Assembly (NCBI RefSeq): GCF_902826655.1
Contig: NZ_CADEFR010000035.1
Span: 1 to 38,862, forward strand
DNA: 38,862 bases
Reading direction: 5' to 3'
Source of the DNA: an uncultured Methylibium sp.
GTDB lineage: Bacteria; Pseudomonadota; Gammaproteobacteria; Burkholderiales; Burkholderiaceae_C
Part shown: positions 1 to 38,862 of the stretch, piece by piece
Numbering within the stretch: position 1 is the stretch's first letter
Layout: every line of letters begins with the position of its first letter
Position numbers and translations under genes: made by a program
The notes under the pieces: model-generated
What the model was told of the DNA's origin: nothing
What the model saw: only the letters and a program-made list of their open reading frames with translations
Database searches by the model: none

Positions 1-1184
1 ACATCTGGGTGCCGCCGATCCGCAACCGCATCGACATGCTGGCCACCGGCATCAAGAGCCCCGTCGGCGTGAAGGTGGCCGGCGCCGACCTCATGACCAT
101 CGACCGCATCACCGGCGAGATCGAGAAGGCGCTGAAGGACGTCCCGGGCGTGAGCAGTGCACTGGCCGAGCGGCTGACCGGCGGGCGCTACGTGGACGTG
201 ACGATCAACCGCGACGCGGCGGCTCGCTTCGGCATGAACATCGCCGACGTGCAGTCGATCATCACCTCGGCGGTGGGCGGCGACAACATCGGCGAGACGG
301 TCGAAGGCCTGCAGCGCTTCCCGATCAACATGCGCTACCCGAGGGAGACGCGCGACTCGCTGGACAAGCTGCGCAAGCTGCCCATCGTCAGCGAGCGAGG
401 GGCCCGCTTGGTGCTGTCGGACGTGGCCGACATCCGCATCACCGACGGCCCGCCGATGTTGCGCAGCGAAAACGCGCGGCTGTCGGGCTGGGTCTATGTC
501 GACATCCGCGGCCGCGACCTGCGCGGCGCGGTGCAGGACATGCAGCGCGTGGTCGGCGAGAAAGTCAAACTGCCGCCCGGTTACTCAGTGTCCTGGTCCG
601 GGCAGTTCGAGTTCCTGGAGCGTGCCACGGCCAAGCTCAAGGTCGTCGTGCCGTTCACGCTGCTGATCATCTTCGTGCTGCTGTACCTGACCTTCAGGCG
701 CTTCGGCGAAGCCGTGCTGATCATGGCGACTTTGCCGTTCGCGCTGGTGGGCGGCATCTGGCTGCTGTACCTGCTGGGCTACAACCTGTCGGTGGCAGGC
801 GCGGTGGGTTTCATTGCGCTGGCCGGCGTGTCGGCCGAGTTCGGCGTGATCATGCTGCTCTACCTGAAGCAGGCCTGGGACGCACGTGTGGCCGCAGGCA
901 AGACCGGCGAGGCCGACCTGCTCGATGCGATCCGCGAGGGCGCGGTGCTGCGGGTGCGGCCGAAGGCAATGACCGTGGCCGTGATCCTGGCCGGCCTGTT
1001 CCCGATCATGTGGGGCACCGGTACCGGATCCGAGGTGATGCAGCGCATCGCCGCGCCGATGGTGGGCGGCATGATCACCGCGCCGCTGCTGTCGATGTTC
1101 GTGATTCCGGCGGCGTATCTGCTGATGCGCAGGCGGCGTGAGCGGCAGAACAGGGGGGTGCGCGAAGAACCGGCGGTCGCGTGA
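1..1184 (+). CDS. cusA: CusA-like HME-RND efflux pump, C-terminal part (5' truncated by window edge)
   Basis: The reading frame is open from base 3, so only the last ~393 residues are present; the first ATG-like codons inside it are not the real start. The visible part holds the end of the second periplasmic porter region and the C-terminal membrane domain: hydrophobic helices begin near [18 protein letters not shown] and continue through [35 protein letters not shown] and two more. The stretch [32 protein letters not shown] is typical of CusA/SilA-type pumps, and SAEFGVIML replaces the T-x-N-G loop of CzcA pumps. Family knowledge: these inner-membrane antiporters export Cu(I)/Ag(I) with a CusB adaptor and CusC channel, which would lie upstream outside the window. 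The protein ends normally in a basic tail. Substrate is inferred from family resemblance only. Confidence 0.93.
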
Positions 1185-1233
1185 AGGTGACGGCGCGACG
1201 TCTCGGCTTCGCCGGGGAGTCCGCACGTGCGAA

Positions 1234-1629
1234 TCAAGACCCCAGCCAGGGCTTGATGAGCCATTGCCACAGGGCAAGGCTCGCGCCGATCCAGATCGCG
1301 ACGATGAGGAGTGCGCCAACCCGACTGGTCGGCTTTCTGCCCTGCTGGCTCATCCAGTGGTCCGCCTGCTCGCGGCATTCGCCGAGTACCGGAGCCGGGA
1401 TCAGCCGGATGGCTGCCCAGATCAAGGCGGGCAGCAGGACCACGTCATCAAGGTAGCCCAGCACGGGAACGAAGTCCGGAATCAGGTCGATGGGACTGAG
1501 CGCGTAGGCGACGACGAAGACGGCGAGCGCCTTCGCGAGCCAGGGCACCGCGGGATGCCGGGACGCGAACCACAGCGTCACGCCGTCGCGCTTGATCCTC
1601 TTTGCCCATGCTTTCAGCCGGTCGAACAC
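1234..1629 (-). CDS. YkvA/DUF1232 family small membrane protein
   Basis: 131 residues, convergent with the pump gene. The stretch ALSPIDLIPDFVPVLGYLDD is the hallmark of the DUF1232 (YkvA) family, whose function is unknown. A hydrophobic segment precedes it (LAKALAVFVVAYALSPIDL), another follows (VVLLPALIWAAIRLIP), and a C-terminal helix GALLIVAIWIGASLALWQWL probably anchors the end. I chose the GTG at 1629 because an AAAGGGAAC ribosome site lies just upstream and the longer open frame (to 1974) adds only arginine-rich, non-conserved sequence. The gene stands alone next to the copper-type pump; a role in envelope stress is only a guess. Confidence 0.8.
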   Translation of the reverse strand: MFDRLKAWAKRIKRDGVTLWFASRHPAVPWLAKALAVFVVAYALSPIDLIPDFVPVLGYLDDVVLLPALIWAAIRLIPAPVLGECREQADHWMSQQGRKPTSRVGALLIVAIWIGASLALWQWLIKPWLGS

Positions 1630-1748
1630 GGATACGTTCCCTTTCTCACGGCTCAGCGCCGCACCGCGACGGTTGATGGCGATTGCCCGCCAATCGCGTG
1701 GTGTTTCGGGCTGGTGCCATGGGAGCAGGGCCCTGAACGATCGGGCCC

Positions 1749-2957
1749 ATGGACACCCAGCGATTGTCGATCCGCGGCCGCATCCTGGAGCCCGACGACC
1801 CCGCGATTCAGGATGCGCTGTCGGCTGTCTACGAAACACCGGAGCGCCCGCGCTGTCTGTGCGTGCCCGGCGGCGTCGAGATGTACGTCGCCTTTCACCG
1901 CCGCTACCTCGCCAAGCGCATGCCCGACACCGGCAGCCAGCACCATCCTTCCTGCGTGTCGTTCGAGCCTTCACCGCAGCAATCGGGTCTGGGCGAGTTG
2001 GTGGGCGACGCGGTACTGGAGTCCGAGGGGGCGGTGGAACTGCGGGTCGACTTCGCGTGGAGCCGTCAGGCCGGCGGCCACGCGCCGGGCGGGCGGACGG
2101 AAGAAGAGCCGGGCGAGATCGAGGCGCCGCGGCGGCGCATGAGCCTGCGCGCGTTGACGCACTTCCTGTTCGAGCGAGCGGGCTTCAACCGCTGGTCACC
2201 GGCGATGGCTGGCAAACGATCGCAGGGGGTGCTGCACAAGTACCTGCAGCGCGCCGCCGAGCAGGTGAGGGCGAAGGGCGTCGTCCTTGCCGAGCGTCTG
2301 TACGTACCCGAGCAGTTCAACGAAGCGACACATGCGGAAGCAGCGCAGCGCCGGCGCGAACGCCTGGGGGTGCTGCGGCCCCACGATGGCGTGGCGCCGC
2401 TGGCGGTGGCGCTGGCCGAGTTCAAGGCAGCCGAGGCCTGTCCGGGCGGCTACCGAATCTGGCTGAAGCACATGCCCGACGCGCCGCTGCTGGCGTCGGC
2501 GAAAACCTGGGAACGGATCGCGAGGACCTATGCCGCAGTGCTCGAGGCCCGCGATGCCGACCACGGCCAGCGTGTGCGCGCGGTGATCACGGCCTTGATC
2601 CGCGCGCGGCGCGAACACACCTACGAGATCGACACCGCGACCCTGCTGCTCGCCAGCGACCAGTGGATCCCGGTCGAGGGCGTGCATGAACTGCCGCTGT
2701 TGCAGGCGCTCGTCGATGCGGAGCGGTACTTCGTCAAGCCGCTGCGTTACGACGCGCGCTGCGCAGCCGCGTTTGCCAACGCTCTGCTGCTGGACACGGG
2801 TGCCGTGCCGTTGCCGCTGCATGTCCTCAGCCCCTTCATGACCCCACGCGAGCGTGAGGCCAAGGCCGCCACGCTGCGCGCAGCGGGCGGTGGCTGGGTG
2901 TGGTCCACCGACGAGCCGATGCCGGTGCTGCCGCCGGCTGCACTGCGGCGCATGTGA
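1749..2957 (+). CDS. DUF1173 family protein
   Basis: 402 residues, first gene of the element-type block. I recognise the overall pattern of the DUF1173 family, carried on plasmids and integrative elements of beta- and gamma-proteobacteria: an N-terminal Cys-containing segment (RPRCLCVPGGVEMYVA), a repeated charged middle with LTHFLFERAGFNRW, and a C-terminal part ending WVWSTDEPMPVLPP. No catalytic motif is obvious and the biochemical function is unknown. ATG at 1749 has only a weak ribosome site. It is followed after about 100 bases by the RDF-like gene on the same strand, so co-transcription with the recombination genes is plausible. Family name is from memory of the pattern, not from a search. 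Confidence 0.75.
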   Translation: MDTQRLSIRGRILEPDDPAIQDALSAVYETPERPRCLCVPGGVEMYVAFHRRYLAKRMPDTGSQHHPSCVSFEPSPQQSGLGELVGDAVLESEGAVELRVDFAWSRQAGGHAPGGRTEEEPGEIEAPRRRMSLRALTHFLFERAGFNRWSPAMAGKRSQGVLHKYLQRAAEQVRAKGVVLAERLYVPEQFNEATHAEAAQRRRERLGVLRPHDGVAPLAVALAEFKAAEACPGGYRIWLKHMPDAPLLASAKTWERIARTYAAVLEARDADHGQRVRAVITALIRARREHTYEIDTATLLLASDQWIPVEGVHELPLLQALVDAERYFVKPLRYDARCAAAFANALLLDTGAVPLPLHVLSPFMTPREREAKAATLRAAGGGWVWSTDEPMPVLPPAALRRM

Positions 2958-3057
2958 GGGCGGCGCGCCTCGACAAGCGCACTTGAAGCGGCGGATTCCG
3001 GCGAGAGCATGAACTCGCCGGGATGTCCCGGTGCACGCCTCGCCAAGGAGCGCCGCC

Positions 3058-4326
3058 ATGACCGCCGCATCCGCACTGCCCACCGTCACCTTGCACGGCG
3101 GCGCCTCGACCCCGACCACCTTGCTCGGACAGGCGCCCGCACGCATCCCCACCGCCGGGAAGATCCGCGCCGGCATCAAGGTGCTGACCAAGCGCGCCGC
3201 GGGCGAACCGCGCGCCTGCGAGATCTACGAGCGCGGCCTGCGCGACGGCCACTCGTTCGACCGCATCGAACAGGCGCTCGCCGAAGCATTGCCTCAATTG
3301 AAGAACCCGCTGGTGCCGCGCAACGTGCCCTGGTTCACCGTGCGCGCGCAGGACTTCGGCAACCCGGCGCTGGCGGGCGAGCTGATCGAGGCCTACGGCG
3401 AGGACCGCGGCGAGGGGCTGCACCTGTACCGCTTCCCGGTGGTGTTCCCGTCCGACCACTGGCAGACCGTGATGCCGCACGAACTGGCGGCCTGGGGAAC
3501 GCACGACAAGCGCTACTGGTCGGAGTACGCGCCCGATGGCCGCGTGCGGCACTGCATGTGCCACGCGCCGGTGCCTGTGGACGCACAGGGGCGGCGCGCC
3601 GTGCGCCTGTTCGGCGGGCGCAAGACGGTGATGCGCGAGGCCAATGGCGGCGTCTGCGAACCCGAGGCTTGCCGCGAGTATCAGCAGCGCGAATGCAACC
3701 TGACGGGCCGCTTCCTGTTCTTCGTGCCGGGCATCCGCTCGCTGAGCGCGTTCGAACTGCACACCACCAGCTTCTACGCGATGAACGCGGCGATCCAGAA
3801 GTTCGAGACCGTGGCCTTCCTGCGCGGCGGGCGCATCTCGGGATTTCTCGATCGGCAGCGCACGCCCTTCTTCCTGTCCAAGCGCCTGATGGAGGTCAGC
3901 CACATCGACGAGCAGGGCCGGGCGGTGCGGGTACCGCAGTGGATCATCGACCTCGAAGCCCCGGTGGACGTGAGCGCGCTGCTGCGCGACCGCGAGGACG
4001 ACGAAGCCGTGGTCGTGCAGGCCCATGCAGCCTGCGGCGTGCTCGAAGGCGAATCCACCACGCCCGCCATGGCGGCCACCGAGGTCGCGGACGCCGAAGT
4101 GACTCCGTCGCGCGGCGAGCCGACGCTGGACAAGGTCTTGGCCCTGGCCGGCAGGCTCGGTGTCTCCGCCGCCGACTTCGAGGCCTACGCGGTGCGGCGC
4201 TGGGGGCCGGGCTGGAAACTCAACCCGCAGGGCCGGCGCCGGGCCTGGGACGAACTGGATCGCCACCGCAACGACGCGCCGGGCTACACCGACAAGGTCG
4301 CCGCGGCGCTGCGGGAGACGTCATGA
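3058..4326 (+). CDS. Recombination-directionality-factor-like (gp3-type) protein
   Basis: 422 residues. Start ATG 3058 is preceded by AAGGAG at 3045-3050, which rejects the longer frame beginning at 3031. The protein has a cysteine cluster in the first half (RHCMCHAPVPV, then GGVCEPEACREYQQRECNL) that looks metal binding, followed by FFVPGIRSLSAFELHTTSFYAMNA, a pattern I associate with phage gp3-type recombination directionality factors that are also annotated as hydrolase or metal-binding proteins on plasmids. The C-terminal ~60 residues (GRLGVSAADFEAYAVRRWGPGW) look like a separate small helical domain. Its stop overlaps the next start (ATGA), so it is translationally coupled to the SbcD-like gene. 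Function in directing excision is family inference. Confidence 0.65.
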   Translation: MTAASALPTVTLHGGASTPTTLLGQAPARIPTAGKIRAGIKVLTKRAAGEPRACEIYERGLRDGHSFDRIEQALAEALPQLKNPLVPRNVPWFTVRAQDFGNPALAGELIEAYGEDRGEGLHLYRFPVVFPSDHWQTVMPHELAAWGTHDKRYWSEYAPDGRVRHCMCHAPVPVDAQGRRAVRLFGGRKTVMREANGGVCEPEACREYQQRECNLTGRFLFFVPGIRSLSAFELHTTSFYAMNAAIQKFETVAFLRGGRISGFLDRQRTPFFLSKRLMEVSHIDEQGRAVRVPQWIIDLEAPVDVSALLRDREDDEAVVVQAHAACGVLEGESTTPAMAATEVADAEVTPSRGEPTLDKVLALAGRLGVSAADFEAYAVRRWGPGWKLNPQGRRRAWDELDRHRNDAPGYTDKVAAALRETS

Positions 4327-5675
4327 CCACGCGCTCGGCGCTGCGGGTGGCGCACTTCTCCGACCTGCACTACGGGCCGCGAAACCTGGCCGAGGCCGAC
4401 CGGTGCTTTGGCGCGGCGATCGAGCGCGCGGTGGAGGTCGGCGTCAACGTGGCGGTGATCTCCGGCGACAGCACCGATCACGCGCTCGATCTGCACTCAC
4501 CGTCAGCGGTGGCGCTCGTGTCGCGTGTTCGACGGCTGGCGGATCACTGCCCCGTGCTGATGCTCCAGGGAACCTGGTCGCACGAGCCGCCGGGCACCTT
4601 GTCCGTGTTCCGCGAACTGGGCGGGCGCCATGCCGTGTACGTGGCTGATCGAATCGGGCAGGTGGGTCTGACCACCGCGGGCGACTGGGTCGTGTCACCG
4701 GGATGGGGCTTCGACGTGCTGCCGAATGGGCTGGCGGCGCTCTTCACATGCCTGCCCTCGGTCAACCGCGCGGCGGTCGCCGCCGCGCTCGGAGCCGCCG
4801 ACGCCGCCGACGCAACCGGCGAACATGTCGCGACACTGCTGCGTGGGCTCGCACCGAGCCACGCGATGGCACGCCAGCTTGGTGTGCCGACCTTGCTCGT
4901 GTCTCACGGCACGGTGTGCGGCTGCATCACCGAGCACGGCGTGCCGATGGCCGGCTTCGACCATGAGTTCACGACCGGCAGCCTGTTCGATGCGGGCGCG
5001 CAGGCGGTGCTGCTGGGGCACATTCACCGCCACCAGTGCTGGGAACGCGACGATGGCATTGGCCGCCGCTGCATCGCCTACGCAGGGTCGATCGGCCGAT
5101 TCCACCACGGCGAGGCTGGCGACAAGGGCTTCCTGCTTTGGCAGGTCGGCCCCGACTCCGCTGCATGCCGCCTGGAAGCGACGCCGGCGCGGCGCACGCT
5201 CGATATCTGCTTCGACGGCAAGCCCGACCTCGCCGCGCTGCGCGCCGCGCTCGCGGCACAGCCGGTCGAGGGGGCTTGGGTGCGCCTGCGCTGGAGCGTG
5301 CCCGAAGAAGAGCGCAACGACGTCGACCGTGCCGCGATGCGCGAACTGCTGGCCGGCGCCGCGGGCGTGCAGTTCGAAGGGCGCATCTTGCCGGTGGTGC
5401 GAGTGCGTTCCGGCGGCATCGGCCAGGCCGGCGCGATGCGGGACAAGGTGGCGGCCTGGGCCGGCGTGGTCGGGGCGCGACCCGAGCCGGTGTGGTCGTG
5501 TCTCGATGAGCTCGCGGCGCACGAAACCCAACTAATCGTGGACGCCGCGTTAGCTGAACCCGAGGCGGTGGCAGGCGGCGACGCACAACGCCCCGGCATC
5601 GACGCGGCGAGTGGCTTGAAGGAAGTGGAACTGGCGGGAGACTGTCTCGAGGTTTCAACAGGAGCACACGCATGA
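4323..5675 (+). CDS. SbcD/Mre11-like metallophosphoesterase
   Basis: 450 residues; start ATG 4323 overlaps the previous stop, and the open frame that extends back to 3009 is only antecedent shadow. Calcineurin-like phosphoesterase motifs are in order: FSDLHYG (D14, H16), ISGDSTDH (residues 47-53), GTWSHE (83-88), LLVSHGT (H195) and GHIH (232-235). These would bind two metal ions for nuclease activity on DNA ends. Motif III is normally G-N-H-D/E in Mre11 and SbcD; here the Asn is missing and Ser-His follows, a variant I associate with phage and plasmid members. The C-terminal ~130 residues would cap the nuclease and contact the ATPase encoded next, whose start overlaps this stop (ATGA). The pair probably processes DNA ends or hairpins for recombination of the mobile element. 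Confidence 0.85.
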   Translation: MTTRSALRVAHFSDLHYGPRNLAEADRCFGAAIERAVEVGVNVAVISGDSTDHALDLHSPSAVALVSRVRRLADHCPVLMLQGTWSHEPPGTLSVFRELGGRHAVYVADRIGQVGLTTAGDWVVSPGWGFDVLPNGLAALFTCLPSVNRAAVAAALGAADAADATGEHVATLLRGLAPSHAMARQLGVPTLLVSHGTVCGCITEHGVPMAGFDHEFTTGSLFDAGAQAVLLGHIHRHQCWERDDGIGRRCIAYAGSIGRFHHGEAGDKGFLLWQVGPDSAACRLEATPARRTLDICFDGKPDLAALRAALAAQPVEGAWVRLRWSVPEEERNDVDRAAMRELLAGAAGVQFEGRILPVVRVRSGGIGQAGAMRDKVAAWAGVVGARPEPVWSCLDELAAHETQLIVDAALAEPEAVAGGDAQRPGIDAASGLKEVELAGDCLEVSTGAHA

Positions 5676-8155
5676 GAGTCCATTCGCTGATGCTCAAGGG
5701 CTTTCGCGGCATCCGCGACGGCATGGGGCAGGACGTGCTGGAACTGGACTTCGAGAGCCTGGCGCCCGGCGCCGCGCTCGTGGCTATCGCGGGCGCCAAT
5801 GGGCGCGGCAAGACCACCGTGATGGACAACCTGCACCCCTATCTGCTGATGCCGTCGCGGGCGTCCACGGGCGCACCCGGCGGCTTCTCGTACTACGAGC
5901 ATGTCGTGCTGCCGGAGAGCGAGAAGACTCTGGTGTGGGAGATGGACGGACGGCGCTACCGCTCGCAGCTGGTGATCCGGTCCGGCGGGCGGCGCCGGAC
6001 CGAGGCCTATCTGTTCGCCTGGGATGACGGCGCGTGGCGGCCCGCCGTGATCGCCGACGGCACCGTGTCGGACGGCCGCTGCGACAGCTACACGCGCTGC
6101 GTGGAGTCGATCTGCGGCAGCGCCGAGACCTTCTTCACTTCGGCGTTCGCCGCGCAGGGACGGCGCCACCTGAGCCAGTACCGCAACGCCGAGATCAAAG
6201 GGCTGCTCGCCGACCTGCTCGGCCTGGACGAGATCGGGCAACTCGGCAGCCGGGCGCAGGAGGTCGTTCGCGGACTGAAGGCGGGCTTGAGCGCGCTGCG
6301 GATGCGGCAGTCCGAACTGGCCGTCGACGAGGCGAGGTTGAAAGCCGACCTCACCAGATTACACGGCGCCGATCAGGCGGTGGCCGTGGCGGTGAAGGCC
6401 CGCGACGCGGCACGGATCGGATGCGATGCGGCCCGGCTGGCCCACGCTCGCCTGCTGGCCGAGCAATCACAGTCGTCTGCCATCGGTGAGCAACGTGCGC
6501 GGCTCGAAGACCGCCTGCGCCTTGCCGCGGCGACCCTGCAGCGATCCGAAGCCGAGTGGCAACGACTGCAGGACGATCTGCGCGAGCGGACCGAACGGCT
6601 GAATCGGCGGGTCGCTCAGCGCATCGCAAGCGCCAAGACGCGGCGCGAGGCAGCAGAGGTCCGGCTGCGTCGCTGTGCCGCACTTGTGGCCGACGCGTCC
6701 GATGTCGCCCGCGCGGAGCGGCGACTGCCACTCGCCCGGCGAGTCTTAGCCTCATGGCAAGCGCGCTTGGCGCAGGCGCGAGTCGGGGTCGAGCAGGGGA
6801 CACGGGCGCGCGATGCGTGCAGCCACGCAAGGCAACGGCTCGGCGCGATCGAGCAGGCAGCGGGAAAGGCTGCGTTGCGGGCGCAGGAACTCACGCGTCG
6901 GTTCGGCCTTGTCGGGTCGGTGCCTTGCAGTGGTCTGCCGCTGCAAGGCCGCTGCCAGCTGCTGGGTGACGCCCGCGAGGCCGCCGCCTTGATGCCATCG
7001 GCGCGCGGCGAGATCGAACGTCTTGCGCAAGAACGCGCGCAGGTCCTGCGCGATATCGAGCCGCTCGAGCGGCAGGCGGCGCAGTGGCAGGGCGCCGCGG
7101 ATGCGCTCCGAGACGCCGAGCGGCGTGTCGCCGCCGCCGCGAGCAGGGAGACCGCCCTGAGCGCGCTGGCCGGGCGCAAAGCCGAGCTGGTGCGCGCCCA
7201 GGAGGACCACGCGGCACTGCTGGAGGAAGTGAAGGCCTTGCAGTTGGTCGAGTCGATCCGCGAATCGGACGATGAGCGGACCGAGCGGCAGGCCATCGCT
7301 GGCGGACTGCAAGCATCCGCGCAGCAGAGGCAAGCTCGGCGCGAGGCGCATCGCGCCGAAACCGTCGCCATCGAACAAATGCTGGCGTCGCTGCCGCCAC
7401 GATTCGACGTGCAACGGCTGGTGGAAGCGGCGGCGCACGTCACATCGGCCGAGCGCAGCCTCGACGGAGCGGAGCGCGCCCACTCCGCCGCGCTCGCGGA
7501 CGTACACAAACGCCAGGCCACCGAAGCCGAGCGTTCGCGCCACGAGGCACGGCGATCTGCGCTCAGCGCGCACATCGACCGCGTGCAGAACCGCCTGGCC
7601 GACTGGTTGCTGTTTGCGCGCTGCATGAGCCACGATGGCCTGATCGCGCTGGCCATCGAGGATGCAGGCCCCGCGCTGTCGGGCCTGGCCAACGATCTGC
7701 TGCTGGCCTGCTACGGCGCGCGCTTCACGGTGGCCATCCGCACCCAGGTCGAAACGGCGAAGGGCGAGGCACGCGAAGGCTTCGACATCGAAGTGAATGA
7801 CAGCGAGTCGGGCGATACCAAGAGCGTTGTGCTGATGAGCGGCGGCGAACGGGTGTGGATCAACGAATGCCTGACACGCGCGGTGGCGCTGTACCTCGCG
7901 CAGCAGTCGGGCCGGCGTTGCATGACCCTGTTCTGCGACGAGGCCGATGGCGCACTGGATGCCGACCGCAAGCGCATGTTCATGGCGATGAAACGCGAGG
8001 TTCTGAAGCTCGGTGGGTACGAACGCGAGTTCTTCGTGTCGCAGACCCCCGAGCTGACGGCCATGGCGGATGCAGTCATCGATCTGGACGCCATGCACGC
8101 CAATGTCCCAGCGCAACGGCCGGGTGTCGCTTGCTTCGATACACTCACGGGCTGA
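5672..8155 (+). CDS. SbcC/Rad50-like SMC-type ATPase
   Basis: 827 residues, partner of the preceding nuclease. Walker A is GANGRGKTT (residues 41-49); the ABC signature is LMSGGER (721-727); Walker B is TLFCDEADGALD (752-763), with the catalytic acid E757. Between them lie two long Arg/Glu/Ala-rich coiled coils (about 200-410 and 430-640). At their apex, in mid-protein, are C419 and C428 in the context PCSGLPLQGRC, where Rad50 carries its C-x-x-C zinc hook; the spacing here is C-x8-C. At 827 residues it is shorter than E. coli SbcC (about 1050), as expected for phage/plasmid versions. The ATPase would gate the nuclease on DNA ends. Its stop overlaps the start of a metal-resistance gene (TGATG). 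Confidence 0.88.
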   Translation: MRVHSLMLKGFRGIRDGMGQDVLELDFESLAPGAALVAIAGANGRGKTTVMDNLHPYLLMPSRASTGAPGGFSYYEHVVLPESEKTLVWEMDGRRYRSQLVIRSGGRRRTEAYLFAWDDGAWRPAVIADGTVSDGRCDSYTRCVESICGSAETFFTSAFAAQGRRHLSQYRNAEIKGLLADLLGLDEIGQLGSRAQEVVRGLKAGLSALRMRQSELAVDEARLKADLTRLHGADQAVAVAVKARDAARIGCDAARLAHARLLAEQSQSSAIGEQRARLEDRLRLAAATLQRSEAEWQRLQDDLRERTERLNRRVAQRIASAKTRREAAEVRLRRCAALVADASDVARAERRLPLARRVLASWQARLAQARVGVEQGTRARDACSHARQRLGAIEQAAGKAALRAQELTRRFGLVGSVPCSGLPLQGRCQLLGDAREAAALMPSARGEIERLAQERAQVLRDIEPLERQAAQWQGAADALRDAERRVAAAASRETALSALAGRKAELVRAQEDHAALLEEVKALQLVESIRESDDERTERQAIAGGLQASAQQRQARREAHRAETVAIEQMLASLPPRFDVQRLVEAAAHVTSAERSLDGAERAHSAALADVHKRQATEAERSRHEARRSALSAHIDRVQNRLADWLLFARCMSHDGLIALAIEDAGPALSGLANDLLLACYGARFTVAIRTQVETAKGEAREGFDIEVNDSESGDTKSVVLMSGGERVWINECLTRAVALYLAQQSGRRCMTLFCDEADGALDADRKRMFMAMKREVLKLGGYEREFFVSQTPELTAMADAVIDLDAMHANVPAQRPGVACFDTLTG

Positions 8156-8508
8156 TGCGCCGATCCACCGTCCTCTTCGTGATGCTGTTTGCCATGCTCT
8201 GGCAATCGGTGGCGCTCGCCCGCGCCGGCTCGACGGCAAATGCCCTGGCCGACCTGGGGCACGCCGCGCTGCACTGGCAGGAGGAGGGCCATCACCACCA
8301 CGAGGATGGCTCGTACCACCTGGACGAGTCGAAGGAATCGGCGCAGCACGTGCTCAGCGATCACGTGAGTGCGGCAGCCGCGCTGATGGTCCCGGCCTCA
8401 CACACCTTCCCACCCCCGGGGTCGGCCGCGCCTGGCGGCCTGCACGACAGACTCGTGCCCGACCCCACGCTCGACGGCCTGCTCAGGCCACCTCGGTCCC
8501 GCTCCTGA
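8155..8508 (+). CDS. CzcI-like small exported His-rich protein
   Basis: 117 residues. ATG 8155 overlaps the stop of the SbcC-like gene. A signal peptide is clear (LFVMLFAMLWQSVALARA), followed by a His-rich stretch HWQEEGHHHHEDGSYH and a Pro/Arg-rich end (DGLLRPPRSRS). This matches the layout of CzcI-type proteins, small periplasmic proteins encoded ahead of czcCBA operons and implicated in regulating them. A second protein of the same layout opens the other efflux operon (15789-16262). A GC-rich hairpin follows immediately (8509-8525), before the outer membrane protein gene. CzcI assignment rests on size, position and composition, not on alignment. Confidence 0.6.
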   Translation: MRRSTVLFVMLFAMLWQSVALARAGSTANALADLGHAALHWQEEGHHHHEDGSYHLDESKESAQHVLSDHVSAAAALMVPASHTFPPPGSAAPGGLHDRLVPDPTLDGLLRPPRSRS

Positions 8509-8525
8509 CCCGCCTTCGCGGCGGG
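8509..8525. terminator. GC hairpin after CzcI-like gene (attenuator or weak terminator)
   Basis: CCCGCC (8509-8514) pairs with GGCGGG (8520-8525) around a TTCGC loop, directly after the CzcI-like stop. No U-tract follows, so it may be an mRNA stabiliser or attenuator rather than a full terminator. The other CzcI-like gene is also followed by hairpins. Confidence 0.45.
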
Positions 8526-8646
8526 CGTCCGCTCATGGGCGCCCGGCCTTCCGCTGAACCGGCACTCCGCGCACGTTCTCGGCCGCCCCTGGCGCGCACC
8601 GAACGCGCTCACCGCCGGTCCAGGCCGTTGAATCGTCAGGATCATT

Positions 8647-9924
8647 GTGAAGTCTTCTCTCTGGCTGTCTGCCTGCGTCATCGCGGGCAGCCTGGCCGGC
8701 GGGCTCGTCAGGGCCCAGCCTGCCGACATCCCACGAGGCCCGAGCGCGGCGCTCCCCTCCGCATCCGGCCCGGCGGCCGGCACCGTCAGCCTTCGCACGG
8801 CCCTGGACGCCGCATGGCAGCGCGCCGTCGCGGCGCGCGAGAGTGATGGCCAGCGCCGCCGCGCCGAGGCCGATCGTGCCTCCACGGGCAGCTTCTGGGC
8901 TGCGCCACCGTCGCTGGCACTGGGCCACCGCGACGACCGCCTGCAAAGCAACGCCGGCAAGCGCGAGACCGAGATCGGGGTCGCCGTTCCGCTGTGGCTG
9001 CCCGGCCAGCGGGCCGCCCGCTCGGGTACCGTCGAGGCCGCGGTGGCTCAGGCACTCGCCGCGGAACAGGCGGCGCGCCTGCGCTTGGCCGGCGAAGTGC
9101 GTGAAGCCGCATGGCAACTGACGGCCTCGCAGTCCGAGCTCACTCAAGCCGACACCCAGGCTCAGGCGCTGAAGCAACTGGCCGACGATGTCGAGCGTCG
9201 CGTGCGCGCCGGCGATCTCGCACGTGCGGACGCCCTGGCCGCTCACGCCGAGCAGCTGTCGGCGTCCGCGCTGCAGTCCGACGCACGCCAGCGCCTGCAG
9301 GCGGCGCGAGCCCGCTGGACCTTGCTCACCGGGCTGACCGCCGGGCCGGACCTGTCGGCTGCGACGCCGGCCGATGCAGCGCCGGTAGGCACGTCGCCGC
9401 ATCCGGAGCTTCAACTGGCAGGCCAGGCCCGTGAACTGGCGCGCAAGCGGGTGGAACTGATGCGCCACTCACGGCGCGATGCGCCCGAGCTGAGCGTGGG
9501 AGTGCGGCAGGACGTCCCCGGCCGGGCCGAGGGCTCGCAAGGCAGCCTGGTCGTCGGCCTGCGCCTGCCCTTCGGCACCGACGACCGCAACCGGCCGCTG
9601 GAAGCGGCGGCGCTCGCGGAACTGGACGTCGCAGAAACCCACGAGCAACGCCTGCGTGAGCGCATCGACAGCGACATCGCCGCCGCCCGGGAGGCGCAGC
9701 GCTCGGCCGAGACCCAACTCGATGCCGAGACCGCGCGTGCGGGCCTGCTGCGCGAGCGCGCCAGCCTGATCGACAAGTCCTTCCGTGCCGGCGAGACCCC
9801 GTTGCCCGACCTGCTGCGTGCGCTGGCCGCCGCGGCGCAGGCCGACAGCGCAGTGGCACGCCAGACCGGCGCGCTGGGCCTGGCCCGCGCCCGACTCCAA
9901 CAAACCCTCGGACTTCTTCCATGA
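8647..9924 (+). CDS. czcC: CzcC/CusC-like TolC-family outer membrane efflux protein
   Basis: 425 residues, GTG start at 8647 with TCAGGA just upstream. A signal peptide (WLSACVIAGSLAGGLVRAQ) is followed by the TolC-family pattern of two repeats of long alpha-helical segments: RRAEADRASTGSFWAAPPSLALGHRDD and later QLAGQARELARKRVELMRHSRRDAPELSVGVRQD, ending with SFRAGETPLPDLLRALAAAAQADSAVARQ. In RND tripartite pumps this trimer forms the outer-membrane channel for metal export. Its stop overlaps the next start (ATGA), so the operon is tightly coupled. The outer membrane component leads this operon, whereas in the second operon it is nearly last. Confidence 0.85.
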   Translation: MKSSLWLSACVIAGSLAGGLVRAQPADIPRGPSAALPSASGPAAGTVSLRTALDAAWQRAVAARESDGQRRRAEADRASTGSFWAAPPSLALGHRDDRLQSNAGKRETEIGVAVPLWLPGQRAARSGTVEAAVAQALAAEQAARLRLAGEVREAAWQLTASQSELTQADTQAQALKQLADDVERRVRAGDLARADALAAHAEQLSASALQSDARQRLQAARARWTLLTGLTAGPDLSAATPADAAPVGTSPHPELQLAGQARELARKRVELMRHSRRDAPELSVGVRQDVPGRAEGSQGSLVVGLRLPFGTDDRNRPLEAAALAELDVAETHEQRLRERIDSDIAAAREAQRSAETQLDAETARAGLLRERASLIDKSFRAGETPLPDLLRALAAAAQADSAVARQTGALGLARARLQQTLGLLP

Positions 9925-10583
9925 GCTCACTCACCGATCGCATTGCCTCGCGGCACCCACTGCCCAGGGCACCCAGGGCGTTCTGCGCCATGCTGCTGAT
10001 GACGAGCGCGTTCGTCATCGCAGCGCCGGGTGCCCACGGCCCCAATGGCGAGCATCTGGACAGCCCGACGACGATGCGGGCCGCATCGGCCCTGCCGCGC
10101 ATCGAAGCCAAGTCCGAAGCCTTCGAGCTGGTCGCCGAATTGCGTGCCGGCGAGTTGGTCATCGTGGTCGACCGCTACGAAACCAACGAGCCCGTGCTGG
10201 GTGCAAAGCTCGAAGTCGAGAGCGGATCGCTGAAGGCCGCGGGCGTGTTCCGCGCCGAGCAAGGCGACTATGTCGTCACCGATGCGGCCATGCTCAAGGC
10301 ATTGGGCGCTGCCGGCGAGCACGGCCTCGTGTTCACGCTGGTGGCAGGCAAGGACAGCGACTTGCTCGATGGCACGCTGGTGAACACCGGAGGTCGCGCT
10401 GCGGCCGCCGTTGCGACGAGCGATCACGGACACGCCCCAGGCAACGATGCCCACGGACACAGCCATGAGCTGGAGCGCGCAGCCTGGATCGGCGCCGGTG
10501 CCGCAGCCCTGGCTCTGATCGGTGGCATCGCCTGGTGGCGCCGACGCCGCCGCGATGCTGGCAAGCCGCAGGGGGGCCTGTGA
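9921..10583 (+). CDS. Membrane-anchored His-rich protein of the efflux operon, unknown function
   Basis: 220 residues with no named family that I recognise. Visible parts: an N-terminal signal/anchor (AFCAMLLMTSAFVIAAP), the motif [11 protein letters not shown] at residues 37-47, a beta-rich middle domain beginning EAFELVAELRAGELVIVVDRYE, a His-rich linker (DHGHAPGNDAHGHSHELE), and a C-terminal transmembrane helix (AAWIGAGAAALALIGGIAWW) ending in a basic tail. Topology would put the domain in the periplasm. The same [11 protein letters not shown] motif recurs near the N-terminus of the next protein, and the middle domain resembles the small protein at 14993. It lies between the channel and adaptor genes with overlapping start and stop, so a periplasmic metal-binding or delivery role is plausible but inferred. 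Confidence 0.7.
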   Translation: MSSLTDRIASRHPLPRAPRAFCAMLLMTSAFVIAAPGAHGPNGEHLDSPTTMRAASALPRIEAKSEAFELVAELRAGELVIVVDRYETNEPVLGAKLEVESGSLKAAGVFRAEQGDYVVTDAAMLKALGAAGEHGLVFTLVAGKDSDLLDGTLVNTGGRAAAAVATSDHGHAPGNDAHGHSHELERAAWIGAGAAALALIGGIAWWRRRRRDAGKPQGGL

Positions 10584-11755
10584 TGAAGCACAAGTCCTGG
10601 TGGTTCGGCGGCGGCCTTGGCCTGCTGGTTCTCGCGGCGCTCGTCGCCTGGATGCTTCTGGTGTCTCTGGCGTATGCAGCCCCGGGCGCGCATGGCCCGA
10701 ACGGCGAGCACCTCGACGCACCCGGCGCCGCGGTCAACGCTTCCGGTCTGGCGCGGCTGCCCGACGGCAGCGTCAACGTGCCCAAGCTCGCGCAGCGGCG
10801 CATGGCCATCCGCACGGTGCTGGCGCCGGAGTCCGACGCGGCCGCCACGGTCGAGATGCCGGGCAGGGTGGTGATGGACCCGAACGCCAGCGGGCGTGTG
10901 CAGGCGGTGTACGGCGGGCGCATCGAGCCTGGGCCGAGAGGGCTGCCGGTCGCTGGCCAGTCCGTCAAGCGTGGCGAGGTGCTGGCCTACGTACGCCCCA
11001 GCGCCGAGCCCTACGCCGTGGGCACGCAGCAGGCCCAGCTGGCCGAACTGCGTGCGCAGCGGCAACTGGCCGAGCAGCGCGTGCAGCGACTCGAAGGCCT
11101 GGAAGGCACGGTGCCGCGCAAGGAGATCGAGGCCGCGCGCAGCGAAGCGACGAGCCTGGCCGAGCGCGAGCGCAGCATCGGCGGCAGCCTGGTGGCGCGC
11201 GAAACACTGACCGCGCCGGTCAGCGGCGTCATCGCCCGCGCGGATCTCGTTGTCGGCCAGGTCGTCGAGCCGCGCGACGTGCTGTTCGAGGTGGTGGACC
11301 CGGCGCGCATGCTGGTGGAGGCGACCACTGCCGATGCGGCGGTGGCTGCGCGTGTCGCCGGTGCATCGCTGCAGGGTGTGCCCGAGGTGACGCTGCGCCT
11401 GCTCGGGGTATCGCGCTCGCTGCGCGACGGCGTGCTGCCGCTGACTTTCGCCGTCACGCCGGCAGAGCCGGGCGCAGCTCAGCGCGAATCCCTGCCTTTG
11501 GCGATCGGCCAGCCGGTCACCGTCGTGGCGCAGTCGAAGGAGCGCATCAAGGGCGTGGTGCTGCCGGCCCAGGCCGTGGTGCGCAACCCGTCCAACGAAC
11601 CCATCGTCTGGATCAAGTCGGGCGCCGAGCGCTTCATCCCGCAGCCGGTGCAGTACCGGCCGCTGGACGCGAGCACGGTCGTGGTGACGCAAGGGCTGAG
11701 CGCGGACAACCGCGTCGTGGTCCAGGGCGCGCCGCTGATCGCGCAGATCCGCTGA
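10583..11755 (+). CDS. czcB: CzcB/CusB-like periplasmic adaptor (membrane fusion protein)
   Basis: 390 residues; ATG 10583 overlaps the previous stop (TGATG), rejecting the longer frame to 10535. An N-terminal membrane anchor ([21 protein letters not shown]) precedes [11 protein letters not shown] at 35-45. The core has the adaptor layout: a lipoyl half ([27 protein letters not shown]), an alpha-hairpin ([20 protein letters not shown] then [20 protein letters not shown]), the second lipoyl half ([19 protein letters not shown]), beta-barrel and membrane-proximal domains. It would link the outer-membrane channel to the RND pump encoded 13 bases downstream. The His motif shared with the preceding protein is not a general feature of adaptors and may bind metal. 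Confidence 0.85.
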
Positions 11756-11768
11756 GCGAGGAACGATC

Positions 11769-14700
11769 ATGTTCAACTGGATCGTTCGCTACAGCCTGCG
11801 CAACCGCCTGTTCGTGCTGGCGGTGGCGGCGCTGTTGATGGTCTACGGCGCGATGACGGCCTGGCGCACGCCGGTCGATGTCTTCCCCGACCTCAACAAG
11901 CCGTTGATCACCGTGCTCACCGAGGCGGGCGGCATGGCGCCGGAAGAGGTCGAGCAGCTCGTCACCTTCCCGCTCGAGACCGCGCTCAACGGCATGCCGG
12001 GCGTGACGCGCGTGCGCTCGACCTCCGGCGTGGGCCTGTCGCTGGTCTATGCCGAGTTCGACTGGGGCACCGATATCTACCGCAACCGCCAGTTGGTGGC
12101 CGAGCGGCTGGCGCTGGTGCGCGAGCAGATGCCGGGCGACATCACGCCGGTGATGGGACCGGTGTCGTCGATCATGGGCGAGGTGATGCTGGTGGCCTTG
12201 CCGCTGATTCCCGGCGACGGCAAGTCGCCGGTGGCCACACCGATGCAAGCCCGTGAGTACGCCGACTTCGTGCTGCGCCCACGCCTGCTGTCGATCCCCG
12301 GCGTGTCGCAGGTCATTCCCATCGGTGGCGAGGTGCGCACCTTGCGCGTGGCACCCGATACCGCGCGCATGGCGCAGTTCGGCGTCTCGCTGTCCCAGGT
12401 CGAGCAGGCCTTGAAGGGCTACGCCGGCAACGCCGGCGGCGGCTTCATCGACCTGAACAGCCGCGAGTACCTGATCCGCCATCTGGGCCGCAGCAACCGG
12501 GCCGAGGACCAGGCGGCGAACTTGGGTGGGGTGGCCGTGGCCTGGAAGGAGGGCCGTGCCATCCTGCTCGAGCAGGTCGCGACAGTCTCGTTCGCGGCCG
12601 GCCTGAAGCGCGGCGACGCCGGCTACAACGGTCTCCCGGCGGTGGTGGTCAGCGTGCAGAAGCAGCCCGATGCCGACACGGTGAAGCTCTCCGCGCAAAT
12701 CGAGGCGGCGCTCTCCGAACTGAAGCAGGGCCTGCCGCCGGGGCTTGCCGCGCCGCGCGTGCTGTTCCGCCAGGCCGACTTCATCAAGGCCTCGATCGGC
12801 AACGTGACCGAAGCGCTGCGCGACGGCGCCATCATGGTCGCCATCGTGCTGTTCGCCTTCCTGCTGTCGGCGCGCACGACGGTGATCTCGCTGGTCGCGA
12901 TCCCCCTGTCGCTGGCCGTCACCGCGGTGGTGTTCCAGTGGCTCGGGCAGTCGATCAACGTGATGACGCTCGGCGGCCTGGCGATCGCCATCGGCGAGCT
13001 GGTCGACGACGCGGTGGTGGGCGTCGAGAACATCGTGCGCCGGCTGCGCCAGAACCGCAGCGCGCCGAGCCCGCTGCCGGTCTTCGACGTGGTGGAGCGG
13101 GCCAGTGTCGAGGTGCGCTCGGGCATCCTCTACGCGACGATCATCGTCGTGCTGGTGTTCGTGCCGCTGTTTGCGCTGCCGGGCATCGAAGGGCGGCTGT
13201 TCTCGCCGCTGGGCATCGCCTACATCGTGTCGATCCTCGCGTCCATGCTGGTCTCGATGACGGTGACGCCCGCGCTCTGCTACTACCTGCTGCCGAAGAT
13301 GAAGCGGCTCGACCACGGCGACAGCCCGCTGGTGTCGTGGCTGAAGCGCCAGGACGGCAAGCTGCTGGCCTGGTCGTTCCCGCACGCGAAGATGCTGATC
13401 GCGATCGCCGTGCTGGCGGTGGCCGGCGCCGCGGCCACGGTGCCCTTGTTCCCGCGTGCCTTCCTGCCTGCCTTCAACGAGGGTTCGCTGGTGCTGGGCC
13501 TGGTGATGCAGCCGGGCACCTCACTGGCAGAAGCCAACCGCGTCGGCTCCGTCGCGGAGACGCTGATCCGCGAGGTGCCCGAAGTCACTCAGGTGGGCCG
13601 CCGCACCGGCCGCGCCGAGCTCGACGAGCATGCGGAAGGCGTGCACTCGGCCGAGATCGACGTCGACCTGAAGCGCAGCGAGCGTGACCGCGAGACCATC
13701 ATGGCCGACATCCGCGAGAGGCTCTCGTCGTTGCCGGTGCAGGCGACCATCGGCCAGCCCATCAGCCACCGGCTCGACCACCTGCTCTCTGGCGTGCGTG
13801 CGCAGATCGCGGTGAAGATCTTCGGGGACGACACCGACACGCTGCGCGGCCTGGCCGAGCAGATGCGTGGCCAGCTGGCGGCCGTGCCCGGGCTGGTCGA
13901 CCTCACGGTCGAAAAGCAGGTGCTGATTCCGCAGATCAGCGTGCGGCTGGACCACCGCAAGGCCGCGCAGGTGGGCCTGGCGCCGGGCGAGGCGATCCGC
14001 GTGCTGCAAGCGCTGACCGATGGCGCGCATGGCGCGCAGATCGTCGACGGGCCGCGCCGCTACGAACTGGTGCTGCGCCTGCCCGACAACCAGCGCACGC
14101 CGCAGGATTTGGCGCGCACGCTGATCGACACGCCGGCGGGGCGCATCCCGGTGTCGGCCATCGCGACCGTGGAAGAGACCGACGGGCCGAACCAGATCGG
14201 GCGCGAAAACGGCCGCCGCCGCATCATCGTCTACGCCAACACCGATGGTGGCGACATGGGGCGGGTGATTGCCGACATCCGCAGGGTCATCAACGGCACA
14301 CCGCTGCCCAGCGGCAACTTCGTCAGCCTGGAGGGGCAGTTCCAGGCCCAGGAGCAGGCCACCCGGTTGATCGCGGGCCTGTCGGTGGTGTCACTGGCGC
14401 TGATGTTCCTCGTGCTGTACTCGCGCTACCAGTCGGTGGTGCTGGCCGGCATCATCATGGCCAACATCCCGCTGGCGCTGATCGGCTCGGTGGTGGCGAT
14501 GTGGATCGCGGGCGTGAGCCTGTCGGTGGCGTCGATGGTGGGCTTCATCACGCTGGCCGGCATCGCCACGCGCAACGGCATCCTCAAGATCAGCCACTAC
14601 ATCAACCTGTGCAAGTTCGAAGGCGAAACCTTCGGCCAGGCCATGATCGTGCGCGGCTCGCTGGAGCGGCTGACGCCGGTGCTGATGACGGCGCTGGTGG

Positions 14701-14927
14701 CGGCCTTTGCGCTGACGCCGCTGCTTCTCGCCGCCGACGCGCCGGGCAAGGAGATCCTGCACCCGGTGGCGGTGGTGATCTTCGGCGGCCTCGTCAGCTC
14801 GACGCTGCTCGACACCTTGCTCACGCCGGTGCTGTTCTGGCTGTTCGGCGAGAAGGCGACGCAGCGCCTGACCCAGCCTGAAGCCGAGGCGCCGCAGGGC
14901 GCCGCCGGCACCCAGGAAGCCTATTGA
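11769..14927 (+). CDS. czcA: CzcA/CusA-family HME-RND heavy-metal efflux pump
   Basis: 1052 residues, full length for the family (about 1040-1070), with GAGG eight bases before ATG 11769. It opens with the first helix and the periplasmic signature [37 protein letters not shown]. Helix 4 carries [14 protein letters not shown] with D413, D414 and E420, the acidic residues used for proton-driven metal transport. A long second porter domain follows, then the C-terminal half ([40 protein letters not shown]). The helix 4 motif differs from the DFG-x-x-x-DGAVV-x-VEN form of classic Zn/Co/Cd pumps and from the AIGAMVDAAIV form of Cu/Ag pumps, so the cation is uncertain. It follows its adaptor directly and precedes a small periplasmic protein. 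Confidence 0.93.
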
Positions 14928-14992
14928 GATGACATCAGGCCCGGCGGCGCCGCCTGTTCCAGAGCGCCGCACCCTCGCAGGAGATCGAAGAG

Positions 14993-15367
14993 ATGATGAA
15001 GAAACTGTTGACCGCGGTCGTGCTGGGCCTGTCGGCCCTGTCTTTCAATGCCGCATTCGCCCACGGTGGCGGCCCTGCCAAGCATGGTGGCGTGGTGGCG
15101 ACCTCCAGCGACCTGTCGTTCGAACTCGTCGCCGATGGCGGCAACGCCGTGATCTACGTCGAGGACCATGGCAAGCCGATGGCGCCCGCGGGCATGAAGG
15201 GCAAGCTCACCGTGCTGAACGGCGCCGAGAAGTCGGAGGCCGAACTGGTGGTCGCGGGCGACAAGCTCGAAGCGAAGGGCGTGAAGCTGGTCAAGGGTGC
15301 CAAGGTCGTCGCGGCGCTGGTGACGCCGGCGGCAAAGGCCATCACCGTGCGCTTCACGGTGCGCTGA
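14993..15367 (+). CDS. Small periplasmic protein at the end of the first efflux operon
   Basis: 124 residues. Two adjacent ATGs (14993, 14996) follow AGGAG at 14979-14983; the first is better spaced. A signal peptide (VVLGLSALSFNAAFA) is followed by HGGGPAKHGGVVATSSDL, then a beta-rich domain SFELVADGGNAVIYVEDHGKPMAPAG and GKLTVLNGAEKSEAELVV. The FELVA / V-I-x-V / P-x-x-G-x-K-L progression resembles the middle domain of the protein at 9921, so the two may be related. The His residues near the mature N-terminus suggest metal binding. No named family recognised; a periplasmic metal chaperone or sensor for the pump is inference. Confidence 0.7.
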   Translation: MMKKLLTAVVLGLSALSFNAAFAHGGGPAKHGGVVATSSDLSFELVADGGNAVIYVEDHGKPMAPAGMKGKLTVLNGAEKSEAELVVAGDKLEAKGVKLVKGAKVVAALVTPAAKAITVRFTVR

Positions 15368-15446
15368 GCCACGGTTCGGGAATGCTTGGCGGCGCCGTCG
15401 TATGCATGGCAGGGCAAGGGCTGCCCGTCGCGAATCTGTCACGCCG

Positions 15447-15465
15447 TATCCTCTCCACTAGGATA
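15447..15465. promoter_or_regulatory. Inverted repeat ahead of the CsoR-family gene, probable operator
   Basis: TATCCT (15447-15452) and AGGATA (15460-15465) form a perfect 6-bp inverted repeat with a 7-base spacer, ending where the AGGA ribosome site (15465-15468) of the regulator begins. Position and symmetry fit an autoregulatory operator for the metal sensor encoded at 15476; binding is untested. Confidence 0.5.
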
Positions 15466-15475
15466 GGATATCGAT

Positions 15476-15754
15476 ATGGCGGAAACCGGACTCCACGTTT
15501 CGCATGACGCTGTCGCAAAACGCCTCAAGCGGGCCCATGGTCATTTGCAGAACGTGATCGACATGTTGTTGGAAGATCGTGCCTGTCTTGACGTGGCGCA
15601 GCAGTTGCATGCTGTCGAGCGTGCTGTCGCTGCGGCAAAGAAGCAACTGATTCATGACCACATCGATCATTGTCTCGACCACGCCCTGGGTGCACCCGCT
15701 ACGTCGTCGCGGCAGGCGCTGGGGGAGTTCAAACTCATCACCAAGTACCTTTGA
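15476..15754 (+). CDS. CsoR/RcnR-family metal-sensing transcriptional repressor
   Basis: 92 residues, all-helical family of copper, nickel/cobalt and formaldehyde sensors. The core KRLKRAHGHLQNVIDMLLED and CLDVAQQLHAVERAVAAAKK is typical. C37, H62 and C66 stand at the spacing (+25, +29) of the C-H-C ligands of CsoR and InrS; RcnR would have His in place of C66. Extra His residues (H7, H10, H21, H23) could complete a Ni or Co site, so Cu(I) and Ni(II)/Co(II) both remain possible. ATG 15476 follows AGGA by seven bases, and an inverted repeat overlaps this leader. It heads the second efflux operon on the same strand and probably represses it in metal-free cells. Confidence 0.85.
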   Translation: MAETGLHVSHDAVAKRLKRAHGHLQNVIDMLLEDRACLDVAQQLHAVERAVAAAKKQLIHDHIDHCLDHALGAPATSSRQALGEFKLITKYL

Positions 15755-15788
15755 GCCGACCGCGCTCACCACCTGACCCGCGTCCGCC

Positions 15789-16262
15789 ATGACACCGACA
15801 GCCCAGCCGCCCGAGCACCAGCGTCCCCGCGACGCCGCGGCGCTGCTGCGTCTGGTATTTTGTTGGCTGCTGGTGGCGGTGCTGGCTGTCGATCTGGTCA
15901 CTTCGCCGCTGCATGCGCACCGCCACGACGGAGAGTGGTCGGCCGGTGCAGGCTTGGTGGCGTCCGCAGAACATCCGAGCGATCTGTTCGGTGCAGACAG
16001 CGTCGGCGTCCCCACGCATGCCGACCCGGACGAGGGGCCTGGTATCTCGCATTCGATTTCGGCCTTGCGCAGTCCGACCGACGTGATGGTCGATGCGCAG
16101 CCCTCGGATGAATCTGCTCCTGCGGCGCACTGGTTCGTTCCGGACCAGTCGTCGCCGGGTCATGCCGTTGCATGGGTCTGGCCACCAGACGGGCACCGAG
16201 CGGGAGCTGATGCCTTCAAGAGCCTGCCGCCCCACGGCAGGGCGCCGCCTCTCCACGCCTGA
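15789..16262 (+). CDS. CzcI-like exported protein of the second efflux operon
   Basis: 157 residues. A Pro/Gln/Arg N-terminus is followed by one hydrophobic segment (LVFCWLLVAVLAVDLVTSPL) and then HAHRHDGEW, with scattered acidic and His residues and a Pro/Arg-rich C-terminus (LPPHGRAPPLHA). It has the same layout and operon position as the 117-residue protein at 8155: small, exported, His-containing, first structural gene before the efflux genes, followed by hairpins. I therefore call it CzcI-like with low certainty. It lies 34 bases after the CsoR-family gene. The ATG at 15789 has no strong ribosome site, so a start further in is possible. Confidence 0.55.
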   Translation: MTPTAQPPEHQRPRDAAALLRLVFCWLLVAVLAVDLVTSPLHAHRHDGEWSAGAGLVASAEHPSDLFGADSVGVPTHADPDEGPGISHSISALRSPTDVMVDAQPSDESAPAAHWFVPDQSSPGHAVAWVWPPDGHRAGADAFKSLPPHGRAPPLHA

Positions 16263-16269
16263 AGCCGCC

Positions 16270-16317
16270 GCAGCGCCGCCGGCGCTGCGCTAGCACTCGC
16301 CCTGCCATCGGGGCGAG
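16270..16317. terminator. Two adjacent GC hairpins between CzcI-like and adaptor genes
   Basis: GCAGCGCC (16270-16277) pairs with GGCGCTGC (16281-16288); CTCGCCC (16296-16302) pairs with GGGCGAG (16311-16317). They sit between the CzcI-like stop and the adaptor ribosome site, with no U-tract. They may attenuate or process the message. Confidence 0.45.
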
Positions 16318-16339
16318 GCCTTCTGCCCGTGGAGTTCCT

Positions 16340-17488
16340 ATGTCTGCCCACCTTTGTTCGCGCGGCGCCTTGCGCGCCGCTGTCTGCCTGTCCCTTGCTC
16401 TGAGCAACGCCGTGCTGGTGTCTGCCCTGGCCGCCGAACCCAATGCCGAGTTCGCCGTCTCCGCCGCGCAGATGAAGACGCTGGGCGTCACGCTGCTCAA
16501 ACTCGAACAACCCGCCGCCATCGCCGGCATCGCCTATGCCGCCAAGGTGACGTTGCCCCCGGGCCAGGAACAGATGGTCAGTGCGCCGGTAGCCGGTGTG
16601 GTGGATCAGTTGCTCGTCGGCGAGCAGCAGGCCGTCAAGGCCGGCCAGCCGCTGCTGCGGCTGAACAGCCCGCAGTTCGGCGAGATGCAGCTCAAGCTGC
16701 TCGAAGCCGCCAGCCGGGCCCGGTTGTCGCAGCAGACCTTGCAGCGCGAGAAGGCGCTGCTGACCGAAGGCATCATCCCCGAGCGGCGCGTGCAGGAGGC
16801 CGAGGCTGCGGCGCAGGACGATGCCGCGCGCCAGCGCCAGGCCGAGGCGGCGCTTCGGCTGGCGGGTATCGACGCAGGCTCGATCCGACGCATCGCCGCA
16901 GGTGGCACGGTGCAGGACGGCGTGGTGGTTCGGGCCCGTGCCGCCGGCGTGGTGCTGGGCGTCGACATCAAGCCCGGCCAGCGCGTGCAGGAGGCCGATG
17001 CACTGCTGCGCCTGGCCAGCCTGCAGACCTTGTGGCTGGACATCGCCATGCCGGCCGACCGCCAGCCGGCCACGCTGTTGAAGGACAACAAGGCCGCGGC
17101 GATCGAGATCGTGGGCCGCGATGCGGTGGCCATGCCCTTGTCCGTGGGCGCCATGGTCAGCGACAGCCAGACCGTGACCCTGCGTGCACGCGTCACGCGC
17201 GGCGCCGACCGGCTGCGCCCCGGCGAGGTGGTGCAGGCGCGCGTGCCGTTTGCGGCCAACGCTGCCGGCTGGGCGCTGCCGCTGCAGGCGCTGGCACGGC
17301 AGGACGACCAGGCTTACGTCTTCGTGCGCACCGACAAGGGCTTCATCGCCCGGCCGGTGAGCGTGGCATCGAGTGCCGGCGCTTCGGTGCAGGTCACCGG
17401 CGAGCTCAAGCCCGGACAGGAGGTGGCGACCGCCTCGGTCATCGCGCTGAAGGCGGCGTGGCAGGGCAAGAGCGGAGGTGACAAATGA
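16340..17488 (+). CDS. czcB: CzcB-like periplasmic adaptor protein
   Basis: 382 residues with GGAG seven bases before ATG 16340. A signal peptide (AAVCLSLALSNAVLVSALAA) leads to a lipoyl half (SAPVAGVVDQLLVGEQQAVKAGQPLLRL), an alpha-hairpin rich in Gln/Ala/Arg (RLSQQTLQREKALLTEGII through AQDDAARQRQAEAALRLAG), the second lipoyl half (VRARAAGVVLGVDIKPGQRV), and beta-barrel and membrane-proximal regions ending ALKAAWQGKSGGDK. It would bridge the channel (20943) and the pump (17529). Unlike the first operon's adaptor, it has no [11 protein letters not shown] motif and no His-rich extension. Confidence 0.85.
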   Translation: MSAHLCSRGALRAAVCLSLALSNAVLVSALAAEPNAEFAVSAAQMKTLGVTLLKLEQPAAIAGIAYAAKVTLPPGQEQMVSAPVAGVVDQLLVGEQQAVKAGQPLLRLNSPQFGEMQLKLLEAASRARLSQQTLQREKALLTEGIIPERRVQEAEAAAQDDAARQRQAEAALRLAGIDAGSIRRIAAGGTVQDGVVVRARAAGVVLGVDIKPGQRVQEADALLRLASLQTLWLDIAMPADRQPATLLKDNKAAAIEIVGRDAVAMPLSVGAMVSDSQTVTLRARVTRGADRLRPGEVVQARVPFAANAAGWALPLQALARQDDQAYVFVRTDKGFIARPVSVASSAGASVQVTGELKPGQEVATASVIALKAAWQGKSGGDK

Positions 17489-17528
17489 ACACCCTCCACA
17501 CGCCGCTTTCCACGACGGGAGCCCGGCC

Positions 17529-20500
17529 ATGCTGAACCGTCTCGTGCAATTCGCGCTCACGCAGCGCCTGTTCGTTCTGCTGGCTGCCGTGCTGCTGGCC
17601 GGTTTCGGCTGGTATGCATTCCGCACGCTGCCCATCGACGCCTTCCCCGACGTGTCGAGCACGCAGGTGAAGATCATCATGAAGGCGCCGGGCATGACCC
17701 CGGAGGAGATCGAGAGCCGCATCGCGGTGCCGATCGAGGTCGAGATGCTGGGCATCCCGAAGCAGCGCATCCTGCGCTCGGTGACGAAGTACGGCCTCGT
17801 CGATGTCACGGTCGACTTCCAGGACGGCACCGACCTGTACTGGGCGCGCCAGCAGGTGGCCGAGCGGCTGAACAACATCGTCGGCGACCTGCCTTCGGGC
17901 ATCACCGGCGGCATCGCGCCGATCACCACCCCTTTGGGCGAGATGTTCATGTTCACGATCGAGGCACCCCAGCTCACGCTGGAGGAGCGGCGCAGCCTGC
18001 TCGACTGGGTCATCCGCCCGGCGCTGCGAGCCGTGCCCGGCGTGGCCGATGTCAACGCCCTGGGCGGCAAGGTGCACAGTTTCGAGGTGTTGCCCGACCC
18101 GGCCAAGCTGCAGGCGCTGGGGCTGTCGATGGCGCAGATCAAGACCGCCGTCGAAGCCAACAACCGCAACGATGGCGCCGGCCGCCTCGGTGAGGGCGGC
18201 GAGGTGCTGTTGGTGCGCACCGAAGGCAGCATCAAGACGCAGGACGATCTGCGTGCGGTGGTGGTGGCGCGAAAGAACGGCACGGCCGTGCGCCTGGGCG
18301 ACGTGGCGCTGGTGCGAGACGGCAGCACCACGCGCTACGGCGTCGTCACCATGGATGGCAAGGCCGAGGCCGTGCAGGGCCTCGTGCTGGGCCTCGCCGG
18401 TGCCAACGCGCAGCAGGTGGTGAATGGCGTGAAAACAAAGATCACCGAGCTGCAACCCACGCTGCCGGCAGGCGTCACGCTGAAGGTCTTCTACGACCGC
18501 GCCTCGCTCGTCGAGAAGGCCGTGGGCACGGTCTCGAAGGCTCTGCTCGAGGCGACCCTGATCGTGCTGGTGCTGCTGGGTGCCTTTCTGGGCAATCTGC
18601 GCGCCGCCGTGGCCGTGGCGGTGGTGCTGCCGCTGGCGGCGCTGGGCACCTTCATCCTGATGCGGGGCTATGGCATGTCGGCCAACCTGATGAGCCTGGG
18701 TGGTCTGGCCATCGCGCTCGGCATGTTGGTGGACGCGGCCATCGTCGTGGTCGAGAACATCGTGCAGCACCTGGGCCGCGAGACCGCCGGCGGCAAGCTG
18801 CCGCGGCTGCATATCGTGCTGCGCGCAGTTCGCGAGGTGGCGGTGCCGGTGGCGGCGGGCGTGCTGATCATCGTGACCGTCTTCTTGCCACTGCTGACGC
18901 TGCAGGGCCTGGAGGGCAAGTACTTCGTGCCGGTGGCGCTGACCATCGTGTTCGCGCTGGCGAGTTCGTTGGTGCTGTCGCTGACGGTGATCCCGGTGCT
19001 GGCCTCGTTTCTGCTAGAGAAGGTGTCGCATGACGAACCCTGGCTGCCGCGCCAGTTGCTGCGCCTGTACGAACCGGTGCTCGCCTGGGCGCTGAAGCGG
19101 CAGACGGTGGTCTTCGTCGCGGCGGGGGCCCTGCTGGTGCTCGCGGCCGGCGTCTATACCCAGGTCGGCAAGACCTTCCTGCCCGAAATGGACGAAGGCG
19201 ACATCATCGTCGGCATCGAGAAGCTGCCATCGGTGAGCCTGGAAGAGACCGCGGCGCTGGACCTGATGGTTCACCAGACGCTGATGAAGAACATCCCCGA
19301 GATCACCGGCGTGGTGGCGCGCGCCGGTTCCGACGAGATCGGCCTCGACCCGATGGGGCTGAACCAGACCGACACCTTCCTGGTGCTGAAGCCCCGTGCG
19401 GAATGGCAGATGGCGAGCAAGGACGCGCTGATCGATCGCATCCGCGAGGTGCTCGACCAGATGCCCGGCATCAGCTACAGCTTCACGCAGCCGATCGATA
19501 TGCGCGTGTCGGAAATGATCATCGGGGTGCGCGGCGACCTTGCGATCAAGATCTTCGGCCCGGACCTCGCCAAGCTCAACGAGCTGGCGGCGCAGATCGA
19601 GGGGTTGATGAAGACGGTGGCGGGCAGCCAGGATGTCTACACGGTCGAGAACGACGGCGTGCAGTACCTGCGCGTGGTGGTGGACCGCCTCGCGGCCGGC
19701 CGCTACGGCCTCTCGGTCGAAGACGTGCAGGATGCGCTGCGCGTGCAGGTCGAGGGCCAGCGCGCCGGAACCGTGATCGACGGCAACCAGCGCATCCCCA
19801 TCGTGATCCGCGGGCCGGACATGGTCCGGCTCTCACCGGCCGATTTCGCCGCGCTGCGCATCGCCACGCCGGACGGGCAGAACGTGCCACTGGAGACCCT
19901 GGCCAAGCTCACCCGAGAAAGCGGCCCGGTGAAGATCGACCGCGAAATGGGCAGCCGCTACAGCGTGGTCATCGCCAACGTCACCGGGCGTGACCTGGTG
20001 GGCTTCGTCGACGAGGCCAAGGCCAAGGTCGGCGCCGAAGTGAAGCTGCCGACCGGCTACCGCATCAGCTGGGGCGGCCAGTTCGAGAACCAGCAGCGTG
20101 CTGCGGCGCGCCTGGCACTGGTAGTGCCGCTGGCGATCGGCTTCATATTCCTGATCCTGTTCTCCACCTTCGGCTCGGTCCGGCAGGCCTTGCTGGTGTT
20201 GAGCAACATCCCGTTCGCGCTGGTCGGCGGCATCGTGGCGCTTTGGGTCACAGGCGAATACCTGTCGGTGCCGGCCTCGGTGGGCTTCATCGCGCTGCTG
20301 GGCATCGCAGTGCTCAACGGCGTGGTGCTGGTGAGCTACTTCAACCAGTTGCACGCGGAGGGGCATGACCTGCTCATCAGCGTGACGCAGGGCGCGCGAA
20401 GGCGCTTGCGACCGGTGCTGATGACGGCTTCGATCACGGCTTTCGGCCTGATCCCGCTGCTGTTTGCCACCGGGCCGGGCTCGGAGATCCAGCGGCCGCT

Positions 20501-20651
20501 GGCCATCGTCGTGATCGGCGGCCTGATCACCGCGACCGCGCTGACGCTGATCCTGCTGCCCATCCTCTACCTGCGCTTTGCCCATCCGCGGCCGGGTTCG
20601 CGCGCGGCCGAGCGCGAAGCTGCCTTGCCCACGGAGGTCGCCCATGGCTGA
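17529..20651 (+). CDS. czcA: CzcA-family HME-RND heavy-metal efflux pump
   Basis: 1040 residues. I chose ATG 17529 because GGGAG lies six bases upstream and MLNRLVQFALTQRLFVLL is the standard pump N-terminus; the GTG at 17478 would add 17 residues overlapping the adaptor stop. Periplasmic signature LPIDAFPDVSSTQVKIIMKAPGMTPEEIE is present. Helix 4 reads ALGMLVDAAIVVVEN with D402 and E409 as likely proton/metal relay residues. The second half contains RAGSDEIGLDPMGLNQTDTF and SFTQPIDMRVSEMIIGVRGD, and helices around LGIAVLNGVVLVSY. The overall pattern is closest to the cation (Co/Zn/Cd/Ni) pumps rather than the copper pump at 1-1184, but substrate is inferred. Its end overlaps the DUF3240 start by eight bases. 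Confidence 0.93.
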   Translation: MLNRLVQFALTQRLFVLLAAVLLAGFGWYAFRTLPIDAFPDVSSTQVKIIMKAPGMTPEEIESRIAVPIEVEMLGIPKQRILRSVTKYGLVDVTVDFQDGTDLYWARQQVAERLNNIVGDLPSGITGGIAPITTPLGEMFMFTIEAPQLTLEERRSLLDWVIRPALRAVPGVADVNALGGKVHSFEVLPDPAKLQALGLSMAQIKTAVEANNRNDGAGRLGEGGEVLLVRTEGSIKTQDDLRAVVVARKNGTAVRLGDVALVRDGSTTRYGVVTMDGKAEAVQGLVLGLAGANAQQVVNGVKTKITELQPTLPAGVTLKVFYDRASLVEKAVGTVSKALLEATLIVLVLLGAFLGNLRAAVAVAVVLPLAALGTFILMRGYGMSANLMSLGGLAIALGMLVDAAIVVVENIVQHLGRETAGGKLPRLHIVLRAVREVAVPVAAGVLIIVTVFLPLLTLQGLEGKYFVPVALTIVFALASSLVLSLTVIPVLASFLLEKVSHDEPWLPRQLLRLYEPVLAWALKRQTVVFVAAGALLVLAAGVYTQVGKTFLPEMDEGDIIVGIEKLPSVSLEETAALDLMVHQTLMKNIPEITGVVARAGSDEIGLDPMGLNQTDTFLVLKPRAEWQMASKDALIDRIREVLDQMPGISYSFTQPIDMRVSEMIIGVRGDLAIKIFGPDLAKLNELAAQIEGLMKTVAGSQDVYTVENDGVQYLRVVVDRLAAGRYGLSVEDVQDALRVQVEGQRAGTVIDGNQRIPIVIRGPDMVRLSPADFAALRIATPDGQNVPLETLAKLTRESGPVKIDREMGSRYSVVIANVTGRDLVGFVDEAKAKVGAEVKLPTGYRISWGGQFENQQRAAARLALVVPLAIGFIFLILFSTFGSVRQALLVLSNIPFALVGGIVALWVTGEYLSVPASVGFIALLGIAVLNGVVLVSYFNQLHAEGHDLLISVTQGARRRLRPVLMTASITAFGLIPLLFATGPGSEIQRPLAIVVIGGLITATALTLILLPILYLRFAHPRPGSRAAEREAALPTEVAHG

Positions 20652-20946
20652 CTTTTGCCTGACCCTGATCTGCCCGCCGACGGTGGAGGAGAAGCTGCTC
20701 GACGTGTTGCTGGCGCAGGCCGGCGGCGAGGTCTTCACCAGCACGCCGACCCACAGCCACGGCAGTGGCCAGCAGCGGCTCAGCGCCACCGAGCAGGTGA
20801 TGGGCCGCAGCCGAGCGATCCAGATCAACGTGCTGCTGACCAACGAGGAACTCGGGCAGCTGCGCGACCTGCTGCAACGCGACTTTGCCGGCACCGGTGT
20901 TCGTTACTGGGCCACGCCGCTGGCCTTCGAAGGGGAGTTCGCATGA
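20644..20946 (+). CDS. DUF3240 family protein
   Basis: 100 residues, start ATG 20644 inside the pump's last codons. The size and pattern (CLTLICPPTVEEKLLDVLL, then TPTHSHGSGQQRLSATEQVMGRSRAIQINVLL) fit DUF3240, a small cytoplasmic family with a ferredoxin-like/PII-like fold expectation that travels with HME-RND operons. The THSHG stretch could bind metal. The function is not established; a cytoplasmic modulator of the pump is a reasonable inference from its position between pump and channel genes. Its stop overlaps the next start (ATGA). Confidence 0.75.
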   Translation: MADFCLTLICPPTVEEKLLDVLLAQAGGEVFTSTPTHSHGSGQQRLSATEQVMGRSRAIQINVLLTNEELGQLRDLLQRDFAGTGVRYWATPLAFEGEFA

Positions 20947-22184
20947 AGCAACAGGGACTGGCGGGGATCGTGGCCCTGCTGATCGGCACGGCGGCTGCCG
21001 CACAAGGCGTGGCGACACCGAGAGACTTGCCCTCGACCGAACTGGCCGTGGCCTGGATCGACAAGGATCCGGCCGTGATCGAGGCGCGGCGCGCCTTGGC
21101 TGCCGCCGGCCACGGCGCCGCCGTGCTGGCCGCCGGCCCGTATGAGTGGACGGCCAACGCCAGCACGCAGCGGCGCAACGTGGGCGGTGTCGGCAACACC
21201 ACCGAGTGGTCGGTGGGGGTCGAGCGCGGCATCCGCATTGGCGGCAAGGCCGGGCTCGACCGCCAACTGGGCGATGCCGATATCGAGACCGGCCGTGCCC
21301 GGGTGGGCGACGCGCGTCGCGAGGTGGCGCGCGCCTTGTCGGATCTGTGGCTCGACTTGCAGGCAGCCCATGGCGCCCAAGCGCTGCTGAAGGAACAACT
21401 GTCGTTTGTCGAGTCCAACCTGGCCGCCGTCGACAAGCGCAAACGTGCCGGCGACGCCTCGGCGCTGGACCTCAGCATCGCGCAGTCCGACCTGGCCGAG
21501 GTGCGGCGCCAGGCCAGCCAGGCCGATTCTGCGCTGGCCAAGGCGCGCGCCAAGTTGAAGCTGCGCTTCCCGGAGGCCTCGCTGGCGCCGGGAGCGTTCT
21601 CTGATCCGACCGATCCGCCATGGCCCGAGGCCCGCTGGCGCGAGCGCATTCTTTCTGGAGCCGGCCCGCTTAAAGTGGCCGAAGCCCAGCTGCGCAGGGC
21701 CGAGCTGGCCGCCTCGCGGACCCGGGCCGACAAGGTGGCGGATCCGACCGTGGGCGTGTTCACTTCGAACGAAGCCTTTCGCAACGAGCGAGTGGTCGGC
21801 ATCAGCGTCAGCATCCCCTTCGGCGGCACGGCGCGTGAGCGGCGGCTGCAACAGTCGCTGCAAGAGGTGGAGGTGGCACGCGCGGCGCTCGACCGCACCC
21901 GCCAAGGCATCGAGATCCAGATCGCCGAGACCTTTTCGGACGCCGTAGGCGGCGTCGAGCGCTGGCGCATCGCCGAGCGGGGCGCCGAGGCCGCGCGCGA
22001 GAGCGCCCGCCTGACCCAACGCGCCTACACCCTTGGCGAGGTGGACCTGCAATCGCTGCTGCTCGTGCGCCGGCAGTCCCTGGACGCCCTGCGCGCCGCG
22101 GGTGAGGCGCGCGCGGAGGCCTTGCGGTGGAACTATCGCCTGCTGATCGACGCCCAACTGGTCTGGGATCTGGCGAATGACTGA
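20943..22184 (+). CDS. czcC: CzcC-like TolC-family outer membrane efflux protein
   Basis: 413 residues; ATG 20943 overlaps the DUF3240 stop, so the longer frame back to 20655 is not used. A signal peptide (LAGIVALLIGTAAAAQG) precedes the TolC-family repeats: ARRALAAAGHGAAVLAAGPYEW, LAAVDKRKRAGDASALDLSIAQSDLAEVRR and, in the second half, RRAELAASRTRADKVADPTVGVFTSNE and AYTLGEVDLQSLLLVRRQSLDAL. The protein would form the outer-membrane duct for the pump at 17529. The two channel proteins of the window are clearly different in sequence, so the operons are not recent duplicates of each other. Confidence 0.85.
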   Translation: MKQQGLAGIVALLIGTAAAAQGVATPRDLPSTELAVAWIDKDPAVIEARRALAAAGHGAAVLAAGPYEWTANASTQRRNVGGVGNTTEWSVGVERGIRIGGKAGLDRQLGDADIETGRARVGDARREVARALSDLWLDLQAAHGAQALLKEQLSFVESNLAAVDKRKRAGDASALDLSIAQSDLAEVRRQASQADSALAKARAKLKLRFPEASLAPGAFSDPTDPPWPEARWRERILSGAGPLKVAEAQLRRAELAASRTRADKVADPTVGVFTSNEAFRNERVVGISVSIPFGGTARERRLQQSLQEVEVARAALDRTRQGIEIQIAETFSDAVGGVERWRIAERGAEAARESARLTQRAYTLGEVDLQSLLLVRRQSLDALRAAGEARAEALRWNYRLLIDAQLVWDLAND

Positions 22185-22283
22185 GCGCCGGTTTCCCGCG
22201 ACAAGAGTCCGTGCATGAACACGACGGCCATCGCGACCCCTGCGGGCTGCGCCGCGCATATCGATTCGATCAAGGAGCATCGC

Positions 22284-22835
22284 ATGATCTCTCGGAGACG
22301 CCTCTTCTTCTGCGCTGCAGCAGCGCCCGCCTTGCTGATCGGCTGTGCCAGTGCGCCCGAGCCCCGCAGCGTCGACGGCCGGACCTACTGCATGTCGACG
22401 GTTCGAACGCGACGTACGGTCTGTACTCCCGAACCTGTCCCTTCTGCGGCCTCGGAGGCCGACGCCAAGCGCTTCGGGGTGACTCCCGGCGAGCTCACGG
22501 TGTACGTGGTGCGATCTGCCTGGACGGATGCGGTTCGCCCGCTGACCGTGACGGTGGATGGCGCTGCGCAAGTCGGAACATTGCCGCGTTCGCTGATCCG
22601 GCTGCGCCTGCCGCCAGGGGAGCACCAACTCGCCTTCGAATGGAACGGGCGAGTTCATGGCTTGACCGTCGCCGGGGAGGCGGGGGAACTTCGCGTGGTC
22701 GAACTGGCTGGCTCGTCGGTGCCCTTGGGCCGCGAGTACCACTGGTCGGACGCCGATCCAGCCGGAGCGAAGCTGCGCGCGCGCGGCACACGCCTTGTCG
22801 CGGACCTGCGATGGGCGGGCTCGGAGCCTCGATGA
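22284..22835 (+). CDS. Lipoprotein with DUF2846-like domain
   Basis: 183 residues. ATG 22284 is preceded by AAGGAG at 22272-22277; the longer frame to 22215 lacks this. The N-terminus RRRLFFCAAAAPALLIGCAS has a lipobox with Cys as lipidation site, so it is probably outer-membrane anchored. The middle (LTVYVVRSAWTDAVRPLTVTVDGAAQVGTL then LRLPPGEHQLAFEW) has the beta-sandwich pattern of DUF2846-type proteins. Two Cys in the early part (TYCMST, RTVCTP) may pair. It follows the channel gene by about 100 bases and may belong to the same operon, but its link to metal export is only positional. Confidence 0.7.
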   Translation: MISRRRLFFCAAAAPALLIGCASAPEPRSVDGRTYCMSTVRTRRTVCTPEPVPSAASEADAKRFGVTPGELTVYVVRSAWTDAVRPLTVTVDGAAQVGTLPRSLIRLRLPPGEHQLAFEWNGRVHGLTVAGEAGELRVVELAGSSVPLGREYHWSDADPAGAKLRARGTRLVADLRWAGSEPR

Positions 22836-23011
22836 CGCGGCGCGGCGCGGCTCGTGCGTGTCGCCCGGGAGGTCAGTCCACCGAGTTCAACTCGGGCTTG
22901 GCAGCCTCCGTCGCGCCGTGGAAGGAGATCGAAGCGGTGAAGATGAATCGGTTGAGCGCAGTCGCGACGCCGGCTGCAATAGGCGAACATGCTCGCTTCA
23001 CCGTCAAGTAG

Positions 23012-24067
23012 ATGACTTTGTCTGTCCAGACTTTGCCTGCCCTCCGCGGCGGCCTGCTCGCGCTGCTGGCTGCGGCGCTGTTCGGCGTCAGCACGCCGCT
23101 GGTGCAACAGTTCGGCGCCGGGCTCGGAGCCTTCAGCACGGCCGCACTGCTCTACGCAGGCGCGGCCGCGGTCGGATTGCTGTCGCGCCAGCGCATCGAC
23201 CGCGAGGCACGGTTGCAGCGCGCCGATCTGCCCCGGCTGCTGGCGATGGCGGGTTTCGGTGCCGTGGTCGGCCCGGTTGCGCTGGCCTGGGGGCTGCAGA
23301 ACACCAGCGGCACCAGCGCCTCGCTGATGCTGACGCTGGAAGCCTTGTTCACTGCCGTGCTGGCCTGGCGCCTGTACCGCGAGACGATGGACGGGCGGGT
23401 CTGGATCGCGATGGGTCTGCTGCTGGCCGGCGGCATGGTGCTGGTGCTCGACCAGGGACGCACCGGGGGCGCGCAGCTGTGGGGCCTGCTGGCCGTGTTG
23501 CTGGCCACCGCGGCATGGGGCGTGGACAACACGCTGTCGCGGGCGCTGGCGGAGCGCGATCCGGGGCAGGTGGTGATGGCCAAGGCGGTGCTGGGTGCGT
23601 CGGCCACCGTCGCCCTGGCGGTGCTGTTCGGCGAGCCCGTGCCCTCGGCCGGCACCGCGCTGGCCCTGTTCGCCGTCGGTGCCTCGGGATACGGCCTCAG
23701 CCTGCGCTTCTACCTGCTGGCGCAACGGGCGTTCGGTGCGGCGCGCACCGGGTCGGTCTTTGCGTTCGCGCCCTTCATCGGTGCCGCGTTCGCCGTTGCC
23801 TTGGGCGACCGCTACGCCAGTGGCCTGATGGTGCTCGGCAGCGGGTTGATGCTGGCCGGCGTCGTGCTGCACCTGGTGGAATCGCATGGCCACGAACACG
23901 AGCACGAAGCACTGGAGCACGAGCACGCCCACCGCCACGACGACGGCCACCACACCCACATGCACCAGCCCATGCCGGCGGGTGAACACAGTCATCGGCA
24001 TCGGCACGAGCCACAACGGCATGGGCATGCGCACGTGCCTGACGCGCACCACGCGCACCGACACTGA
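23012..24067 (+). CDS. EamA/DMT-family transporter with long histidine-rich tail
   Basis: 351 residues. Residues 1-289 hold about ten hydrophobic helices in two EamA repeats (LLALLAAALFGVSTPLVQQFGAG; LWGLLAVLLATAAWGVDNTLS; ARTGSVFAFAPFIGAAFAVALGDR), the drug/metabolite transporter fold of the inner membrane. Residues 290-351 form a tail with 23 His in 62 residues, interspersed with Glu, Asp and Arg. Such tails bind Ni, Co, Zn or Cu in other metal exporters, and the gene lies downstream of a metal efflux operon, so cytoplasmic metal export is the likely role; this is inference. The start ATG 23012 has no clear ribosome site. A strong hairpin follows the gene. Confidence 0.82.
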   Translation: MTLSVQTLPALRGGLLALLAAALFGVSTPLVQQFGAGLGAFSTAALLYAGAAAVGLLSRQRIDREARLQRADLPRLLAMAGFGAVVGPVALAWGLQNTSGTSASLMLTLEALFTAVLAWRLYRETMDGRVWIAMGLLLAGGMVLVLDQGRTGGAQLWGLLAVLLATAAWGVDNTLSRALAERDPGQVVMAKAVLGASATVALAVLFGEPVPSAGTALALFAVGASGYGLSLRFYLLAQRAFGAARTGSVFAFAPFIGAAFAVALGDRYASGLMVLGSGLMLAGVVLHLVESHGHEHEHEALEHEHAHRHDDGHHTHMHQPMPAGEHSHRHRHEPQRHGHAHVPDAHHAHRH

Positions 24068-24115
24068 GCAGCCGCGCGCTTGAAGTCGGCGCCATCCGTT
24101 GCGAGCTTCGAAAGT

Positions 24116-24150
24116 GGGGAAGCCAGGCCTGTGGAGGCCTGAGCTTCCCC
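24116..24150. terminator. Bidirectional hairpin between convergent genes
   Basis: GGGGAAGC-C-AGGCCT pairs with AGGCCT-GA-GCTTCCCC around a GTGG loop, a 14-bp stem with one bulge. It lies between the plus-strand EamA gene and the minus-strand gene ending at 24171, so it probably terminates both transcripts, although no U-tract is evident. Confidence 0.7.
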
Positions 24151-24170
24151 GGTTCGAACGCCGACCCGCG

Positions 24171-24494
24171 TCAGGCCGACAACTCCGTGGCGCGCCCGTC
24201 GGGCGCATGCTCGACGATCCGGTTGCCAGCACGCTGGACGCCGTCGGCGACGACGGCATCGATCATCGAGCGCGGCACCGGGACGTCGAGTTCTTCGAGT
24301 TGACGTACCACCGTGGCGATGTCGCGCCAGTCTGCCGCCGGCTCATCCAGGCTGCTGTACGCAGGCTCCTCGGCCTCGGCACCCGGCGCATCGTCCCAGA
24401 GTTGCAGGAAGAACTCGTTGAGCGGCCGGTCGTAGCCCATCACGACGAGCAATGGGCTTGTACCGCGCACCGTGCGCAGATGGTGCCGGCTCAT
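24171..24494 (-). CDS. Small accessory protein of the element, unknown function
   Basis: 107 residues. ATG 24494 overlaps the stop of the upstream gene (ATGA), so I reject the 9-residue longer start. Sequence pattern: MSRHHLRTVRGTSPLLVVMGYDRPLNEFFLQLWDD, an acidic middle (GAEAEEPAYSSLDEPAADW), and VVRQLEELDVPVPRSMIDAVVADGVQRAG. It is soluble, acidic, without a recognisable catalytic motif. I have the impression that similar small proteins occur in pairs on integrative elements, but cannot name a family. Last gene of a three-gene minus-strand operon. A fragment resembling its IDAVVADGVQR stretch is seen near 27700. Confidence 0.7.
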   Translation of the reverse strand: MSRHHLRTVRGTSPLLVVMGYDRPLNEFFLQLWDDAPGAEAEEPAYSSLDEPAADWRDIATVVRQLEELDVPVPRSMIDAVVADGVQRAGNRIVEHAPDGRATELSA

Positions 24495-24799
24495 GGCGCT
24501 TCCCCTGGGTCTTCGAAGCATTCGATGCCTTCGACCGTGGCGCCGTGCACGTCGAACTTGAGCCAGACGATCCCCGCGCGTTCGGCCAGCCCGAACAGCT
24601 GGGCGAGGTCGGCTTCCAGCGGTGTGTCATAGCGCGGTGCGCCGACGTAGACGAAGCCACCGGTGAGCGTCGGATAGGCATTCACGGACAACTGGTCCTC
24701 CTGCAGAAGTTGGCGTGTGGCCGGTGAAAGGTGCGCGGTCGACAGCGCGACGAGGGGCTCCGCAAGCTCGCGCAGACGGGCCAGGACGAGTTCGCTCAT
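24491..24799 (-). CDS. Small accessory protein of the element, unknown function
   Basis: 102 residues. ATG 24799 has GGGAGG about five bases upstream and overlaps the end of the zinc-ribbon gene. The sequence (LVLARLRELAEPLVALSTAHLSPATRQLLQED, then LSVNAYPTLTGGFVYVGAPRYDTPLEADLAQLF and GIVWLKFDVHGATVEGIECF) looks like a compact alpha/beta domain with no known catalytic motif. Translational coupling at both ends places it firmly in one operon with its neighbours (24171 and 24796). Unknown function. Confidence 0.72.
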   Translation of the reverse strand: MSELVLARLRELAEPLVALSTAHLSPATRQLLQEDQLSVNAYPTLTGGFVYVGAPRYDTPLEADLAQLFGLAERAGIVWLKFDVHGATVEGIECFEDPGEAP

Positions 24800-24975
24800 G
24801 ACGCCCTCCCGGCAGGCCGGAGAGACGGGCTCGGCGGCGCTTTCGCACGCCGGTTGAAGTCGATGCCGCAATCGCGGCAGCGGTACCAGCGCAGGCGGCC
24901 GAGTTGGCCGAGTGGCACGCCCCGGCCCGGGCAGACCGGGCAGGCAGGCGGTTGCGGCGATATGCCGGTGAACAT
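24796..24975 (-). CDS. Small zinc-ribbon protein
   Basis: 59 residues. ATG 24975 has AAGGAG seven bases upstream; the longer frame to 25098 adds arginine-rich sequence across a hairpin. Two Cys pairs, ACPVCPGRG and YRCRDCGID, form a C-x-x-C ... C-x-x-C zinc ribbon, with a basic C-terminal tail (FNRRAKAPPSPSLRPAGRAS). Small ribbon proteins of this kind bind nucleic acid or act as regulatory adaptors; the role here is unknown. First gene of the three-gene operon, with a leader hairpin (25002-25032) upstream. Confidence 0.72.
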   Translation of the reverse strand: MFTGISPQPPACPVCPGRGVPLGQLGRLRWYRCRDCGIDFNRRAKAPPSPSLRPAGRAS

Positions 24976-25001
24976 GGTGTTGCTCCTTCTCTTCTCGGAA
25001 G

Positions 25002-25032
25002 GGGCGCTCGCCCACGAGGGCGATACGCCCCC
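25002..25032. promoter_or_regulatory. Leader hairpin upstream of zinc-ribbon operon
   Basis: GGGGCG-CTCGCCC and GGGCGA-TACGCCCC pair with small internal mismatches around the stretch 25002-25032, between the RadC-family stop (25065) and the zinc-ribbon ribosome site. It could terminate the RadC transcript or act in the leader of the next operon. Confidence 0.45.
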
Positions 25033-25064
25033 TCGGGGTTGTCGATGGCGGCGGTTGCCGCGGG

Positions 25065-25664
25065 TCAGATCAGTCCGCGTTCGGCGAACGACGCGCACTG
25101 GTCGCCGGCCACGACGAAGTGGTCCAGGACCCGGACGTCGACCAGCGCGAGCGCCGACTTGAGGGTCTGCGTCAGGAACTCGTCGGCACGGCTCGGCTCG
25201 GCCGAGCCGCTCGGGTGGTTGTGCGCCAGCGCCACCGCGGCGGCGTTGCGCTCCAGCGCGCTCTTGACGATCTCGCGTGGGTAGACCGAGGTCTGCGTCA
25301 GCGTGCCGCGGAACATCTCGACGGCACTGATCAGCCGGTTCTGGGCGTCGAGAAACAGCACGATGAAAACCTCGTGCTGCAGCCCGGCGCAGTGCAGGCG
25401 CAGCCAGTCGCGCAGCGCCTGCGGCGAGTTCATCACCGGGCCGGCGCTCAGTTGAGCGCGCAGGTCGCGCATCAGCAATTCACGCGCGACGCCGAGCTTG
25501 TGGTCGAGCAAGGTGTCGCTCGCCTCGGCGGCGACGGCCGCGGTACCGAAGTAGGCGGACTCGAGGTCGTTGACCTGATCCGCGTGTGGATGGTCCTTGG
25601 GCAGGACGGGGGCGAGCAGGGCGCCGATCAGCTCGGCGCGCGACATGGCAGCAAGGTTCTGCAT
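25065..25664 (-). CDS. radC: RadC/JAB-domain protein
   Basis: 199 residues. Of three in-frame ATGs (25685, 25676, 25664) only the last has a ribosome-like site (GGAGAA six bases upstream). The C-terminal half is a RadC-type JAB metallo-domain: YPREIVKSALERNAAAVALAHNHPSG then S-A-E-P-S-R-A-D and LVDVRVLDHFVV, giving the H-x-H-P-S-G ... D zinc ligands. The N-terminal half (MSRAELIGALLAPVLPKDHP) is shorter than in chromosomal RadC and lacks its helix-hairpin-helix. Such short RadC proteins are frequent on plasmids and integrative islands; despite the name, their role in repair is unproven. A leader element duplicated at 27202 lies 31 bases upstream. Confidence 0.88.
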   Translation of the reverse strand: MQNLAAMSRAELIGALLAPVLPKDHPHADQVNDLESAYFGTAAVAAEASDTLLDHKLGVARELLMRDLRAQLSAGPVMNSPQALRDWLRLHCAGLQHEVFIVLFLDAQNRLISAVEMFRGTLTQTSVYPREIVKSALERNAAAVALAHNHPSGSAEPSRADEFLTQTLKSALALVDVRVLDHFVVAGDQCASFAERGLI

Positions 25665-25685
25665 GGCGTTCTCCATGGGGTTCAT

Positions 25686-26107
25686 CGAAAGGACGAACGG
25701 GAACGCCGCCCCAGCCGGGAACGGGTTCCCGAGCGGGTGGCGCCGCGAGGGCGCCGAAGGGGGCAGGTGACGACTGCTACGCCTGGCCGGGCCAGGACCT
25801 CCTGTCGGAGGGTTCGATCTCGCGATCGGTTGCCGCGTCAGTGTCGTCGGGACGGGGTTCGGCTGACCGGGTGGCGATGCGAACGCCACCCGAGCGAGCC
25901 GGAGGAATGGGAGAGTTCTGCGTGGCGCCAGTGCCCGGTGTCGCGTCGCGTGCCCGCAACGGGGCGCCATGTGGCTGCGACTCGAATCGCAGCGGGACGC
26001 GACTGGAGTCGAACTGGCGAAGAAAGTCCAACGAGCGCGTGTTTTGCGCTTGCAGGGGTGCGCGGCTTGGCGCGAGTATGGCGGCAAGACCCTCGTTCGC
26101 GCCCGCC
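25686..26107. other. Gene-free stretch with leader repeat and inverted repeats
   Basis: No convincing gene. It contains the leader element of the RadC-family gene (25695-25736) and, at 25974-25993, a perfect inverted repeat GCTGCGA / TCGCAGC with a six-base spacer. Long open frames here on both strands have shadow-type composition. Confidence 0.5.
25695..25736 (-). repeat. Leader repeat, copy 1 (upstream of RadC-family gene)
   Basis: About 42 bases that align almost without gaps to 27202-27247: GAACGGGAACGCCGC, then CGGGAAC / GTTCCCG forming a tight palindrome (25716-25731). It lies 31 bases upstream of the minus-strand start at 25664, so it is part of the promoter or 5' leader. Confidence 0.65.
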
Positions 26108-26323
26108 ATGATCCGCCTTGGAACCCACATTCGACTGACTCGGCCCGAGGCCGAACGGCTGGTCCGGCTCACCGACATCGAGCCGGTGAACATCCACACG
26201 GCGGCGGACCTGGACGCCTATGTGGCCCGCTGCAAGGCGCACTACTGGGGCCGCTCGCGCGACACGCAGTTCCTGCACTGGCTGATCGACCAGGAGCGAG
26301 CCAGACTCGAAGTCGCGGCGTAG
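26108..26323 (+). CDS. Small conserved-looking protein, unknown function
   Basis: 71 residues on the plus strand, opposite to its neighbours. Sequence MIRLGTHIRLTRPEAERLVR, then LTDIEPVNIHTAADLDAYVA and RCKAHYWGRSRDTQFLHWLI, ends in DQERARLEVAA. It looks like a real, compact helical protein: the amino acid mix is balanced, unlike the arginine-rich shadow frames around it, and it ends just before a strong hairpin. No family recognised and the ribosome site is weak. A small DNA-binding or regulatory role is possible but unsupported. Confidence 0.6.
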   Translation: MIRLGTHIRLTRPEAERLVRLTDIEPVNIHTAADLDAYVARCKAHYWGRSRDTQFLHWLIDQERARLEVAA

Positions 26324-26336
26324 AGAAGGAAAGGGA

Positions 26337-26362
26337 GCCCCGAAGCACGAGGGCTTCGGGGC
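26337..26362. terminator. Strong convergent terminator hairpin
   Basis: GCCCCGAAGC (26337-26346) pairs perfectly with GCTTCGGGGC (26353-26362) around ACGAGG. It lies between the plus-strand gene ending at 26323 and the minus-strand gene ending at 26375, so it can serve both. Confidence 0.75.
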
Positions 26363-26374
26363 GAAGGGGTGGCG

Positions 26375-26872
26375 TCAGGCCGTGCGCGCCGCAGCGGGCG
26401 CTGGCGCCACGGTGTCCGACGAAGGCTGCCGCGTGGCCTTGGGGTCGAAAGCGGCAAGGGCCTGGGCGACGTCGGCGTCGCGCCGGAGTTCCCGCACCTT
26501 CGCTGCCGCTGGTTCGCGACGCATCTCGGGCAGGCACTCGACGAGCAGATCGATCGCGCGTGAGGTCTTCAGCCGAAGCGTACGCAGCGGCTCGACGACG
26601 AGCACGCGGCCAGCCTGCCGCACGAACTGCCCGATCCGCTTGTTGCGCTGCGTCCGCGCCTTGTGCGCGCGCAGCGATTCGCGGCAGCTCAGGTACAGCG
26701 CGAGGTGGTCGTGCCGCGCCTGCGCGTCGGCATCGAGCTGGGCCAGCACCTCGGCGGCGATGTCGGCTTGGCCGACCTGCCGGTAGAAGCGGACCCAGGC
26801 GCGTTCCTCTTCGATCTCCACGGCCGAGCGCTTCGCCTTGCGCGGAGCCGGGTAGGGTCTGTCGTTCAACAT
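26375..26872 (-). CDS. Accessory helical protein of the element, unknown function
   Basis: 165 residues. ATG 26872 follows AGGAG by eight bases; the frame open to 27535 is otherwise shadow. Sequence: basic start (NDRPYPAPRKAKRSAVEIEEERAW), a helical middle (VRFYRQVGQADIAAEVLAQL, HDHLALYLSCRESLRAHKARTQRNKR), a hydrophobic/basic stretch RIGQFVRQAGRVLVVEPLRTLRLKTSRAIDLLVE, and an Ala/Pro tail. It is likely a soluble, nucleic-acid-associated or structural helper; no family is recognised. A leader hairpin (26912-26933) lies 40 bases upstream. Confidence 0.65.
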   Translation of the reverse strand: MLNDRPYPAPRKAKRSAVEIEEERAWVRFYRQVGQADIAAEVLAQLDADAQARHDHLALYLSCRESLRAHKARTQRNKRIGQFVRQAGRVLVVEPLRTLRLKTSRAIDLLVECLPEMRREPAAAKVRELRRDADVAQALAAFDPKATRQPSSDTVAPAPAAARTA

Positions 26873-26911
26873 GGGGTGGACTCCTTGGTCGGCGAGCGCA
26901 CCGGCACCCCG

Positions 26912-26933
26912 AGGGGAGACGGTGGACTCCCCT
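26912..26933. promoter_or_regulatory. Leader hairpin upstream of the 165-residue gene
   Basis: AGGGGAG (26912-26918) pairs with CTCCCCT (26927-26933). It lies about 40 bases upstream of the start at 26872, in the same relative place as the leader repeats of the RadC-family gene and the 42-residue frame. Confidence 0.45.
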
Positions 26934-27051
26934 GGTTGGAAGATCGCCGACGAATCGGCATCGTTGGCGATGGGACGCGGAACGCGACCTGTCGGCCTCG
27001 TCGGGCGAGTGTCTGGCCGTGAGACCAGGCGACTCGCCGACGAATGCACTC

Positions 27052-27180
27052 TCACGCCGCGGCAGGGCGCAGCAGGGCGGCCAGTCGCGGTGGCGGCGGG
27101 ACCTGCGCGCGAACGCGTCCCGACCCTCCGAGCAGCACGCCGACGGGCCGTGGCGCTCTCGTTGCTTGACTTGCACACAT
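27052..27180 (-). CDS. Possible 42-residue protein behind a leader repeat
   Basis: ATG 27180 has GGAG eight bases upstream and stands 22 bases after leader repeat copy 2. The product (MCASQATRAPRPVGVLLGGS, then GRVRAQVPPPPRLAALLRPAAA) is Arg/Pro/Ala-rich and short. The good ribosome site and shared leader favour translation, the composition argues against it. It could also be the truncated 5' end of a formerly longer gene. Confidence 0.35.
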   Translation of the reverse strand: MCASQATRAPRPVGVLLGGSGRVRAQVPPPPRLAALLRPAAA

Positions 27181-27865
27181 GGCAGTTCTCCTTCGTGAAG
27201 CGAAGGGGAACGCCGCTCCCGTCGGGGAACATGGTTCCCCGTCTGGGATGCTTCGGCCCGCGTGGGTCGAAGCGGCTGGATGGCAAGCCACGGCCCCGTA
27301 AGGGGTGTGGTTCGCCATGAAAGGAAGGCCCGCGGTCTTTCGATCGGGGCCTTGCTCGGCGCCTGGCATGACGCTGCTTGCGCAGCGCATGTCGGCGCTG
27401 GTGAAGCCAGCACGTCGGCGGCTTCATCCACTCCGGCGCCCGCACGGTGGCGGGAGCCGTTGACGGACCGCATGGGGCGGCCTGACCAGGCAGGGCCTGG
27501 TGCTCGAGGGCGGGTAACGACCGCGACGCCAGCAAGGCTGGACTTCAGCGCAGCCGAGGCTCCGGTGAAGGCTTTGCAGGCACGATGCCCACAGGTAGCG
27601 CCACCAGTGTTGGGCGGTGGCCTTGCCGAAGCAAGGGTGCTGGTGCGGGCGTCGATGACCGCCACGCGCAAATGTGCGCCTTCGCCGGTCCTGTGACGTG
27701 GCGGAGTCGGTCGACCCCGTCAGCGACGACGGAATCGATGGTCAAGCCCGGCGAGCACTCGCGTTCGTTTGCCGACATGGCCGTCGCTTGAAGACACGCA
27801 GCACGGTCAGCCTTTCCGTCGCGCGCCATTCGCGCAGCGTTGAGCGAAGAGCGCTGGCGTGCGCA
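27181..27865. other. Gene-poor stretch with possible gene remnant
   Basis: Contains leader repeat copy 2 (27202-27247) and no convincing intact gene. On the minus strand around 27700-27740 the translated stretch TIDSVVADGVDRLRH resembles MIDAVVADGVQRAGN of the protein at 24171, suggesting a decayed copy of an accessory gene. Other frames look like shadows. Confidence 0.4.
27202..27247 (-). repeat. Leader repeat, copy 2
   Basis: Copy of the element at 25695: GAAGGGGAACGCCGCTCCCG followed by CGGGGAAC / GTTCCCCG (27223-27241), an 8-bp stem with ATG loop. It precedes the minus-strand ATG at 27180. Confidence 0.65.
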
Positions 27866-28249
27866 TCATCGGCGGCCGCCGCTGCTGCAACCGCCGGATG
27901 GACCACAGGCGCAATCCAGCCGCGCCGCCTGCCCGACGAAGTGCGCGTAGAGCAGCGGTACGAACTCGCCGGCTTCGGCCGGCGCGGTGATGTCGAGATG
28001 CACCGCATCGGGCGTCCGGTGCATGTCGAACTGCAGGAACGCGCAGCACTGACGTTCCCGCGCCACGAGCCGCTCGAGCTGCGCCGCGGCACCGAGGCCA
28101 TAGCGAAGGTGCAGCGTGCGGCCTTCCTGTTCATGGTGCAGCAACGCGTGGTCGGCCAGTGCGCTGATTTCGGCAAAGCGGGACCTCAGCTCCCGTGCCT
28201 CCAGCGTGCAGGCGATCGGCACACTGACATCAGCGTGCCGGTCGTTCAC
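27866..28249 (-). CDS. Conserved-looking Cys-containing protein of a MerR-controlled pair
   Basis: 127 residues. The GTG at 28249 overlaps the upstream stop (GTGA), the usual coupling, so I prefer it over the frame open to 28489. Pattern: VSVPIACTLEARELRSRFAEISALADHAL, then LERLVARERQCCAFLQFDMH and ITAPAEAGEFVPLLYAHFVG, ending in CACGPSGGCSSGGRR. The paired Cys (CC) after an Arg/Glu helix and the Cys-rich C-terminus suggest metal or mercury binding. I do not recognise a named family with confidence. It is cotranscribed with the two-helix membrane protein upstream and lies under the same MerR-type promoter. Confidence 0.7.
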   Translation of the reverse strand: MNDRHADVSVPIACTLEARELRSRFAEISALADHALLHHEQEGRTLHLRYGLGAAAQLERLVARERQCCAFLQFDMHRTPDAVHLDITAPAEAGEFVPLLYAHFVGQAARLDCACGPSGGCSSGGRR

Positions 28250-28536
28250 GACGAAGCCCTCGCGCCGCCACCGGCGCAGGAGGACGGCGGACAGCCGCAA
28301 GCGGCAGCCGATGCTGCCGCGGCCTCGCGGGCACGGGCTCGCCGTCGGTTGTGAAGAACGATGGCGATCCCCAGTGCCGCTGTGGCGATGAGCACGGCGG
28401 CAGCAGCCTGCCAGCCCAGTACGGCCAGGCCAAGCCCGGAAGCAGTGAGCCCCGCCAGCAGGGGCAGCGCAAGGGGAATGGCACAGCAAGCGGCGCAGGC
28501 GGCAGCGACACCGAATACGGCCCAGACTTTCTTCAT
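28246..28536 (-). CDS. Two-helix Cys-rich membrane protein, MerF/MerT-like
   Basis: 96 residues; ATG 28536 has GAGGA five bases upstream. Two hydrophobic helices are visible (VWAVFGVAAACAACCAIPLALPLLAGL and GLAVLGWQAAAAVLIATAALGIAIV), followed by a basic stretch and a Cys-rich tail (ACGCPPSSCAGG). The first helix carries C14, C17 and C18 followed by x-x-P, comparable to the vicinal Cys-Cys-x-x-Pro of MerT and MerF mercury transporters. It is divergent from a MerR-family gene with an operator-like palindrome between. Uptake of Hg(II) or another thiophilic metal is inferred. Confidence 0.7.
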   Translation of the reverse strand: MKKVWAVFGVAAACAACCAIPLALPLLAGLTASGLGLAVLGWQAAAAVLIATAALGIAIVLHNRRRARAREAAAASAAACGCPPSSCAGGGARASS

Positions 28537-28588
28537 CGTGTCCTCATGGGTAGCGGGGCGCGGCACCCCGATACACTCACTGTAGAAC

Positions 28589-28603
28589 CTCAAGTGACTT
28601 GAG
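28589..28603. promoter_or_regulatory. MerR-type operator palindrome in divergent promoter
   Basis: CTCAAGT-G-ACTTGAG is a perfect inverted repeat between the divergent starts at 28536 and 28620. It is close to the SoxR-type box (CCTCAAGTT-AACTTGAGG) and fits the dyad between -35 and -10 of MerR-family promoters reading toward 28536. Confidence 0.7.
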
Positions 28604-28619
28604 ATGCAAGAGGCCTTCC

Positions 28620-29078
28620 ATGAAAACCCCGCAGACCGAAGCGGCACTGACGATCGGTGCGTTGGCCGATCGCAGCGGCTGCAGCGTACCGACGATCCGC
28701 TACTACGAGGAGATCGGTCTCATCCCGTCGGCGAGGCGCCGCGACAGTGGCCACCGCGTGTACGACGCGAGCGCCGTGGACTTGCTCACCTTCGTGCGGC
28801 ATTGCCGGGACTTCGGCTTTCCGATCGAGCAAGTCCGCGAACTGGTGTCGCTTGCTGCCAGCGAACAGCGCGACTGCTTCGAGACACTGGACATCGCACA
28901 GGCACACCTGAAGACCGTGCGGGCCAAACTCGCCGAACTGAGCGCGCTGGAGCGCAGCCTGGCGCGCTTCGCGAAGTCCTGCTCCGAGATGTGCGCCGGC
29001 GGTCCGGCCGCGCGTTGCACGATCCTCAGGGATCTGGGCTCGGCGCCATCCACCGTTGCAGCGAACTGCTGCGGCTGA
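28620..29078 (+). CDS. MerR-family transcriptional regulator
   Basis: 152 residues; ATG 28620 follows AGAGG. N-terminal MerR HTH: TIGALADRSGCSVPTIRYYEEIGLI and RDSGHRVYDASAVDLLTFVR. The C-terminal sensor part has C86, C121, C125 and C133 (CSEMCAGGPAARC), with C86 and C121 at the 35-residue spacing of Hg- and other metal-sensing MerR proteins. The palindrome at 28589-28603 and the divergent small Cys proteins make it their likely activator. The metal cannot be read from the sequence; Hg, Pb, Cd, Cu and Au remain open. Its stop is seven bases from the convergent YnfA-family stop. Confidence 0.88.
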   Translation: MKTPQTEAALTIGALADRSGCSVPTIRYYEEIGLIPSARRRDSGHRVYDASAVDLLTFVRHCRDFGFPIEQVRELVSLAASEQRDCFETLDIAQAHLKTVRAKLAELSALERSLARFAKSCSEMCAGGPAARCTILRDLGSAPSTVAANCCG

Positions 29079-29085
29079 GTCGGCG

Positions 29086-29406
29086 CTAGCGCGCCGGCTG
29101 AAACATGATGATGCCCATGCCGAGAAGGGCCACCGCGACGCCTGCCATGTCCCACGGTGTCGGACGCACCTGGTCAACGGCCCACAGCCACGCGAGCGCC
29201 ACTCCCACGTAGACGCCCCCATAGGCCGCGTAGACGCGCCCGGCGGCGGTGGCATGCAGGGTCAGCAGCCAGGCAAAGAGCGCCAGGCTCAAGGCGGCAG
29301 GAACCAATAGCCAGACCGAGCGACCCTGCTTCAACCACAGGTAGGGCAGATAGCAGCCGACGATCTCGGCCAAGGCCGTGACGACGAACAGCAGGAAAGT
29401 CTTCAT
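29086..29406 (-). CDS. ynfA: YnfA/UPF0060 family membrane protein
   Basis: 106 residues with four hydrophobic helices, the usual length for the family. The N-terminus [26 protein letters not shown] and the middle [22 protein letters not shown] are characteristic, and the C-terminus is [11 protein letters not shown]. YnfA proteins are small-multidrug-resistance-like inner membrane proteins of uncertain substrate. It is the last gene of the mer-type operon, 33 bases after the Cys-rich gene, and may share its promoter; such an association with mercury genes could be functional or simply cargo. Confidence 0.88.
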
Positions 29407-29439
29407 CGCCCCATTCTGCCGGGGCGCATCCGCCGCGGG

Positions 29440-29652
29440 TCAACCGCAGCACGACCTGCTTGCCTGGACCGGAGGACACTTCACCGAGCCGTAGGAGCAG
29501 AACACGCAGCAGTCGCCCGGCCGTGGCTTCAGGAGCGTCTTGCAGGCCACGCATTGGTAGAAGAACTGGCAGGCGTCGACCGGCATGGTCTCGTGCGCAA
29601 CGTGGCCGCACTGCGGGCACGTCAGCGCGGACTCGACGACGAGGGTGGCCAT
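29440..29652 (-). CDS. Cys-rich GDCCVFCSYG protein
   Basis: 70 residues with 12 Cys. A zinc-ribbon-like start (LTCPQCGHVAHETMP) is followed by FFYQCVACKTLLKPRPGDCC and then VFCSYGSVKCPPVQASRSCC. The G-D-C-C-x-F-C-S-Y-G core is a motif I know from small proteins linked to mercury and other metal loci in proteobacteria. It would bind thiophilic metal in the cytoplasm, perhaps accepting Hg(II) from MerT. It starts four bases after the merP-like stop, so it is cotranscribed. Function inferred. Confidence 0.8.
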   Translation of the reverse strand: MATLVVESALTCPQCGHVAHETMPVDACQFFYQCVACKTLLKPRPGDCCVFCSYGSVKCPPVQASRSCCG

Positions 29653-29656
29653 GCGC

Positions 29657-29935
29657 TTACTTGCGGGGCGTCGACGGAAAGCCGGCTTCGGTGGTCGCCT
29701 TCACCAGCGCCGCCACGTCGGCCTTGCCGGCCTCGAACCGGACCGTCGCGGTCTTGCGCTCGAAGTCGATCTTGGCATCGGTGACGCCGGGTACCTTCTG
29801 CAGCGACTTCTTGACCGTGATCGGGCACACGCTGCAGCTCATGTTCTGTACGTCGAGGATGGCTGTCTGCTCGCCGCCGGCCAGCACCGCGACGGGAATG
29901 ACGAGAGCGAGGGCCGCGGCGAGGATCTTGCGCAT
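29657..29935 (-). CDS. merP: MerP-like periplasmic mercuric-ion-binding protein
   Basis: 92 residues, the standard MerP length. A signal peptide (MRKILAAALALVIPVAVLAG) is followed by an HMA fold: TAILDVQNMSCSVCPITVKK with C34 and C37 as the metal ligands, then VPGVTDAKIDFERKTATVRF and a final helix. In MerP-type proteins these two Cys carry Hg(II) to MerT. It follows merT by 12 bases. It has NMSC where many MerP proteins have GMTC. Confidence 0.92.
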   Translation of the reverse strand: MRKILAAALALVIPVAVLAGGEQTAILDVQNMSCSVCPITVKKSLQKVPGVTDAKIDFERKTATVRFEAGKADVAALVKATTEAGFPSTPRK

Positions 29936-29947
29936 CGTGGGGTTCCT

Positions 29948-30295
29948 TCAGTAGAAGAGTGGCGCCATCCATGGCACCGCGAGCAAGCTGGCCAGGGCGA
30001 CAACGACGATCCAGAACACCAGTCGTTGTCGCGTGACGATCCGCGGATCGGCGCAGGGCGTGCCGTGCTCGCAGACTTGGGGCATGAGGTAAAGGCGGCG
30101 GAACGCCAGCGCGACGAAGAGCAGGGTCGCGCCGATGAAGAACGGGCGCATCGGTTCCAAGGCCGCCAGGTTGGCCACCCAGGCCCCGCCGATGCCCATC
30201 AACAACAGCACGAGTGGCCCGACGCAGCAGATCGACGCCCCGATGGCTGCCAATGCGCCCGCAACGAGCGAACCCTTGACGTTGAGCGATGCCAC
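29948..30295 (-). CDS. merT: MerT-like mercuric transport protein
   Basis: 115 residues with GTG 30295 as start: GGAGG lies five bases upstream and the length then equals typical MerT (116). The frame open to 30316 would add seven residues lying over the promoter. Three hydrophobic helices are visible; the first carries C23-C24 in ASICCVGPLVLLLMG, the Hg(II)-accepting pair. A second Cys pair lies on the cytoplasmic loop (QVCEHGTPCADP). The protein would bring Hg(II) from MerP into the cytoplasm, where MerA normally reduces it; no merA follows here. Confidence 0.9.
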   Translation of the reverse strand: MASLNVKGSLVAGALAAIGASICCVGPLVLLLMGIGGAWVANLAALEPMRPFFIGATLLFVALAFRRLYLMPQVCEHGTPCADPRIVTRQRLVFWIVVVALASLLAVPWMAPLFY

Positions 30296-30325
30296 CGCGA
30301 CCTCCGAACCTATCACGACGAACGC

Positions 30326-30357
30326 AGTCTAGAGTCCGTACCATGGTACGGAGTCAA
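30326..30357 (-). promoter_or_regulatory. mer operator-promoter
   Basis: CCGTACCATGGTACGG (30336-30351) is a perfect 16-bp palindrome, the core of the mer operator. On the minus strand it is flanked by -35 TTGACT (30352-30357) and a -10 like TAGACT (30326-30331), 20 bases apart, or 19 if CTAGAC is used. This overlong spacing is the signature of MerR-activated promoters. Confidence 0.9.
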
Positions 30358-30367
30358 GGGGTGAGAC

Positions 30368-30766
30368 GTGGCGTCTGAACTGTCAATCGGGCGGCTGGCC
30401 GCCGAGGCTGGTGTCAACGTGGAGACGATCCGCTACTACCAGCGGCGCGGCTTGCTCGCGGAGCCGGAAAGGCCGCTCAACGGGCAGCGCCGCTACCCGG
30501 CCGAACTCACCAAGCACGTACGCTTCATCAAGCGCGCGCAGGTGCTCGGTTTTACGCTCGAGGAGATTGCAGGCCTGCTGCGGCTCGAAGAGGCGCGCGC
30601 CTGCGCCGAAACGCGAGAGCTGGCGGACCGCAAGCTGCAAGTCATCGACAGCAAGCTGGCCGACCTCAAGGCCATGCGCAAGGCGCTCGCCAAGCTGGTG
30701 CGCCAGTGCGATGCGCCCGACAGCAAAAGCTGCTGCCCCATCATTCACGCGCTGGCGGCGGACTGA
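30368..30766 (+). CDS. merR: MerR mercury-responsive regulator
   Basis: 132 residues; GTG 30368 with AAGGGG upstream. HTH: SIGRLAAEAGVNVETIRYYQRRGLL. The sensor Cys are C79, C114 and C123, with exactly the 35- and 9-residue spacings of the Hg(II)-binding Cys of Tn501 MerR (82, 117, 126); C122 is adjacent. The mer operator lies between it and divergent merT. It would repress without Hg and activate merT onward by DNA untwisting when Hg(II) bridges the dimer. Confidence 0.94.
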   Translation: MASELSIGRLAAEAGVNVETIRYYQRRGLLAEPERPLNGQRRYPAELTKHVRFIKRAQVLGFTLEEIAGLLRLEEARACAETRELADRKLQVIDSKLADLKAMRKALAKLVRQCDAPDSKSCCPIIHALAAD

Positions 30767-30799
30767 CCTGCCGTTCAGTCGGCGCTCGGCGAGGGCCAC

Positions 30800-30879
30800 G
30801 CCGATGTGAGGAGAGACCCTCCCCGCCGTAGCGGGGAGGGTCCAAAGCCGCTGTCAGACGGCGAGCTTCGCGTCCTCGG
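30800..30879. repeat. Left direct repeat flanking the helicase/ATPase island
   Basis: Aligns with 38111-38184: shared GCCGATGT start, a GC-rich hairpin, CAAAG-Y-CGCTGTCAG-R-CGGCGAGCTTCG-Y-GTC-Y-TCGG at the end. The pairing ends differ in loop and stem bases, but the last ~35 bases differ at only four positions. Confidence 0.75.
30815..30842. terminator. Terminator hairpin in left repeat
   Basis: ACCCTCCCCGC (30816-30826) pairs perfectly with GCGGGGAGGGT (30831-30841) around CGTA, extended by one G-C pair. It lies 49 bases after the merR stop and probably ends that transcript. Confidence 0.7.
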
Positions 30880-31068
30880 ATCGGCCGGGCTGCGCGATTC
30901 GTCGGGCAGTGCGGTGAGGTGATCGCGTCGCGAGGTGGCTCACCGTCTGGCATCGGCCAGACACTGCCGATCACGAGCAACGGGCTCGCGAAAGTTCGCT
31001 GCGCCGCAAGCGAATGGAAGCTCCTTGCCGGACAGGGCAAAGCCTTGGCGCTTGCATCGAGAAGCCAC

Positions 31069-34000
31069 CTACGCTTCCTCCCCCGATAGCAAGCAAGCTC
31101 GTACGTCAGCCAAGTGCATCTGGGTGAAGTAGATGGTGGTCGCAACACCACCCAACTCAATCTCGACCTCGCTGCCAGCCACCGTCGCAATCAGTTCTTC
31201 CATGCTGTCCCTCTGCGCATTTGCATGGCGATATGCCGCAGCGTGATTGGGACATAGCGCCAAGTAGGCTTCGCGGTATCGCTTCTTCGCATCCGCAACG
31301 ACCTCGACCGCTTCGAAGTAGAAGGCCCCCGAAGCAAGCTTGAACGGCATCTTGGTCTTACAGACCTGGCAAATCAGATCTCCTCGGCTGTCCCGATACT
31401 GGTCCTCCAGGTACTGCTTGCTCGCAATCTTCGCGGCATCCGCTCCTAGTTGCACGGAGCGTGCTCGGACCTCAGCCTCCTTTGCCGGCGTGAGGCGGGC
31501 TTGTTCTCCGACTCGTGCGGCGCGGAGGTCGGCGTTTCGTACAGGACGTTCAGGCAGCTCCACCTGCTCATCAGCGGTCTCTCTGGCGCGGTCGAGCACT
31601 CTCACCTGCTCGTCCTTCGGAAGCTTTGAGAACTCGAGCGCCCGCTGATAGTCCTCGTCGCTTTCAAATCCAAGCTCCGCGCGCTTAGCGGCCCGTGCAA
31701 TCGACTCGGCGCTACGCTTTCGCTCATCCGAGCCGAACTCGACCAGCTGCAGCCACTGATACGAAAGGTCGTAGGGAAACCCTTCCGGAAGCTTGGCAGT
31801 CGTCGCCTGCTTCGGAGTCACAAACGTGCCATCTCTTTGCGGCACCCACGCGGAGTCACGCAGCCAGCAGACGAGTTGGGAGTTCGCATAGTGCGAACCG
31901 TGGCTGGCGTTTCTTTGGAATCGAGCCTTCAGCACCTGCGACGGTGCCTTGCTCATCGCACTCCAGACAAGTCGAGAGCCTTCCACCGTCTTCAGACGCA
32001 GCATGTCGCCCGTGCGCTTCGTCACTGCAAAATCTCGATTGACTGGTGAGGAGTACCGTTCACCTCCCACTTGAAGGAGATAGCCGTACTTCTCGTTCCT
32101 GCTGCAGTCAACCTCCAGCCACAGACCCTGAAAGTCCTGCTCGACTCCCACGAACAGAGCGAACTTGGCAAACTTGTCGAGCGAGAGTCCTTGGTCCTTG
32201 TACCAGGCGCTTAGCGGCCAACGGCGGTCACCTTCGTCCTTGATGGACTCGTAGAACCCTCGAAGGCCGGTGCTCAAGATGGGTGCGTCGATGTAGGCGT
32301 GTCCTGCCTGGGCCCATTCGAACTCAGGCGCGTCGACACGGAAGAGGAATGCTGACTCGAACAGGCTTCGGCTGTGCGGGTTTCGCTCGGCAAAGGCCAT
32401 CAGGCGCTTAAGGTCGGAGAGGTACACCTTGTCAGAGGGAGCGTCTCCATCAGGCCCGTACCGAGCCTTCAGCAGCAGCGTCACCTCCTCGAGTTCTCCG
32501 GGCACCTTGACGCCAATGCTGACGAGAAACTTCCGCGCGTCCGACTGCTGACCCTTCCTCGTCCCGACCGTGAGAATCTCTTCGTCGATACGAGGCAACG
32601 GATCCTTCTTGCTTGGAACGCCTGTCTGGAAGAAGGCGTCCTTGGCAAGCCGGTAGGACCCATCGACGGTTCGCACGATTTGTGCCTCGTGCAGGTCGAA
32701 TACGTCCCCTTCGTCATCGCAGTACTTGCCGAGGATGGCGTAGAGCGCTTGGTGCCACTCCAGCGGCTTCGCCGCCATCCATTTCAAGACGAGCGGGTCC
32801 ACACGTGCACCGGTCCAATAGCGAGAACTCACACGAGCTCGAGACTCAAAGAAGTCCTTGAGGTCTTCGGCATCCCAACTTGCTATCCCAAGGCTCGCCA
32901 AGAACTTGTCCTGCGCCTGGCTTTTTTGCGGCGCCGTGATTGCCCAAGTGGGCTGGTCGCTCCGGCCTGTGACGAATGCCAAGTCCTCATCAGACAGCAA
33001 CGCCTTGAGCGACGCTCGCGCTTGGCAGAGACGTGACGCTGGCGCGTACCTGCCCGCGAATGTTGGCACGAGCGCCTGTGCCTTCATCTCCGCGACGACG
33101 GCCGCCCGGATGACCTTGTAGCGCTCCGGCAGAGAGTCGTCGTTGTTCGGGAGTACTGCCAAGAAGTCGCCGCTCAGCAGACCGAGGTCCTTGATGACGT
33201 GCAGCGCCCTGGCACTGAGGCGTGCCAGCTGTTCAAACAGCGGTGTGTTCTCGGGAGTGTTTTTGATGCTTGCGCGACTGAGTTCTGGAACGAAGGGTGC
33301 GTGCAGGTGATAGCGAAGCCCCGACACCTCCTTGTCCGCCGGAAAGAACACGGACACCATTCCTCGTTCCGACGGGATGATGCGTAGCTGGTCGGCGATT
33401 GGCTTCTTGGGGTCAAAGGACTTCTGTTCGCCACGGAAGGCGAGTTCGAAGGCGATGGCGACGGCCTGCTTCTCGATGCCAGCTATCGGGGCCGAGAACT
33501 GATGGACGTCGGAGACGGTGGCCGCGAACCGCAGCCATTGGGAGCTCTGTACATCGCGACCCTCGACCTGCTTGAGTACCTCGATGTGCGATGGCGAGTA
33601 CTCATGGCGAAGTACCGCGCCTTCAACACCCTCTACTCGCCACCGGATGTACTGGAGGCTTCGAAGGAAGAGCAGCGTGGTCTCAGAGAGTTGCTGCAGC
33701 CCGGCCTTCACCTCGGCATAAGCTGTCTCTTTGTTCTTCTTCGGATTGTTGAAAGGGAACTCGAAGCGCGTTCGCTTCCCAAGTGCTTCCCGCCCTGGCA
33801 CCGGCACGGGCAGAAAGCGCCGCTCAATCTGGAAGCTGTACTTCGACGAGTAGACGGTTGGGCTGCTCGTGTAGGTATAGACGGACTTGAAGCCGACGCC
33901 GAACTTGCCGATGCGGTCGGGGTCATCCTTCTTGGTGCTGTTGTTGATGCCTGTGATGGCGTCAATGTCGTCCAGGTTGAACTGCCGTTCTCCGTTGTGC

Positions 34001-34200
34001 TCGAACACGCATTTCGAATCGGAGAGCTCGAACATCACCTCCGTCGCACCTGTGTCCTCGGCGTTCTGAAGGAGTTCGTAGATGAAGTGCGCCTCGTCCG
34101 GATAGAAGTCGTCGAAGATGTCGAGGTTGATGCCCTTGTTCTTGGCAAGCGCGGCCAAGAACTCCCGCCGCTGGGCGGCAAGTTCCTCCAGGCTGGTCAC
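31069..34200 (-). CDS. Sacsin/Hsp90-type GHKL ATPase with C-terminal zinc-finger-like module
   Basis: 1043 residues, GTG start at 34200 overlapping the upstream stop (GTGA). The N-terminal ~200 residues are a GHKL (Hsp90/sacsin) ATPase: HFIYELLQNAEDTGATEVMF with E42, N46 and D49, then DIDAITGINNSTK and the lid glycines GKFGVGFKSVYTY (98-110). A long middle region (about 250-850) has no motif I recognise. The last ~100 residues contain C944-x2-C947 and C983-x2-H986 (ICQVCKTKMPF; LALCPNHAAAYRH), an HNH or treble-clef-like zinc site in which the central catalytic His-His is not evident. Proteins of this architecture lie near helicases and in defence islands. It is the second gene of a two-gene operon with the HEPN-SNF2 gene. 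Probable role: ATP-dependent sensor or effector in anti-phage defence (inference). Confidence 0.85.
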   Translation of the reverse strand: MTSLEELAAQRREFLAALAKNKGINLDIFDDFYPDEAHFIYELLQNAEDTGATEVMFELSDSKCVFEHNGERQFNLDDIDAITGINNSTKKDDPDRIGKFGVGFKSVYTYTSSPTVYSSKYSFQIERRFLPVPVPGREALGKRTRFEFPFNNPKKNKETAYAEVKAGLQQLSETTLLFLRSLQYIRWRVEGVEGAVLRHEYSPSHIEVLKQVEGRDVQSSQWLRFAATVSDVHQFSAPIAGIEKQAVAIAFELAFRGEQKSFDPKKPIADQLRIIPSERGMVSVFFPADKEVSGLRYHLHAPFVPELSRASIKNTPENTPLFEQLARLSARALHVIKDLGLLSGDFLAVLPNNDDSLPERYKVIRAAVVAEMKAQALVPTFAGRYAPASRLCQARASLKALLSDEDLAFVTGRSDQPTWAITAPQKSQAQDKFLASLGIASWDAEDLKDFFESRARVSSRYWTGARVDPLVLKWMAAKPLEWHQALYAILGKYCDDEGDVFDLHEAQIVRTVDGSYRLAKDAFFQTGVPSKKDPLPRIDEEILTVGTRKGQQSDARKFLVSIGVKVPGELEEVTLLLKARYGPDGDAPSDKVYLSDLKRLMAFAERNPHSRSLFESAFLFRVDAPEFEWAQAGHAYIDAPILSTGLRGFYESIKDEGDRRWPLSAWYKDQGLSLDKFAKFALFVGVEQDFQGLWLEVDCSRNEKYGYLLQVGGERYSSPVNRDFAVTKRTGDMLRLKTVEGSRLVWSAMSKAPSQVLKARFQRNASHGSHYANSQLVCWLRDSAWVPQRDGTFVTPKQATTAKLPEGFPYDLSYQWLQLVEFGSDERKRSAESIARAAKRAELGFESDEDYQRALEFSKLPKDEQVRVLDRARETADEQVELPERPVRNADLRAARVGEQARLTPAKEAEVRARSVQLGADAAKIASKQYLEDQYRDSRGDLICQVCKTKMPFKLASGAFYFEAVEVVADAKKRYREAYLALCPNHAAAYRHANAQRDSMEELIATVAGSEVEIELGGVATTIYFTQMHLADVRACLLSGEEA

Positions 34201-37200
34201 TGTGCCCTCCGCACTTCAAGGACGCCGAACACCGCGGGCGTCGCCTTGATGTCTCCGCTCTCGGCAGCCTTTCTGAGCGCAGCCACGCGAACGTCAAAGT
34301 CCACCTGAGCGCGCTCCAACTCCGCCTGCTTCATCACGCGAATCTTGTCGTTCGTGGCCCGTCCGATTTGCTCCTCCAGAAGGGCACGTCGCGCGGTGAA
34401 GCTCGCAGTCAGACTCTGGATTCGAACCCCGACAAGCTGGCGGTTGTCTTCTGCGTGCTGCGTGGACTCCCGCAGCCACAACTGGTGGTGTACCTTGTCC
34501 AGGTCATCCCACACCTGTTGACCTGGAAGTTCCAATCCTGACGCGTCAACGGCAGACGGAAGCACCTCCAGCAACGCGTCAGCTACCGCCGGGCTCTCGG
34601 TCACGGGAATCAGGTCCTCGTCGCGCTTAGCCCCTTGTCTGGCCCAACGATAGAGAGCGAAGGGATGGACACCTTCCGGCAGCACCTCGTTGACGACGGA
34701 TAGACGTACGGCAATAGCGTCGGCTTCCTGGAGAAACGCTGCGGCCTGGCGAAGCAGCGGATGACCCAAGGAAAGTAGTGCGGCGCTAGCGTTCTCGACC
34801 GCCGCCTCCTGCTCGAAGGTTACCGAGAGGGTTGGAGATGTTCCCTTTAGCCATCGCTCCCACGCCCTGTGCATGGGGTCCGTGGAACGAGGAAGCTTGC
34901 GGAAGTCCTCCAACAGAGTCGCCCGCGCTTCTTGGCCCAACCGCAACGTCTTCAGAGCCTTTTCTCCGAGAAGGTAGTCCTGCTCCTTCCCTAGCCGACG
35001 AGCCAAGTACGAACCGACCGCCAAGCCGAGGGCCCGGGGCTCTAGCCAATGGCTACGCGACCTCGCCAGCCGCTGCTCCCAAGACGCAGCAGCGAGGTTG
35101 AGTCCGAACAGTTCGCCCTGACGCTCCTCCAAGCGCTGTTCCTCCTCAATCTGCCGAATTTTGTTGTCCGACAGTTGGAGAAGGCGCTGCTGTCGCTCCT
35201 CATCGCTGAGCGTGAACGACTCGGCTATGTTGTGCAGTTCCTTGGTGATTTCGCCGAGGATTTCCTCGTTGCCGCCGATGGCGTGCTGGAAGACGCCAAT
35301 ACGACTGAGACAGCGGTCAAAAATCTCCGCGTCTATCGTGCCTGGGGTTATGAAGTTGAAGATGCCGACTGCCTCGCTGGCTTGCCCATAGCGGTCAATC
35401 CGGCCGATGCGCTGCTCGACGCGCATTGGATTCCACGGAAGGTCAAAGTTGACAAGGCAGTCGCAGAACTGGAAGTCGAGGCCTTCGCAGCCAACTTCGG
35501 ACGAGAGCAGGACGTCAAGAGCTTCCTCACTCTCCTTGGGCAACGCGAAGCGCCGTCGAAGTGCCGACCGCTCCTCATCGGGTATCCCGCCATGGACGAG
35601 GCCGAACCGAACGTTGGCCGCCGTCAACTTGCCCACCAAGTAGCGGAGCGTGTGGCGGAAGGTGCTAAAGACCAGCACCTTGTTGCGCGGCATGGCCAGC
35701 TTGTCAGCCACCACCTTCATGAACGCCGCGGCCTTCGGGTCATTGGGGTCCAAGCTACTTGCTCGCCGAAGCAGCGACTCGATGTCCCCGCGAATTTGCT
35801 CAACAAAGTCGAACTCGCGCTCAACTCCGTCGTCTGGGTCATCGGCCTCTTCAAGGCTCGCGAGCTTGCCCCGCAGAATGTCCCGCAGCGCGGGTGCCAG
35901 ACCATAGAGACTGCTTGCGGCCTGCCGGCTCACTGTCGACATCATGAACTTGACGTTCAGGTTCCCATGGAGCCTTGCGAGGATTCGGGCGATGACGCTC
36001 AACAGGTCGTCGTGGAGTTCCTTCTGGCTTGGGGTGAACTCTGTGCTGACCGTCTCAGCTTTCCGAGTCGTGAACTCACCGATGTCTCGGCGCCTGGTGC
36101 GGTTGATGAGTGAACTGAAGGTGAACAGGCCCTCCAATGAGTAGATGGTCTTGATACGCGACGCGCCGTCCTCGGCGCCCTCAGCCAGACCATCGTAGAT
36201 GTGCTGAAAGCCAGGGTTGATGGCCAGCACCTCGCGGCCCCACGTCGTTGCAGCCACCTCTCGCAGTTGCTCCCTGACCAGCTCTGACCAACCAGTCTCG
36301 CCTCGGCGGCACGCCTGAATCGCGGCGTTGATGAACTGATTGGGCTCGGCCATCTGCTCAAAGCTGGCCGGGTCGATGATGACGTCGGGACGCAGGACGT
36401 TAAGCAGCGTGTACAGGTCGTCCCGGCCGAGCTGAACTGGCGTCGCCGAAAGGAACACCACGGCCTCCGCGTTGTCAGCAAAGTACCGAACCGCCTGATG
36501 AAGAAACGTCTCGCTGTTCCGGATGTGGTGAGCTTCGTCGACGATGACGAGGTCGAACTTTGGCGGAGGGTCTAGCTCCAGCAGGCCTGGGTCCCTTGCC
36601 TTGCCTCTGCCTGACCTACCAAAGAGCAGGTCGTTGTCGAACAGTGACGTGGGCAGAATTGCCCTCTCGTACTGCGCGGGCCACTCTCCGCCAAGATGTG
36701 TCTCCTTGATGCAGTGTCGGAGCAACGAGCCATCGAGATGCACGAAGTGCTCGTCGAAGCGCTTCATCTCCAGTTCCCATTTGCGCTCGGTGACAAGCGC
36801 CTTGGGGCAGATGATGAGCACCGACTTGATGTCGCTTCGTGCCTGCAGTTCCTTGAGGATGAGGCCGGCCTCGATGGTCTTGCCGACGCCCACCTCGTCA
36901 GCGACCAGCAGACGGGGTCGGTCTGCTCGTATGAGCTTGAACACCGGTCGGTACTGATACGGGACGAAGCGAACTCGACCGGAGTTCAAGGAGTACAGCG
37001 CCGACGCGGACGGCGAAGACAGTTGGGCGGCACTAAGCAGAGACGACAACTCGGCTGCCGTCAACGTCTTGCGGTCGGCCTCAGGCTCCTCTAGGGCCTG
37101 AAGCTGGCTTTCGTAGTACACCTGCCGCGCGCCGTTCTCGAAGACGCGGTACCGCGTCTCTACGGCCCCACCTGCCAGGACCTCGAGCACCGGGAACACC

Positions 37201-37778
37201 GCCGCCGGGTTCGACCGAAGACAAAGCAACTGACCCACAGCGAACTTGCTCGCGGACGCTGGAGCCGGTGCGGAGGCAGTCGCTGGCCTCGGAGCCGCGG
37301 CTTCGCTTGCTCCCACGGCAGGCGCGCCCCGAGGCTCGAGGTTTGGAGCGAGCCTACCCAGGGTCTCCGCCTTGAACGCCGAGAGGCGCTCCATCAGGTC
37401 CGGGCTCGCTCCCACGACGGCGAGCAGCCGCTCCAGGGTGTCCGCGTCGCGGAAGGCGTCTGTCGGCCCCACCCCTCCGGCTGGTGCATGTGCCCAGCGG
37501 TTCCGAGCGCTTTGCAGTTCCTTCACCCAGTTGCGGGCTTCCCGCGGCAGCGGGTTCACAGCGGCCAACTCGTTCCAGTTCTGGTCGAGGACACGTAGCA
37601 CTGCCGCCAGGTCGAGGCCACTCAGGCTCTGAATTCGCCGGTCCTCTGCAAAGCGCTGCTGTTGGAAGGTCAGTCGGTCGACGACGTGCTCGCGCCACCA
37701 GTTCGCGCTGAGGCCCGGCAGCTTCGCCGCGAGCCATTTCGCAATGACGCCCGCAGACGCCTGAAGGAGTTCGTTCAT
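34197..37778 (-). CDS. Swt1-type HEPN / SNF2 (RapA-like) helicase
   Basis: 1193 residues from ATG 37778, preceded by a G-rich AGGGGG; a further 19 residues to 37835 look like leader. Domains in order: an N-terminal Swt1-type HEPN (about 1-125; WWREHVVDRLTFQQQRF, then SARNRWAH with R92-x4-H97); an Ala/Pro linker; a RapA-like region (KFAVGQLLCLRSNP); SNF2 lobe 1 with ADEVGVGKT (293-301) and VDEAHHIRN (DEAH 414-417), SATPVQLGRDDLY; lobe 2 with VFSTFRHTLRYLVGKL, SSEVGCEGLDFQFC and VEQRIGRIDRYGQ; then about 350 residues of coiled coil. It should translocate on double-stranded DNA. The HEPN could act as an RNase toxin or as a docking domain. Codon use is less GC-rich than in neighbouring operons, suggesting acquisition. 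Confidence 0.9.
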   Translation of the reverse strand: MNELLQASAGVIAKWLAAKLPGLSANWWREHVVDRLTFQQQRFAEDRRIQSLSGLDLAAVLRVLDQNWNELAAVNPLPREARNWVKELQSARNRWAHAPAGGVGPTDAFRDADTLERLLAVVGASPDLMERLSAFKAETLGRLAPNLEPRGAPAVGASEAAAPRPATASAPAPASASKFAVGQLLCLRSNPAAVFPVLEVLAGGAVETRYRVFENGARQVYYESQLQALEEPEADRKTLTAAELSSLLSAAQLSSPSASALYSLNSGRVRFVPYQYRPVFKLIRADRPRLLVADEVGVGKTIEAGLILKELQARSDIKSVLIICPKALVTERKWELEMKRFDEHFVHLDGSLLRHCIKETHLGGEWPAQYERAILPTSLFDNDLLFGRSGRGKARDPGLLELDPPPKFDLVIVDEAHHIRNSETFLHQAVRYFADNAEAVVFLSATPVQLGRDDLYTLLNVLRPDVIIDPASFEQMAEPNQFINAAIQACRRGETGWSELVREQLREVAATTWGREVLAINPGFQHIYDGLAEGAEDGASRIKTIYSLEGLFTFSSLINRTRRRDIGEFTTRKAETVSTEFTPSQKELHDDLLSVIARILARLHGNLNVKFMMSTVSRQAASSLYGLAPALRDILRGKLASLEEADDPDDGVEREFDFVEQIRGDIESLLRRASSLDPNDPKAAAFMKVVADKLAMPRNKVLVFSTFRHTLRYLVGKLTAANVRFGLVHGGIPDEERSALRRRFALPKESEEALDVLLSSEVGCEGLDFQFCDCLVNFDLPWNPMRVEQRIGRIDRYGQASEAVGIFNFITPGTIDAEIFDRCLSRIGVFQHAIGGNEEILGEITKELHNIAESFTLSDEERQQRLLQLSDNKIRQIEEEQRLEERQGELFGLNLAAASWEQRLARSRSHWLEPRALGLAVGSYLARRLGKEQDYLLGEKALKTLRLGQEARATLLEDFRKLPRSTDPMHRAWERWLKGTSPTLSVTFEQEAAVENASAALLSLGHPLLRQAAAFLQEADAIAVRLSVVNEVLPEGVHPFALYRWARQGAKRDEDLIPVTESPAVADALLEVLPSAVDASGLELPGQQVWDDLDKVHHQLWLRESTQHAEDNRQLVGVRIQSLTASFTARRALLEEQIGRATNDKIRVMKQAELERAQVDFDVRVAALRKAAESGDIKATPAVFGVLEVRRAQ

Positions 37779-38158
37779 CCCGCCCCCTGCCCGCAAGCCC
37801 GTTCCCAACTGGTCCAACCTGGGGGCAGCGGGCAAGGGTAGCGGGTCTCAATGTGTTGACCACGACCCTGTTCGTACCGCTAGGGTAGCAAGCATTTGGC
37901 CGGGTGCGACCACGGAGAGGGTTGCAGGAGACCAATGGCGTGATCCATAAGGCGGTTCAGGCGCACGGCTACGGAAAGCTTGAAGCGAAGTAGCCTGAAT
38001 TGCCCAACGGCTGCTTTTCCGTCCAATCTTGGCGCCCGAAGTGCTGGATCGGGTCGTTGTGAACCGGCCAACGAACCGCACCTGAAGGAGTGCACGAAGG
38101 TCCCCCCTGAGCCGATGTAGAGGGCCCCTCCCGGGTGGGGGAGGGGCCAAAGTCGCTG
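37779..38158. other. Intergenic stretch right of the helicase/ATPase island
   Basis: Must hold the promoter of the helicase/ATPase operon (minus strand), but I cannot pick a convincing -35/-10 pair. Also holds the right direct repeat and terminator. Short open frames in 37848-38150 look non-coding. Confidence 0.5.
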
Positions 38159-38184
38159 TCAGGCGGCGAGCTTCGTGTCTTCGG
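38111..38184. repeat. Right direct repeat flanking the helicase/ATPase island
   Basis: Partner of 30800-30879. It spans the terminator and the last codons of the gene ending at 38159. Confidence 0.75.
38123..38148. terminator. Terminator hairpin in right repeat
   Basis: GGCCCCTCCC (38123-38132) pairs with GGGAGGGGCC (38139-38148) around GGGTGG, just downstream of the minus-strand stop at 38159. It probably terminates that large gene. Confidence 0.7.
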
Positions 38185-38862
38185 CATCCATGCGGCTGGC
38201 GCCCGCCGAGTCCTGGTCGAGGTCGAGTTGGCGCTGCAGACGGCGCTGCCGCGCGAGGAGGTCCGCCAGGCGACCCTCATGCTCGAACGGGCGTTCGAGC
38301 TCGATCCTCAGATCGGCCAGGCGCTTGCCGCGCACCGCCAACTGCTGGCGTGTCGCATCGCGCTCCTTGGGCACCGAGGCCAGCACCGCGAACAGCGCCG
38401 CCACCAGGCCCTGGGCCGTCCGGTACACGTCGGCGTCGTACCGGCAGTGACCTTCGAGGTAGATGCCGGGAACGCCGTCGTCGCGGCTGGCGCGCAGTCC
38501 GAGCTTGAAGCCGGCGAACCGGCCGACGTGCTGCTCGACGCTGCCTTGCGCGGCTTTTGCCGCACGCACCAGCTGCCGCAGGCCTTCGCCGACCGCCTCC
38601 GAGCCGACCAGCACCTGGCCAGCCAGTTCAACGCGCATGTCGTTGACCGACACCGGCTCGGCACGCTCGCAGTCCTGCTCCAGCAACGCCAGCTTGCGCT
38701 CCAGCGACTCGATCAGCATCGGCAACCGCGCCACCTCGCTCTCGTTGGCATAGCGCTGGTTGCGCCACACCGAGAACAGCGTCGACAGCTTGGTCACCTC
38801 GGCATCCACGCCGGCCTTCTCGATCACGAGCGGGTTGCCCGAGGCCAGCGCCTTCACTTCGG
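38159..38862 (-). CDS. C-terminal part of a large helicase/methylase-like protein (DarB/strawberry-notch type)
   Basis: The frame is open to the window edge; the first codons visible read EVKALASGNPLVIEKAGVDAEV, so the apparent GTG start is internal. About 234 residues are present. The A-S-G-N-P-x-V-x-E-K-x-G-x-D-x-E-V pattern followed by a coiled coil (TKLSTLFSVWRNQRYANESEVARL) is what I know from the end of very large DEAD/DEAH helicase-methylase proteins on conjugative elements and phage P1 (DarB-like antirestriction). The rest is helical and ends DAEDTKLAA. The family call is from memory of the pattern and needs the upstream part for confirmation. Its stop and last codons lie in the right direct repeat. 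Confidence 0.65.
   Translation of the reverse strand, partial: EVKALASGNPLVIEKAGVDAEVTKLSTLFSVWRNQRYANESEVARLPMLIESLERKLALLEQDCERAEPVSVNDMRVELAGQVLVGSEAVGEGLRQLVRAAKAAQGSVEQHVGRFAGFKLGLRASRDDGVPGIYLEGHCRYDADVYRTAQGLVAALFAVLASVPKERDATRQQLAVRGKRLADLRIELERPFEHEGRLADLLARQRRLQRQLDLDQDSAGASRMDAEDTKLAA

Follow-up and report, generated by a model that had tools for sequence, protein, structure and literature searches.

The window analysed here is a stretch of 38,862 nt from an uncultured Methylibium sp. (GCF_902826655.1, contig NZ_CADEFR010000035.1). It carries a two-gene operon in which a gene for a HEPN-Tudor-SNF2 protein with a RapA-like body, the motor, is followed by a gene for a sacsin-type GHKL ATPase (Table 1). 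The two genes overlap in the letters GTGA, as a first-pass annotation of this DNA had proposed, and the exact −4 overlap recurs in 31 of 77 called pairs from related loci. Because the alignments of relatives begin at the same MN, the motor gene is read from the ATG at 37778, and the longer ORF from an alternative TTG at 37835 is not supported. The motor gene lies 380 nt from the neighbouring plasmid helicase gene. A promoter scan gave no sigma-70-like promoter and is uninformative at the GC of the locus.

GC-content is 0.59–0.61 over positions 31001–37000 versus 0.64–0.73 over positions 1–31000, and the operon is bracketed by direct repeats of 47 bp that are 89% identical (80 columns at 79% when gapped, E 3e-15); both features had been noted before and both hold. 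Since the repeats contain the 3′ tail and hairpin of the plasmid helicase gene, insertion of the operon at the tail of that gene is plausible. The product of this gene matches a Piscinibacter plasmid helicase-related protein at 42%, other neighbours in the window are by Pfam efflux, MerR and plasmid genes, and the operon is here cargo of a plasmid-like element. No clear link to tRNA integration was seen among 31 loci, 9 of which hold a tRNA gene anywhere in 20–25 kb.

Table 1. Positions of the operon, its protein domains and its flanking features in the window
Feature	Position	Strand	Details
Two-gene operon	31069-37778	-	motor gene, then sacsin gene
HEPN-Tudor-SNF2 (RapA-like) motor gene	34197..37778	-	1193 aa; ATG at 37778
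Sacsin-type GHKL ATPase gene	31069..34200	-	1043 aa; GTG start; PF25794 and NF047352 above cut-off
GTGA stop/start overlap	34197..34200	-	4 nt; motor stop, sacsin start
Swt1-type HEPN domain, residues 1-143	37350..37778	-	PF18731; all-helical model
HEPN R-x4-H motif, residues 92-97	37488..37505	-	column counts
Tudor-like small beta barrel, residues 179-250	37029..37244	-	strands 184-228 in model
SWI2/SNF2 motor, residues 251-850	35229..37028	-	Pfam SNF2 and Helicase_C
DEAH box, residues 414-417	36528-36539	-	present, conserved
C-terminal RapA-like region, residues 905-1193	34200..35066	-	terminal-sheet strands with long helices between
GHKL ATPase and transducer-like region, residues 20-441	32878..34143	-	N46 and G box intact
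C-terminal McrA-like HNH-fold module	31069..31410	-	zinc ligands C944, C947, C983, H986; catalytic positions lost
Left direct repeat	30833..30879	+	47 bp; copy of plasmid helicase gene tail
Right direct repeat	38138..38184	+	47 bp; native tail of helicase gene
Large plasmid helicase-related gene, C-terminal part	38159..38857	-	cut by window end

Domains of the two proteins

The motor protein begins with a Swt1-type HEPN domain (HEPN_Swt1 PF18731, 51.6 bits against a cut-off of 27.5, E 1.3e-13), whose helices span residues 2–143 in the predicted model. Its motif is nearly invariant among the 83 of 92 aligned rows that have a letter at the column, with R92 kept in 82, N93 in 80 and H97 in 81, and with this R-x4-6-H motif the domain is a candidate RNase. 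The small barrel behind it is called Tudor after the RapA/BrxHII architecture in the available part of PMC12839542. In a VIA-align structure comparison against PDB, in which matches cover mainly residues 254–833 of the motor and residues 20–441 of the sacsin protein, motor residues 177–1191 align with RapA, and the motor body has a RapA-like domain order and fold. Among the 50 entries listed, the 4 of RapA are the sole matches aligned past residue 964, covering motor and tail together.

The partner passes the cut-offs of SACS PF25794 (62.1 versus 32.8 bits) and NF047352 (87.7 versus 50 bits), and its GHKL motifs, N and G box, are kept in 65 of 65 rows. Pfam, motifs and structure alignment thus agree with the earlier assignment of a Swt1 HEPN with R-x4-H at 92–97, a RapA-like SNF2 motor and a sacsin GHKL ATPase, and the DEAH box and N46 named with it were found conserved in a motif check.

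The tail of the sacsin protein had been described as a zinc-binding module. The four ligands are indeed kept in 29 of 32 rows, but the module itself is better typed, from profile and column evidence, as a degenerate McrA-type HNH. A profile search matches it to EcoKMcrA (6ghc, E 1.2e-9), Pfam gives weak matches only on these tails, and the HNH fold shared with EcoKMcrA has lost its catalytic His pair: of 32 rows, 30 have no His at these columns and 2 have one in either column, and the window protein holds V965/E966. With the relation to McrA clear and the catalytic columns lost, an active HNH nuclease was rejected as the effector. No intact nuclease besides HEPN was recognised in either protein by Pfam, profile search or column counts.

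Conservation and neighbourhood of the pair

Related loci were collected with the helicase alone as query; of at least 544 helicase relatives, the best 80 were retrieved. The sacsin gene follows the motor gene in 74 of the 76 loci with room downstream, a count that sets aside 9 of 86 loci with less than 600 nt downstream and L056, in which a sacsin match is present and no helicase ORF was called. The other two are L022, whose sacsin piece lies on the opposite strand, and L077, with 681 nt to the locus end. Moreover, helicase and sacsin distances correlate (r 0.57 over 64 rows, with 0 of 999 permutations as high), a value that still includes shared ancestry; the set excludes L018, by choice, L056, for want of a helicase row, and all sacsin proteins no longer than 800 aa.

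The pair is spread widely and patchily over many bacterial phyla and an archaeon. Matches occur in 4 of 397 other genomes drawn from the phylum, and a full-length match in 2 of 399 drawn from the family, its own genome included. Near-copies cross family borders, L043 coming from Paracoccaceae and L044 from Roseobacteraceae, and viral contigs carry them too (L020, L024).

In L087, L098, L105, L097, L014, L015 and L054 the pair is kept and HEPN is absent. With eight HEPN queries, tblastn found no split HEPN gene in L054, L087, L097, L098, L100 and L105; L056, L076 and L103 were equally blank, and start at a contig edge or close to one, where absence is uninformative. L014, L015 and L018 lay outside this search; read by eye, the small gene that precedes the rhizobial helicases looks unlike HEPN. 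The tree covers the 92 rows minus six that are short or broken, and labels L103, at a contig edge, as HEPN-less. The absence of HEPN in several lineages points to motor and sacsin protein as the core, and HEPN cannot be the family's sole effector. The first-pass annotation, which had counted HEPN as part of the system, is right that the motif is intact and needs amendment in that the domain is optional.

Relatives of the pair lie among known defence genes. When 100 of the 373 near-flank ORFs, called with a greedy ORF caller, were sampled, they matched 45 PADLOC families, versus 1 for 98 control ORFs on randomly drawn stretches of genomes from the same phylum as the window. Flanking genes across loci include type I restriction, PDC-S68, a Mokosh-like helicase-nuclease, an HKD-SNF2 protein, a DndH-like ATPase, BREX and Gabija-like genes, and a type III methyltransferase in L025. 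A fixed third component was rejected, as the most frequent flank cluster occurs in 6 loci only. The prediction that the pair would be conserved near defence genes is borne out, and of the outcomes that had been named as refuting the defence interpretation, neither housekeeping-only contexts nor a match to a characterised system was found. As a candidate, judged from sequence, the defence-system interpretation is supported.

Possible modes of action

As the likeliest mechanism, which we hold with roughly even confidence, we infer a two-gene anti-invader system in which an ATP-driven sensor unleashes a HEPN RNase and causes abortive infection. The RapA-like SNF2 motor has a dsDNA translocase fold. 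Together with the sacsin GHKL ATPase, presumably in a physical complex, it would form the sensor, triggered by foreign nucleic acid or by replication or transcription of the invader. The tail of degenerate HNH/McrA fold would serve in binding rather than cutting. Once triggered, the motor's HEPN may cleave cellular and/or invader RNA as a metal-independent RNase, and growth would stop before the invader multiplies, which would protect against phage.

It is possible, though rather unlikely, that motor and sacsin ATPase are themselves the effector, which would strip, block or remodel invader DNA or hand it to neighbouring nucleases (R-M, BREX, RNaseH-like helicases), with HEPN as a back-up suicide device. 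Persistence of the pair where HEPN is missing fits this explanation, as do close neighbours: in L016 the pair comes after BREX PglX pieces and PglZ, the latter at a distance of 22 nt; in L053 type III Res lies 37 nt before it; and in L095 and L015 the next gene, 2–11 nt on, belongs to the RNase_H_2-AAA helicase cluster (typed on L039). DrmD is moreover the best-scoring helicase family for the motor, and BrxHII and DpdE are matched too. However, the loci have no third gene in common, and the HEPN active site hardly varies wherever the domain is present.

Doubtful, in our view, is transcription-targeted immunity, in which the RapA-like motor would engage RNA polymerase on invader DNA and bring the HEPN RNase to nascent transcripts, licensed by the Hsp90-like sacsin ATPase with its degenerate DNA-reading HNH tail.

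We consider it improbable that the pair is a named system in divergent guise, whether DISARM via DrmD, Tiamat via TmtA or an accessory of BREX. The best matches in the PADLOC release of 2023, whose scores come here without cut-offs, are DrmD for the motor (385 bits) and TmtA for the sacsin protein (168 bits), and besides the PglZ adjoining the pair in L016, a gene of the same cluster lies 8.6 kb upstream in L082. Yet the pair passes no named-system NCBIfam cut-off, in line with the earlier failure to match it to one. DISARM membership was rejected, since the motor stays below both DrmD cut-offs (323.2 of 610 bits; b form, 131.4 of 950) and DrmB (DUF1998/MZB, PF09369) has no match in the window's own genome, a draft of 142 contigs, the control being positive in 8 of 14 genomes. 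RapA membership was rejected likewise (188.5 of 576 bits for the equivalog). The best TmtA match covers residues 6–414 (profile 48–449 of 1486), and the two best profiles end at 414–573 of 1043 residues. In the window, PADLOC was run on the pair and the 38159 gene, and neither PglZ nor BrxC is among the matches listed for these three proteins (25 of 40 for the motor). Six more distant, untyped helicase relatives (28–32% identity) have neither sacsin nor HEPN within ~1.5 kb.

A host RapA-like system of transcription or RNA quality control, with no defence role, would explain why RapA entries alone align along the motor tail, and is very unlikely given the rare and patchy occurrence and the richness of the flanks in defence genes. 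Least probable is a plasmid or island addiction module with the HEPN RNase as toxin restrained by the sacsin protein: the operon is plasmid-like cargo here and HEPN domains are common toxins (PMC3710099, available part), but HEPN-less members keep the sacsin gene. Moreover, proteins this large (~1200 and 1050 aa), with two separate ATPases, do not resemble the known toxin-antitoxin pairs.

Relation to known proteins and meaning of the pair

RapA is an SNF2 protein that recycles RNA polymerase; the window motor aligns with it over the body, and adds an N-terminal HEPN and a paired sacsin ATPase. By profile, the closest defence helicases are DISARM DrmD and BREX BrxHII, from which the motor differs by its HEPN and sacsin partner. 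BrxHII is described, in the available part of PMC12839542, as RapA-like with Tudor, an inactive REase and a terminal alpha+beta domain. With Tiamat TmtA and further prokaryotic ATPases of the sacsin type, our protein has the sacsin-like GHKL N-terminus in common, whereas the two-gene unit and the McrA-like HNH tail set it apart from TmtA.

The HEPN-SNF2 fusion is prior art: a table in Anantharaman et al. 2013 (PMC3710099) gives WQE_15321 as a Swt1-like HEPN-SWI2/SNF2 ATPase fusion, and by this description it is of the same kind, with an active Swt1-type HEPN. The available part of that paper mentions no sacsin partner, pair conservation or system for it. The pair as a unit is unnamed in PADLOC 2023, and no description of it was found in the available parts of the open-access literature covered (PMC3710099, PMC12458937, PMC12839542, PMC12137116, PMC11090510, PMC10853773, PMC13092281, PMC8195603). 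A DefensePredictor figure legend names a HATPase domain without detail.

Animal sacsin, whose human form, a chaperone ATPase, is linked to ataxia, likewise joins sacsin ATPases to a HEPN domain. The window HEPN differs in being of Swt1 type and in another chain than the sacsin ATPase, and by Pfam the window protein has a single SACS domain and no DnaJ. The pair thus raises the question of what a sacsin-type ATPase does beside a HEPN RNase, a pairing also present in human sacsin, and whether defence helicases with a RapA-like body (DrmD, BrxHII) use it on DNA alone or on RNA polymerase. If transcription-targeted immunity were true, the pair would parallel animal sacsin in bacteria and offer a simple model for why ATPase and HEPN belong together. 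As an unnamed, compact and widely spread unit, it would add the combination of HEPN RNase, RapA-like motor and sacsin ATPase to prokaryotic immunity.

Conservation and variation of the pair

With the helicase alignment alone as query against a collection holding one genome per species, at least 544 helicase relatives were confirmed, and the best 80 of these, together with 6 loci from viral contigs, formed a set of 86 loci. Among the 76 loci in which a helicase gene was called and 600 nt or more of downstream sequence was available, 74 had a same-strand match to the sacsin-type ATPase starting no further than 1.6 kb away. Conservation of the two genes across genomes, a check proposed in the first-pass annotation, was recovered in searches that made no use of the sacsin protein. 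The sacsin ORF started at most 40 nt past the helicase stop in 69 of 77 called pairs, and the exact 4-nt overlap occurred in 31 of the 77. In six remoter helicase relatives of the same family (28–32% identity), sacsin and HEPN were both absent within about 1.5 kb.

The N-terminal HEPN domain is missing in loci L014, L015, L018, L054, L087, L097, L098 and L105, and tblastn found none elsewhere in the locus for the genome contigs (L054, L087, L097, L098 and L105). On a quick tree, the label HEPN/none/other takes 8 changes. Since HEPN is absent from several pairs, the conserved core is the motor plus the sacsin protein, with HEPN as a common extra. In three HEPN-less members (Latescibacterota/Acidobacteriota group) a small additional ORF separates the two genes, and in rhizobial HEPN-less pairs a small overlapping gene stands ahead of the pair (Table).

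The sacsin partner also varies. It is longer, about 1500–1570 aa, in L023, L042, L058, L095 and L096, with a similar zinc tail; in L023 the ATPase domain lies mid-chain (residues 719–847). The zinc of the HNH-like tail seems dispensable in some lineages, because three of four ligands are gone in L024, L057 and L103, where the first Cys and final His are kept. This module may also occur outside the pair: a hypothetical gene of a Proteus mirabilis plasmid (L019), adjoining restriction genes, matches it at 33% over about 108 residues.

A probable plasmid-like setting in the window

The source genome comprises 4.2 Mb in 142 contigs, and the pair lies at the right end of the window. Three features read earlier from the DNA hold: the GTGA overlap of the two large genes, a GC content of 0.59–0.61 versus 0.64–0.73 for positions 1–31000, and direct repeats with one copy on either side. 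The MerR regulator is the neighbour on one side; on the other, a plasmid helicase-related gene has its tail 380 nt away. On the opposite side of the pair there is a second copy of this tail with its hairpin, 79% identical over 80 columns and with an ungapped core of 47 bp at 89%; the 3′ end of the helicase-related gene may therefore be where the pair was inserted.

The DUF1173 gene and the helicase-related tail match adjacent genes of a Piscinibacter gummiphilus plasmid, and between them, on the same element, sit two RND efflux pumps, which are probably for metal resistance. Given the plasmid likeness of both ends and the pumps between, the pair is probably carried as cargo on a plasmid-like element, and the window resembles the backbone of a plasmid or integrative element, with cargo in between. 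Near the MerR gene, a small protein carries a GDCCxxC motif, and its relatives are annotated as GDCCVxC (seleno)protein.

Features of the window and of related loci
Feature	Locus	Coordinates	Strand	Detail
DUF1173 gene	window	1749-2957		
Two RND efflux pumps	window	8647-22184		1052 aa and 1057 aa; also outer-membrane and membrane-fusion proteins
GDCCxxC protein	window	29440-29640	-	
MerR regulator	window	30368-30766	+	
Sacsin gene	window	31069-34200	-	1043 aa
Helicase gene	window	34197-37778	-	1193 aa
Helicase-related tail	window	38159-38857		
Zinc-module gene	L019	4189-6741		
Extra ORF	L087	8901-9509		
Extra ORF	L098	13063-13347		
Extra ORF	L105	13072-13263		
Overlapping gene	L014	8288-8818		protein ~180 aa, no family assigned
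Overlapping gene	L015	8274-8828		protein ~180 aa, no family assigned

Defence neighbours, hosts and transfer

The expected proximity to known defence genes was borne out in relatives. At E up to 1e-20, 45 PADLOC families were matched by a sample of 100 of the 373 near-flank ORFs, drawn from 51 loci, versus 1 by 98 control ORFs from 20 random genome stretches, these counts being families and not ORFs. Recurrent flank clusters are represented by a type I restriction gene, PDC-S68, a Mokosh-like RNase_H_2-helicase, a type III methyltransferase, an HKD-SNF2 protein, an Mrr-type nuclease and a DndH-like ATPase. In L016, PglZ is followed by the pair 22 nt on, with PglX pieces upstream, and in L082 a gene of the PglZ cluster lies 8.6 kb upstream. 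The pair follows type III Res in L053; in L025 and L017 it is preceded by a type III methyltransferase gene, assigned in L017 by cluster, and by a large helicase gene, Res-like when judged by eye. In the window itself, no defence gene was detected beside the pair by Pfam among the ORFs scanned, PADLOC covering three window proteins only.

Hosts of the best 80 of at least 544 relatives, with the viral contigs, include Pseudomonadota, Thermodesulfobacteriota, Planctomycetota, Verrucomicrobiota, Cloacimonadota, Latescibacterota, Nitrospirota, Actinomycetota, Bacillota and one Methanoculleus archaeon, many being metagenome bins. The pair is rare: 5 of 398 genomes were positive in a phylum-wide draw, own genome counted. 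At least 80% of the helicase was found in one place in 3 of 72,556 plasmid records, all without the HEPN part and all with the sacsin gene, and in 1 of 50,697 phage-collection records. The latter, L016, is perhaps not a phage, because this faecal scaffold is unverified and carries BREX genes. Near-copies, seen in two families (L043 and L044) as well as on viral contigs, speak for transfer.

Relation to known systems and proposed action

The view that the pair matches no named system is supported by the NCBIfam scores. No NCBIfam model scored above cut-off for the motor, and the sacsin protein gave a domain model only; in PADLOC the motor partially matched DrmD, the DISARM helicase, and the sacsin protein TmtA, the Tiamat ATPase, with scores given without cut-offs. 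No description of the pair was found in searches of the open PubMed Central library. A Swt1-like HEPN fused to SWI2/SNF2 (WQE_15321) was listed in 2013 (PMC3710099).

RNA cleavage by HEPN is the likely output, because its motif is near-invariant and no other intact nuclease was recognised, and the two ATPases likely act as sensor or gate, since both have nucleic-acid-binding folds. A trigger, an order of events and a complex of the two proteins would complete this scheme, and all three we infer. The pair is well supported as a unit and by context, and is a candidate for defence; it would represent a new variant among HEPN/helicase conflict systems, in which the HEPN–SWI2/SNF2 fusion itself was already known.
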